Below are positions 1 through 64,000 of a stretch of DNA of 64,000 nt, one piece after another. Numbering within the stretch: position 1 is the stretch's first letter; each line of letters opens with the position of its first letter. This stretch comes from Gautieria morchelliformis (Eukaryota > Basidiomycota > Agaricomycetes > Gomphales > Gomphaceae). The stretch covers positions 532,001 to 596,000 of the forward strand of contig WHVA01000003.1 in NCBI GenBank assembly GCA_015179125.1. Reading direction: 5' to 3'. A program made the translations under genes and the position numbers. The notes beneath the pieces are model-generated. The model saw nothing but the letters and a program-made list of their open reading frames with translations, searched no databases and was not told where the DNA came from.

Positions 1-8
1 GTGGGGTT

Positions 9-1174
9 TGATGAACCTAATAGTGCATATCTAAGCTTAGGGGCCTTACGCCACTTACAAAGACATTGGAAATTGCTTTAGCCCCGATGACGATAGCAGA
101 GGATTGCAGTGTGAGTACTTACGGGCGCGAAGACGTGATCGGGAGGTGCTTGAGCGAGTGAGAATGGGGCAAGAATATGGTGAGAGTGAAATACGCAGAG
201 AAAGCGAGACTGGGCAGGAGTACGGTTGCACGACGAAATGGATGGCTGCATGGCTAGGTGAGGATGCGTGCTTTAGATTCGAATACTGTCCTGCGATCGC
301 TGCACACACTCTTATGTTAGCAATTTCATGGATTTGTACACAAACCAAAAAAATTGTATGATTAGTTGCCGTCCTGTTGGTGGTGCTAGGTGATGGCGAG
401 GCCAACAGCCAATTTCGTCAACGCTTCGAACGCTCCGACGCCCTGAGGAGGTCCGCGTGGGAGACTCCGAGAGACCCCAAAGTACGATACAGCCCGGGCT
501 GAAGCAACGGAGCCTATAGCCCTCCTCCAAGGTATGGATGGTGATCCTGCGCTATAAAGAGACCCAGACGAACCCCTCGATGGGAACGCACGTGAGAGGT
601 TGGGCCCAAATGCAGCTCACCGGCGCGTATATTTTTAGGCCTGGCGATCGGGCAAATACCGTGTATCCTGATGATAGGCTGAGTAATGGGTTCACCAAAG
701 CTAACTGGCACGCGGCAAGATGCGGCAAGATTTATAGCGGCGCAACTAAATCTTGCCGCAAGTTGGGGGGGAAGAGGAGTAAGGAAAGTATGACATCGAA
801 AATAAATATCGGCTCAAAGCCGACTAAGCCGTAGGACCCTGAGACCCACCTGTGGGTGATGCGGGGTGTGTGCTCGACACCTCTGGATCTCGGGGAGTGG
901 CTGGTTAGCTTAGTCAGAGCCGTTCTACCCTCGAGCCTGAGGATGCGGAGTTAGTAAGCTCCAACACCCAAATACGCTAAAGAAATAGGGAGTAGTGGGT
1001 GGGAAAGAAAATACTCTGTGCTACTACACGCAGGTAGTGGTAGCGGAGGGAGAGAATCTGGCAAAAGTCTGATAGCGTTGTCAGACTTTTATTTGACAGC
1101 TTAGCTAATGAACCTTACTCAGCCCGGCTGTAGAGTTGTACTCGCGAGCCTCAGCGCTCAGCGCTCAGCACCCA
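9..1174. repeat. Left copy of a 1.17 kb direct repeat (LTR-like)
   Basis: This stretch is repeated in the same orientation at 5984-7167 with small indels and substitutions. Both copies start TGATGAACCTAATAG and homology ends near CAGCACCCA, so each could be read as TG...CA like an LTR. No gene is recognised in it; short open frames are not conserved in a way that suggests coding. Read as a pair, the copies would be the LTRs of a large non-autonomous retroelement. The window begins at its left edge, so the flanking target duplication cannot be checked properly. Confidence 0.6.
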
Positions 1175-1270
1175 CGTCCATCTTTATCCAAGTTCAGCTC
1201 GTGCGTGTCCGACTCGAGTCGTCCGAAGGGTTCGTCGGAAGGGTCTGTCGTCCAAACCGGTTTGATAAGA

Positions 1271-1327
1271 GTGCTTGCCATTCTCAGAGTCGATTCAAAT
1301 TGAATCGACTCTGAGAATGGCAAGCAC
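1271..1327. repeat. Perfect 57-bp palindrome
   Basis: Two perfect 28-bp inverted arms (starting GTGCTTGCCATTCTCAG) are separated by a single A. No mismatch is visible. No gene overlaps it. It could extrude as a cruciform or be the footprint of a fold-back event. Confidence 0.95.
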
Positions 1328-1497
1328 ACCAAGCCACGATCCTTACCCTTGTGCTAGGCCAACATGTCATCTGTTATATAATGGCGCGTTCAACCAAGCA
1401 GATGCAGAGCAAGTCGGCTGTTCGTATGATCATTATACCCGCTCAATACCTTGTATTACATGTATCGTAGTCCGTAGAGCTCTTCGAGTCTATATTA

Positions 1498-1737
1498 GGG
1501 TGTTTCACGCTTGCGTTTTCGTGATTTGGCAGAGGTTTTTGCGTCAGCGTTTTCGTCGCCGCTTTTGGAAAAAAATCAGCAAAAATGGGTGGAAAATGCC
1601 AAGCGTGAAACGGGTGGATCCCGGCATTATGTAAGACAAGTTACATTGATTATATAATACACGTAAGGGAACTTTCGCCTCAAAAACGTCGTGAAAATAT
1701 CGACGAAAACGCCACGAAAACGCAAGCGTGAAACACC
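1498..1737. mobile_element. MITE with TA target duplication
   Basis: A 240-bp non-coding unit bounded by inverted repeats: the left end reads GGGTGTTTCACGCTTGCG and the right end is its reverse complement apart from one extra G. The inverted similarity continues inward for about 40 bp (GTTTTCGTG). A TA dinucleotide flanks both sides (1496-1497 and 1738-1739), as expected for a Tc1/mariner-type miniature element. There is no transposase, so it would move only in trans. The superfamily assignment rests only on the TA and the terminal repeats. Confidence 0.75.
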
Positions 1738-2259
1738 TATTATTGCACAGGGTCTTGGTCATAATAGTGCGTTTCAGTATCTCCCTCAGGAGAGTCACTA
1801 TTTCAATCATTATTTGCCATGCATATAAGTACACGATTATGACATACTATTGCGTTGGCTGTTTCTTCTAGACCGGAGGCCTGCAGAAGTATAGGTATCG
1901 GATCACTATTTCAATCATTATGGCCACGCATATACTCGATTATGACATGGCGTTGGCTGTTTCTTCTCGACACGAGGCCTCGGGAGGTACGTGTTCTGCC
2001 ACCATACATAAGCCGATACCTGAGGCAGCTAGTTTTTCACTTCTGAAGACGAATCTTCTCCACCCCCATCTTCAATAGGCGTCGGAACACATCGCCAACA
2101 CGACCCATGACGGCGAGGAAGACACTCCACCAAAGACTCAGGATACGAGGAGGGTCAAATACGAAACAAAAACACGAAACCACATGTGATCACGCTACCT
2201 CTGGCTGCAATTTCAAGGATAGGGGAGAAGACATCGCCCAGTCAGGGGCGGCGAGATGG

Positions 2260-2625
2260 AGGGTTTCTAGATGGGGAGTCTCGAGACGGCGCCGTGTGGC
2301 ACATGGAGTGTATCGAGGCGGAGCTGGGTCGCGAGATGGAGGGTATGGGAAATGCCTGTCCATGCTTGCATGCCACCCAAGGCGACTTCCATCGGCATAA
2401 TCAGTGAGTCTTTCAGCTTCTTGATACTGTCCACAGACTTGCTGACTTCGGGATCCTTCAGCGGCCATGTCAATGCAAATATTGACATGGCCGGTGAGGA
2501 AGGCCGAAGTCAGCAAGACTGTGGACAGCATCAGGGAGCTGAAAGACTCATTGGTTATGGCGAGGGGAGTAGATCAGACGCACGTTGCATTCGCAGCCTT
2601 CGAAGCAGGTGTAAGCCTTGTGTTA
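2260..2625. pseudogene. Palindromic relic of an NLR N-terminal domain exon
   Basis: Two inverted arms of about 80 bp (about 2396-2475 and 2476-2560) meet at a GCCATGTCAATGC/ATATTGACATGGC centre. Each arm, read outward, encodes the same helical segment: plus strand LTWPVRKAEVSKTVDSIREL, minus strand LTWPLKDPEVSKSVDSIKKL. This matches the segment around LAWTFRQGEVRKTLDNL of the intact NACHT-ankyrin protein at 10652-15405 and ALKWPLKASDVKSFINTI of the gene at 48697-49578. The arms are diverged from each other, so the fold-back is not recent. No full reading frame survives. Confidence 0.75.
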
Positions 2626-3287
2626 GGCCTGGTTACACCCCGTAACGTAGAATTCAGAATTGAGCCGGGCGAGTGGAAGGGAGGATCGAAAACTGTCCAA
2701 TTCTATATCACATCTGTGCTACTTATACTCTGAGAGCGGCCAGGCCTATCTAAAGAGAACAAAAGGCTTGCAAACGGAACACAATGGTGAACTATCAATA
2801 ACGAGACAATGGCCGAATAAATGCGGACAAGTGTACTTGTCCACAATCAGCGGCTATGTGTGGGTGCTTGTGTTACTGTACACGTCCGATCTCTCCTTAT
2901 CCGCAACTAGCCAGCTACGCTGTCTTACACCGGGCCAGGCCTCCAAAAGCCCAAGGAGGAGGACTCGGCTTCGTTTTCAGGAGCCCTGCGCCCGGCCCTT
3001 AAGCCCGGGGTTTTTGGGTGGGAAACTCGATCGCCTCCATTGTGGACCGTCCACGGTGTGCGGAGTCCAAAAGAGTTACATAACTGTAGTTACAATAAAG
3101 GTTTTGAATTAGCTGAAAATTTTTCTCCACTGTTTTTTGTCGTCCTTCCGCCTATCCCCACACTTTAAATCCTGGTCATTGACAACTCCGAAGACGAAAT
3201 TGAAGAAATCACCCCTCCCCCATTAGTTAAGAGCAGTTAGGGCCGTGTGGCGAAGGCGAAGCCAAGCACGGCAGTGCCTCAACCCCG

Positions 3288-3395
3288 CTATCTATCTTCA
3301 AGTTGAAGATAGATAGTGGTGTCGACGCGCTGCAGGAGCAGGGTGCCACCCATAGCCAGTCAACGCAGGACATGAACAGCCTGTTCATGTCCTGC
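3288..3395. repeat. Two adjacent palindromes
   Basis: The first (3288-3316) has 14-bp arms CTATCTATCTTCAA with a one-base spacer. The second (3365-3395) has 15-bp arms GCAGGACATGAACAG, again with a one-base spacer. The one-base spacer is the same geometry as at 1271-1327. No gene is recognised here. Confidence 0.9.
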
Positions 3396-3708
3396 TTTGA
3401 CCTCCGTCTCTGTGAGGTTTGGACATGGCGGAGCCGTGTCCAATCCTTGCAAAGACGGACTGCCGAGATTAGCCAGGCGGTGGAACAAGCCAAATTGCGT
3501 ACGTCACATCTCGCCAGTGTTTCCAAAGGTGTGAAGCTGATTCTGAAGCCTTCGTTATGTAGAAGAACATCGCCAAAAGATCCATAATTGGCTGGAGCCT
3601 AGCGGATCCTGACCACGAACCAAAGCATAGGAATGCCAGTAGCGACGACAAGAGACAACCGAGTTGTGGTTTGTGGAAGAGAAAACGGTTCTAGATCACC
3701 GCGAGTAA

Positions 3709-3820
3709 GGAGTAAATATTCAGCAGCATAATGGACTCACATATACCGTGGACCCAAAGGAACGCGGTTCCTTTGGGTCCAGGGTATACGTGAGCCCGCT
3801 CTGCTCCTGAATATTTACTT
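3709..3820. repeat. Imperfect long inverted repeat with perfect core
   Basis: The core has 14-bp perfect arms GGACCCAAAGGAAC (3750-3763) and its complement (3767-3780) around GCG. Similarity continues outward through AGTAAATATTCAG on the left and CTGAATATTTACT on the right, giving arms of about 55 bp with mismatches. No coding frame. Confidence 0.85.
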
Positions 3821-3979
3821 GCTGCTGGTGGATTGAAGCAGCTGGGGGCAGGGGGGGGACCATCCCATGGTATGCGCAATCACATTCGTCGTTATTTTTC
3901 CTATCATGCTAACCCATGACGGGGTCAAGCTCGAGCATCATCGAAGAGCTTTTATGTCACTGCAGTTCTGATCCCTCCT

Positions 3980-4445
3980 TCGCCATGGCCTTTTTCAATA
4001 TTGATTTTAATAACAAGGACATTTTGCCGGATATCCTTCGACCCTCCCTGGGACCGCCAGACCCACATGCATGACTCCGCCACGCACGCCCTAGCAGCCC
4101 TAATCGCCACGACCGACACGACGACTCGCGAGCCCACGACACAGACGAAAAACGCCGCGGCGCTGGCCCGCGAGACGTCTTTCGATCTCTGATCGAGCAA
4201 TTCACTGAACAATCCACGACCATCCCTCACATCCCTAAGAATGTTGGTGCACGCCGATCATTGGCTCAAGAGGAACTGCCACCTTAAAGACAACCATCGG
4301 CAGTTTCCAGGCCATCTATATCGTTTTTTATGCGCTCGACGAGTGCCCGGAACGATCCAGGTTTCTCGCCGCTATCAAGATATCCACGACGGGGAGCTCG
4401 ACACATTACACTTTCGGGCGACGAGTCGGAAAGAGAGTATCGTGT
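3980..4445 (+). pseudogene. Relic of a NACHT ATPase domain
   Basis: Pieces in changing frames match the NACHT domain of the intact gene at 10652-15405. FFNIDFNNKDILPDILRPS (about 3988) corresponds to the strand after the P-loop. RSLIEQFTEQSTTIPHIPK (about 4182-4240) corresponds to ALIEQLSSKCTSIPDSLEK. YIVFYALDECPERSRFL (about 4316-4370) corresponds to the Walker B segment, followed by RATSRKE. The Walker B aspartate position reads Tyr. Frameshifts and a GC-rich insert separate the pieces, and no P-loop is visible. With the N-terminal relic at 2.3-2.6 kb this is a dismantled NLR-type gene. Confidence 0.75.
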
Positions 4446-5983
4446 TCGTCCGACCGAACCCTCCTGCGCCGGGGGGAAGCGCAGCTCGGACACATCCGCT
4501 ACGGTCAGTCTTAGGCACGTTTGTATGCACGCGTGCGACTCATTTCTCGTTGGTCAATGTGTGTGTGCATGCGCGCATGAGTAGTTCATACTGTCGACTG
4601 GGTTTGACGGGCGCGTGAGATTATGTGCGTGTCTGCCACGCGTTCATACAAGGTACTCATGTTGACGCTGACGGGTCCACTGGCAGGGAGCTACACGACA
4701 CTACAATGACGGCGCTGGAAAACATAGCCACTTGAGCAATAACAGTAGATGTCTTTCCGTGCCCTCCGCCCTCGATTTTGGCTTTGGCTTGTGGCTTGTG
4801 GCCGACTGACATCAACCGCTCTCTTCATGATGATGATTTAATCTAGTTCATTATTCGTCTACTGGGCGATGCATATGTCTAGACGTAGTCCATACACAGC
4901 ACAGCGCGAAGCCTTCACTCCTCGTAGTCGCTTTGGAAGACCAGACTAGTGGCTACTCCCAATTGAACCCTTTGGATCCAACACATCGGCCGCCTGGCGC
5001 GTCAAAAGTTCGACAGTGCATATCGTGACGTGAGCCGGTAACTCGCCTTCGGCCTCCTGTTGCCCTGTGTACTGTACGTTGGGTATATTACTAAGCGCTC
5101 GTTACATTTTATGGGACGCCCGCAGGTCATATGCATGTAGACGGGCGGAATTTAGCGTCATGAGTGTGCAAGCTTGAAGGTTACATTGACGGACACGGAA
5201 CGTAATAACGAAGAATGATGACGATACAGTAGAGCACAGCTTGCTGGTGCGACCGTCTAGTCGTTCTAGCAAGCTGTGCTCTATGATGATGGGGCCACCC
5301 GGCGACTAGTGCAGGGTCGGTCAGAACCCGGGAATCAAACCAGGAGCAACGGCATGCTGTGAACCGTACATCATAGGTATGTACCGATGGTGCTTAGGAC
5401 AACTGAGAATGATCACTAGATCAGTCATATTGCCGACGGGGAGGGTAACGGTCGAGATAAATTCCTAACAGAAATTTGACGCTAGACGGACTCCTGTCCA
5501 ATGCCGAGTCTAGCACGAGTAAGTAGGTCAAGACCATCCAGCTGTTCCGGGATATTGAGTCATTGACTCGTATGCAATACTCAACAGCAGTTCGCGAGAG
5601 GCGTGCCATGTCAAACCATTGTCTGTGGCACTCACTGTGGATAGCGGAACCATTGAAAACCCATAGGCCACTGGCGTTCAGTTTTGAGCGCGCTAGCTAA
5701 TGCTAGACGTGAGTGTGACCCGACGGTGCGAACCAATCAGTTCGAGCGAGTTAGCAATCTTTTCGCAGTGTCAGGGAGGGGGAGAGAAGCCGGCGGAAAG
5801 TCGACAGTGTGACCTCCGAGCCTCCGACTCGTTAGCCGCGCGTATCTATTCTGTCACAGTGCCACTGAAAATAGCGTTTACACGCGGAGGTACTGGGTGG
5901 TAGTGCGAGCGCGCGATGGGGTGTAACGGGCGCCCGAAGTGGCGTACGCAATGTCGCGTGGTGGAGGTTCAGGAGGTGAGGTT
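4446..5983. other. Gene-poor stretch
   Basis: No coding region is recognised. It contains an inverted repeat at 5230-5283 with 16-bp perfect arms TAGAGCACAGCTTGCT and a 22-nt loop. The last bases before the right direct repeat (5971-5980, AGGAGGTGAG) are purine-only, as a polypurine tract before a 3' LTR would be. Confidence 0.6.
5230..5283. repeat. Inverted repeat, 16-bp arms
   Basis: Perfect arms at 5230-5245 and 5268-5283 flank a 22-nt loop. There is no poly-U tract or neighbouring gene to make this a terminator. Confidence 0.9.
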
Positions 5984-7167
5984 TGATGAACCTAATAGTG
6001 CATATCTAAGCTTAGGGGCCTTACGCCACTTACAAAGACATTGGAAATTGCTTTAGCCCCGATGACGATAGCAGAGGATTGCAGTGTGAGTACTTACGGG
6101 CGGGAAGACGTGATCGGGAGGTGCTTGAGCGAGTGAGAATGGGGCAAGAATATGGTGAGAGTGAAATACGCAGAGAAAGCGAGACTGGGCAGGAGTACGG
6201 TTGCACGACGAAATGGGTGGCTGCATGGCTAGGTGAGGGTGCGTGCTTTAGATTCGAATACTAACTCCGAGTCCTTCGATCGCTGCTGCCACACACTTTC
6301 ATGTTAGCGATTTCATGGATTTGTACACAAACCAAAAAATTTGTATGATTAGTTGCCGTCCTGTTGCTGGTGCTAGGTGATGGCGAGGCCAACAGCCAAG
6401 TTCGTCAACGCTTCGAACGCTCCGACCGGCGACGCCTTGAGCAATTCCGCGTGGGAGAGACCGTGGGAGAGACCCCAAAGTACGATACAGCCCGGGCTGA
6501 AGCAACGGCTTATACAGGCCCTTCTCCAAGGTATTGATGGTGATCCCGCGCCATGAAGAGACCCAGACGAACCCATCGACGGGAACGCACATGCCAAGAG
6601 GTTGCGCCCAAAATATGCAGCTCACCGGAGCGTATATTTTTAGGCCCTGGCGATCGGGTAAATACCGTGTTTCCTGATGGACAGTGATTATAGGCTGAGT
6701 AATGGGTTCACCAAAGCTGACTGGCACGCGGCAAGATGTATAGCGGTGCAAGTAAATCTTGCCGCAAGTTGGGGGAGAAGAGGAGTAGGGAAAATATGAC
6801 ATTGAAAATAAATATCGGCTCAAAGCTGACTAAGCCGCAGGAACCTGAGATCCACCTGTGGGTGATGTGTGGTGTGTGCTCGACACCTCTGGGATCTCGG
6901 GGAGGTCCGTGGCTGGTTAGCTTAGTCAGAGCCGTTCTACCCTCGAGCCTGAGGATGCGGAGTTAAGCTCCAACACCCAAATACGCTAAAGAAATAGGGA
7001 GTAGGTGGGTGAGAAAGAAAATTCTATTTGCTACTACACGCAGGTGGTAGTAGCGGAGGAAGAGAATCTCGCAAACAAAGTCTGACAGCTTGACAGCTTA
7101 GCTAATGAACCTTACTCAGCCCGACTGTGGAGTTGTGACTCGCGAGCTCGTCACTCTTCAGCACCCA
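5984..7167. repeat. Right copy of the 1.17 kb direct repeat
   Basis: Same orientation as 9-1174. It differs by several small insertions (for example an extra segment near 6440-6480). A purine tract (5971-5980) lies immediately upstream, which would suit the 3' LTR of a LARD-like element whose 5' LTR is the left copy. The five bases after the right end (TGTCT) do not match those before the left end (GGGTT), so no target duplication supports the boundaries drawn. Confidence 0.6.
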
Positions 7168-7704
7168 TGTCTCTACACGTCTTGAAGGGCAAAGCCGGAT
7201 CGCGCGAATCATGAAACCCAGGCTCTGGGTGTGATACCAATGCACCCAGTGAGCCGCTCCTCTTGTTTTTCCTCAGGCACGCCGTACAAATGATATACAA
7301 TCAAGCTGGCCAGTTGCTAACCCGTTGGATGCTTTCACGTCAGCGACAAACTAACCAAGCTAGAATTGGTGTCATGGATGATACGCCATTACCCACTGTT
7401 GCTATCATGAGATCAAGTACATACTTCGGCCTTCGGGTACCGCACGTAGCACATTCTAGTGCTACCACAGGCGCTTAGTCTAAGGCAGTTTGGTCTCAGC
7501 TGACCGTAACGTATTACGGGTCCGCGATTGCCCTTAGATCGCGGTGAACTTGTTTCCACACTCGGGGATTCCTGTTCGACCCTTGATTGATTAAGCTGGT
7601 CCCGTGCTTTATATTCGGCCTGAGCTCACCATGATTTTCTTGAGCCTCGACGGTATCCCCCTCCACGAGTACTTTGGTCCTCTGATTCAACGTCTTCTGG
7701 CAAG
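7168..7704 (+). promoter_or_regulatory. Upstream region of the chitinase gene
   Basis: No gene is recognised in this stretch. A TATA-like CTTTATATTC lies at about 7607-7616, some 90 bases before the chitinase start codon, and could be the core promoter. No other element can be named with confidence. Confidence 0.35.
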
Positions 7705-9779
7705 ATGTACTTTTCGATTTCCACTATTGTTCTATATGTTGCCTTAATTTCGCAACTTGGACTCGTTTCCTCGGCACCGGTGTTCCGTCGCAAAGTCCAT
7801 AGCCCTTCTGGTAAGAACGCTACGGCTGCTGGTAGCCCTACAGTCTCCGGGTCTGTTCCAGCAGCTTCATACACTCCAGTAGCGTCAGGCGCACCATCAG
7901 CTTCAGGCGCACCAGCCGCTCCAGCTGGTGGATCTGGTCCTAAATTTGTGATCTACACCGACAGGTCGGCATCTACTGCTAATAGCCTTCCTGCCCCTGC
8001 AGCCCTCAAAGTTTGTCACCCCTTCCTTTCGCGCTCTGTTGTTTAACGTGCTGCTTTCATGTCGTTCTCAGGGCTACACTCATTTGTGTGTTCATGCCGC
8101 ATCCGTATTTTTGTTGCATCCAGGCTGACTCGTCGCCTCGTTAGATTACTGGCATTCCTTCTTCCAACTGGACCTGCAGACCAATCACAAGCCTGGTCTA
8201 GCCTTTCCGCGGCAGATCGCAAATCACTCAAGGGTCAATACGCCGCGGCTGGTATCAAGGTCATGGTCTCTGCCTTTGGAGGCACCAGTGCGCCCACCAC
8301 TGAGGGAGTTGACGCGGCTCAATGTGCTCAGACCATGGCGAATTTCGTCAAGGCCAATGACCTCGATGGCATCGACATCGATTATGAGGTACGTCTATGT
8401 TGTCATGAGAATTCAGCTAGTTCAATGCCATTGTTCCCGTCAGGACCTGTCCGCTTTCAGTAAGGGGACCGCGGTTGCTTGGATTGAGACGTACATGACA
8501 ACCCTTCGTAAGACTCTCCCTGTCGGACAGTTTATAGTCTCGCACGCTCGTGGGTGTTGCTCCTCTGCCTTTCATAACTGATCTTAAGTATGTGTGATGT
8601 GTTAGCGCTGGCCCCTCAGTACGTGATTTGTCAAACTTGAATCAAGTCAGTTTACTGAGGATATTGCATTAGTTTCTCCGCGGAATTCTTGAAGGGACCA
8701 TACCTCCAGATTGATCAGAAAATCGGGTCGCTCATTGACTTTGTGAGGGCTCCTTCCATGTATCCTCGCGTCTGTGTTGACGTTGTTCTCCCTCTTTGCA
8801 GTATAACGTCCAGTTCTACAACGGTGAGTATCGGAGTTTATGGGATTTTATGAATTTGCTAATTAATCATTTATCTGCTAGATGGCTATGATGTGTACAC
8901 GGATTGCGCCGGCCTTCTGACACAGTCACCCGCATCGTTTCCCAAGTCTTCCCTGTTTGAGATTGCAGCCAGTGGGGTATCCCTCAACAAATTGCTGATC
9001 GGAAAGCCCGTTATTGACCCCGATGCGTCAAATGGCTACATCACGCCCCAAGTACTAGGCCAATGCGTCCAACAGGCGGTCAGTAAAAAGTGGGCGGGGG
9101 GCATCATGGGTTGGCAGGTGTGTTTGGGGTACTCGCATTAGTATAAACTTCATTCCTTACTTGCTTGCCAAAGTTCAGGGACCCCCAGGGAGCAGCTGCT
9201 TTTATCGGGCCTTCGCTCGCCGCTTTTGGTCTTAGTGGCGGCTCAGGTAGCGAAGGTAGCAATGGCGGTGGTGCAAGTGGCTCAGGTGCCCCAGGCGAAG
9301 CTACCACCGACCTTGGCTCTACCACAGCCTCTACTCCCGACTCTCCACCTCCCACTCCTGTCCTTGGCTCTCCCACACCCCCCACGCCTGTCATTGGCTC
9401 TCCCACAGAGTCTACTCCCGATTTTGCTACACCCACTCCTGTCAAGTCGAAGGGTAAATCGGTGTCATCCACTGCCAGCCCTACCGACTTTAACACAGGA
9501 GCTGCCGCGGAGTCTGGATCATCCCCCACGTCCACCGACGTAGGCGCAGGTAACGCTATCCCGACTTCTTCCTTCAATAACGGCCAATGGACACCCTCCA
9601 CTCCCACTCCTACCGACTTGGACGCAGGAGCCCCCGCCACGTCTCATTCCGTCAAGTCGAAGAGTAAATCGGTGTCATCCACTGCCAGCCCTACCGACTT
9701 GGACACAGGAGCCCCCACGGAGTCTCCTTCCGTCAAGTCTAAGGGTGGGTCTGGATCATCCCCACGTCCACCGACGTAG
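7705..9779 (+). CDS. Secreted GH18 chitinase with Ser/Thr/Pro-rich tail
   Basis: Hydrolyses beta-1,4 bonds of chitin by the substrate-assisted GH18 mechanism, probably outside the cell or in the wall. I infer nine exons: 7705-8010, 8072-8085, 8145-8388, 8444-8549, 8606-8618, 8673-8742, 8802-8823, 8882-9117 and 9189-9779. All junctions are GT-AG and keep frame, giving 533 residues. Residues 1-24 are a signal peptide (hydrophobic, ending VSSA). A Ser/Ala/Pro linker precedes the barrel. The catalytic motif LDGIDIDYE is at 180-188 with Glu188 the acid, and the exon-4 splice falls directly after it. SHAPLAPHFSAEF and YNVQFYNDGYDVY are barrel strands; GGIMGWQ (331-337) carries the conserved Trp of the last strand. 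The tail is low complexity with NGQW and KSKGKS repeats and no recognisable binding module. Exons 2 and 5 are only 14 and 13 nt. The tail ends early because of a frameshift (see 9441-9946). Confidence 0.9.
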
Positions 9780-9946
9780 GCGCAGGTAACGCTAGCCCGA
9801 CTTCTTCCTTCAATAACGGCCAATGGACACCCTCCACTCTCACTCCTACCGACTCTGACGCAGGAGCCCCCGCCGCGCCTTCTTCCGTCTCCAGTCAGAA
9901 CGGCCAATGGGTCCCCCCCACTTCTATGGGCTTTGGCGGCCAGTAA
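9441..9946 (+). repeat. Tandemly duplicated chitinase tail with a C-run frameshift
   Basis: The unit starting GTCAAGTCGAAGGGTAAATC at 9441 is repeated from 9651 with small changes. In the first unit the run after GGATCAT is five C (9523-9527). In the second it is four C (9760-9763), which moves translation to a stop at 9777-9779. In the frame of unit 1 the second unit would stay open to TAA at 9944-9946 and end in NGQW followed by a Gly-rich end. Either the gene uses the early stop or this is a one-base loss. Confidence 0.8.
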
Positions 9947-10651
9947 GGCGAAAGGATGACGTTCCTGAACAATTCCCGTTGATGGAGGGGCGGGAGGGCG
10001 GCGGATGCTTGCGATGCCGGGGAGGGGGCGACGTTAGCCCACTCGGGGTCAGAAGCACTCTGATATAACGTATAGTGACGTAAATTACATTTAAGATTAC
10101 TGAGAAAGTCTCGTAGTGACGATGCCCATGCCCTTTGCGGTATCCCAATTATGAAAAGGCACCCACTAGGTATACGGCAACATACTCCAGGAGAGGGTGA
10201 GTGAAAAGACTGGCCGCCGCGGGAGTTCGCAAGGGCTCGGCTCGGGAAGAAACTACTTCGGATGCGAGACAACGACCCGAACGACTAGCAGTCGGGCTTG
10301 AGATGCAAATAATAAGATACAAACCTCGATTACAGTCGACCGGTATCTCAATAACTTTCCAAAAATAACCCGTAAGTTACCCAACTGTCAGCCAAATACA
10401 TCCTTTGCGATGTTTGATTCTTTGTCCAGATATAATTGACTTGTCATCCAAATACTGGCCCTGATGTAGAGAGGCGGAATGCCCACCCCTCTCAGGTACC
10501 TTGCATGTAGCGACCACCATAGGCTTGCCTGCAATTGAATAAAATGACATAAAAAAAGAACGTAGCTATGGTTATGCTCGCAAATGGCATATATACCTAT
10601 ACACTATCCCTGGTTATTATTCTTGTCCAAGGAATAACCAGTCAGACAACC
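9947..10651. other. Intergenic region between convergent genes
   Basis: The chitinase (plus) and the NACHT-ankyrin gene (minus) converge here, so it should hold both 3' untranslated regions. No gene, repeat or RNA is recognised. Confidence 0.5.
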
Positions 10652-13600
10652 TCAGGCATCACCAGCTCCTGCGTCTGCACTGACAGAGTCTGCTCCATGT
10701 TTAAGCAGCAGCTGAACAATGGCATCATTATGGTTTGATGATGCAGCCCGCAATGCGCTGCCATGCTCCCCCCCTTGGGCATTAACGTCTGCACCCTTTT
10801 CCAGCAGCAGACGAACAACAACCATGCCAATACCCAGAAATGATGCCGCTGCGGCTTGCAGAGCACTGCCATATTTTCCGCCTTGCGCATTGACATCAGC
10901 TGCGTTCTCCAACAGCAGCCGAACAACCACAAGATTACCACGATACGAGGCCGCTTGCAGTGCATTACCATACTTCCCGCCTTGGGCATTGACATCTGCT
11001 CCTTTGTGCAGCAGTAGTTGAACAACCTCCTCACTACCATTATAGGATGCTGCAGCAGCTTGCAATGCATTACCATACCTCCCCCCCTGTGCATTGACAT
11101 CTCCTCCCCTCTCCAGCACAAGACAAACAAGAGCATCATTGCTGCCAAATGATGCCGCTTGCAGCGCACTGCCATACCGTCCTCCTTCTGCATCAATGTC
11201 TGCTCCATTCTTAAGCAAAAGCTGAACAACTGCATCTGAACCACTTGACAATGCCGCAAGCAGTGCACTACCATACTCTCCTCCTTGGGCATTGATGTCC
11301 GATCCCTTCTCCAGGAGCAGCTGAACAATCATAGTATGACCTTGTTCAGCTGCTGCCTGCAGCGCACTGCCAAATCGTCCTCCCTTTGCATTGACGTTTG
11401 CACCCTTTTCTAGCAGTAGCTGAACGACTGCTTCCCTACCATGAGGTGACCCTGCCGCTGCCTGCAGCGCATTGCCATATTTCCCTCCTTGCGCATTGAC
11501 ATCTGCCCCCTTATCCAGAACCAGACAAACAAGAGCATCTTTGCCACCAAATGATGCAGCTTGCAGTGCACTGCCATATGGTTCTCCATCTGCATTGATG
11601 TCTGCTCCATTCTCAAGTAGCAGCTGAACAACCGTGTCTGAACCACTTGACAATGCTGCAAACAGTGCACTACCATACTCTCCTCCTTGGGCATTGATGT
11701 CTGATCCCTTCTCCAGGAGCAGCCGAACAATTGTAGTATGACCTTGTTTGGCTGCTGCCTGCAGTGCACTGCCAAACCATCCTCCCTTTGCATTGATGTC
11801 CGCCCCCTTTTCTAGCAGTAGCTGAACGACCGCTTCCCCACCATGAGGCGACCCTGCCACCGCCTGCAGTGCATTGCCATATTTCCCTCCTTGCACATTG
11901 ACATCTGCCCCCTTATCCAGAACCAGACGAACAAGAGCATCTTTGCCACCAAATGATGCAGCTTGCAGTGCACTACCATATGGTTCTCCATCTACATTGA
12001 TGTCTGCTCCATTCTCAAGTAGCAGCCAAACAACTGCATCTGAACCCCTTGACAATGCTGCAAACAGTGCACTACCAAACTCTCCTCCTTGGGCATTGAT
12101 GTCCGCACCCTTCTCTAGGAGCAGCTGAACAATCATAGTATGACCTTGTTCGGCTGCTGCCTGCAGCGCACTTCCAAATGGTTGTCCCTTCGCATTCACG
12201 TCTGCGCCCTTTTCTAGCAGTAGCTGAATAACCGCTTCACTACCATGATGCGACCCTGCTGCCGCCTGCAGTGCATTGCCCCAGGGCCACCCCTGTGCAT
12301 TGACATCCCCCCCCATCTCCAGCACCAGACGAACAAGAGTATCATTGCCGCCAAATGATGCCGCTTGCAGCGCACTGCCATACCATTCTCCTTCTGCATT
12401 GATGTTCGCTCCATTCTCAAGCAGCAGCCGAACAACTGCATCTGAACCACTTGACAACGCTGCAAGCAGTGCACTACCATACTCTCCTCCTTGGGCGTTG
12501 ATGTCCGATCCCTTCTCTAGGAGCAGCTGAACAATTGTAGTATGACCTTGTTCAGCTGCTGCCTGCAGTGCATTTCCATAGATCCCTCCTTGCAAATTGA
12601 CATCTGCTCCTCCTTCCAGCAGGAGCCTAACGACCATGTCACTGCCATGATACGAGGCCGCTTGCAGCGCATTTCCATACTGGCCTTGCCGTGCATTGAC
12701 ATCTGACCCCTTTGTCAAAAGACTGCTGGATACTCTTCTCAACCCAGCCATCGACATGTAATAAATAGGAGAACATTTCATGCTATATGGATCACCCTCC
12801 CCATCTGGATTCCAAAGCCTCAGCCAATTAGAATAGACAGCATGCTCAGGTTGAAGAAGTTCCATAATCAGTCGGTGCAATGTCGGCTCCTCATCATTAT
12901 CTGGCTGAGCGTGGAACATCCAGTACCGCGCTGCATATGATGAGAGTGGATAGGATGTGCGTGCAGTGTCATCTATGCAACCATGCTTGTCAAATTGCAA
13001 CAGGTAGGCTAGGCATGCCTTAGCGATGAACGTATCAGCTAGTGTCTTGTTGAAATGATAATATGACATTTTGATGTTGCCTTTGCAGAGGTCCTCCGAG
13101 ACAAGATATTCTCGGACAGAGAAATGTGCCAGGCTGACCTGTTCCCGCTCAGGGAACTGTGCCCGGTAGACAATGCTGTCAGTGTGGATGTCTTCTCCGT
13201 TGTGCAATCGGACGTCGGGGACCGTAATGGTGACAAGACTCGCACATATCGTCAGAACGTCATGTGGATTCCAAAGCCGCCGATTTGGGTCAAATAGGGG
13301 ACCATTTTCGGTATCAGGATCTGTAGCAAGCAAATCCACAGCCTCGCTGAGTGACAATGTGCGGGCTGAGAAAGCAAGCCATTGCAGCAACTTCAGGGCA
13401 TCCTGTCTATAGTCTTCGTTGATTTCCAGAAGAATCCTATCATAGGTCTCGTAAAGGGTCTTCGGTAGACAGGTGAGTGCCTTCTCGAGTGCGGCAGGGG
13501 ATCGACACCTTCGCAATGCATCCAGCTGACAAACAACCCATCGAAACCTGGCCGTCCTGTCAGTCATGATCTTCCAAGAGGAGGTATGATAACTCACATC

Positions 13601-15405
13601 CCATCTGCACCTTTCATCAACGTCATCTTAATGGTTTCCTTCATTTCTGCCGAGCATTTACTGAACTTGATATCATTATCCAGCATCCGGGATACATGGA
13701 CTTGGATATCGCCGCCAACAAGACGCTCGTCCATGAACATCTGATGTGAAACCAAGCCGCTTAGTGTTTCTTCAATATCTTGCTCCTTTCTACTCGTTGC
13801 CAGAAGGTGCAAATGGTCCAGGTTCCAACCGTGGATCTCTTCAAGCAGCTTCAAAAACTCAGGCCGACTTGGGCATTCGTCGAGGGCATCGAAGACGATG
13901 TATACGTTCTTGAAACTGCCGATGACAGACATGAGAGTTGACTTCAGCTCGTCCAGAGCTGGTGATCGGCGGCTATCCGCGTAGGCAGAGAATAGTTTCT
14001 CCAGGCTATCGGGGATGCTCGTGCATTTCGAAGACAGTTGCTCGATCAGTGCACGCAGGACGCTATGTGGTTGTATGTCTTTGCTGTGATAATCGAAATA
14101 AAAGTATGCGACTACCAGCGAGTGATTGATGAGCTCCTGGATGATGGTGGAGCTAGATGGATGCATCCGTTAGCATGATACCTAGTCAGAGGAGACATTT
14201 AATGTAATGGTTTACCATAAGACAGTTTTCCCGGCGCCGGCTGTGTGTTTATTAGCGGCGACTATCAAACAAGTATAGAACGTACGCTTGCCGTGAAGCC
14301 AAAGAAACGACTGCGCCATGCCTTTCCATTCCAGAAAACTGACTCCTTGCAGAAACCAGGAGCCCGTGTCTCCTTCCCGCTCCGTGCGGGCATTCCAGTG
14401 CCTCGGCCGATAATCAGGTGCCGACAACCAATGGTAGATTTCCTGTCGACGTTTGTCTATAGGGAATTCCGTGAGAATCAGTCAGTTTCAAGTCATCGGG
14501 CAGTAGCAATGTCGCACAGACCTTGCTTGTCACTCTCATGTTCGCCATGTACCGTCAACGCCAAATTTCTGCAAACACAATAAGGAGTGCTCCGTGTTTG
14601 AGGTTAAGCCGGGAACGTACGTTTGGTCAACGAGCAGAGCAGAAGTAAGCAGCTGATGGAACCTTTGCAGGTTGTCCAGAGTCTTTCTGACCTCACCTTG
14701 CCTGAATGTCCATGCCAGCGCTTCCTTGCGAGATGTACCTCCATCCTTGCTGTTTATCTTGTTCAAAAGACTATTCAGCTCGGCGTGACAACCCGCAAGG
14801 GCACATGGCATCCCTTCTATTCCCCCATCTTTGTCTTCCAACACATTATCCACTGTAAGTCCACCTTCGTTGATAGGTTATCCGGGATCCCCTGCGACAG
14901 CTGGGGAAATGGGCATACCGTATGTGTGTCCACTTTTAGTTTCAGCCCTGTACAAACGACCTTTGGTCTTCAACTTCTTCTTCCGGAGACTGTTCACCAT
15001 GGCATGGCGACCTGTACGGCTACTTGGCGTGGAGTCTGTGCGTCCATCTTCGAGTCCTAACAGATTCTCAAGGCTTGTATCAAAAGTTTGACGGTCATAG
15101 GGCGTATTGAACGCCGCAATCAAAGTCGGCAATCGGGCAGTCGTTTTGGTTTCCTCATCCTTTATAAGCTCATGGATAGCACTGAGTACCGGAACCAGTC
15201 TGGCGACCTCATCACTGAGCTGATTCATGTCTTTGGACGCATTCTTATATGTAGTGCCATACGCAGAGCATGTGCTGATAACCGCTTTACCGAGCTGAAC
15301 AACGGCAATGACGCTTGCTGAGTGGCCTGATGAGCATGGGAGTAGAAAGAAAACGAGTATCAGCGACTTGCCTGCTACTCCCAGGCCTGCCAGAGCTTCG
15401 GCCAT
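10652..15405 (-). CDS. NACHT-ankyrin STAND protein (NLR-like)
   Basis: A signal-transducing ATPase of the fungal NLR-like type; such proteins are linked to non-self recognition and regulated cell death. I infer eight exons on the minus strand: 15405-15372, 15317-14919, 14852-14621, 14568-14522, 14456-14286, 14240-14216, 14152-13598 and 13556-10652. They total 4368 nt, 1455 residues, all in frame. Residues 1 to about 240 form a helical domain (GLGVAASVIAVVQLGKAVIS) like those heading many fungal NACHT proteins (Helo-like, Pfam PF17111 type). WLSAPD precedes the NACHT domain. The P-loop GKPGAGKT is at 293-300 and Walker B VFDALDEC at 389-396, followed by ATSRKE and the winged-helix segment RFRWVVCQLDALRRC. 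Twenty ankyrin repeats fill about 781-1445. The first intron is GC-AG (CAG/GCAAGT), and a 25-nt microexon carries most of the P-loop. All motifs are intact, so it looks functional. The ligand is unknown. Confidence 0.93.
10973..12580 (-). repeat. Four 402-bp superunits of ankyrin repeats
   Basis: Within the last exon, ankyrin repeats 2-17 cycle through four types: AAEQG, ALSSG, ASFGG and the two-residue-longer AGSHHG. Lengths are 33, 33, 33 and 35 residues. The tyrosine opening repeat 2 (12580) and that opening repeat 18 (10972) are 1608 nt apart, exactly 4 x 402. Units are near-identical at DNA level. This points to amplification of a four-repeat block by unequal exchange. Residues 814-1349 of the protein. 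Confidence 0.92.
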
Positions 15406-15903
15406 TGGGTCGAGTCGATGGCTGTGGGTACACTTGGCCAGCGCTGCCATCTTTTATTCAGATATCAACGCTTACCGTGTGGCAATGCATCGTGAGAGTC
15501 GATCGGAGCCAATATCAGCACTGCCTTGTGTGGCTTCTTTCCAGTATTTTCGGCGATGGGAATGAGTCCTTTCAGAGTTCCTTTCTATAAACCGCAGGCC
15601 TCTCATGCTTGCCCACAGCCTAAGTGATGGCTTTAGCGCCTCCGAGTCGATTCACAGTTGGTACTTTCGCAAGCAAATGCTGCAAGCACGCGTCGACAGA
15701 AAATAGAACTGGTGCATTTATATAAAAGGATCCCCGTTGACTAAGCTGTTTGTTTCGGCCGGCGAAAACTACGGTACAGCAAACGCCGCCCGACTTGACT
15801 CAAGTGGCCGGAGCTCCGGTGCAATTGGGTTGGATACAGCACTGCACCTCGTTCTCCATCACCCAACTGAGTGCTGTACTCTCTGCTGAGTCTAACTTTA
15901 TCG
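15406..15903. other. Upstream region of the NACHT-ankyrin gene
   Basis: No gene is recognised between the NACHT-ankyrin start and the F-box segment. A plus-strand TATATAAAAG is present at about 15719, but no gene starts immediately after it, so I do not assign a promoter. Confidence 0.4.
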
Positions 15904-18118
15904 CTTTCAAACTGAATGAGTTTGTGGCTCACGTCTCTGCTCGGCGTGGAACACAGCACTCATTTTCACGCACAGTCTGTTCTCCCCGAGGCGGCATTTG
16001 AGGTCTGAGGCCTCTCCTCTCCGGCTCTCATGTGTATCGTCGCGGAAAGGTGTCCGTCACACACGAACAGAGTCTCACAGCAAGAGGCAGTGAGTGGAAA
16101 ACATTTCGATTCGCGTGGCATCTCTCTCTGCCTTATTCCTCGCTCGCCTCCGCACGATGGTAGACAAGGCTATCAGTGCGTATCAGCAGGTATGCCACAC
16201 TGCTTTCCAACGCCTAAGGCTTTCATCTCGTTCACTCACCTGGGTGCGACGCTATGAGCAAAGTTGTTGAATTATAATTGCGAAATTCTAGGGGGCGATC
16301 TTGATGAAAGAAACACTCCCTGCTGTACTCTTATGTTACATTGCTGTGGTGGCTTGCACGAGTGCAAACCCCGTGCCCTACCTCGCATGTTCCCTTCTAA
16401 ACCTGACGCTCTAGGGTTTCCACCGAACGTACGCTAACAGGGTTGTTTTTTCGCTCAAGATACTCAGCATATGGATGCGGGTCTAACGCCCCTAATGAAT
16501 ACATTTCCACTGGTCTCGGTGGCCGCCAGCCGCAGTGCCGCCAAGCCCTTAAGCAGGATTCGGTCCTTATGCTGCTGTTTTATCACTGAGTACGGATCAG
16601 GGGCTGTCCGGTGCGACCGCACATACCTGTTCGGTGTAACATTTGTCCATTAGTACATTGAGCCGCAGCTCCATCGGAGTAGCGCCCCTGAATCTGGATC
16701 CTAATATCCCCTGATCTGGTCAAACCTCCTAGCTATCGCCACCACATCGCCACCACATCGCCACCACATCGCAACCCTTGCCCAATGTCATCATCGTAAG
16801 TTGTAACAATGTCCAGTCTAAAAAACGTAAACACAGAATACGACACCTCCTTTAGATCAACGAAATACATACATCCAGGAGAATTGATCGACCAAGTCAT
16901 CGACCACTTGCACGATGACCCACCCTCTCTACGAGCATGTTGCATCACTTGTCGCGCATGGGTCCCCAGTGCACGGTTTCATATATTCCATGACATTGTG
17001 CTCTCCGCTGAGCATGCCGACGCACTCGCCGTGCTTCTGGAAACTAGCCCGCATATTTCCCCCTTGGTCAGGTCGCTAACCATTAACGGACACCTGGATA
17101 AGATGCACAAAGGGTTGGACTACTATCTGGAGGCGGTAATTCCCGCAATTGCTCCCAAATTGACAAGACTGAAGACCCTTCGAGTCGAACGGGTGACCTT
17201 AGCTAAGCAGCACCCAAAGGTCCTGTCTGCATTAATTCACAACTTCTCTACTCTCCAAGAATTGCACATTTCAGTAGTCCTCTTCAACAGATTCAGAGAC
17301 CTTGCAGCACTCATAGTTGCGCATCCATTCCTAGAATGCCTGGATCTCGGAGCCATATTGTGGAACTTCAAGTCGGTGACAGCGGAAAGTCATGTGTTTC
17401 AGGAGTATCCTGCCTTGCACTCACGATTACGGTGCATAAAATGGCACTCCATATCTCTCAGTGTGATTGATTGGCTGTCAGCTTACTATCATGTCCTGCC
17501 TGTTCATACGGTCACTCAAATATCCTACATTTCCATCCATGAGCTTCCCCAGATGGCGAGGCTTCTCCAACTCATCGGATCTTCCCTTGAACATGTCGCC
17601 TTCTCCATTAGTCAAAGGTCTCCCGGTATGAAATTTCCCTTTGTGGAAGCTTTTATCTCCCACTGACACCATTTTAGAGAAACCAAAGATGGATGTCTTA
17701 TCATCAAACACAGGATTACGCACTCTAACTTTCAACAGCATTTTGCTGAGTCTAGAATATCCACGGACTTATGCATGGCTTCCTGTATTGCTCTCCCAGG
17801 TCACATCCCATTACATTGAGGAAATATCATTTGGTTTGAACTGGTACCAAGTCAAGCTAATAGAGACAGTGGATCTAAAGCTGGTACAGGATATCATCAC
17901 CAAGCCTGTTTTCAGTGGACTGAAGAGAGTCATTTTTCAATGGTATGGTGGTGTGGATCCTGTGGAGGGCAGCCAAGCAATTAGGGCGCAAATGGACCAA
18001 CTCAATAGAATGGGACTACTTGTCTTCCGCCATGAATAGTGCATTTAGCATTCAGATAGGGCTATTACTTGTAGCCAGAATAGATATACACCAAGACAGT
18101 TGAAACTTGTGTGTCATT
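15904..18118 (+). repeat. Segmental duplication with F-box gene, copy 1
   Basis: This 2.2 kb segment recurs in the same orientation at 55080-57313. Both copies begin TTTCAAACTGA followed by TGAGTTTGTGGCTC, and homology fades after the gene. The 5' non-coding part has a few indels: copy 1 has 13 extra bases near 16385, and copy 2 has an insert near 55700. There are no terminal inverted repeats or transposase, so the mode of duplication is unknown. Confidence 0.9.
16809..18039 (+). CDS. F-box protein, copy 1
   Basis: Probable substrate adaptor of an SCF ubiquitin ligase. Exons 16809-17625 and 17678-18039 with a 52-nt GT-AG intron give 392 residues. The F-box lies at about residues 25-62 (ELIDQVIDHLHDD, then CCITCRAWVPSARFHIFHDI), the form common in Agaricomycete F-box families. 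The rest is a Leu-rich, LRR-like region with no named motif; it would bind the substrate, which is unknown. The start follows a run of 11-nt ATCGCCACCAC repeats (16735-16772). Compared with copy 2 (56000-57239) the first about 325 coding bases are identical. I count about 20 nonsynonymous and 6 synonymous differences further on. Copy 1 stops at TAG where copy 2 has TGG. Confidence 0.85.
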
Positions 18119-20092
18119 GTAAATAACCTATGTACATAGTTGCTTAGCTAATGCCAGTGGGCCCCTTAGGGACCCACTGTACAGTTCATGGGTGGCAACC
18201 ATCTGGCGGTTCCCAATCGCATCTTACCTTACACTGTCACTATGTAGCATCCAGAATACCACATATTGGTCAAGTCTGTCTGCCCTTGTGACACAAGGTT
18301 TAAGATACACATCTTTACACCTTTTTGAACTATCCTGTGGTTGATTGCCATGCAACCAACCAAATGTGGATTTGGAGCAATCTTGAAAAAGATCGCTGCA
18401 TTGACAACCAAACATCGTTGAGACCCTCCAGTACACCCTCTACTTTTGGCTGGGAGTGTGATGATTTGCCTGGACCAAGAGTCCATGACACCAGAAGACA
18501 GAGAGATCATAGACCTCACCACACTGGTCTCCCCAATCGAAGGCAAGGAAAACCTCAACCACATATCGCCAAGTGTGGTCAAGGATGAGACACCGCTGGG
18601 TGATAAGCCAGCCAATCCCCACTACCCATGAACAAAGGTAAGGGAAGAGAAGTTTCACTGTCATCAGATGGCAGAGCATCATGTTCAAGACAGGCTCAAA
18701 GTTGACACTCTGGCCACCACTCAAGGACTCAAGCGACAACCATCGTCCCCTACGGGGGACGACGACACAAAATATGAGCACCTGACGATGGTCAGGGCTC
18801 AGAATACTCGAGCTCGAGCCGAAAGAGCTCAAGGACATACACCCTCGACAATGAGATGGCTGAGGCAATGGCCAACCAAGTGCAGGACATGTTGCACAGG
18901 AACACCCTCATGGGCCATAAGCATGAGCATATTGCGTTGTGACTCACTAATATAGGGACTGCCCTAATGCAGTTCAGCAAGGAGCTCCACGAGATCGAGG
19001 AGATCCGGCAACAGGATGCTGCCACATTGGAGGATGTCCAGACAGCCCTTCACTTGTGTGGGGAACACAGGACACTGCACCAAAACTCACGCCAGTCAAC
19101 AGCTAGTGAATGTGGCCAAGTCGCTGAAGAACAGCACTGAGAAGAACAAGACTGGCAGCAAATGCCACTGCCAGCCGCCCCAGTCCAACAAGAAGTACAG
19201 TTCAGAAATGAACTCCACAGGGAACCAGTTGCCCCCACAGGCAACCGTAAGACAATCCAACAGATCATCAGGGAGCAAATTGCCTCAGAACCAGATTTTG
19301 AAGGAAAAACAGAGAGCTTGGAGCTTGAAGCTGCACACTGGGAACAAAAGAAGCCACTGCTGTGTGCTGCTGCACATGGGGGCCCTCGAGCTGCTAGCAA
19401 AGAACGCCAAGGAAGCAGTGGCTCAAGGCCACACCGCTCAGCAACCTGACGAGCAGCTCGCATGTACCGTACAGGAAGCACGACAAGCGCATGCAGCCTA
19501 CAACAGCAGGCTGCACATCCGCAACATGGGACTGACAGGGGACACCTGTCACAGGCCTCCCCCAGATCCAAGAGCACAAAATGCTACAGCTCACAAGCCT
19601 GACCTATGCCCAGGCCCCATTAGGGCATACAACAGCCTGCCCTGCATGGTGTCAGCGCAGGCTTGCGCTGGTACCGGCGCTGTCAGCGCAAGCGTGCGCT
19701 GGTACTCGTCACTGTCAGCACACGCTTGCGCTGGTACCAGCGCTGTCAGCGCAGGCGTGCGCTGCTCACATTCCAAGGTAAAGTTTATGTTCCAGATGTC
19801 CAGGACCTCAGGCGACGAATTGTCGTCCAGCACCACGATTTGCGGGTCGCTGGTCATCCTGGGTGATGGAAGACCCTTGAACTTGTCTCACAAAATTACT
19901 GGTGGCCCCACATGTCGCAGTATATTGGCGAGTACTCCAAAACGTAATTTGTGCTTGCGAACAAAGGCATGAAGGCAGCCACCCCTAGGTGAACTCCATC
20001 CACTCCCTGTCCCTGAACTGCGCTGGGACACAATCAGTGTTGACTTTGTTGTGGAACTGCCTGATGCACATGGCTATGATGCTGTGATGAAT
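18119..20092 (+). pseudogene. Decayed gypsy element (family C), 5' and gag part
   Basis: Relic of a chromovirus continuing beyond the solo LTR into 20786-21880. 18119 to about 18300 (GTAAATAACCTATGTA, CCAGTGGGCCCC) and the gag-like stretch (DREIIDLTTLV, KGKGRE, SSDGRAS) recur at 37100-38019. Frames are broken throughout. Near the end, YVPDVQDLRRRIVVQHHD and WWPHMSQYIGEY form the integrase zinc-binding region, followed by [17 protein letters not shown], the start of the integrase core. RT and RNase H are largely missing, so the copy is internally deleted as well as decayed. Confidence 0.75.
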
Positions 20093-20785
20093 TGTTATGA
20101 CCATGCCGCTCAACCATTTCTGCCACCTCCGGAACACCTCTGCAGAACCTCCAACTCATTTCCGCATCCTCCGCATCCCACAACCTTCGACCCCTTGTTC
20201 TTCAGTACCCCTGGTTGACTCTACTCACCGGCCTCCGTACTCGACCCTGAGCACAGCAAGTTACCATTTCCGTATTTCCATTTGTTCCAATGCCCATTGT
20301 ACTTACGCACCTTTGTTCTTTTGCCATTGTTCTTACTCTACCCTGCACCCCCTTGTTATCCCCTTGTTCGGCATTAGTTACTTACCCCGTATGTCTATCC
20401 GATTCCCGCTCCCTCTGGAATTTGCTTAGTACTACCCTATTACCTGTTGTCTCAGCTCTTTGTATAAAACCCCCACATGTATGTCTCCATTTCTGCAATC
20501 AGATAATCGACTTCAATACGTGAATCCCTTCGCACCATCGCCTGTTCTTAGCACAGCGAGTTTTGCAAGCTCTGTCTCCCTCTCTCTGCCTTAGATACTC
20601 TGTCTTCCGCCTCTTCCGAGCTCTTTCTTCTGAGCTCCGACCCTCAGCACTCTCTTCCTGACTTCTGCCTTCTCCGACATCCGGAATCTCAAATACTTAG
20701 GACGATAGTTTATGAGGGGTGCAACGCATAAGTTGAAGCCATTGTCCTTTCTAGTTCCAACCTCTGGGATTTCCGATATGTAACA
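20093..20785 (+). mobile_element. Solo LTR inside the family C integrase
   Basis: A 693-bp LTR starting TGTTATGACC and ending ATATGTAACA, flanked by the 5-bp target duplication TGAAT (20088-20092 and 20786-20790). It splits the integrase core codons, which resume directly after it. It carries TATAAAA and, about 35 nt on, AATCAGATAAT, so it belongs to the family of the elements at 26217 and 38767. It is a product of LTR-LTR recombination. Confidence 0.92.
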
Positions 20786-21880
20786 TGAATGTAGTGGATT
20801 CCATCTCCAAGTGGGCACACTTCATCCCCACCAACACCACAATCACTGCAGCTGGAGCAGCATGAGTTTTCCTACACCACGTCTGGAAGCTGCATGGCCT
20901 CCTGTGAACAGTGGTGTCAGATAGTGGGGTCCAGTTTGTGCGCGAATTCACTCGTGAGCTTTATCAGCTGCTGGGGATTCACATCGCAGCCTCCACAGCA
21001 TACCACCTGGAGACTGATGGACAGATGGAGCGACTCAATCAAGAGCTGGAGCAGTACCTTCGCCTCTTTGTCAATGAGTGACAAGATGACTGGGATGACC
21101 TCTTGCCCATGGCCGAGTTCCAGTACAACAACCATGTGCATGCTTCCACTCGTCAATCGCCCTTCATGCTGGACACTGGGCGGCACCCACGAATGGGCTT
21201 CAAACCACATCAACCGCCATCGAACCTTGAGTCTGTCAATGAATTCAAGGAATGCATGGAGGAGTCACTGTCAGAAGTGAAGTCAGCACTGGCAAAGTCG
21301 AAGGAGGACATGGCGACATACTATAATCGCCGACGTGAACCAGCACCTACATTTTCGCCCGGTGACAAGGTTTACCTTGATCCAAGTGATATACACACCA
21401 CCCGTCCTTCTAAAAAGCTAGCTCATCGGCGACTTGGCCCCTACATTGTCGAATGCCAAGTTGGGTCACAAGCCTACCATCTCTGCCTCCTGAGGTCTCT
21501 GAGTCACCTCCACCCCGTTTTCCCTGTCATTAAGCTCACTCCTTCTCCATCCGATCCAATCCCCAGTCGGCAACCATCCCCACCACCTCCACCCATGCTT
21601 AGAGAGGGCGATGAGCACTGTGAAGTCGAACAGGTGTTAGACAGTCGCATGTGAGCAAATCGCCTCCAGTTCCTCATCAAGTGGAAGGGGTATGGCTATG
21701 AAGAGAATTCTTGGGAAAATAAGGGCGATGTCCAAGCTCCTGACCTCATTGCCGACTTCTACCATTCACATCCAGACACCCTTCATCGCATCCACTCCTT
21801 GGAGGCTGTCACCTTTCAGAATTGCATCCCTGTTCCACCAGTGGGATTTCATGCGTCAGGTCACCGCATTCTAGAGGGGG
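20786..21880 (+). pseudogene. Gypsy integrase core and chromodomain, decayed
   Basis: Continuation of the integrase interrupted at 20092. Visible are [20 protein letters not shown] (second catalytic Asp), [19 protein letters not shown] (catalytic Glu), a long open part from 21103 (MPMAEFQYNNHVHAS) and the GPY-like LGPYIVECQVGSQAYHL. A chromodomain follows: EVEQVLDSRM, a TGA at 21652, then LQFLIKWKGYGYEENSWE. The TGA sits where an Arg codon is expected (CGA to TGA). In the intact element the chromodomain would steer integration to marked chromatin. A purine run (AGAGGGGGGG) then leads to TGTCAGGGG at 21886, the likely 3' LTR start. Confidence 0.85.
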
Positions 21881-21885
21881 GGTGA

Positions 21886-22440
21886 TGTCAGGGGAACACC
21901 AATCACACACTGCTTTATCGTGATGTGCATTATTGCAGTGCGCATTATCGCATGCATTATCACAGTGTGCCTTATTGCATGCATTATCGCAGTGCACATT
22001 ATCACATCCCCAATCACACACTGCTTTATCACATGCATTATCGCAGTGTGCATTATCACATGCATTATCGCATGCATTATCGCAGTGCGCATTATTGCAG
22101 CATGCATTATTGCAGCATGTCGTTGGTGGCCCCTGAGCTTCTCCTAGCCTTTGGCATCCTTCTGCCTTGTGTTCTGTTTATTTCCCTTCCTGTTCCAGCC
22201 CCTTCCGACATCATTCCTTCCTTATCTGTCCAGCCCTGTTATCGCTGGCATGATTGCTTATGTAACTCGGGCATTCGGTGATCGGGGTCGTAGTTAGGTG
22301 GCAAAGGGGTTCCTTAGAGTTTTCTCTTTGGATCCCCCTTTGCCAGGTATGTCTGTGTCCTGTATATAGTTCTCTATCTTACTTTGGATCCCCCTTTGCC
22401 AGTTTGCCGCTTGAGTGTAGAGTGTCTGCCTAGGTTTCCC
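21886..22440 (+). mobile_element. Remnant 3' LTR of family C
   Basis: Begins TGTCAGGGG straight after a polypurine tract. The LTR holds a minisatellite (21900-22125) and a duplicated TTTGGATCCCCCTTTGCCAG (about 22335 and 22384). The right end is not clear, so the boundary is approximate. Confidence 0.5.
21900..22125. repeat. GCATTATCGCAGTG-type minisatellite
   Basis: About fifteen degenerate units of 10-16 bp built from GCATTATCGCA and GTGCATTATCACA, each partly palindromic around TGCA. Unit order is irregular. This is repeat expansion within an LTR; units and spacing are too short and irregular for a CRISPR array. Confidence 0.9.
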
Positions 22441-23039
22441 TTATATGGGGCCTTGGCCGTAGACTGCGCTGACACCAGCTTTTGAGCCGTTGGTGATAAC
22501 CCAGGTGGGTTCTGGGTTCCATGCGTCAACTGGACGCAGGATCAGGGCCTTACAGGCCAATTCCTTAATGCTTTGCCAGCATTTGTCAAGAAGCAGGGTC
22601 CATTCGAATGGACGGTTGTTATGCATGCAGCCCAACAAGGGGGTTGTGTATGTGCTAACATCCGGCATGTAGTGTGGCAGGTATTGTACCAGCCATGTGC
22701 TGCATCTTGTCCTCATCTGCATGTACACCTTGGCCATTGATGATGTGGCCAAGGCACTCCATTCTTATGGAATAGAGATCTACATTTTTCTTGGTTAGGA
22801 AAAGGTGGTTCTTCCTCAGTCTGTCAAAGACTATGTGGTGGTGTTCCTCGTGCTTCTGTATCGAGAGTGAGAATATGAATATGTCATCCACGTATACATG
22901 GACAAAGCAACCTATCCAGTCACAGAAGATTGCCATCATCAGCCATTGGAATGGCGATAGCGCATTGCAATCTCCCATTTATATCACTTGGCTCCTGAAG
23001 GTGCCAAGGATCGTAGCAAAGGCGGTCTTTGCTATGTGA
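22441..23039 (-). pseudogene. Gypsy reverse transcriptase fragment
   Basis: On the minus strand, TAFATILGTFRSQVI, GDCNALSPFQ and then FVHVYVDDIFIFS (the YxDD catalytic box) are followed by ECLGHIINGQGVHADEDKM and the connection segment HNNRPFEWTLLLDKCW. These are consecutive RT pieces separated by frameshifts near 22980 and 22660. It is opposite in orientation to the family C relic on its left, so it derives from another insertion. Confidence 0.8.
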
Positions 23040-23326
23040 TCCAGGTGAATCAAAATCTGCTCATTTGCTTCAGACATATCTGTCACAATCCTAACCCAAA
23101 ACATTACTCACTGCACCTCTCTCAACCCTTTCACCTGCAATACATCCATGCCACTACCCTTCAGACTCCACCCTTGATCACGCACAAACACACATGATCC
23201 ACCACAGCATCCCATCAACCCGCAGACATGCAGCCGATCTGGCGACCCACAAATCCACCCCTGAACCGAGACAAAGCCTGAGCCCAAGACGCATTGATCT
23301 GTGGAGTAACTCGATGGCTAGCCCGT

Positions 23327-23981
23327 TGTTACACGACCGTGCATTTCCGACTTCCGACCTTCAGTTCTGCAACACTTTCCGCCCCTCCGATATTTCCAAC
23401 ATTCCGCCCCTTGTTCTACTCCCTTGTTCTTTCGACTCTATTACTCGGACCCACCGGACCCACTTCATCGTTCATCAAGACCATATGTCCGGCCCTCCTT
23501 GTGTTTCGTTGTCAGATATGTTTTCCCGACCCCTTGTTCTTCGCCATTGTTTTACCTTACCCTGAACCCCCCTTGTAGTCCCATTGTTCCCAGTTGGTTA
23601 GTTCCCATGCATTGTCTACCCGACTTCCGCTTCCCCCAGAATTTGCTTAGTACCATCCCATTACCTGTTGTCTCAGCTCTTTGTATAAAAGCCTGTCATG
23701 TATGTCTGTTATTCTGCAATCAGATAATCGCCTTCAATACTTGATTTCCTTCGCTCCATCTCCTGTTCCTAGCACAGTGAGTCTAGCAAGACCTCTGTCT
23801 CTCCGCCTTCCGTTTTCCGCCTCCGTTCCGCCTCAAGTTCTGACCAACCTTTAGTTCAGTACCTTCCGACTTCCGACTCATTCCGAAATACCTAGGACGA
23901 TAGTTCATTGGGGGTGCAACCTACATGTTGAAGCCACTGTCCTTTCCAGTTCCGACTTAGCGGAAATCTCGATACGTAACA
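23327..23981 (+). mobile_element. Solo LTR with CCCGT target duplication
   Basis: A 655-bp LTR from TGTTACACGACC to GATACGTAACA, flanked by CCCGT at 23322-23326 and 23982-23986. It is related to the LTR of the intact element at 26217-34184 (TTCCGACTTCCGACC near the start, TATAAAAG at about 23684, AATCAGATAAT shortly after). No internal region remains. Confidence 0.93.
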
Positions 23982-24399
23982 CCCGTCCCACACATCCTCC
24001 CCTTTCTGTTTCTTTCTTTCTCCCCTTTCTTTCGAAAAAACATGTCTCACCTCTGATACCTTTAATCACACACATCCCTTCCAATTATCTCACTTCTGAT
24101 GCTTTTAACTAAAACACACTCCATCCCAATCCGCATGACACGTACCCACTGCAGCACCCGGCGCACTGACCCCTGAGCCGCATACACATGTACACCTACA
24201 TGTCCATTCCCTTTACATTGTAGCACATTCCACACAACAGATAAATAGCTATGCTATGTATCGTACCCCGCCAGTTAATTGAACTCACCCATTTCACATA
24301 AATCTTCACATTGAAAGACACTGCTCGCACTGCATCTATCTCATTGCACACTTATCCTGTGCAAGCTATCTCCTTTAAAAACAACTATATACCCTCGTT
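23982..24399. other. Non-coding, pyrimidine-rich stretch
   Basis: Contains runs of C and T (CCTTTCTGTTTCTTTCTTTC) and no recognisable gene. Probably remnant retroelement DNA into which the solo LTR on its left inserted. Confidence 0.4.
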
Positions 24400-24972
24400 G
24401 GTCAGAATACCTCTCTCAGTTCAACCTCGCCATCTGTTTCCGACCTGGTCGCCTCGGAATGAAGCCTGACTCTCTCACTAGACGATGGGACGTCTACCTT
24501 AAAGAGGGGAATAGCGACTATGGACTTGGCTTCAGCTTATGTGCTGCGCCGACCCTACGCACGAGTCCCAACTTCGGAGGTAAACGAATAAGAGGCAAGG
24601 TTTGGCTCAAGAGGCGAAGGCTTAGAAACTTACTAAGGATCAAGAGGTACGATAGTTGATTTTCAGACTGAGGAGTAGGAATGCATACAGGGGGGTTTAT
24701 ATATGAGCGAGAGTAAGGGTCAGGGGCGAGCATATTCGGAGGGGGTCAGGGCGAGGTCAGGGCGAAGTCAATATACGAATGATGCATGATGGAACGGGAT
24801 CAGTAACTAAGGGGATTTGGGCATGGGATCAAGGTCGGATATGAGCTCAAGCTCGGGCTCAGGCTCGGGCGCAGGATTAGAATCACAAGTACTCGGGCAT
24901 GAGTATCACAAGGCTCGGGCTCGGAAAAAGGGTTGTACTGGTAAGTAACCGGCCAAAGGCTGGGTCCTTACA
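24400..24972. mobile_element. Gypsy pol scrap joined to an LTR fragment
   Basis: 24400-24515 (plus) encodes [15 protein letters not shown] and [14 protein letters not shown], the end of a gypsy RNase H region as in the elements at 26-34 and 38-45 kb. From 24516 the DNA switches to a 5'-truncated copy of the LTR also present at 38020-38577, in minus orientation, ending CCTTACA at 24972. The joint is a rearrangement or truncated insertion. Confidence 0.7.
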
Positions 24973-26211
24973 GATACGTAACAGATACCTTGCCTGTGGG
25001 GATGATCTCGTTCCCTACACAGATCATCCCTGGACTTGAGAAGTCCAAGGTGATGCCAAATCTCCTTAGGAATGGCATCCCCAGGATCACATCATAATAT
25101 TTGATGTTGGATATGTTGAAGTACTCCATGTAAGTTTCACGACCAAATTTAATGGTCGTGTTTGTTCCATAGTTGATTGTGGAGCGACTGCCTATGCAGG
25201 CTAATTGCTGTTGGGTGCATTTATGCTCCTGCACCAAAATCAAGCATAATATATTCAATTTGTTGTATGGTGTTCCAATCTCTTCTCACATTGTTCTTGT
25301 ACCATGCATCCATTTCTCTGATTATTTTCGAAATTTCCCAGTCACTCCCTACCTCTCCATTTCATTTTGTTATTTCTATTTTCACAAGCGGCTGCACCCA
25401 GCGGAGTCTGAAATGACTTCGATGAGCTCTTGGGCGCTAAAGGGCCGGGTAGTAGTACATGCACAGTGAGACAGATTTCCCCCTCTCTCAGTGACAACTA
25501 AATTCACTGAGAGAGGCAAGTAAATTAGTCTAGTGTTCTTTCGATTTATTGACCTAGAAATCCTCTGTAGTGAATTAATTTCTAGGTAGTGTATAATATA
25601 TTTATAGTGACAACTAAATTCACTGAGAGAGTGAATTTCTAGTCTATTCTTTTGAACAACAAGTCCATACCTACTGCCTATAATCCCTGTCTACTACAAT
25701 TGCAGCGCAATTGGCTAGTCCAGGGCGAATGTTTTCATCCCTGTAGCACATGTGAACTCGGGGGATAGCAGCGCCCCTTCACTCCCGCTATCAAGCAGGC
25801 AGTGGGCCTTCACACCATTTATTTCTCAGTACCCCAAGAGGGCATGGTTTTTGTTTTGTGGCTGTGTTGGCCATGTCCAGTGTTTGCTTTAATGGTGATA
25901 CACCAGTGTGGCCACCTTGTCTGGTGTGTCTGATGTGTGGGTGGCCATGACTTTTGTGGCGGTTTCGTCCTTCAGCGCGATTCTGATTGCACTGGATCTG
26001 TAGGTGGTCATGTTATCTTCCACCTCTTCATCCCATTCATAGTATTGGGATGTTTGGGTTCCCACTCATCAGCGGGCATGTCTCTGTTGTCCAGAGACTC
26101 ATTGGGTTGGGGCTCACCCTCCCCCTCTTCATCAATCTGCTGAAGAGAATTTTGCTCGGGATCCGGATCCGGATCCTTGTCATCATTATTGTGCCTTGGG
26201 GGATGGTTGTA
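24973..26211 (-). pseudogene. Gypsy gag-protease relic
   Basis: The clearest part (24968-25258) encodes GSRSTINYGTNTTIKFG, YYDVILGMPFLRRFGITLDF and GNEIIPTGK, the protease fold and linker of a fungal gypsy pol. Upstream in the minus sense, broken pieces such as WNTIQQIEYIM and an acidic stretch (PDPDPEQNSLQQIDEEGEGE) fit the gag/protease junction. No frame is intact. The left LTR of the intact element inserted just beyond its end. Confidence 0.65.
25483..25640. repeat. Cluster of small inverted and direct repeats
   Basis: CTCTCTCAGTG (25483-25493) pairs with CACTGAGAGAG (25505-25515). The block GTGACAACTAAATTCACTGAG recurs at about 25608. Between them CCTAGAAAT and ATTTCTAGG form another hairpin. 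It may be a degraded MITE; no ends can be fixed. Confidence 0.7.
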
Positions 26212-26216
26212 ACTGT

Positions 26217-26899
26217 TGTTACGTATCGAGATTTCCACTAAGTCGGAACTGGAAAGGACAGCGGCTTCAACTTATAGGTTGCGCCCCCGATGAACTATCG
26301 TCCTAGGTATTTCGGAAATGAGCCGGAAGTCGGAAAGTACTGGACCAGAGGTTTGGTCGGAACTTGAGTCGGAACTGAGGCGGAAAGCGGAAGACCGAGA
26401 GACTGAGATCTTGCTAGACTCGCTGTGCTAAGAACAGGAGATGGAGCGAAGGAAATCAAGTATCGAAGGTGATTATCTGATTGCAGAATAACAGACATAC
26501 ATGAGGGGGTTTTTATACAAAGCGCAGAGCAACAAGTAATGGTGTTGTACTAAGCAAATTCCGGAGGAAGCGGAAGTCGAGTACAATGTGTGGGAACTAA
26601 CTTATTGGGAACAATGGGACTACAAGGGGGGTTCAGGGTAAGGTAGAACAATGGCAAAGAACAAGGGGTCGGAAGAACATATCTGACAACGAACTACAAG
26701 GGTGACCGGATATATGGTTTTGATGGATGGCGAGGTGGGTCCGGTGGGTCCGAGTAATAGAGTCGAAAGAACAAGGGAAATGTACAAGGGGCGGAATGTC
26801 GGAAATGTCGGAGGGGCGGAACGTTGTGGCGGAACTATTGGAGAGGCGGAATGTATGGCGGAACTGAGGGTCGGAAGTCGGAAATGAACGGTTGTAACA
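26217..26899 (-). repeat. 3' LTR of element 1
   Basis: 683 bp, TGTTAC...GTAACA at the ends, identical by eye to 33502-34184. It contains 18 copies of CGGAA on the plus strand against one TTCCG, several as close direct repeats such as CGGAAGTCGGAA. Confidence 0.97.
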
Positions 26900-26944
26900 G
26901 TATCTCCCTTCTAAGGTCGAGCCCCGCGAGACCACAAGTCGGAA

Positions 26945-26986
26945 TCACGTGACCTGTGAACAAACGCGTCGGAGTTTTGAAATATA
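26945..26986 (+). promoter_or_regulatory. Possible promoter of the antisense ORF
   Basis: Between the LTR edge and the antisense start codon (27023) lie the palindrome TCACGTGA (26945-26952, a bHLH-type site) and an AT-rich GAAATATA (about 26979-26986), some 40 nt before the ATG. This could start transcription opposite to gag-pol. It is only sequence-based. Confidence 0.35.
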
Positions 26987-27022
26987 GGCGGGAAACAAGA
27001 CGCGTCTTCTGTTTACTCCATC

Positions 27023-28228
27023 ATGAGCTCTTCAGTCGATTTCTCTAAAATGTCCAGTGCCGAGATGAAGCAGCACTTTGCTGATATTCTTGCGCAGAAG
27101 GAACTGGCCGAGAAGCGCGAGGCCGAGGAAGCCGCGCGGAAAGAGAGGGAGCGGCTGGAGGAGGAGCGCAAGGAACTGGAGCGTCGGGAGCAGGAACGGA
27201 AGGAGAAGGAGGAGCGTGACCGTAAGCGTCGCGAGGAGGAGTCGCGCGCCCGTGAAGAACAACGGAAACGGGATGCGGCCGAAAAGGCTGCGGAAGAAAA
27301 GGCCGTGGCGGAAAAGGCAGGGAGGTTCCGGGTGAGTCGGAAATGTCGTGGGGAGGTTCCGGAGCTCACAGAGAACTGCCAGAGAGTTGCCGATTCCGAG
27401 GGGGAGTCGGAAGCGGAAAGTACGCCGACTCCAGAGGGCAAGGGGAAGCAAAAAGAAAGTGCTCCCATGCCGAACGTAGTTGAGGAGCGGAAACGGAGGG
27501 CGGACGAGTTCCAGCAGGCTCGGAAAGAGAAACTGGCTCGGATACTGGAGTTGCGAGAGCTGGGGCCGGAAAATCCTGCGACCCGGAAAAGGAAGACCAG
27601 GGACGGTGAGGAGGAGAAGGCTCCTTGCGATACGTGTGAGGTCAAGGGCCTGGAGTGCGTGTGGTCGGAAAATCCGCGGGAGACGGCCTGCGAACGGTGC
27701 CGGGACAAGAAGTGCCGTTGCGTGGTGGATGGGTGTGCCGCGAGGGTGGAGCGGAAACGGCGCAGGGTTGAGACCGAGGGGCCTGAAACCCCCAAGTCAA
27801 AACCGGGACCAAGCGGGAAGAAGGCGGAGGGGTTTCCGGTGACCGGAACATCGGAGACAGCGGTGCTGAACCGCTTCAGCATGGCATCTCCGCTGCTAGA
27901 CATCGCGGAGTCGCTGAGGGGGATCCGGAAAACCCAACGCGGGATCCGGAAACTGCTGACGGATATGGCGGTGGTTCAGGAACAGCAGTTGCTGTCGTTC
28001 CAGAACCAGATGACCGTCATGTCGGCGGTCCTGGAGCAGTTCAAGCGCGAGTACCGGTGGCGGAACGAGATGGTCCGGGAAAGGATGGAACCGCGGGTGC
28101 AGGAGGAGAACGGGGCGGAAACGAGGGAACGGGTAGACACGGAGTTGGTGGTCGTCGAGGTAGAAGGGTCGGAAAAGGATCCGGAAGCGGAAAGGGAGGT
28201 CGAGGCGGAGACCATGAGGGAGGAGTAG
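27023..28228 (+). CDS. Antisense accessory ORF: coiled coil plus Zn2Cys6-like cluster
   Basis: Intact 401-codon ORF on the strand opposite gag-pol, lying between the pol stop and the 3' LTR. Residues about 10-95 are a highly charged coiled coil rich in Glu, Lys and Arg. Cysteines 202, 205, 212, 223, 226 and 233 are spaced C-x2-C-x6-C-x10-C-x2-C-x6-C, within the usual range of fungal Zn2Cys6 DNA-binding clusters, and are followed by basic residues (VERKRRRVE). Residues about 285-350 form a second predicted helical segment (LLDIAESLRGIRKTQRGIRK). No retroviral protein is recognised. A relic with the same six-cysteine spacing is at 62960-64000, and a related C-terminal piece is at 45524-45895 in the same antisense position of element 2. 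Function is not known; a DNA-binding regulator of the element is my inference. Confidence 0.78.
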   Translation: MSSSVDFSKMSSAEMKQHFADILAQKELAEKREAEEAARKERERLEEERKELERREQERKEKEERDRKRREEESRAREEQRKRDAAEKAAEEKAVAEKAGRFRVSRKCRGEVPELTENCQRVADSEGESEAESTPTPEGKGKQKESAPMPNVVEERKRRADEFQQARKEKLARILELRELGPENPATRKRKTRDGEEEKAPCDTCEVKGLECVWSENPRETACERCRDKKCRCVVDGCAARVERKRRRVETEGPETPKSKPGPSGKKAEGFPVTGTSETAVLNRFSMASPLLDIAESLRGIRKTQRGIRKLLTDMAVVQEQQLLSFQNQMTVMSAVLEQFKREYRWRNEMVRERMEPRVQEENGAETRERVDTELVVVEVEGSEKDPEAEREVEAETMREE

Positions 28229-28338
28229 ATGTCGAAAAACCTGTAGATAATTTCTTGAAGTGTCGGAAAATAGGATATCGGAAGATTAATCGTTTTTTTT
28301 TTTTTGATAAATGTCCTGAGAACTGTGAAAGCAATGGT

Positions 28339-28374
28339 GTCGGAAATGAGGTCGGAAATGAGGTCGGAAATGAC
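28339..28374. repeat. Three 12-bp units GTCGGAAATGAG
   Basis: Three tandem copies, the last diverging at its final bases, sit at the junction of the pol stop and the spacer to the antisense ORF. Each contains CGGAA, the motif enriched across the element. Confidence 0.9.
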
Positions 28375-31051
28375 TAGGGCGCGGGAATGGGGCCAGGCTT
28401 GTCAGGATATGACTTGTGGAAATCAGAGACGAGGTCAGAGGCGTGGTCAAGTTCCGTGGCGGAAATCCACGAAGTCTCTTCGTCAGTGTTTTCATAGCCT
28501 GCCCACTTGACTAGGTACTGGAGTTGGCAGCGGTATCTTCTGTCGAGCTTGGAGTTGAGAATTTCCGAAATCTCATATTCCGGTTCTCCGTCGATGACGA
28601 CTGGCGGAGGCGGAGGTTGTTCTCGATTCGGAATTGTATTCGGAACTGCGGGTTCAAGCATGGAGACATGGAATACCGGATGTACTGCGCGCATATTGTC
28701 AGGAAGTCTGAGGGTGAAAGAACGACTGCCGGCCTTAGCGATGATCTCGTAAGGACCGAGGTATTTCTCAGAGAGCTTCTTCGAGGGGCGAGTGGTGCGG
28801 AAGTTTTCCGCTTTGACAAAGGCTTTGTCGCCTATCTCGAATGCCGGTTGCGGAAGGCGTTTCCGATCGGCGGAAGTTTGGTATCTCTTCTGGGCAGCGG
28901 TAATGTTCTCTCGGAGGTGCTGGTGAAGGTCGTCAAGTTCCACAACGAAATCTCGGGCTCTTGCAGAGGCGAGGTCGCGTTCAGGGTGGATGGCGAGATT
29001 CGGGTGGTAGCCCTTGTTGGCATAAAAGGGTGAAATTCCGGTGGTAGCGGAAGGCGCGTTGTTGTAGGCAAATTCCGCGAGCGGAAGAAGGTCGGACCAA
29101 TTGCTATGTTGGTAGTTGCAATAGACGCGGAGATACTGCTCAAGGGTCTGATTAGTACGTTCCGTCTGTCCGTCTCCTTCGGGGTGATAACCGGAGGTGA
29201 AGTGGAGTTTCATGTCGAGAGCCTTGCCGAGCGTGCGGAAAAAGGATGACACAAATTCGGATCCACGGTCGGAAGTGACATGGGAAGGTATTCCGTGCTT
29301 GGAAAAGACGTGGAGCACAAAGAGCTGTGCGAGCTGGGCGGAAGTTATGGTGTCGTAGGTCGGAATAAAGATGGACTGCTTTGTGAGGCGGTCAACGATC
29401 ACTAGAATGGTATCATAGCCAGATGACTTAGGAAGTTTCTCAATGAAATCCATGGATATCGAATTCCACGGTTGTTCCGGGATCGGAAGTTGCTTCAGGA
29501 GGCCGTAGGGTTTGTGACGTTGAGGCTTGGCTCGCATACAGGTGGTGCATGACTTGCAGTAGTCTTGGACCATCGTGCGGAGGAGAGGCCAAGTATAGGT
29601 ACGTCGGATTATGTCGAGGGTCTTGTTCTGGCCTTGGTGTCCTGAGAGCGGATGATCGTGGCTTTGCTGGAGCACGCGAAGTCGTAGATCGTTGGTGTCC
29701 GGAACGTAAATCCGGGACTTGTACCGGAGAAATCCGTCGGAATCGAGGGACCATCCAGGACTGGTGCGGTCATCGAGGTGGGCTGCGGAGGTGGGGTCGG
29801 AACGGAGTGCGGATCGGATGTCGGAATGGAGAGACTCGGTGTCCATAATAATTGAGGCGCGGAGTAGTGGAAACTGCAATGCTGTGGCACGCAGGGACGA
29901 TGCCAGTTGCTCAGTGGAGAATACTGGGCGGAAATTGTGCGGATTAACGCTGGCATAGTCGCTACTTCCCTCTTTTGGGTAGACGTCCCAACGTCTAGTG
30001 AGCGCGTCGGGTTTTGCTCCGAGCTTTCCGGGGCGGAAACGGATCACCATGTTGAACTGTGAGAGGTATTCAGACCAGCGGACTTGACGGCGAGTCAAAA
30101 TCTTAGTGGTTGCAAAATACTCAAGGTTCTTATGATCCGTTACAACGTCGACCGGATAAGTTGGACCTTCGAGGTAATGTCTCCAGATTTTGAAGGCTTC
30201 GAAAATCGCAAGTAGTTCCTTATCGTGGACGTCGTAGTTGAGTTCCGCGGCGGAAAACGTGCGGGAATGAAAGGCGATCGGATGAATTTCTCCGTCGTCG
30301 GGTGAAATGATGGAAAGAATGGCGGCTAGCGCGTAGTCAGAAGCGTCGGTTTCGAGTACAAGTTGGGCATCAGGAATCCAGAAACCGAGTATGGGAGCCG
30401 TGGTGAAGGCCGATTTGAGAGCTTCAAATGCGGAACGGCATTCCGGTGTGAAATTCCATGGGGCACCCTTCCTGGTGAGACGCGTGAGCGGAACAGTAAT
30501 GTCGGAAAAATTATAAATGAAACGCCGGTAAAAGTTGGCGAAGCCAAGGAAAGACTGCACATCCTTAACACGTCGGGGTTCCGGCCATTCTTGAATTGCC
30601 TTGACCTTGTCCTCTGCCATGGTAAGACCTGTTGGAGAGAGGATGTAGCCGAGGTATTCGACCGTGTCGCGATGCCATTCGCATTTCTCTGCTTTTGCGT
30701 AGAGATGGTGTTTGCGTAGGCGGCGGAGTACTTCGCGGACATGTTCCCGATGTTTTTCCGGTGTGTCGGAATAGATGAGGATGTCGTCAATGTAGACTAG
30801 AACGCATACGTCGAGGAGGTCGGAAAATACGTCGTTCATGAATCGCTGAAAAGCGGCGGGAGCGTTGGTTAGACCAAAAGGCATGACAGTCCACTCAAAG
30901 GCACCATAGCGGGTGCGGAAGGTGGTCTTCCACTCGTCACCTTCCCGGATGCGGACAAGGTGATAAGCGTGCCGGAGGTCAATTTTGGTGTAGATCTTCG
31001 CCCTGCGGGGAGTGTCGAGTAAGTCGGAAATGCGCGGAAGCGGATATTTGT

Positions 31052-31060
31052 CCTTTTAGT
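31052..31060 (-). other. Frameshift point in element 1 RT
   Basis: Element 1 reads ACTAAAAGGAC where element 2 (about 42611) reads ACTACGAAGGAC: one base fewer plus a substitution. This moves RT into another frame just after the [12 protein letters not shown] motif. Confidence 0.8.
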
Positions 31061-32076
31061 GAGGGCATTGAGTCCGCGGAAATCGACGCAGAGGCGGAGA
31101 GATCCATCCTTCTTCTTGACGAAAAGGACCGGAGCGCCGTGCGGAGACAGCGAAGGGCGGATAAAGCCCATGTTGAGATGTTCATCGACGAACTCTCGGA
31201 GAGTCAGGAGTTCACTTTGCGAAAGGGAGTAGATCGGTCCAAGGGGCGGAGATGCTCCTTCTTCCAATTCTATCTTCAAGTCGTAAGGTCGATGTTCAGC
31301 AGGTTTGTCGGCTTTGGCCTTATTGAACACGTCCGGGAAGTCACGATATTCTTCCGGAACTGAGCTCATGTCGACCGGGGCGGAAGTCGAGGCGGAACGA
31401 GCCTTGACTGAAGCCGAATCGGAGAGGTGAAGCTGGAAAACGGTCGTATCATCTTGCCGTTGCAATACGCGGAAAGCGGTGGCGGAAACGAGCGCAATTC
31501 GAGGGGCTTCGAGGGGCGGAGGTGCTAAAGCGGGACCGGAGTGCGGAACTGAATCCACGAGCGGAGTTGCAGAAGAGGCCTGAGCCATCTTTGCGGACGA
31601 CGTCGGAATAGACGAAAGTTGATCCGGGGTACGGAACTGTATTTGACCCAATGCCCAGTTAATCGACGGATTATATCGGGTGAGCCAATTGTGTCCTAGT
31701 ACAACGGAGCAGCTAGCATCTAGCGGAGTAACGTAAAACGTAACTTCATGGTTGTCCCCAGTAGCGAAACGGATAGACAGATCCACAACTTGGGAAATTC
31801 CCGTGTTGGAAGACCCGTCGAAAAGGCGGAGCGGAATAGTCGGAATGTTGCGGGTCGGAAGTTTATGTTTCAAAACAAAGTCGGAATCGAGGAAACAATG
31901 AGTCGAACCGGAGTCGACCAGTGCTGTGAACGGGGGTGCGGAAATGGTGTCGGAAGTGAGCGGAACAGAGAGAGAGTCGGAGGACGAAAGAGCGGATGCG
32001 TTGAGTTTAACCTCGTTTGTCGCACGAATGGGGTCAACACAGCCCTCAGCTCGTGCGGAGGCCGGAGGACTGCTGA

Positions 32077-33468
32077 CTATTTTTTTGAATCCGCAGCGGG
32101 AACCGCTTCGGATTTCTCTTCCGTCTTTGCTGCGCGGCCCTTGGCCTTAGCAGCGGAGGCGGAAGCGCGAGTGCAGTCGCGAGCGACGTGACCTCCTTTG
32201 CCGCAGAAGAGGCAAAGGTTGTTGTCCATGCGACGCTGGCGTTCTACAGGGGTTAGTTTTCCGTCTTTCCCAAGTTTGTCGGAAAGATCCGGGGTGCTCT
32301 TCCGGGCGTTGGTGTTAGAACCAGAGGCCTGGTTGTTCCGAGGGGTGTTGTTGTTGTTCCGGTTGCCGGAGTTGGTGTTTCCGGAATTGGTCTTCTTCTT
32401 GTCTTTATCAGACTTCTTGTCGGAAGACTTGTCATTCTTGCTCTGGGTGGATGTTTCACGAGCGATCTCGGAATGTCTTTCCCAGTAGCGTGAATCGATG
32501 GATTGAGCGAGGTTGCGGAGGTCGGTAAGGGTGGCGGGTTTTCCGACGCGGGCAATTTCATCCTTGATGCGGGATGGCAAGCCCATGTAAAACTGGCGTC
32601 GGAGTGCGGCTTCTCCCCATTGGACTCGAGGAGCGAGCTGCTGAAACGTGACGATATATTTAGCTATCTTATGAGTGTCTTTCATGCGAAGCTTATCGAG
32701 TTCGTTTTCCGCATCGGCTTCCATATCAAATGGTCCGAAGTTGCTGCGGAGTTCGGAAATGAAATTGGGGTAATCGTCGGCCCAGTCGACGAGAGCGAAC
32801 GGATCCATGAGGGCGGGTTCGAAATAGTCGAGCGCCGTGCCTCGGAGATAGGAAAGGGCATAATTGACCTTTCGTTCGTCGTCGGGAAAGGCGTCGGGAC
32901 GATCTCGGAAATTGAGTTGAAGCTGAACCAGAAATGGCTGGAGCTTCTTGGGGTCGGAACCGTCGAACTGATCTGGTTCGCGGACCTTTGTCTTGGGTCG
33001 TGGTGGTGCTTGGGCCGGGCGCTGGAGTTGTCCGGCTAGCATGGCGATGGCTTGTGCAAGATCCGGAACTGGCGCGGGCGTAACTGGGTTGGCGGGAATC
33101 TGAGGTGGAATTGGAGGTGGAGGACCACCGGGAGGACCGCCTGGCGGACCGCCGGGTGGGCCGCCATGAGGGCCGCCTGGAGGTGGTCCTGGTGGAGGTG
33201 GTGGTGGTGGAGCTGGGCGTCGGTATGACGCTGCTGTTTGTTCGCCGCTGCTACTCGTCGAATTCCCGTCGTAGTCGGGATTGTCGTCGGGATTAGCGTC
33301 GGGAACTTCTTCGAAACGTTGCGGAAAAGCATCGGAAAGCTCATCGTCGGCACGAGAGCTGCTGGAGGGTTCCGCGTGCCTTGGTGCTGCGGATCTAAGA
33401 TTGCCAAAATAAGAGAGAGCTTCGACAGCTCCTGCTCGAGCTGAAGTAGCTGTGGTACGAGGAGGCAT
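32077..33468 (-). CDS. Element 1 Gag
   Basis: Structural protein forming the virus-like particle around element RNA. It has 463 residues. The N-terminal part is acidic and Pro/Gly-rich ([17 protein letters not shown]). The retrotransposon Gag fold follows ([53 protein letters not shown]). A Lys/Asn-rich linker leads to a CCHC zinc knuckle, C-x2-C-x4-H-x4-C ([14 protein letters not shown], residues 419-432), that binds RNA. The start is the first ATG after the primer site, 21 bases downstream. The stop TAG follows directly on seven A, a -1 slippery site leading to pol. Element 2 carries the same gene with several stops. Confidence 0.93.
32080..32086 (-). promoter_or_regulatory. A_AAA_AAA slippery heptamer
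   Basis: In the gag frame the codons are TCA AAA AAA TAG, so the seven A fit the X_XXY_YYZ pattern for -1 ribosomal slippage. The -1 frame is open into pol. The same heptamer with the same phase is at 41594-41600 in element 2. Confidence 0.8.
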
Positions 33469-33488
33469 AGTGATAGTTATCGGGTGGG

Positions 33489-33499
33489 AATCAGATAAT
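33489..33499 (-). promoter_or_regulatory. Primer-binding site, self-priming type
   Basis: Two bases inside the 5' LTR lies ATTATCTGATT (sense strand). It is exactly complementary to AATCAGATAAT at 33767-33757 in the same LTR, about 35 nt after TATAAAAA. It does not begin TGG as tRNA-primed sites do. Tf1 of fission yeast primes itself with the first 11 nt of its RNA in this way. Confidence 0.75.
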
Positions 33500-33501
33500 A
33501 C

Positions 33502-34184
33502 TGTTACGTATCGAGATTTCCACTAAGTCGGAACTGGAAAGGACAGCGGCTTCAACTTATAGGTTGCGCCCCCGATGAACTATCGTCCTAGGTATTTCGG
33601 AAATGAGCCGGAAGTCGGAAAGTACTGGACCAGAGGTTTGGTCGGAACTTGAGTCGGAACTGAGGCGGAAAGCGGAAGACCGAGAGACTGAGATCTTGCT
33701 AGACTCGCTGTGCTAAGAACAGGAGATGGAGCGAAGGAAATCAAGTATCGAAGGTGATTATCTGATTGCAGAATAACAGACATACATGAGGGGGTTTTTA
33801 TACAAAGCGCAGAGCAACAAGTAATGGTGTTGTACTAAGCAAATTCCGGAGGAAGCGGAAGTCGAGTACAATGTGTGGGAACTAACTTATTGGGAACAAT
33901 GGGACTACAAGGGGGGTTCAGGGTAAGGTAGAACAATGGCAAAGAACAAGGGGTCGGAAGAACATATCTGACAACGAACTACAAGGGTGACCGGATATAT
34001 GGTTTTGATGGATGGCGAGGTGGGTCCGGTGGGTCCGAGTAATAGAGTCGAAAGAACAAGGGAAATGTACAAGGGGCGGAATGTCGGAAATGTCGGAGGG
34101 GCGGAACGTTGTGGCGGAACTATTGGAGAGGCGGAATGTATGGCGGAACTGAGGGTCGGAAGTCGGAAATGAACGGTTGTAACA
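33502..34184 (-). repeat. 5' LTR of element 1
   Basis: 683 bp. In the sense direction U3 runs from 34184 to about 33768, with TATAAAAA at 33802-33795. The predicted RNA start is near AATCAGATAAT (33767-33757). Identical by eye to 26217-26899. Confidence 0.96.
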
Positions 34185-34189
34185 ACTGT

Positions 34190-34859
34190 CATATATATGT
34201 ATATATAGCTTAGCTCATCTATATTTCATAAAATATAGCACAATTGAGGCAGTTGCCAGCATCTGTAAGACATGCTTAATCCTAGCCCCAAAGTTCTTTC
34301 TCACAGTCTGCTGCTCCCCCAGGAAAGGGTGTATACCCCATTGTCTAAACATCAATAGTTACATATCTTTGTACTATACATGCATATTATTTTAAACATA
34401 CCTTCTAATCAGATCTATCAACCATATATAATAATATAGTACAGGTATTGTCCATACTTGCTTCTATATTCTGTGATTGTACATCTAACATGTTTCATAT
34501 ATACTTCTAACGTGTACTCATATAGTCCATACTCGCCTCTACATTCTATCATCATACATGTAACAAGCGTCATATATACTTTTAATATATAGTCATCCAC
34601 ATCCTCTCTGAAATTGCTCTGTTATCTGAATACACACCATGCTTTAGCACATACAACCATATTTTTAAAATATCAGAACATTCAAAAAAATTTAGGATAT
34701 CCACAATATACAAGTTGCTCAAAATGATGGACTATGAATTTGGTTAGGGTTGATATTTTAAAAGATATCTAATATATCCTAGAAGAATGTACATTGTTGT
34801 CAATGTGAACATGCTCCCTTGTGGCCACTGTCCACATGCTAGATCTGATTCAGAGGCAC
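34190..34859. other. AT-rich spacer
   Basis: AT-rich DNA with ATATATA runs and short imperfect repeats (TATATAC, CATAC, TCTAACATG). No gene is recognised. Confidence 0.5.
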
Positions 34860-36310
34860 TCCGCCTTCTTGTGGCCAGTTTGGCTGCATTCAAAGCACGT
34901 GGTGCTGCTTTGATTACTTCCAGGTCAATCATTATGTCGATTCATTGATTTTGGCGGTGGGGTCAGCTTGGGCGAGGTCCCTGAGGCTTGAGGCTGTTTG
35001 GCCTCAGGCGGTCGTCCAGTTTGGGCTGGGCGTGGGGGTGGAGGCCGTTGAGACACCCCACTCCTCAGGAACAGGATAGGCCTGCTCAGGCCTGTCTGCA
35101 TTACCGGCTTATTTGCTGCAAGCCGGGCCATGCTTGTTGATGCAGCAGCGCTTTCTGCCTGGTGCATCCCCATGCTATATCGGGACTCTTCTTCAATCAT
35201 GCGGGGGGTTTCAAAGAGTTGCTCTATCGAGCTGCTCTCAGCGTCATAGCCCTTTTTTAGGACTTCATTGCACAGTGTTTCACACAGCGCAGACATGAAC
35301 CATCTATGGAATGTGTAGTCGTCTGGTAGCTGTATCATATGTGCTGCGTACTTCATGAGCTCATTCAGGATCTCCTGAATGGTTTTCATGCCCTGCATGA
35401 CTGCATCAAATTTATTCGTTGCGTGATTATATGTCAGCATGTGCAGGAACCTTTTTTGAAGGCCCTGCATCACGGTTTCCAAGGTCCAGCTGTGGACCTG
35501 GCGATCAAAACGTTCCACGTTTCATAGGAACCACTCCTGGGCTTTGCCGGTCAGGTGAGTGCCCACATAGCCGACTTGCATGTCTACGCTGGTTAGACCT
35601 AGGAGGCAGTTCATTTTGAGCCATCATAAGATGGCTGTGACGAAGATTTCAAACTCTTCGAGGTCTGATCCCACTGTTTATGGCTCAGGGTGCGCCAGCT
35701 TCATGCCAGCCTTTGCTAGCACAGACTTCTCAGGGTCCGTGTCTGCAGCATCCGCTAGTGCCATGTGGATCATCCGCGTGATCCCATTGTATGGCTCTTG
35801 CAAGCTGTTGGTTTGATCTGGTATGCCCCGTTCTTCTGTCGGGGCTATTGATCGTTCACACGGCTGTGACCATCTCAGCCCACTCTGTAGACACCAGTGA
35901 TTTCCACCAGACTCTTGCAGCTTCTTTACCGCCCCTGTGACCTCATCCTCCAGTGACCCATCTCCAAATGCCTTCTTCACGTTGTGAATAATCCCACGTT
36001 ATTCCCCCACCAGGGTGAGCCCCTCCAGGGCACTGTCAAGACTGGTTTTTAGGCGTTAATATCGTGTATTAGTGAACACAGTGAATGCCTGAATAACTTG
36101 TGCAAAGAGATGTGCCATTTGGCGAATAAGGTGAACCAATAAATGTTCAGGAGATAAGAGGGCTGCCCGAACGGAGCTTTCCCTATCTACAGTCATAGTG
36201 AAGTAGCCCGTGGCACTTGACAATGTAATGTGCAAGGTGTTACGGAAAGGTTGTTTAAGTAGCAACAATCCTTTTGTCGGCAAAGGCGCTGCTTCGGAGC
36301 CCTTCGCCAA
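34860..36310 (-). pseudogene. Gypsy Gag relic (family D)
   Basis: A 197-residue open stretch (34925-35518) carries the Gag fold (RFDRQVHSWTLETVMQGLQK, AAHMIQLPDDYTFHRWF). It is preceded in another frame by NCLLGLTSVDMQVGYVGTHL and KAQEWF, with a stop between. Just downstream on the minus strand another frame encodes the zinc knuckle CFECSQTGHKKAEC (about 34905-34862). At least one stop and one frameshift disable it. The upstream part (36056-36310) is less clear. Confidence 0.75.
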
Positions 36311-37080
36311 CAGTGCAGATAATAGTTGGAAGGCTAAGGTAATGAAGGTGAAGTATGAAAACTCACCAGTGGTGCTTAAGTCCTCCTCTGGTCGAAGATA
36401 GGAATCTACAGGAGAGGGCTCAAGATGATAATCACAGTGAGGTCAAGTTTTGCACAAGATGGATGTATGATAATTGAACTGGGGAATATACATGCAAATG
36501 GAAACTACTTATATCGAATGTTCGTATGATATCAGTGAATAGGAAAGAGGCTGTCTGGAGTCAAGGTTGGATAGGGGTGCACAGTCATGATACAAATAGA
36601 TGAAACACATACAATAGAATGGAAGAGGAGTGTGAACATGAAACGATGGGGAGGAAAGAGGGCGAAGGTACCTATGTACAAAAACACGCCTTGAGACCTG
36701 CATACACGTTACCCTGCACCGACTCTTTGTCTGCTGGGTTGATCCCACATGATCTATGGGTAGGACATCCTGCAAATGCATTCCAGCCATACAAACACCT
36801 AAAAGGGTTGGATCAGGAAGATGATGGGGTCAGTGATGGACCCTCACACTCGTAGAGGATGCTGATCGTGTTTGATGGCATGCCTGCTGGCGAATGATGT
36901 GAGCAGCGAATGGCCGTTCGGCAAATGGGGTGAAGAGCGAATAGGGCGAATATCGAGGAGGTGTGGTGGAAGGAAAGGGTGAACTTGGGAGAACCTGCAG
37001 GAGGAGCAATGAGGGGGAACGTAGAGACAATGAGGTAGGGGAAATAGACAGGTCATGACAGGCATGAACCATGAACAGCT
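36311..37080 (-). mobile_element. Family D LTR and leader fragment
   Basis: On the minus strand this reads the same way as plus-strand 58816-59510: shared blocks include GTGGGATC.ACCCAGCAGAC, GTGTTTCATCTATTTGTAT and GTGCAAAACTTGACCTCACT, ending TGGTGAGTTTTCATACTTC. It lies directly upstream of the family D gag relic, so it is probably its LTR plus leader. Ends are approximate. Confidence 0.65.
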
Positions 37081-37099
37081 CTGGGTGTAGGAGCGTCAA

Positions 37100-38019
37100 C
37101 GTAAATAACCTATGTATGTATACTAGTTATTACATAATCCCAGTGGGCCCCTCAGGGACCCACTGTATAGTTTATGTGTGGGAACCGGCCAGCGGGCTCC
37201 ATCGCATCTTACTCTTACCTGTCACTACATAGCATTCAGAATACCACTCACTGGTCAAATTCTGTTGTGCCCTTGTGATACAAGGCGTAAGATCGACATT
37301 GTTACACCTTTTTGAACTATCCTGCAGTTGATCGCCACGCAAACAACTGATTGTGGACTCAAAGCCATCTTGAAAAAGATCGCTGTGTTGACGACTAAAC
37401 ATCGTTGAGACCCCCCGTAGACCCTCTACTGTCAGCTGCGAGCGTGATGATTCCACGCAGTCGAAGACGGACCTGAGCCACAAGCTCGCGGTTCACCCCA
37501 CAATGCTGCCCAGTGACATGACAGCTGATGCTACCCTGGACCAAGAATCCAGGATGGCAGAAGATGGAGAGATCGTAGATCTCACCGCCCTCGTCCCCCC
37601 AATAGAGGACGAGGAAAACCCCAACCATGTCTCACCGAGCATGGTCGAGGATGAGACGTCACTGGGCGACAAGCCAGCGCTGCCCCCCCAATCCCCTCTG
37701 CCCAGAGACAAAGGAAAAGGCAGAGAGATCTCGCTGTCGTCAGATGGCAGAGCATCGACATCGAGACAGGCACAAAGCCAAGACTCGAACCGCCGCTCAC
37801 AAAGTTGAGCGATGACTATCATCCCCGAAGGAGGACGAAGACAAAAAAGATGAGCCCCCGACGATGGTCAGGGCTCAGAATATTCGAGCTCAAGTCGTAA
37901 GAGCTCAAGGACACATGCCATCGACAACGAGACGGCTGAGGCAATGAACAAACAGGTGCAGGACACATTGCACCAGAACACCCTCATGGGACACGGGCAC
38001 GATCATATCACATTGCAGC
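37100..38019 (+). pseudogene. Family C gypsy 5' region and gag-like relic
   Basis: Repeats the start of the family C relic at 18119-18950: GTAAATAACCTATGTA, CCAGTGGGCCCC, then a gag-like stretch LDQESRMAEDGEIVDLTALV, DETSLGDKPA and KGKGREISLSSDGRAS. It is cut at 38019 by the LTR beginning TGTTACG. The function of this gag-like reading is unknown and the frame is broken. Confidence 0.65.
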
Positions 38020-38577
38020 TGTTACGATACGATCCTTCGTAAGGTTGACCGAGCTCGGGGGCGAAACCCGAGGTAAGGTCCAAGGTTACAGAGCGAGGTT
38101 CTGATAGGGAGGTCGGAGAGGGACTTGGCTTCAGCTTATGTGCTGTGCCGACCCTACATACGAGTCCCAATTTCGGAGGTAAACGAATAAGAGGCGAGGT
38201 TTGGCTCAAGAGGCGAAGGCTTAGAAACTAACTAAGGATCAAGAGGTACGATAGTTGATTTTCAGACTGAGGAGTAGGAATGCATACAACGGGGTTTATA
38301 TACAAGCGAGGGTACGAGCCAGGGGTGAGAAAATGCGGGGGAAGGTCAGGGAGAGGTCAGGGCGAGGTAATATATGAATGATGTGTGATGGAGCGGAATC
38401 AGTAACTAAGGGGATTCGGGCATGGGATCAAGGTCGGATATGAGCTCTAGCTTGGGCTCGGGCTCAGGCTGGGGTGCAGGATTAGAATCACAAGTACTCG
38501 GGCACGAGTATCACAAGGCTCGGGCTCGGAAGACAGGTTATACCGGTAAGTAACCGGCCAAAGGCCGGGTCCTTACA
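38020..38577 (-). mobile_element. LTR of another gypsy family, minus orientation
   Basis: 558 bp from TGTTACGATACG to GTCCTTACA. Minus-strand purine-rich AAGGGGGGATAC abuts it on the right (38578 onward), so this is a 3' LTR whose internal part is truncated by about 38740. A shorter copy lies at 24516-24972. It is rich in GCTCGGGC-type short repeats. Confidence 0.7.
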
Positions 38578-38766
38578 GTATCCCCCCCTTATGGCCGAGA
38601 CCCTCGAGGCAGTAATATGAACAAGGTTCTCCTATCCTCGAATGTAGATCCCGGCCTGATGTTAAGTAGCCGGAAAGGCGAAGCTTAAATCATAGCCGAG
38701 GTTAGATAAAAGGCTGGGTAGGAGGCAGCAAACCCAAGTGCCAACGAATATGGTGCGCCCTCAACC

Positions 38767-40138
38767 TGTTACGACTGTTCCGATCAACCATCTCCACCAC
38801 CTCTGCATATCCTCCACACCACCTCCGCACCACCTCCGACTCTATTCCGACATCTGCAACTTCTGCAACCCTCTACCTCGACCCCTTGTTCTTTCAGTAC
38901 CCCTGGCCACCTCCAGATACCGGCCCACGTACTCGACCCTGAACACAGCAAGATACCATTTCCGTAGTTCCGCTTCTTCCGATGCCTATTGTACTTACTC
39001 GCCTTGTTCTTTGCCATTGTACTTACCCTACCCTGCACCCCCCTTGTCATCCCATTGTTCCGCATTAGTTACTTGCCCCGTATGTCTATCCGATTCCCAC
39101 ACTCTCTGGAATTTGCTTAGTACCATACCATTACCTGTTGCTTCTGCTCTTTGTATAAAACCCCCTGATGTATGTCTCCGTTCTGCAATCAGATAATCGA
39201 CATCAATACGTGATTCCCTTTGCACTGTCTCCTGTTCTTAGCACAGCGAGTTTTGCTAGTCTTGTCTCCCTCAGTCCTCGAACCTCTGTCCTCCGCCTCT
39301 TCCACCTCTTCCGACCTTTGCCCTCCGACCCTCGACCCTCGACCTGTTGGAGTTTGTAATCTTCGCTGTATTTTGTGGGGCGCGCTCGGCGCCTAATAAG
39401 ACCTAAGCCGTTCTTTCCTACTGCGACCACCCCGTAAAACTTCTACAGGTTATGGGCCCCGCCCGTTCGCTCTAGTTGTCGGCTCCCTCGGGATCGAAAC
39501 GCGTGCTCCCCCGGTGTTGGGGTCGAGAGGGCTCTCCCATTGTAAAGTTCATTGCAAAGCCCTGTGACATTCCAGGCATTTATCACATCGCGCGAAAAAC
39601 CCCCAACCATGTCGCGCACACACACATACCATTTGTTGCCGGTCACCAGTCATTACCAGGACTCATCATTAGCCATGGGAACTCGAGTTGTTGTTGAGAT
39701 TGGTGGATGGCACACCCAAGCCTTCGTATTCTGAGGTGGTTCGTGTAAGCCCTTATTTGTTGAGGCCTCAATATTCTCATTCTACCGGGGGAGGTCACTC
39801 GGTATGGGAAAGCTGTTGGAGCTATTCCAGGAGTTGGTTTTCAGGGAAGCTGGAGTTGAAGAGTGCTTCGATTAAGGAGGTGTGTTGGAGTTTGTAATCT
39901 TCGCTGTATTTTGTGGGGCGCGCTCGGCACCTAATAAGACCTAAGCCGTTCTTTCCTACTGCGACCACCCCGTAAACTTCTACATGACCTTCAGTACTCT
40001 GTTCCCAACTTCCACCTTCTCCGATATCCGCAAGTCAATTCCGAAATACTTAGGACGGTAGTTCATCAGGGGCACAACACATAAGTTGAAGCTGTTGTCC
40101 TTTCCAGTTCCAACCTCTGGGAATTCCTATATGTAACA
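38767..40138 (+). repeat. 5' LTR of element 2, split by a TRIM
   Basis: Begins TGTTACGACTG and ends TATATGTAACA. TATAAAA is at 39154-39160 and AATCAGATAAT at 39187-39197. Removing the insert at 39345-39984 and one target copy leaves about 727 bp, near the size of other LTRs of the family. Confidence 0.85.
39345..39984 (+). mobile_element. TRIM (miniature terminal-repeat retrotransposon)
   Basis: A 640-bp element with near-identical terminal direct repeats of 103 bp (39345-39447) and 102 bp (39883-39984), each TGTTGGAG...TTCTACA. Directly after the left repeat GGTTATGGGCCC (39448-39459) is complementary to the anticodon arm of initiator tRNA-Met, the half-tRNA primer site of some copia-type elements. 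A purine tract AAGGAGG precedes the right repeat. Flanks CGACC and TGACC match at four of five bases. The 435-bp interior has no retrotransposon ORF, so it depends on another element. Confidence 0.85.
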
Positions 40139-40140
40139 GT

Positions 40141-40151
40141 ATTATCTGATT
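40141..40151 (+). promoter_or_regulatory. Self-priming primer site of element 2
   Basis: ATTATCTGATT, two bases after the LTR end, is exactly complementary to AATCAGATAAT at 39187-39197, which lies 33 nt after the start of the TATA box. Confidence 0.75.
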
Positions 40152-40171
40152 CCCACCTGATAACTACCACT

Positions 40172-41603
40172 ATGCCTCCTTGTACCACAGCTACTTCAGC
40201 TTGAGCAGGAGCTGTCGAAGCTCTCTCTTATTTTGGCAGTCTTAGATCCGCAGCACCAAGGCACGTGGAACCCTGCAGCAGCTCTCGTGCTGATGATGAG
40301 CTCTCCGATGCTATTCCGCAACGCTTCGAAGAAGTTCCCGACGCTAATCCCGACGACAATCCCGACTATGACGGAAAATCGACAAGTAGCAGCAGCAAAC
40401 AAACAGCAGCGTCATTCTGACGCCCAGCTCCACCACCACCACCTCCACCAGGACCACCTCCAGGCAGCCCTCACGGCGGCCCACCCGGCGGTCCTCCAGG
40501 CGGTCCTCCACCTCCAATCCCACCTCAGATTCCTGCCAACCCAGTTTCGCCCGCACCAGTTCTGGATCTTGCACAAGCTATCGCAATGCTAGCCGGACAA
40601 CTTCAGCGCCTGGCTCAAGCCCCACCACGCCCCAAAACTAAGGTCCGCAAGCCAGATCAATTCGACGGTTCCGACCCCAAGAAGCTCCAGCCCTTTTTGG
40701 TCCAGCTTCAACTCAACTTCCATGATCGTCCCGACGCCTTTCCCGACGATGAACGAAAGGTCAACTACGGCCTTTCCTATCTCCGAGGCACGGCTCTCGA
40801 CTATTTCGACCCCGCTCTCATGGACCTGTTCGCCCTCGTCGATTGGGCTGACAATTACCACAACTTCATTTCCGAACTCCGCAGCAACTTCGGACCATTT
40901 GATATGGAAGCCGATGCGGAAAATGAACTCGATAAGCTTCGTATGAAAGACACTCATAAGATAGCTAAATATATCGTCACATTCCAGCAGCTTGCTCCTT
41001 GAGTCCAATGGGGAGAAGCAGCACTCCGATGCCAATTCTACATGGGCTTGCCATCCCGGATCAGGGATGAAATTGCCCGCGTCTGAAAGCCCGCCACCCT
41101 TACCGACCTCCGCAACCTTGCCCGATCCATCGATTCACGCTACTGGGAAAGACATTCCGAGATCGCTCGCGAAACTTCCGCCCAGAGCAAGAACGACAAG
41201 TCTTCCAACAAGAAGTCTGACAAAGACAAGAAGAAGACTAATTCGAAACAACAACTCCGGAAACAACAACTCCGGAAACAACAACAACAACAACAGTTCC
41301 GGCTCCAACTCCGGCAACCGGAACAACAACTCCACCCCTCGAAACAACCAGGCCTCTGGTTCCAACACCAACGCCCGGAAGAGCACTCCGGACCTTTCCG
41401 ACAAACTTGGGAAGGACGGAAAACTAACCCCTGCAGAACGCCAGCGTCGCATGGACAACAACCTTTGCCTTTTCTGCGGCAAAGGAGGTCACATCGCTTG
41501 CGACTGCACCCGAGCTTCTGCTGCCGCTGCCAAGGCCAAGGGCCGTGCAGCGAAAACGGAAGAGAAATCCATAGCGACTCCCGCTACGGATGCAAAAAAA
41601 TAG
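40172..41603 (+). pseudogene. Element 2 gag, broken
   Basis: Aligns with element 1 Gag from MPPCTTATSA on. It carries premature TGA codons after residue 10, after FQQLAP (41000-41002) and after DEIARV, plus one in the Pro-rich region. At the first two sites element 1 has CGA, so they are C-to-T changes at CpG. An Asn/Gln-rich expansion (about 41245-41335, repeats of AACAACTCCGG) shifts the frame before the zinc knuckle [14 protein letters not shown]. The stop TAG at 41601 follows seven A as in element 1. Confidence 0.9.
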
Positions 41604-44600
41604 TCAGCAGTCCTCCAGCATCCGCACGAGCTGAGGGCTGTGTTGACCCCATTCGTGCGACAAGCAAGGTTAAACTCAACGCATCCGCTCTTTCGTCCTC
41701 CAACTCCCTCACTGACTTCCGACACAATTTCCGCACCCCCATTTACAGCATTGATCGACTCCGGTTTGACTCATTGCTTCCTCGATTCTGACTTTGTTTT
41801 GAAACATAAACTTCCGACCCGCAACATTCCGATAATTCCGCTCCGCCTTTTCGATGGGTCATCCAACACGGCAATTTCCCAAGTTGTGGACCTGTCTATC
41901 CGTTTCGCTACTGGGGACAACCATGAAGTGATGTTTTACGTTACTCCGCTAGATGCTAGCTGTTCTGTTGTACTAGGACACAATTGGCTCTCCCGATATA
42001 ATCCGTCGATTAACTGGGCATTGGGTCAAATACAGTTCCGTACCCCGGATCAACTTCCATCTATTCCAACGTCGTCCGCAAAGATGGCTCAGGCCTCTTC
42101 TGCAACTCCGCTTGTGGATTCAGTTCCACACTCTGGTCCCGCTTTAGCACCTCCATCCCTCGAAGTTCCTCGAATAGCGCTCGTTTCCGCCACCACTTTC
42201 CGCGTATTGCAACGGCAAGAAGATACGACCGTTTTTCAGCTTCACCTATCCGATTCGGCTTCAGTCAAGGCTCGTTCCACCTCGACTTCCGCTCCGGTCG
42301 ACATGAGCTCAGTTCCGGAAGAGTATCGTGACTTCCCAGATGTGTTCAATAAGGCCAAAGCCGATAAACCTGCTGAACATCGACCCTACGATTTGAAGAT
42401 AGATTTGGAAGAAGGAGCATCTCCGCCCCTTGGACCGATCTACTCCCTCTCGCAAAGTGAACTCCAGACTCTCCGCGAGTTTGTTGATGAACATCTCAAC
42501 ATGGGCTTTATCCGCCCTTTGCTGTCTCCGCACAGCGCTCCGGTCCTTTTCGTCAAGAAGAAGGATGCATCTCTCCGCCTCTGCGTCGATTTCCGAGGAC
42601 TTAATGCCCTCACTACGAAGGACAAATATCCGCTTCCACGCATTTCCGATCTCCTCGACACTCCCCGCAGGGCGAAGATCTACACCAAAATCGACCTCCG
42701 GCATGCTTATCACCTTGTCCTCATCCACGAAGGTGACGAGTGGAAAATGACCTTCTGCACTCGCTACGGTGCTTTTGAGTGGGTTGTCATGCCTTTCGGT
42801 CTAACCAATGCTCCCGCTGCTTTTCAGCGCTTTATGAACGATGTATTTTCCGACCTCCTTGAGTATGCGTTCTAGTCTACATTGACGACATCCTCATCTA
42901 TTCCAACACACTGGAAGAAGACCGGGAACATGCCCACAAAGTACTCCGCCGTCTCCGCAAACACCACCTCTACACAAAAGCAGAGAAATGTGAATGGCAC
43001 CGCAACACGGTTGAATACCTCGGCTACATCCTCTCTCCTACGGGTCTCACCATGGCAGAGGTCAAGGTCAAGGCAATTCAAGAATGGCTGGAACCCCAAC
43101 ATGTTAAGGATGTACAGTCTTTCCTTGGCTTCACCAACTTTTACCGACGTTTCATTTATCACTTTTCCGACATCACTGTTCCGCTCACGCGTCTCACCAG
43201 GAAGGGTGCCCCATGGAATTTTACTCCGGAATGCCATTCCTCATTTGAAGCTCTCAAAGCGGCCTTCACTACGGCTCCTATACTCGGTTTCTGGATTCCT
43301 GATGCCCAACTTGTACTCGAAACCGACGCTTCCGACTACGTGCTAGCCGTGATTCTTTCCATCATTTCCCCTGCCGATGGAGAAATTCATCCAATCGCCT
43401 TTCATTCCCGCACCTGTTCCGCCCCTGGACTCAACTACGACGTCCACGATAAGGAACTACTTGCAATCTTCGAAGCCTTCAAAATTTGGCGCCACTACCT
43501 CAAAGGTCCAACTTATCCGATCGACGTTGTAACGGATCATAAGAACCTTGAGTATTTTGCAACTACTAAGATTTTGACTTGCCGTCAAGTCCGCTGGTCT
43601 GAATATCTCTCACAGTTCAACATGGTGATCCGCTTCCGTCCCGGAAAGCTTGGAGCAAAACCCGACGCGCTCACTAGACGTTGGGACGTCTACCCAAAAG
43701 AGGGAAGTAGCGACTATGCCAGCATTAATCCACACAATTCCGCCCAGTATTCTCGACTGAGCAGCAGCTGGCATCATCCCTGCGTGCCACAGCATTGCGG
43801 TTTCCGCTACTCCACGCCTCAATCATTATGGACACCGAGTCTCTCCACTCCGACATCCATTCCGCACTTCGTTCCGAGCCCATCTCCACAACCCACCTCG
43901 ATAACCCAACCAGTCCTGGATGGTCCCTCGATTCCGACAGTTTCCTCCGGTACAAATCCCGGATTTACGCTCCGGAAACCAACGATCTACAACTTCACAT
44001 ACTCCAGCAAAGCCACGATCACCCGCTCTCAGGACACCAAGGCCAGAACAAGACCCTCGACATCATTCGACGTACCTACACTTGGCCCCTCCTCCGCATG
44101 ATGGTCCAAGACTACTGCAAGTCGTGCACCACCTGTATGCGAGCCAAGCCTCAACGTCACAAACCCTACGGCCTCCTGAAGCAACTTCCGATCCCGGAAC
44201 AACCCTGGAATTCGATATCCATGGATTTCATCGAGAAACTTCCTAAGTCATCTGGCTATGATACCATCCTAGTGATCATTGACCGCCTCACAAAGCAGTC
44301 CATCTTTATTCCGACCTACGACACCATCACTTCTGCCCAGCTCGCACAGCTCTTCATGCTCCACGTCTTTTCCAAGCACGGCATCCCCTCCCATGTCACT
44401 TCCAACCGTGGATCAGAATTCGTGTCCTCCTTTTTCCGCACACTTGGCAAGGCTCTTGACATGAAGCTCCACTTCACTTCCGGTTATCATCTCAAAGGTG
44501 ACGGACAAACGGAACGTACTAATCAGACCCTCGAGCAGTACCTCCGCGTCTATTGCAACTACCAACACAGCAATTGGTCCGACCTTCTTCCGCTTGCGGA

Positions 44601-45300
44601 ATTCGCTTACAACAATGCGCCTTCTGCTACCACTGGAATTTCGCCCTTCTACGCCAACAAAGGCTACCACCCGAATTTCGCCATCCACCCTGAACGCGAC
44701 CTCGCCTCTGCAAGAGCCCGAGATTTCGTTGTGGAACTCGACGACCTTCACCAGCACCTCCGAGAGAACATTTCCGCTGCACAAAAGAGATATCAAACTT
44801 CTGCCGATCGGAAATGTCTTCCGCAACCGGCATTCAAGATTTGCGACAAAGTCTTTGTCAAAGCTGAAAACTTCCGCACCACTCGCCCCTCGAAGAAGCT
44901 CTCTGAAAAATACCTTGGCCCTTACGAGATCATCGCTAAGGCCGGCAGTCGTTCTTTCACTCTCAGACTTCCTGACAATATGCGCACAGTACATCTGGTA
45001 TTCCATGTCTCTATGCTTGAACCCGCAGTTCCGAATACGATTCCGAATCGAGAACTACCTCCGCCTCCGCCAGTCATTATCGACAGAGAACTGGAATACG
45101 AGATTTCGGAAATCCTCAATTCCAAGCTCGACAAGCAATACTGTTGTCAACTACAGTACCTAGTCAAGTGGGCAGGCTATGAAAACACCGACGAAGAGAC
45201 TTCCTGGATTTCCGCCACGGAACTCGGCCACGCCTCCGAACCCGTCTCAGATTTCCACAAGGCATACCCTGCCAAGCCTGGACCCCTTCTCGCGCATTAA
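41594..45300 (+). pseudogene. Element 2 pol, frameshifted
   Basis: Same domain order as element 1: protease (LIDSGLTHC), RT ([21 protein letters not shown]), YIDD in a shifted frame, RNase H (LVLETDASDYV), integrase zinc region (CKSCTTCMRAK), catalytic MDFIEKLP, TSNRGSEF and GDGQTERTNQ, and a chromodomain (YEISEILNSKL, LQYLVKWAGY). Frames break near 41700 (deletion before the protease), at about 42866 (one base lost, giving LLEYAF then stop) and at about 43740. Where element 1 has TSDRGSEF this copy has an Asn for the catalytic Asp. It cannot make an active enzyme. Confidence 0.92.
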
Positions 45301-45523
45301 GTCGTTTCCGACACTTCCGCCATTCTATTCCGTTTTCACTCTTTCAGTCACAAGTCAAAATCCAATTAATTTCCAGTACTCTAATTCCAACATTTCAAGA
45401 AATCTATTCTACAAGTCATTCCGACCCCTAGTCATCCTCCATTGTGTCTTCGCTGAAACCCGCCCAGTCTTCCGCTTCCGGATTCTCCGCGTTTCCGTTC
45501 TGACCATACGCCTCCACAAACCT

Positions 45524-45895
45524 TCACACATCCTGCACTTCGCCCTCGGATACCTCCACCTCCAAGTTCCCCCTGTCATTGTTCCCCCTCAACTCCCCCA
45601 CGACCCGTTCCAACAAGTCCTCGTACGCACCCAGGTGATCCGCGAGGGCCAGGTAGAACTGGTGTTGCATTAGCAACCTCTCGTCCCCCTGCCGAAGCAA
45701 TTCCTGGAGTGACCTAGCAATATCCGCAAGCGGATCCGCCGTCTGCTCCTCCCGTGTCGTCCCACTTCCGCTCGCCTCCGGCCCGTCTTGGACTCTCGCC
45801 TTGGCAGCCCTGGACAAGGGCTTCCGCGCAACCTGAGCAGGCTTTTCCGAGCCTACTTCCGATCCTCCGGTCTTCCTATGAATTCCAGACGTCAT
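45524..45895 (-). pseudogene. Antisense ORF fragment of element 2
   Basis: Lies after pol on the opposite strand, as in element 1. The 123-residue frame includes DPLADIARSLQELLRQGDER and LGAYEDLLERVVGELRG, which align with the C-terminal helical part of the element 1 antisense protein (PLLDIAESLRGIRK, MSAVLEQFKRE). The Zn-cluster and N-terminal coiled coil are absent because the element is truncated at about 45900. Confidence 0.6.
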
Positions 45896-45900
45896 GTGAT

Positions 45901-46561
45901 GCGTCTACATGCACCCATGCTTTCTCATTATTTCCCAGGCTGAGTTATGGTGAAAGTGTAAAAATATGAGAACTATACGATAATGCTCAGTAGATGCTTC
46001 GATGCAAAGTACTATGATATTTTTACCTATACGATAATGCTACAAATCGTATAGATGAGCTAAAGTGAATGCGAGACTAATAATGCGTTTCTTACCTCAG
46101 TAGATGCTTCGATGCAAAGTACTGAGGCAGAGTACAGAAGATACTAGCTACTTATAGTTCTTGGAGAACAATGGGAATTATACTACAATAGGGACATCAG
46201 GACAAAGGAAAATATAGAAACAATGAAGCTGCGCATGCTTTGTCACAATGGGGTGACACGGGGTGACGCGGTTTGCTATTGTGCTTACGCGTTCACTCCT
46301 ACAGAAAGCTGGATGGAAGTCCGAAAAAACACAGTCAAGTACAACGGCATTGATCACTCACAAGGTCCACGACGTCCACGGCTCACTGGCAGGGATATAG
46401 CTGAAGCAGAGTATTCTACACATACACGTATTACCAACGCTAGTCCGAATCTCAGGACCACGATGAATAGGAATGATGTTAGCTACGGTTGCGGAAGAGA
46501 TGCATAATTGAGTGTGGAACTGATGAAGATGAAGCAGGGGTATAAGAAAACCCTAGAACTT
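45901..46561. other. Non-coding stretch with a 26-bp direct repeat
   Basis: CAGTAGATGCTTCGATGCAA plus AGTACT occurs at 45988-46013 and 46098-46123, and TATACGATAATGCT also occurs twice. No gene is recognised. Confidence 0.6.
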
Positions 46562-46967
46562 TCATTTTCCAGAAGACGATACAGAACATCGGAAGTGGGA
46601 CGAGGGGTGTCCTGTTTCCGAGGAGAAACTGGCATTGGCGAGTGACGGAGGCGGGAGGACGGACTTTACCGATTTAGTTGGCCTTGTGGAGGGCAGTGGT
46701 CTTGTGGAGCTAGCGCGTGGACGTGGCTTCGGATCCAAGACGAAGGGTGGCGGGAAAAACAAGAGTGTACAGGTCGTGTCCATTGCTAATGGTGTCAGAG
46801 CAGAAGAGCTGGTGGCGGGGTTAATAGGGTCCTGCATCAGTGGGAGCACAGAAGACGCCGCCCTTGATGTGAGTGAAGAGGAGGTGAAACATGTCTGGGA
46901 AAGAGATCGCAAGGATAGCCAGGGAGGTCAAGGCCAGACTCAGAGACACCACAATCACGAAGGCTGA
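46562..46967 (+). CDS. Hypothetical exon or small gene
   Basis: An open frame reads through about 46560-46967. It could begin after a splice acceptor (TTTTCCAG, about 46565-46572) or at the ATG at 46635. The translation is acidic at first (PEDDTEHRKWDEGCPVSEE) and then mixed (VSIANGVRAEELVAGLIGS), ending in a His-containing tail. It looks more protein-like than the complementary frame, but I recognise no family and no upstream exon. Confidence 0.3.
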
Positions 46968-48696
46968 CTTCGAAGGCGCAGAGGAGGATTAGGATAATTA
47001 TGCATGTGGCGACGGCGCGCCACCAGCGATCAAGATTGCCACCCTGCATGGCTTCTATGCCGCAGTTCTGACCCGTCGGAGGCGCTCCTGAAGATAATAG
47101 TAAAATAGTATTTAATAGGGGGATGCGCGGCGTTCAGTGACGCAGGTGAGCTAGAGGTGGCATTTTCCTTGAGTCTGCTCGAGAACGAGCTGGATCCGGA
47201 GAGAGGAAGCCCGGATGTAATGCGCAGAGTAGCTAATAGGAGTGCTGCTGACGCGAACCTAGCATGGAGGCCTAGATTTCGAACACAGCTTCTAGAAAAC
47301 TCCAGATCTTCAGACATTTTGCATATATACTAGGAAGCCTAAGGCCTAACTGCTGGTTTAACTGCATTTCTCAAGCGTTACGGTTTCTGCGCCGGCCTTT
47401 GCTTGGGAGCCGCCAATGCTTGCATGAGACGCCTTCAGTGCCGCCAGAATGTGTGCAGGAATGACTGTAGTGGCGGGGAAGAGTCGACGGTGATCCTGCT
47501 ACGGCAAGATCAATGGCGCAACGAGCGACAGAAACTGAGCAATGTTTGGCAAATTGGCAAGCCGAGCACTCAGGATGGACTTCATCTGAGCAGCTGTGTA
47601 AGGCTCAAAGTGGATTGTTCGAGTAGTGGCTGATGGTTCGGCATGTGTGTGTTAGAGATACCAATGAGCTGAAGACAAGCTCGCATCTGTGGAGCAGCCG
47701 CGACGGCGAACATTTGCGAGGTCTATGCAACAAGGTGCTCTATCTCATCAAGAACAAGAATACTAGAAAACAATCGGTTAAAAACCTAGATCATATGAGT
47801 AGTATTGATCTCGAACCATCTTTTTGCCGTGAAAAAGTTTGCTAAAGCGTTGCCCCCAGTCAACCTTTGCTGGACTACCACGCTTAGTTTCCTCGGGGAA
47901 CACGGCCGCTGCAAGCTCACAGAGGGCCCGTAGGAGGGGGTGGCATTCGTTTCCCGGGTAGTTCGGGTCCTTGCTCGAAAGTGTGTTCTCACGATTTAGG
48001 GATCCCTGATATAAGCGCTGGTCGTTATCTAGCCGACAGGCTCGCAACAATCGACTGGTCACTGGCATCAGCCCTGCTCCAGCAGCCCGGTACTGGACAC
48101 AGGGATGGGAGACACTACAGCGGCCACCACAGCATGCGCTGCCCTCGCTGCCCGCAGCAGCCACGGCACGCTTCTCCAACTATCTGAACCAATTACCGGG
48201 CTCCCGTTGGTGCCTAGGCCTTTTATATGAAATCGGCCCGATAAAGGACGTCGGCATCAGTGGATCTACCCCACATCCCTGATTTGCCTTTTGAGGCGTG
48301 TGCCATCGCCATACTATTCGGTGCACCACACACACCGTCAACCCTCGTCCATATCAGTTCTGTGCATCCCGACAGACTCGACTCGCTCAGTGCGTAACCT
48401 ATTTTGTCTATTTTTGCAGAGAGGCGCATCATTTGTTCTAACGACCTTATCATGCGTCGTGCGCGACACGAGATCATTTGATCGGGCCCGTTTATCTTCC
48501 CCGTGGGTGCTTTGTAAGTAAGGGCTCCACACTGATATCCTGGGAGATCGCACTGTTTTGCGTCACAGGGAGCAGAATCCTGTAAGACGGAGGGAGCGCG
48601 AAAACCTGCTAGGATGTGTGCAGTGGCTTTGAAAAATGATCATCTATTTAACAGCAGGCTCGATCGACATAATTTGAAAGCGGTTCGTATGATCTC
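46968..48696. other. No recognised gene
   Basis: Short frames exist, the longest on the minus strand at 47778-48179 (133 codons, with NPNYPGNECHPLLRALCELA), but none matches a family I know. It may hold an unrecognised spliced gene. Confidence 0.35.
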
Positions 48697-49578
48697 TCAA
48701 AAAAGTAAGAAAAGTAGATTATACAAAAAAGGAAGAGAAAATATTTTAAAAATAGAAGAAAAAAAGAAACCAAAGCGGCTCTGTCGAGCGGTTTGGAGCC
48801 TGATTTCCTCAGCCTTGTTGTGTAATTCACGCAAGTCACCAATCATCGTCTGCATCAGGCGTCTGGTGGTGCGGTCGGCATCGGGTCTAGGGCATAGGGT
48901 CAAGGTACATACGATTGCGTTTCCTGAAGCATTTTCAAGGCCTTAACCTCTTCCTTCAAGGATTCCACCCCCTTCTGTATACTAAGGTTTAAATGGCTGA
49001 TGGAAGGTCAGAATAAACTCGAAAAAATGCCAAGGCGACGTACGTGGCATCCGTTACCATTGCCACTTCTAGTAACCCTTTAATATGTCTGATGGTATTT
49101 ATAAAGCTTTTGACGTCGGAGGCCTTCAGGGGCCATTTGAGAGCCTGAAAGGGCCCCTTTTGTTTGAGGCTGGATGTCGTGCCCTCTATAGTGCAACCTA
49201 GTGCCGCCTCAAGTGTGCTCTCCGCCCCTGCCTCGACATCCCCCACCTTTCCATGCAGCCGAGGCAGGAAATTTTCCATCTCTTCTCTGCATTGTTTGAT
49301 TAAACTGTTCAGAGTCTCCAAACGAGAGGCCCCCCCGGGCTCCGACTGAGAACTCTGCTGGTCTGCCAGGCCCACTGCGTCTTTCAGCACGGTGTGAAGC
49401 GCTTGCAGTTCTGCTGCCAGGCTCTCCCGCTCGCTGGAGGATTTTATGATGTCCGTAGCTATTCTAGTTGCCTTGATACATGCACTTGTGATCTCAAGGA
49501 TGTCCGCAGTTTTCCCTGAGTTGTTTCATTAGCATTCTACCATGAGATAGTTAGCAGTGACTTGCCTGCTGGTTCCAT
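48697..49578 (-). CDS. NLR-type N-terminal domain protein, standalone
   Basis: I infer four exons: 49578-49566, 49515-49044, 48981-48913 and 48886-48697, 247 residues, all in frame. The protein starts MEPAGKTADILEITSACIKA and contains ALKWPLKASDVKSFINTI and MVTDAT, the hallmarks of the helical N-terminal domain of the NACHT-ankyrin protein at 10652-15405. The first intron is GC-AG after CAG (CAG/GCAAGTC), as in that gene, and exon 2 ends AC/GTACGT as its exon 3 does. After a coiled-coil-like part (GVESLKEEVKALKMLQETQ) and LMQTMIGDLRELHNKAEEIR the frame ends in a Phe-rich tail from a poly-T stretch. That tail looks like run-off, so the gene is probably truncated before a lost NACHT domain. A short regulator is the alternative. 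Confidence 0.65.
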
Positions 49579-50510
49579 GAGTTGAGCTAGCTATAGCTTC
49601 GAGTTGGTTTAGAGGCGAGTGGGTTTAAAAGACTCCACAGCACAGGTTTTCCAGTTATGGAAGCAAAGTGGCTTCATTTGAAAGCAGATGTTCTGCCCAG
49701 TATGTGCATATATACATATATTGACCTAATAGCTGGCCTTAATTTGGTATTGGGTATGTATATCCTCCTCCTTTCCCATGCTTTCCCCACAGTCCTGCAT
49801 TCCCTGGCCATCCTCTTACACACTCCTTCCATGTGTGCTGCTAACTCGACCTCCTTAGCACCACCCGGGCGCCTTCAGGCAGTTCCACGGCATCTCCCGA
49901 ACCGAGGGCCGGTTCCTCGGATTCTTCTCTGACTCTTTCTGACCAGTTCGACCACCCGAACACAACTAATTGTGGGCAATTGTGACTGGATGGTACCAGT
50001 TCCAACATGATCGAGTTAGTAGCTTAAACTCTTTGGGCGGAATACATAACCACTCAGCCGTTCCACTTAGTTATCTGGCCCCGCTTCTGTTTCAGAATGC
50101 CCTGGGTCTCTCACGACAACTTTCCCTCATTCTGGGTGGGGCGAGTGCCGTTACTTTCCTTGTCGGCTCAATCATTCCCATTTGGGTCTGTCTACTGTCT
50201 CTCTTTGAACCATCTGCTCATATTCGCCCGTAGAACACTGACCGCTATGGGCGCAGACCAATTCTCATGCTTTCCTGCGGTGGTACATGTTTTTGCTTTG
50301 CGATGACGGCCATCCTGATCTCTACAAATACAAAGCCCGCGGCGTTCGGTGCTGCGGCGATCATTTTTTGTTCCAAATTTGCATAGGCATGGGATTCTTG
50401 CCAAATGTAAGCGCGTACTGTTGCGGGCGTCCCACCTATTAATTTGCTATCGAGACATGGCTTTATCCTGCAGAGATTTTTAACGAGACACAGCCGTTTA
50501 GCTTTCGCTG
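49579..50510. other. Intergenic, no recognised gene
   Basis: Divergent upstream regions of the NLR-type gene (minus) and the CipC-like gene (plus). Several short open frames are present but none is recognisable. Confidence 0.4.
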
Positions 50511-51137
50511 ATGCCTTATCACAGATTTCCACCACGCGGATCCGAGCGCGAGGCGATGCAGTGGCAAGCTTCGCGGGATGGGAATAATGAGCTGTGGTTG
50601 ACGACATGTTTAACAGCTATTGCTGGCGCAGCCGGATTTGCCACAATGAAGGCATACGAGTCTCATCTTCGTGCGACAGGCCAGCAGCCATCCCATGTGT
50701 TGATGAAGGTCTGTCATTCGATTTATACTCATGAAACATGTTTTAAATTTACCAATACACAGGACATTCTCGCAGGTATTGCTGCAGCTGAAGTCGACAA
50801 GCTTGTCGAGACTAACGCCGGTGGGACCGGCTGGGAATACGCACAGTCTCAGGGTGGCTACGCTTCAGAGCATAACTATGGTGGAGGTGCGCCCTGGGGT
50901 GCTCCCTGTCATGGCGGGTATGCCGCTTACGGAGGTGGGTATGATGGAGGATACCAGCAAGCGCCACGAGGGTACTATCCGCCTCCCCAGGCATACCCTC
51001 CTCAACAGCCATACTACCAGCAGCAAGGGTGCGGCCAGCCCGAATATGAAGGTTACCGGTACGAGGGCGAGCATCACCGTCGCCACTCAGGTGAACATCA
51101 TCACGAGGAGCACCACCATCATCATCGCCACCACTAA
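50511..51137 (+). CDS. CipC-like protein with Gly/Tyr/Pro and His-rich tail
   Basis: Exons 50511-50708 and 50763-51137 with a 54-nt GT-AG intron that preserves frame either way; the spliced product is 190 residues. The N-terminal half (LTTCLTAIAGAAGFATMKAYESH, then HVLMKDILAGIAAAEVDKLVET) matches the CipC-like (DUF3759) family, small fungal proteins first noted in an antibiotic response; their biochemical role is unknown. The C-terminal half is low complexity: Gly/Tyr-rich, then Pro/Gln-rich, ending in repeated His with Glu (EEHHHHHRHH), which could bind metal. No signal peptide. Splicing removes an insert with two Cys (VCHSIYTHETCF) that breaks the family helix, which supports the intron. 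Confidence 0.8.
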   Translation: MPYHRFPPRGSEREAMQWQASRDGNNELWLTTCLTAIAGAAGFATMKAYESHLRATGQQPSHVLMKVCHSIYTHETCFKFTNTQDILAGIAAAEVDKLVETNAGGTGWEYAQSQGGYASEHNYGGGAPWGAPCHGGYAAYGGGYDGGYQQAPRGYYPPPQAYPPQQPYYQQQGCGQPEYEGYRYEGEHHRRHSGEHHHEEHHHHHRHH

Positions 51138-51483
51138 GATCTATCTCTATATCCGTCGTCGCCCATTGTCATATGCCCTATGTCCCATCATCTGTATCAC
51201 CCTCCCATCCCGTGCTTTGTAACCCGCCGCGCCAGTCGTGGCCATGGGATTGGACTGCTGGAAACTTTTTGTTCACGAATGCAAGTCTGCTCTGAAAATA
51301 CCTTATTTATCTACCCACACCTGCCAAATTCTTTCGCTTCGCCAATACCCGACGTCAAGCCATGCCATCAATCGTGAAGCCGGACTGCCATGGATGTAGG
51401 ATATTATACCCCACCCTTCACTTCTTCCTTGATGTCCATGCCCTGCACAGATGTGGCACGAGAATGGACACCCCGCTGGACAG

Positions 51484-51744
51484 TCATTCCACCCTCGCAC
51501 CCCATGCCCCCCCAGTGATACCACCCGTCTGATTAATGTCTTCGAGCTCTAAGTCCTAGATTCACAGATCGTTAGGAGATAAAACCCTTCCCACGCTGTG
51601 ACTCAGATTGAACACCGTACGCACCTTTATCTCGGGAAAGAAGAGATATATAATGGGTATCCACAATGCATTGAAAATAGCGAAAATGACAAAGACGCGC
51701 CAGCTTATGCGGGCGATTGCGGGCGTCTGTTGCCTCAGCATCAA
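51484..51744 (-). pseudogene. C-terminal remnant of an MFS sugar transporter
   Basis: On the minus strand ISWRVFVIFAIFNALWIPII plus YLFFPEIK is the last transmembrane helix and the PE-K motif of fungal sugar porters. A GT-AG intron (51624-51556) joins it to DLELEDINQTGGITGGAW, the usual cytoplasmic end, with TGA at 51484. The preceding eleven helices are not found upstream, where frames are broken, so only the 3' end remains. Confidence 0.75.
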
Positions 51745-52779
51745 GTTACAGGGCTACGCGCCGCTGTGGCAAGCACCTACTTCCAGAAAGTTGGAAATGG
51801 GAGTATTTCTCCAATAGGTGGCCAGGGGATGAACCTGGGTATTTGTGACGCAGTGCTCAGTGTAGACAGTAGCACACGCGATAAGGTCACAAAGTCCAGT
51901 GATCCTAAACAGAGAGCGAGCTCGAGAATTATGCTAATTCGCGTAGGAAAATAGGTGTCAGGGTAGTTGTGCTAACCAGAGGCCTCACGATCCTCCTCAA
52001 CACTAAAGTAGCAGCGGCTGGCGAAGAGTTTTCCGGAACCTTGTTCTTCGCGCGGTGTCTTTTTTTAGCTGTTCGCCATCGATGTGATGTACCAATACTA
52101 CTGTATGAACTTATCGCTGCGGTGGAAGATCTGCCAATATACTAACTAGTGTGAATAGCGCCTCTAAACGGTACCATCACATGCACAGTGTCTGCAGTAC
52201 ATACGATACAGAGTTTGGACTCATTCCGCGCGATGCTGGGGTAGGGCCTTCAAGTTGATCGATGATCCTGAGCTAGTATCGTGATCTAGGTCAAAGGACC
52301 ATTTTATGTAACGCAAATTCCCGTACGGTAGGGAGATATCGATGATAGTCGAGTCAATTACCTAATTCAGTGACCAAGTGCACGCACGCCCTACGTATGT
52401 CTATAACCGACGTTGCCAAGTTGTTTGTCAAGGAATATTTTCACCGGCGTTATGCCATGAAAGGGTAGTGCATGGCTCAACACATTGTTTTCATGACTGG
52501 CGACGGTGCCGCAGTGCCTGGATGGTTAAAGACAATGGGCGTTATGTGCACAGGAATGGTGAGCCAGTTCATTTATATGCTCACAGCCACCTGCGTGTAC
52601 CTCTTCTTCGCGATTTCGCCCCTAGATAAGAGTGCTACTCAAGCTATCGATTATCCAGACTCTACTCCTCCCAATTTCCAACTTGAAAACCCATTGCGTT
52701 AACAGCCTTATTCGAGTGAGTGGCATGCTTTAGCCCAGTGTCTATACTCGCAATCGTCATATTCACTGTCCTGTGATTA
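51745..52779. other. Mostly non-coding; one unassigned small frame
   Basis: 52472-52702 (plus) encodes 76 residues with one or two hydrophobic stretches (SQFIYMLTATCVYLFFAISP). I cannot name it; it could be the last exon of a membrane protein. Nothing else is supported. Confidence 0.3.
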
Positions 52780-55082
52780 ATGGATCCCTCAGATAGTGGC
52801 TACATCGTCAACCACCTCTTTCTTCCCCCAAATCTTCCCCAAGAATATGATAGCCGGGACCTGTCTTTGCCACAATGCGATGAGCCTTCCACTGCAACTC
52901 TCCTTAATACTCCGCGAGGCCACCGCAAACATGATGCACTGCTCTCGCATGTTATAGAGAGTGCAGGCGAATTTATCAAGCCGTAAATCACAACGAGGCC
53001 GACCAAGACGCTCGGCAATGCTGGCGCGTCCTGGACTGAATGCTACGTTCAATACGGCGTGTTCGTGATGTAGTCTCTATAACCCCCCCAAAGCTCCAGC
53101 AGGTTATACAAAATATGGAGATCCAAGGTACGTCTGCCTCTTTAAAAGTCTCGACTTGGATATCAACCTAACGTGGCTTTCGTCATGATACAACCTTTGC
53201 CTCCTTATCTCTAAGCAGAATGCACGGATCATTCTCCGCAAGCTGGAAGTTGAGATTACGCTTGAAATCTTCCAGGCCTCTGCGACGGCCGCACACGTCA
53301 CCCGAAACGGTGGTAAACTCCTCATACAATATCCTTCTCGCCCTCGCCTCTCTATACTAAACAATCCTCTGCTAATCAAATCTTTATCCGCCTATCTGGC
53401 CACTATGGATTGTACGGAAATGCCAGAGGCTATGCCCACCACCAGAAAGGCCCAATCAGAGCAGAAGGAATCGCGCGAGGTGCCTGATATTCGCTGTGTC
53501 AGAGCTGTTAGGAGGGATTACAAGAGCCTTAACCCCCGATGTCAATGCCACGGCGTCCAGCACTGTGTATGTTACAAAACGTATCAATGACCACGTGCTG
53601 TGGCACAGCGCCCTCAATCCATGGCGTCGTGACCTCCAGTGGCTGGTGATACGCGTTGCCCTACAGACGTCACTATTAGAACGGAAAATAGATGGGCGAT
53701 ATGGCTACAAGGCGGTCACAACATACGTCCTTGCTAGAGCTCTTGAAAAGGCCTCTGAGGCTAAATTGGACCATCATCTGTTGTGGACGATGAACGTCAA
53801 AATTGCGACACGTATCTGGAAGCTGAAATCGTTGGACCACACTGGCTTCCCCTTCAAGTACATTGTAGACTAAAGTCGGTCTTGCGGCGACCTCCTCGAG
53901 AAGCAGTGGCGGCGGGTTCAGGAGCTCGAGGCTAGTCCGCTGCCGTGGACCGTTCCGACGAGCGAGGAGATCCATGCAGCCGAAGGCTTTGCTCTGGCAA
54001 GAAGCGGGGGGTACCTGTCGGCTGTCTACAATCGCAGAAGTGAATTGGAGCAACGAAGTAGTTGCTTTAATCCTGAAGCTTTCGAAGCCACCTTTGCCAA
54101 CAATAATCTTCGCGAAACAGGATTGTCTCCTCCCGCCCGGATTACCACAGGATCGGCTGGTTCCGAGTTATGGCTCGCTGTTCTGGATGTATTACCAAGC
54201 ATTTGCACGATTGGCAGACGACCACTCCCGTGGATACACGACTGGAGGTGCTAGGACAAATGATCTCTTCCTTTGACATTATCGCTATTTCATTGGACAA
54301 TCCAGAACAGTTCTCTCGCGTTGACGAGATGGCGGTCGAGGCCATTCCTCTACTCAGAAATATTCACGTAAGTTCTCCATTGTCTCATTTGAGCCCCTCC
54401 TTCTGCCAACTCTCTGTCAAATGAGACGAATTCGGGCTGTTGAGACTCATCTCAGCCGTCGTCACGCCGACGCAGTCTACCATAGGCATTCTCTTTTCGA
54501 GTTCATTCATCACCGGGATTCGTTTGGTGCCCGGTATTTCCGGAGTGACCTCGGTTTGCAAAACCTGCGGAGAGAGATTGAGCAGGAAGCAGCTGCATTA
54601 AGAGCCGAGAAGCAGCAGGAGTGCGTCCGCGGAAATGAAGAATACCATAGGTTGCAGAGGGAAAATGACTTGCGTTCGCATACGAGTTGTGACCATGAGT
54701 GGGTTGATCGATATGGCTACACTCACTGGAGCGACTACGCCTGGTCGTGTCAGAAATGCACTTCACAAATCAGCCTTGATAGTATGAGGATTACTATCTT
54801 TGAATGGCCTTTGCCTGAGGACGACATCCTCAGTAGTCTGGTGGTGCTCGAACTACATTTGCCGCAGCCATTTGGTGTATGGCGTGATATCACTTATCGG
54901 CTGGCCAGAACATATCAATCTTCCGGCGTTGTTGACCACAGGCAAGGTGACAGACCCAGCCCCGTTTTGAAGGACTACTCTTCGCTTCAACAATACTGCA
55001 ATCCATATCCATCTCAAGAAATCTCCATAACGTCCACTATAAAGTCCTTTCTCGTGTCGCATTACAGTGGATGCACCTTTCC
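52780..55082 (+). pseudogene. Truncated DUF6606-type protein gene
   Basis: The start MDPSDSGYIVNHLFLPPNLP matches the N-terminus of very large fungal proteins carrying DUF6606 and ubiquitin-hydrolase-like DUF3638/3645 regions. Further matching blocks follow: ILRKLEVEITLEIFQASATA (about 53225), ELLGGITRALTP, VLWHSALNPWRRDLQWLVIR and VALQTSLLERK (53496-53873). After an in-frame TAA at 53871 come AEGFALARSGGYLSAVYNRR, HLHDWQTTTP in a shifted frame, RIRAVETHLSRRH (54421 on) and MRITIFEWPLPEDD. The match stops at STIKSFLVSHYSG just before 55080, where the duplicated F-box segment begins. Family members usually exceed 3000 residues, so most of the protein is missing. Confidence 0.75.
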
Positions 55083-57313
55083 TTTCAAACTGACTGAGTT
55101 TGTGGCTCACGTCTCTGCTCGGCGTGGAACACAGCACCCATCTTCACGCACAGTCTGTTCTCCCCGAGGCGGCATTTGAGGTCCGAGGCCTCTCCTCTCC
55201 GGCTCTCATGTGTATCGTCGCGGAAAGGTGTCCGTCACACACGAACAGAGTCTCACGGCAATAGGCAGTGAGTGGAACACATTTCGATTCGCGTGGCATC
55301 TCTCTCTGCCTTATTCCTCGCTCGCCTCCGCACGATGGTAGACAAGGCTATCAGTGCGTATCAGCAGGTATACCACACTGCTTTCCAACACCTAAGGTTT
55401 TCATCTCGTTCACTCACCTGGGTACGACGCTATGAGCAAAGTTGTTGAATTATAATTGCGAAATTCTAGGGGGCGATCTTGATGAATGGAACACTCCCTG
55501 CTGTACTCTTATGTTACATTGCTGTGGTGGCTTGCACGAGTGCAAACCCCGTGCCCTACTTCTAAACCTGACGCTCTAGGGTTTCCACCGAACGTACGCT
55601 AACAGGGTTGTTTTTTCGCTCAAGATACTCAGCATATGGATGCGGGTCTAACGCCCCTAATGAATCCATTTCCACTGGTCTCAGTGGCCGCCAGCCGCTC
55701 TGAGTTACCATGATGGTACTAGTACTAGCCTGAGTGCCGTCAAGCCCTTAAGCAGGATTCGGCCCTTATGCTGCTGTTTTATCACTGAGTACGGATCAGG
55801 GGCTGTCCGGTGCGACCGCACATACCTGTTCGGTGTAACAGTTGTGCATTGAGCCGCAGCTCCATCGGAGTAGCGCCCCTGAATCTGGATCCTAATATCC
55901 CCTGATCTGGTCAAACCTCCTAGCTATCGCCACCACATCGCCACCACATCGCCACCACATCGCAACCCTTGCCCAATGTCATCATCGTAAGTTGTAACAA
56001 TGTCCAGTCTAAAAAACGTAAACACAGAATACGACACCTCCTTTAGATCAACGAAATACATACATCCAGGAGAATTGATCGACCAAGTCATCGACCACTT
56101 GCACGATGACCCACCCTCTCTACGAGCATGTTGCATCACTTGTCGCGCATGGGTCCCCAGTGCACGGTTTCATATATTCCATGACATTGTGCTCTCCGCT
56201 GAGCATGCCGACGCACTCGCCGTGCTTCTGGAAACTAGCCCGCATATTTCCCCCTTGGTCAGGTCGCTAACCATTAACGGACACCTGGATAAGATGCACA
56301 AAGGGTTGGACTACTATCTGGAGGCGATAATTCCCGCAATTGCTCCCAAATTGACAAGACTGAAGACCCTTCGAGTCGAACGGGTGACCTTAGCTAAGCA
56401 GCACCCAAAGGTCCTGTCTGCATTAATTCACAACTTCTCTACTCTCCAAGAATTGCACATTTCATTAGTCCTCTTCAACAGATTCAGAGACCTTGCAGCA
56501 CTCATAGTTGCGCATCCATTCCTAGAATGCCTGGATCTCAGAGCCATATTCTGGAACTTCAAGTCGGTGACAGCGGAAAGTCATGTGTTTCAGGAGTATC
56601 CTGCCTTGCACTCACGGTTACGGTGCATAAAATGGCACTCCATATCTCTCAGTGTGATTGATTGGCTGTCAACTTACTATCACGTCCTGCCTGTTCATAC
56701 GGTCACTCAAAGATCCTACATTTCCCTCCATGAGCTTCCCCAGATGGCGAGGCTTCTCCAACTCATCGGATCTTCCCTTGAACATGTCACCTTCTCCATT
56801 GATCAGGAGTCTCCCGGTATGAAATTTCCCTTTGTGGAAGCTTTTATCTCCCACTGACACCATTTTAGAGAAAATAAAGATGGATGTCTTATCATCGAAC
56901 ACAGGATTACGCACTCTAACTTTCAACAGAATTTTGCTGAGTCTAGAATATCCACGGACTTATGCATGGCTTCCTGTATTGCTCTCCCAGGTCACATCCC
57001 ATTACATCGAGGAAATATCATTTGGTTTGAACTGGCACCAAGTCAAGCCAATAGAGACAGTGGATCTAAAGCTGGTACAGGATATCATCACCAAGCCTGT
57101 TTTCAGTGGACTGAAGAGAGTCATTTTTCAATGGTATGGTGGTGTGGATCCTGTGGAGGGCAGCCAAGCAATTAGGGCACGAATGAACCAACTCGATAGA
57201 ATGGGACTACTTGTCTTCCGCCATGAATGGTGCATTTAGCATTCAGATAAGGCTATTACTTTTAGCTCATATAGATACCTCAAGACAGTTGGACTTGGGT
57301 GTCATAAAGTGCA
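55080..57313 (+). repeat. Segmental duplication with F-box gene, copy 2
   Basis: Same orientation as 15904-18118. Its left edge (TTTCAAACTGA) falls inside the DUF6606-type pseudogene, so this copy arrived in, or was joined to, that gene. No terminal repeats or target duplication are apparent. Confidence 0.9.
56000..57239 (+). CDS. F-box protein, copy 2
   Basis: Probable SCF substrate adaptor. Exons 56000-56816 and 56869-57239 give 395 residues, three more than copy 1 because TGG replaces the TAG stop (ending HEWCI). The F-box (ELIDQVIDHLHDD, CCITCRAWVPSARFHIFHDI) is identical to copy 1. Replacements cluster in the C-terminal two thirds, for example LGAILW to LRAIFW, QISYISI to QRSYISL and SISQRS to SIDQES. 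Frame and intron are intact, so both copies could be expressed. The same ATCGCCACCAC run precedes the start. Confidence 0.85.
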
Positions 57314-58243
57314 ATTTCATTGATTATGGACAATAATACTAGTAGCTCAGACTTATTCATGGACTTATAACATGTACATAGCCACTTTAAATTGTTTTTG
57401 AGCTTGCAAATGCAGCTTGCAACATTTTATTTGATGACTCCACACACATATTGATTTCTAACTTGTTCACTATATTCAAGTCATCCAAGAATCCTGAGAC
57501 ACATCCATTCATCTCTTGTTAGTTATAGTGTTGAGAATGTAACTATTAGAAATATGATTCAAACTCCTGATAAGAGTTGAATTGAGAAGTACTTGAGAAA
57601 GTAGAATGTATGCGCATATAACAGGGTATATGCATCTTACAAGAGTTACTGACAGAAGCTAGTAGCTTAAATTGCAAAAGAACTGAGTGATTTCACTGTC
57701 GATTGTAGTGTACCAAGTTGAATATTTATGTACTGTGATATGAAGTGAGAAGAAAAGATTAGTCGTTTGGGGCAATTGGGACAGAGATGAGTGTTAGGGG
57801 TTAGGGACATTGTTCATGGGAATGGAATGTGAACTATATTAGTGAAATGGGGAATATGGGGTTGAGGAGTATAGGGGAAAAACAGTGACGAGCACACAGC
57901 CTCATCTTGACATCTTGCATCCCTTGATTGGGTCATGTGCACATGTGGTGCATGATCTGTGAGATCAATCTTAGCGTGTTGTACAAAGGGAATTGGGATA
58001 GTCTTGACTCCTGTAACACATGGTGAATTGCTTTGTAGTAATGGAGGAATCAGGTAGATTGTGTCAAGTGAGGTTCGTTAGCTCAGCAATCTCAGTGATT
58101 GGTTGAGGTGGATGTATGCGTGGTAAAGAGGTAGTGTTTGACTTTGATTTGCATTAGATATCATTGTAGTGCAGAATATAGTGTGCTCAATTGTTTTATA
58201 ACATCATCTACCTGTGTTGTCAGGCAAACCCCCTCCCGACACT
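57314..58243. other. AT-rich intergenic DNA
   Basis: No gene, terminal repeat or RNA is recognised between the F-box copy and the MITE. Confidence 0.5.
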
Positions 58244-58624
58244 AGGTGCAAGTCACTGTTTGTTTATGGTAACCTACAGCAACAAACAGTGAAACAAGAG
58301 GAATTCTCATAATAATTTGAAACCATGGCAAATGGTGAAGAATCCTTCCTATAGTTTACAATTTAAAATATAAAGAGAATCTGAATATAAACAGATGAAC
58401 ATTTATAAGAAATAAATTGTGACAAAATAAATCATATTTGCTGCATAAGATGCCAGAAATAATTATTTGTCTATATTCATATTTCCTTGATGTCTTAAAT
58501 TGTAAAAAAAAAACAAAGGGAAGAAATTTTCACCATTTGCTATAGTTTCAAATTATTACCAGATTTCCTCTTTTTTCACTATTTGTTGCTGTGGGTTATG
58601 GTGAGTACACAGTGACTTGCACCT
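58244..58624. mobile_element. AT-rich MITE with long terminal inverted repeats
   Basis: The left end AGGTGCAAGTCACTGT and the right end, its reverse complement, start inverted repeats of about 100 bp with moderate divergence (ACAGCAACAAA.AGTGAAA, ATAATTTGAAAC, GCAAATGGTGAA in both arms). The 180-bp middle is AT-rich and non-coding. No clean target duplication is visible, so the superfamily is undetermined. Confidence 0.75.
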
Positions 58625-58799
58625 GGTGCAAGGTTATTTCCAGCCTTGGCTTCGGTCCCAGCCCAAGGTCCAGACCCAACCTGCACACCTGAGGGTCAAG
58701 CCGAGTGCCCAAGCCCTCAGCTTCAGCAATCATCCCGGAGTGGTGCCAGGGTTGTGGGTCAATTCTTGCATGTTAGGCAAGTGCCGCAGAGGTTCAGAC

Positions 58800-59560
58800 T
58801 TGTACTAGGAATGAAGTGTGTTGTCATGACCCATTTATTCTCATATCAAGTTACCCCCATTTTCCCTTTCTATCCCTCCACCTCTATGTTTGCTCCTTTT
58901 GCCCTTCACCAAATTCACCGAATGGCCATTTGCTACTCGCATCATTCGCCAGTAGCCACACCATCAAACACGATCAACATCCCTTACCTGGTGTGATGGT
59001 TCATCACTGGCCCCATCATCCTCCCAATTTGACCCCCTTTGGGTGTTCCTATGGCCAGGGTGCATTCGCAGGCTGTTCTAGCTATGGATCGTGTGGGATC
59101 GACCCAGCAGACCAAGAGTCCGTGCAGGGTAATGTGTGTGCAGGTTGCAAGGCGTGTTTTCTTACATCGGTACCTTTATTCTCTTTCCTCTCCGTCATTT
59201 CATGTTTGTACTCCTCCCTAATTCTATTGTATATGTGTTTCATCTATTTGTATCCTGACTGCACCCCCCTATCCAACCCTGACTCACAGAGGCCTCTTTC
59301 CTATTCACTGATAACATATGAGCATTCGGTATAAGTAGTTTACATTTGCATGTATATTCTGCAGTTCAATTATCATATGTATATCTTGTGCAAAACTTGA
59401 CCTCACTGTGACTATTGTCTTGAGCCCTCTTCTATAGACTACTATCTTAGACCAGAGGAGGACTTAAGCACCACTGGTGAGTTTTCATACTTCACCTTCA
59501 CTACCTTAGTCTTCATACCATTGTTGGTGGTGTCGGTGAAGAGCTCCGTGTTAGGAAACC
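58800..59560 (+). mobile_element. Family D LTR and leader, plus-strand copy
   Basis: Shares blocks in order with the reverse complement of 36311-37080, including GTGTTTCATCTATTTGTAT and CACTGGTGAGTTTTCATACT. Homology fades where gag would start. Only the 5' end of an element is present. Confidence 0.6.
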
Positions 59561-60211
59561 AGACTGTACAGTACCCAACGACCCACTCACCCTCCTCTGA
59601 CCCACAAATCACTTACCACCCTTTTCCCCCCATGAGCCTCTACCATCCCATGAGTCAAACGAGTTCACCGAGGTGCATACGCGCGCACCGAGTCGAGTCA
59701 AGTTGAGTCGAGCCGAGTCGAGGAGCCACGTGAGTCCACGCAATCTCACGGGCTCACATCGCTGCACATACATCACAGATCAGCCGGACGATCGAGTTCT
59801 ATGTTTCTCCCCCCCCCCTTTCTCCTGTCTCGACCCTGTTCTATTCCACGATCGCACCATGTTGCTCCACAATATGTACACGTAGGTAGTTCTATCTTCG
59901 ATCTACCCCACGAACGCTCCACACCCATCTCCAACCCTCGGTCCGCCACCTTCTGACCTTCCTCCTGCCCATGCCCCCTCAATCTCACCATCCATTACCT
60001 TAGATACGTTTGTATAAAAGACCGAACGATGCTCCCAATTGATACTCACCAATTCTACTGGTCATTTTCCCTGGCGCTTGTGTTCTAAGCGCATTGAGAC
60101 CTTGCAGACCCATTCCGGGCCAACCCAGGCCCTAATTCCCTAGCTACTCCTAGTAGCACACCTCTTAGTTACCGAGTATTCTTTAGAGATTAAGAGTCTC
60201 AGCACTCACCG
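59561..60211 (+). promoter_or_regulatory. Upstream or LTR region of the copia element
   Basis: TATAAAAG is at 60013-60020, about 190 bases before the copia gag start. The rest has no gene. LTR ends and a primer site could not be identified. Confidence 0.4.
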
Positions 60212-62954
60212 ATGACTCAACCCATACCGACCACCGTCACGCACCCGAAGCACGACATCCACAAGTTTCGGGACATCAAACCGGAGCTCGGACGCAACAA
60301 CTGGGTGTCGTGGAAAAGGGAGCTCCTAGCCACAGCCAGAGACAGGGGCCTGTACGCTAACATCACAGACATTGACCCGGTCCCAAGCGACGCTAGCCCC
60401 AATGTCTCCATCGTAGGAACGGTACCGCACATCGGGACAACACCACTCACCCAGCCCGTAGACGAATGGAATGATAGGAATAACGTTGCGTACAACCAGA
60501 TCCTACTTTTTGTATCACCTGACCTCCAGACTGCGATCGATAACACGGACATCGCCTCGGAAGCCTGGACCATCCTAACGAAGAAGTTCAAGTCTAAAGA
60601 CCCGAGTAAAATCAGCATCGTCAGGACCAAATACGAAAACTACCATATGGTCGAGGGACAGTCCGTCAACGAGTACCTCATGACCATGAAGGATTTCCGA
60701 AACCAGCTAGGAAAGATGAGTGAGATCATAGCCGACTCAACTCATGCAGCCACAATTCTCAGGAACGTACCTGAGTCCTGGAGGCCGATCACCCAAACAA
60801 TCCGCATGATTACGCGTGACCCCGACGACATTGAGGAACGCCTCGAGGCCCACGAGGTGGACCTCAATGCCGTCGAGATTTCCAGCCAGGCTGCCACTGC
60901 GTTCATCGCAAGGGTGGCATGACCCACACCTAGCAGGTCCAACCTGCCGAATGTCCCACAGAGCCGACAGTTTGCTGCAGCACAGAACGTGCCTCGAGCC
61001 AACCAGAGGCTGTTCTACCACTGCAACAACTGTGGAAAGGAGGGACACAGCGCTTCCAGGTGTTTTGCGCCAGGGGGTGGTTTAGCTGGGCAATCACCTT
61101 GGAAGCCCTTCCAAGGCCAATCCCCTTCCACTCCCACCTCTAGAACTCATAATAACTCACCTTCCGTTCCCCCCAGCGACCCAACCCAGCGACAGACTCA
61201 AAGCTGAACGACTCAGCTCGTCTCGCGGGCCAGAGCAGGGACATCGCCATGATGGCAAGGATTACAGAGGTACCGGAAGAGATGAGTCAGACAATCGTCC
61301 TGTCAACAGTAACTACAGCGCTATCCACGATCAGAACAAAGCACACACCTGGTTGATAGACTCGGCCGCATCCAGCCACCTTTGCGGAACAGCCGATCTA
61401 TTCGACCATCTGTACATGTTCACACCGATCTCGATCTCGACAGCCAGTGGGGAGGCTTTCACAGCCAATCAGAGAGGGATGATACACATTACCCTCTGCT
61501 CCGATGCGTCATTTCACCTCCCCCATCTCCCAATAACACTCCTCGACATCATCTACGTGCCGAAACTTAATGCGAACCTCCTGTCAGTCGGACGAATGAC
61601 CACCGCCAATGTTGATGTTATTTTTAGCAAGCATCATTCCTCGCTCTCGGTAGATAACAAGGTCCTAGCCCACGGTCCAAAGATCAGCAATTTATTTACC
61701 TATACCGCCCTTACCACTCCCAAAACCAAAGTCGAGACAGTGAAGTACTCGAGCAACTCGAACGACCCGCCCGAAATAAGGCTCTGGCACCACCGGCTAG
61801 CGCACACGAGTTATTCAACGATCGAGAAGATGATTAGGAGGAGGACGGCAAACAGGTTCATACCGTACATCAAAGCAGATCTCACGACGCAATGTGAGAA
61901 CTGCCCATTCGGGAAGCAGACCAGGGCCCCGTTCAGATGCGAGGAGGACCTCCCACCGGCCATCGGAGACATCATTGTCTCGGACCTCTGCGGCCCCTTC
62001 GAAGCGTCGATCGGGGGCTACAAATACTTTGTCACCTGGATCGACTCGAAGACCAGGTATGCGAGCATAGATTTCCTAAAGAACAAGGAATGCTCGACCG
62101 TCACAGAGTCATTTCGACTCTACCTGGCATGGATCACGAGGCAGAAGGGAGCCAATGTAAAGAGGGTCAGGACTGACAATGGGGAGAATACATGGGGCGA
62201 GAGTTCAAAGACATATGCCGTAAGCTCGGAATAGTTCATGAAACAACCTCACTGTATACCCCAGAGCACAATGGGATCGCCGAACGATACAACAGGACCC
62301 TTCAGGAGGGCACGCTCACCCTCCAGCACGACTCCGAACTGTCAGGCAAATTCTGGGTATCAGCAACCCACACGGTAAACTTCGTCAGAAACCGAATACT
62401 GCACTCACGCACAGGGACATCTCCATATGAGGGGTTCTGGGGATCGAATCCCAAACTCAACTGGCTGCGCACGTATGGGGCGAAGTGTTGGGTGCTGATA
62501 CCTAAGGCGATCAGGCGAAAAGGGGGCTACAGGTCCGTGGAAGGTATCTTCGTTGGGTACTTCGACGACTCCAAGGCGTGCAAGATATGGGTCCCGAGGA
62601 CCCACTCGATCCTGAAAGCACGCGACGCTATCTTCGATGAGTATAATCACATCGAGCGAGTCATGATCCATGCTACTGACGATGACGACCTTCCAGGACT
62701 ATGGACCGACAAGATTCACATCTCAACGTCCCCCTCCCCCACTTCACCCGGGATTGCCTGGTCTGAGGAGGGGTCACTCCCTTTCACACCAGAAGCACCA
62801 ACAAGCATTTCTGGAGTAGAAGGGAGAGGGGGTGACGCGGGACCAGGCCCGGCACAGATAGAGGAGGCGGTAGGCGGTGAGAGAGCAGAGACAGAGGAAA
62901 AGAAGTTAGCAGCGGAGGAGATGACAAGCGGCGGAGACACGGGGGAGGCCACGG
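60212..62954 (+). pseudogene. Ty1/copia element, gag to integrase, truncated
   Basis: Gag opens at 60212 (236 residues: FRDIKPELGRNNWVSWKREL, EAWTILTKKFKSKDPSKI). A TGA at 60920 is followed by the zinc knuckle CNNCGKEGHSASRC in a continuing frame. Protease: WLIDSAASSHLCG (about 61350). Pre-integrase: LWHHRLAHTSYSTIEKM with CENCPFGKQTRAPF. Integrase: IIVSDLCGPF, RTDNG and TPEHNGIAERYNRT for the D,D,E residues. A one-base loss in a G run near 62180 shifts the frame within RTDNGG. Sequence similarity to copia ends at about 62955; RT and RNase H are missing and a gypsy antisense-ORF relic is joined directly. Confidence 0.88.
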
Positions 62955-62959
62955 TGCCG

Positions 62960-64000
62960 AAAGATTTCGGGCATCGGTCCCGGAGCATATCGTTCCGCCA
63001 CCGGAACTCCCGTTTCAACTGTTCCAAGACTGTCGACATAGCGGTCATTTGGTTTTGGAATGACAACAACTGGTGTTGTTGAACCTCCGCCATCTCCGCA
63101 AGGATATTCTGGATCCCGCGTTGTGTTTTCCGGATACCCCTTAACAATCCGGCGATATCAAGTAGCGGTGACACCATCGTGAAGCGGTTTAGGACTGCTG
63201 CCTCCGAGTTTCTGGTCACCGGAATCCTCCCTGTGGACTTCCCTCCGCTAGGTCCCAGTTTCGACTTTGGAGTTTCAGGCCCCTCGGTCTCGACCTTGCG
63301 CCTTTTCCACTCCACCCTCGCGGCACACCCGTCCACTACGCAACGCCTCTTCTTGTCCCGGCACCGATCGCAGGCCGTTTCCTGTGGATTTTCCGATCAC
63401 ATGCAGTCCAAGCCTTTGACCTCGCACGTGTCACAAGGAGCCTTCTCCTCCTCGCCGTCCCTTGTTTTCTGCTTCCGCGTTGTGGGATTCTCCGGTCCCA
63501 ATTCCCGTAAATCCAACATGCGGGCCAGCTTGTTCTTCCTGGCCTGTTGGAATTTTTCCGCCCTCTGCTTCCGCTCCGCAACAAGATTCAGCACAGGGGC
63601 GACATCTTTTTGTTTCCCCTTGCCCTCAGGGGATGCCGTGCTTTCCAATTCCGCCTCGGATTCGGATTCAACAATGTTCTGGCAGTTTTCCTGTCAGCCT
63701 CGGGATTACGCACACAACATTTCCGACTCACCCGTTGCTTTCCCGCCTTTCCCGCCACGGCCTTGTCATCCGCAGCTTTTTTGGCCGCATCCCGTTTCTG
63801 CTGTTCCTCGCAGAGGCGCGACTCCTCCTTGTGGTGTTTACGGTCCCGTTCCGCCTTCTCCTTCCGCTCCTGGTCCTTCCACTCCTGTTCTTTCTGCTCC
63901 TTCTCCCTGCGCTCCTCCTCCAACCGTTCCTTCTCTTTCCACGTAGCTTCCTCGGCCGCTTGTTTTTCCACCAGTTCCTTTTGCGCAAGCATATCGTCGA
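62960..64000 (-). pseudogene. Relic of the gypsy antisense ORF
   Basis: Minus-strand homologue of the element 1 antisense protein (27023-28228), running off the right edge. Visible are the coiled coil (EKERLEEERREKEQKEQEWK), the linker (QARKNKLARMLDLRELGPEN) and the cysteine cluster CDTCEVKGLDC, a TGA where element 1 has TGG, then ACDRCRDKKRRC. All six cysteines keep the element 1 spacing; the extra Cys231 of element 1 is Arg here. The C-terminal part is AVLNRFTMVSPLLDIAGLLR. A frameshift lies near 63680. No gypsy LTR or pol is attached; copia DNA abuts it. Confidence 0.82.

Follow-up and report, generated by a model that had tools for sequence, protein, structure and literature searches.

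A young Ty3/gypsy chromovirus of Gautieria morchelliformis carries, between pol and its 3' LTR, a gene on the strand opposite to gag-pol that is almost certainly a selected accessory protein gene. The host is an ectomycorrhizal basidiomycete of the Gomphales, according to a passage in PMC7550596. What can be read from the sequence is the structure of the gene, its conservation, the selection on it, its linkage to pol, its exchange between elements as a cassette, and the tiling of its carrier with a short motif. The best overall explanation, which we favor only tentatively, is a spliced antisense accessory gene whose nuclear, DNA-binding product acts on its own element.

The antisense gene and its carrier

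Positions refer to the window, that is, the whole 64,000-nt stretch of DNA that was analysed; strands are plus (+) or minus (-).

26217-34184 (-): element 1, Ty3/gypsy chromovirus, LTR to LTR
26212-26216, other copy 34185-34189: target-site duplication ACTGT, 5 bp, read from the sequence
26217-26899 (-): 3' LTR of element 1, 683 nt, TGTTAC...GTAACA
33502-34184 (-): 5' LTR of element 1, 683 nt, no mismatch to the 3' LTR
26900-26912 (-): purine-rich stretch beside the 3' LTR, putative polypurine tract
28374-31055 (-): pol, with RT, RNase H, integrase and chromodomain (Pfam domain matches)
30869-32146 (-): protease and start of RT, second overlapping frame in the element 1 copy
32077-33522 (-): gag with CCHC knuckle (Pfam match)
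26900-27022 (+): leader from LTR to ATG, 123 nt, candidate promoter and 5' UTR of the antisense gene
27023-27331 (+): exon 1, 103 codons, coiled coil
27332-27382 (+): predicted intron, 51 nt, GTGAGT...CTCAC...CAG, phase 0, in frame in the element 1 copy
27383-28228 (+): exon 2, 281 codons and stop, with Zn2Cys6-like cluster and C-terminal coiled coil
27626-27721 (+): six-cysteine cluster, C-x2-C-x6-C-x10-C-x2-C-x6-C, residues 202-233
45524-45904 (-): type B antisense gene of element 2, C-terminal part, front part missing
62716-64000 (-): decayed relic of a type A antisense gene, interrupted by a copia element and with one stop within its cysteine cluster

What kind of element carries the gene? 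Element 1 has matches above the Pfam cut-offs to Retrotrans_gag, RVP_2, RVT_1, RT_RNaseH, Integrase_H2C2, rve and Chromo. It shows the chromoviral order of gag, protease, RT, RNase H and integrase followed by a C-terminal chromodomain, together with paired LTRs and a short target-site duplication. Its pol is split across two overlapping frames; in other copies pol is a single open frame of 1257 codons. With identical LTRs and a 5-bp target-site duplication, element 1 is a young Ty3/gypsy chromovirus. The genome searched was the 122-Mb assembly of 1113 contigs, and LTR pairs were counted where two LTRs longer than 600 nt lay in the fetched stretch. In the resulting 11 copies, the two LTRs differ at 0 positions in five, at 1 in two, and at 3, 6, 14 and 22 in the rest.

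An initial annotation of this DNA had placed a 401-codon ORF at 27023-28228 (+), antisense to gag-pol (-) and between the end of pol (28374) and the 3' LTR, and our analysis confirms both its strand and its place. The leader before its ATG is 82-96% identical in divergent type A and type B loci, and it contains CACGTG in 28 of 28 aligned loci (20 near type A and 8 type B). A whole-genome search with the gene gave at least 105 matches, 103 of 1078 candidates being scored; many copies are decayed, with 1-4 stops in their search rows. In all 20 of the nearest copies fetched, pol (integrase-chromodomain) lies on the opposite strand directly past the end of the gene. Likewise, pol is faced on the other strand by 12 of 14 divergent copies and by 11 of 12 type B loci, among them element 2, whose C-terminal homologue does sit in the antisense position first claimed for it. 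The annotation had also allowed that homologues might turn up only as host genes unlinked to LTR elements; 43 of the 46 fetched loci face pol. The three others comprise one with no pol in the stretch (L046), one with a same-strand gag piece (L047) and one at a contig end (L034).

For the view from the side of pol, the best 90 of 7358 integrase-chromodomain candidates (95-100% identical) were scored, and at least 60 of them face a scored antisense gene copy within 700 bp. This number becomes at least 66 once exon 1 matches read by eye are added (C388, C504, C270, C953, C215 and C349), and for the remaining 24 no facing gene is found among the matches listed. On pol's own strand, a scored gene copy within 2000 bp accompanies 0 of the 90, a count that used all 103 scored gene rows and further rows on contigs holding a scored pol copy.

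Three protein homologue searches were made; P0002 and P0003 were among the matches listed, and the third search gave none. P0003, a JGI metagenome protein, is a relative encoded on a 916-bp contig. P0002, from G. morchelliformis, matches the antisense-gene product at the N-terminus only. This public gene model (G000:C763:29442-31593, outside the window) starts with exon 1 of the antisense gene, about 64 residues, and carries a PF20414 domain, which we take to be DUF6698. Against contig C763 it is 100% identical over residues 1-81 and 127-167, and its other pieces are 78-92% identical. Its start may reflect the capture of a promoter together with the first exon, or else an artefact of gene prediction.

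A conserved intron

Does the ORF encode one continuous protein? The single 401-residue product that had been proposed is not borne out: the ORF comprises two exons around an in-frame 51-nt intron (ORF residues 104-120), so the predicted product has 384 residues. Within the ORF the intron pattern is found a single time; of 1000 shuffled versions, 8 contain it. All 20 near copies have 51 nt at this position. Of the 14 divergent copies, which were chosen for open frames, 13 have 54 nt, and L054 is without the pattern. A further 12 copies have a match that starts just past the intron site, and there the length is 53 nt in eight, 52 nt in two and 55 nt in one; both acceptor and donor are changed in L058, and the donor is GTTAGT in L063. 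In seven of these 12 (L055, L057 and L060-L064), removal of the 53 nt leaves exon 1 uninterrupted up to the splice site and exon 2 uninterrupted as far as its usual end, and the other five have an exon that is broken or incomplete in the sequence read.

In young copies whose pol shares 98-99% identity with that of element 1, the intron has 55 nt (L069-L073) or 56 nt (L074), and a TAA lies inside the 55-nt intron in four of the five. Exon 2 is open for 285-316 codons in all six of these copies, and an open exon 1 frame of at least 75 codons is present in five (not L071). Similarly, the intron pattern is found in 12 of 15 type B loci; its length is 47 nt in ten of them and 45 nt in the other two. 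Six of the 12 (L033, L036, L040, L067, L068 and L076) keep both exons open, in phase and reaching the usual end; the frame changes near the end in L039, and an exon is broken, missing or out of phase in L030, L031, L034, L035 and L038. The introns of the relatives are thus 45-56 nt long, in the same place, and often out of frame beside open exons. Frame-shifting lengths between two open exons are hard to explain other than by a spliced antisense RNA, and they imply that the mRNA of the antisense gene is spliced. A spliced gene can be kept in an LTR element because an intron antisense to the genomic RNA escapes loss through the splicing of that RNA.

Selection and exchange

Is the protein itself maintained? 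The initial annotation had set out dN/dS near 1 across copies as the outcome that would speak against it; the value is about 0.2. Between element 1 and the 14 divergent copies, dN/dS is 0.16-0.24 at dS 0.45-1.04, in an alignment that contained the intron codons. Pooled pN/pS is 0.19 for near copies and 0.32 for divergent copies; by region it is 0.60 in the intron-holding linker, 0.51 in the tail and 0.18-0.32 elsewhere. A neutral simulation with the same substitution classes gave a mean of 0.73 and a lowest value of 0.42. The -2 frame, with 0.34, is an exception among the other frames, whose medians are 1.2-2.1; we presume that its third positions coincide with those of the gene. Substitutions are in excess at codon position 3. 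Because the 14 divergent copies were picked from search rows without stops, a zero-stop test is biased and is not relied on; the codon-position and dN/dS results are less affected by this choice. Judged by these substitution patterns, the frame is under purifying selection.

The gene exists in two types, A and B, with 33-35% identity across exon 2. For pol, synonymous divergence from element 1 amounts to 0.14-0.23 (12 of the 14 divergent copies, over a stretch of 61-97 codons); for the antisense gene it is 0.45-1.04. Type B genes adjoin pol that is 98-99% identical to that of element 1 (C1108, C309 and C582). Since the gene is more diverged than pol of the same copy, and since both types stand beside near-identical pol, the antisense gene appears to be exchanged between elements as a cassette. 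Incompatible site pairs increase with distance, and 0 of 1000 permutations were as low as observed for close sites. Three young copies (L069, L071 and L073) have a longer tail with an end like that of element 1.

The window also holds the diverged relic in which the cysteine spacing had been said to be kept. The spacing is indeed kept, with one stop inside, but the end of the relic adjoins a Ty1/copia element and not a gypsy element. This element, at 60194-63000 (+), has a copia-type gag, Pol_BBD and gag_pre-integrase, and its end runs into the opposite-strand relic as if inserted or recombined.

The predicted protein and the CGGAA words

The six-cysteine spacing that had drawn attention to the ORF is exact in 53 of 58 examined loci and is common to both types; the element 1 copy has additional cysteines around the cluster. 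The PF00172 (Zn2Cys6) consensus is C-x2-C-x6-C-x5-12-C-x2-C-x6-8-C, and it is matched by the cluster in the same 53 loci. PF00172 usually has basic residues in the first half, between Cys 2 and Cys 3. Here the basic patch lies in the second half. In many rows the type A halves are CDTCEVKGLEC and CERCRDKKRRC, and the type B halves are CDACLEKNLPC and CNRCKDAKRAC. The Pfam cut-off for PF00172 (21 bits) is not reached, with 12.6 bits for P0001 and 18.3 for the best seen, and a whole-genome search with PF00172 placed 0 of its 17 listed matches at scored antisense-gene places. The description of the cluster as Zn2Cys6-like stands for its spacing and falls short in its score and in the half that bears the basic patch.

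The two helical regions described around the cluster are present in the AlphaFold2 model (residues 12-104 and 288-366), which over its full length consists mostly of long helices, with coiled coils flanking the cluster. In a Foldseek search with a query other than this full-length model, 24 of 29 weak hits were Zn2Cys6 domains, mostly judged by title; the predicted fold resembles Zn2Cys6 at best weakly. One PDB sequence search gave no match, and the other gave mostly coiled-coil designs that aligned beyond the cysteine cluster. The protein probably has a DNA-binding zinc cluster.

Which sites might such a protein read? CGGAA is the commonest 5-mer of element 1 on the gene's strand, with 101 occurrences in 7285 nt versus 30 on the opposite strand. 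The LTR contains 18 on the plus strand and 1 on the minus strand (expected 1.7; maximum 5 in 200 shuffles), and at 26 per kb it is the densest of the parts of element 1 longer than 200 nt. The word is also more frequent than in 500 of 500 synonymous-codon shuffles in each of four coding parts: gag, protease/RT, pol (whose piece shares 187 nt with the protease/RT piece) and the spliced gene. Elsewhere in the window its density on either strand is 0.4-1.1 per kb in six parts and higher in two parts with related elements or relics. In eight type B loci there are 3.9-24 words per kb ahead of the ATG, and the gene itself has 10-14 per kb. A 12-nt spacing between words is in excess (8 versus 1.5) and is the sole distance of 36 listed to pass the 99% line. 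Retention of CpG in the LTR and leader, measured in 17 of the 20 near copies with three left out, shows no clear difference between CGGAA (0.964) and other CpG (0.944). Between the stop of the gene and the stop of pol, at 28338-28375, lies a small tandem of GTCGGAAATGAG-like units, which contributes to the CGGAA excess. CGG triplets are recognised by Zn2Cys6 proteins, and this preference together with the tiling leads us to propose an action of the protein on its own element; the relation is a correlation and no demonstration.

What does the product do?

We propose the following mechanism. Antisense transcription would start from the 3' LTR or the adjoining 123-nt leader, and the transcript would be spliced once to give a protein of about 384 residues. 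With its six-cysteine zinc cluster between two coiled coils, the product is probably a nuclear DNA-binding dimer. It would bind the CGG(AA) words spread over its own element, in the LTRs as well as the body, and binding may keep the element open against silencing or drive transcription from the LTR, in the manner of VANC. We infer that the gene is transcribed and where transcription starts, that the product is nuclear and binds zinc and DNA, and that it may affect silencing. That it acts on its own CGGAA sites we rate at somewhat less than an even chance, and that it does so in an activating or anti-silencing sense is rather doubtful. The fullest form of the proposal, a self-made, sequence-specific anti-silencing or activating system in which the product reads the CGGAA words accumulated along the whole element and the spliced antisense gene is shuffled as a diverged cassette between near-identical elements in an arms race with the host, is speculative and on balance unlikely.

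Several other explanations have to be weighed. The CGGAA tiling may be unrelated to the product, as a mutation trace or the target of a host factor, with the product having some other nuclear job. Such a reading, doubtful but far from negligible, is favored by the presence of the same motif in both types despite their divergence in exon 2 and by the retention of CGGAA no clearly better than that of other CpGs among near copies. Yet the six cysteines, too, are common to both types, so that a shared target is possible, and the known preference of Zn2Cys6 proteins for CGG fits the motif. Another, improbable explanation has the product bind RNA, its ligand being the sense genomic RNA, with about 100 UUCCG, for packaging, export or protection. 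The strand bias of CGGAA, running as it does through the coding parts, favors this. Against it, among parts longer than 200 nt the word is densest in the LTR, the usual site of action of DNA regulators; the spacing of the cysteines is that of clusters which bind DNA, and most of the weak fold hits are DNA-binding domains. The product may instead be a brake that binds the LTR or the proteins of the element, lowers sense transcription or transposition, and lets related copies coexist, as in HBZ or copy-number control. This we consider distinctly unlikely. A gene that slows its own copies should be harder for selection to keep, and motif tiling over the whole body exceeds what a promoter brake would need. 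It does draw some weight from the position of the gene beside the 3' LTR, the coiled coils of the product, the coexistence of diverged types and the many young copies in one genome (LTR pairs differ by 0-1 bases in 7 of 11), and HTLV antisense proteins are discussed in parts of PMC11963269.

The two remaining explanations deny a role to the protein, and both are rejected by dN/dS. The antisense RNA itself might matter, as dsRNA or small RNA, with the reading frame incidental; passages of PMC7264820 discuss such a role for plant antisense ORFs. With dN/dS near 0.2 and open exons flanking out-of-frame introns, this is very improbable here. A chance open frame in GC-rich DNA is scarcely credible: other long frames (320 and 254 codons) do occur on the opposite strand in the same stretch, but chance would have to account for the selection, the intron, conservation down to 33-35% identity and the metagenome relative P0003.

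Relation to known systems

How does the gene compare with antisense genes already described? Among the closest is brtn, reportedly described by Zhao et al. in 2011 as an antisense gene of Boty-like retrotransposons. Both genes occupy, in antisense orientation, the interval from pol to the 3' LTR of a chromodomain-bearing fungal element of Ty3/gypsy type. Passages of PMC7264820 place brtn, an extra gene of the Boty-like elements of Botrytis cinerea, in this position, parts of PMC4227169 assign these elements a chromodomain, and brtn is also named in parts of PMC8365987 and PMC5987419. Related known systems are the antisense ORFs of plants, namely gene23 of maize Grande, the ORF of rice RIRE2 and the TRP28 ORFs of Retand. 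In passages of PMC7264820 and PMC11963269, an own promoter and a nuclear product are reported for the Grande ORF, and DNA binding is predicted for TRP28 of Retand; the word zinc is absent from the main text of both. Retand, unlike element 1, is described as belonging to a non-chromovirus lineage, and TRP28 is another domain. The role of antisense genes in LTR retrotransposons is described as still open in a passage of PMC7264820. Our literature search, whose coverage was mostly of papers outside subscription, recognised no report of an antisense retrotransposon gene with a zinc cluster nor, for such genes, of a conserved intron, measured selection, two exchangeable types or motif tiling. To the known antisense genes, this basidiomycete family adds a product with a zinc cluster, an intron conserved on the antisense strand, measured selection, two coexisting and exchangeable types, and the tiling.

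Among proteins of other origin, those with the Zn2Cys6 domain (PF00172; Gal4, Ppr1, Put3, Leu3 and Hap1) share with the antisense product the cysteine spacing, the coiled coils and a weak resemblance in fold; the product differs in its sub-cut-off score, its mid-protein cluster and the basic patch in the second half. HBZ of HTLV-1 is likewise the product of a spliced antisense gene at the 3' side of a retroelement, but it is a bZIP protein of an animal retrovirus. VANDAL, a DNA transposon, belongs to another class than the LTR elements. The VANC/VANDAL system of Arabidopsis works as we propose for element 1, in that a protein coded by the element is paired with a dense short motif in the same element. 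It differs as a plant element whose motifs lie in non-coding tandem repeats and for which binding is demonstrated, whereas element 1 is known from sequence. For a protein paired with a dense motif it is the nearest working analogy. According to passages of PMC5735166, VANC21 binds to a short motif, the density of which is important, and parts of PMC10398659 also concern this analogy. If the fungal product counters silencing, element-coded anti-silencing would extend from plant VANDAL to fungal retroelements. A putative reader of CGG words, encoded by an element that holds about 100 of them, offers, from sequence alone, a mechanism that can be tested, in one genome with more than 100 matches to two coexisting types.

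Other features of the window

Elsewhere in the window, a 991-codon ORF at 10652-13627 (-) encodes ankyrin repeats with regular DNA spacings of 99, 204 and 402 nt. The segments 15904-16947 and 55082-56138, 39 kb apart in the same orientation, contain pieces that are 95-99% identical, and each overlaps a 288-codon ORF. Similarly, 1-886 and 5976-6892 form a direct repeat pair about 6 kb apart, with pieces 92-99% identical, that look like the LTRs of another element. Finally, an ORF at 50502-51137 (+) has a DUF3759 match above the Pfam cut-off.
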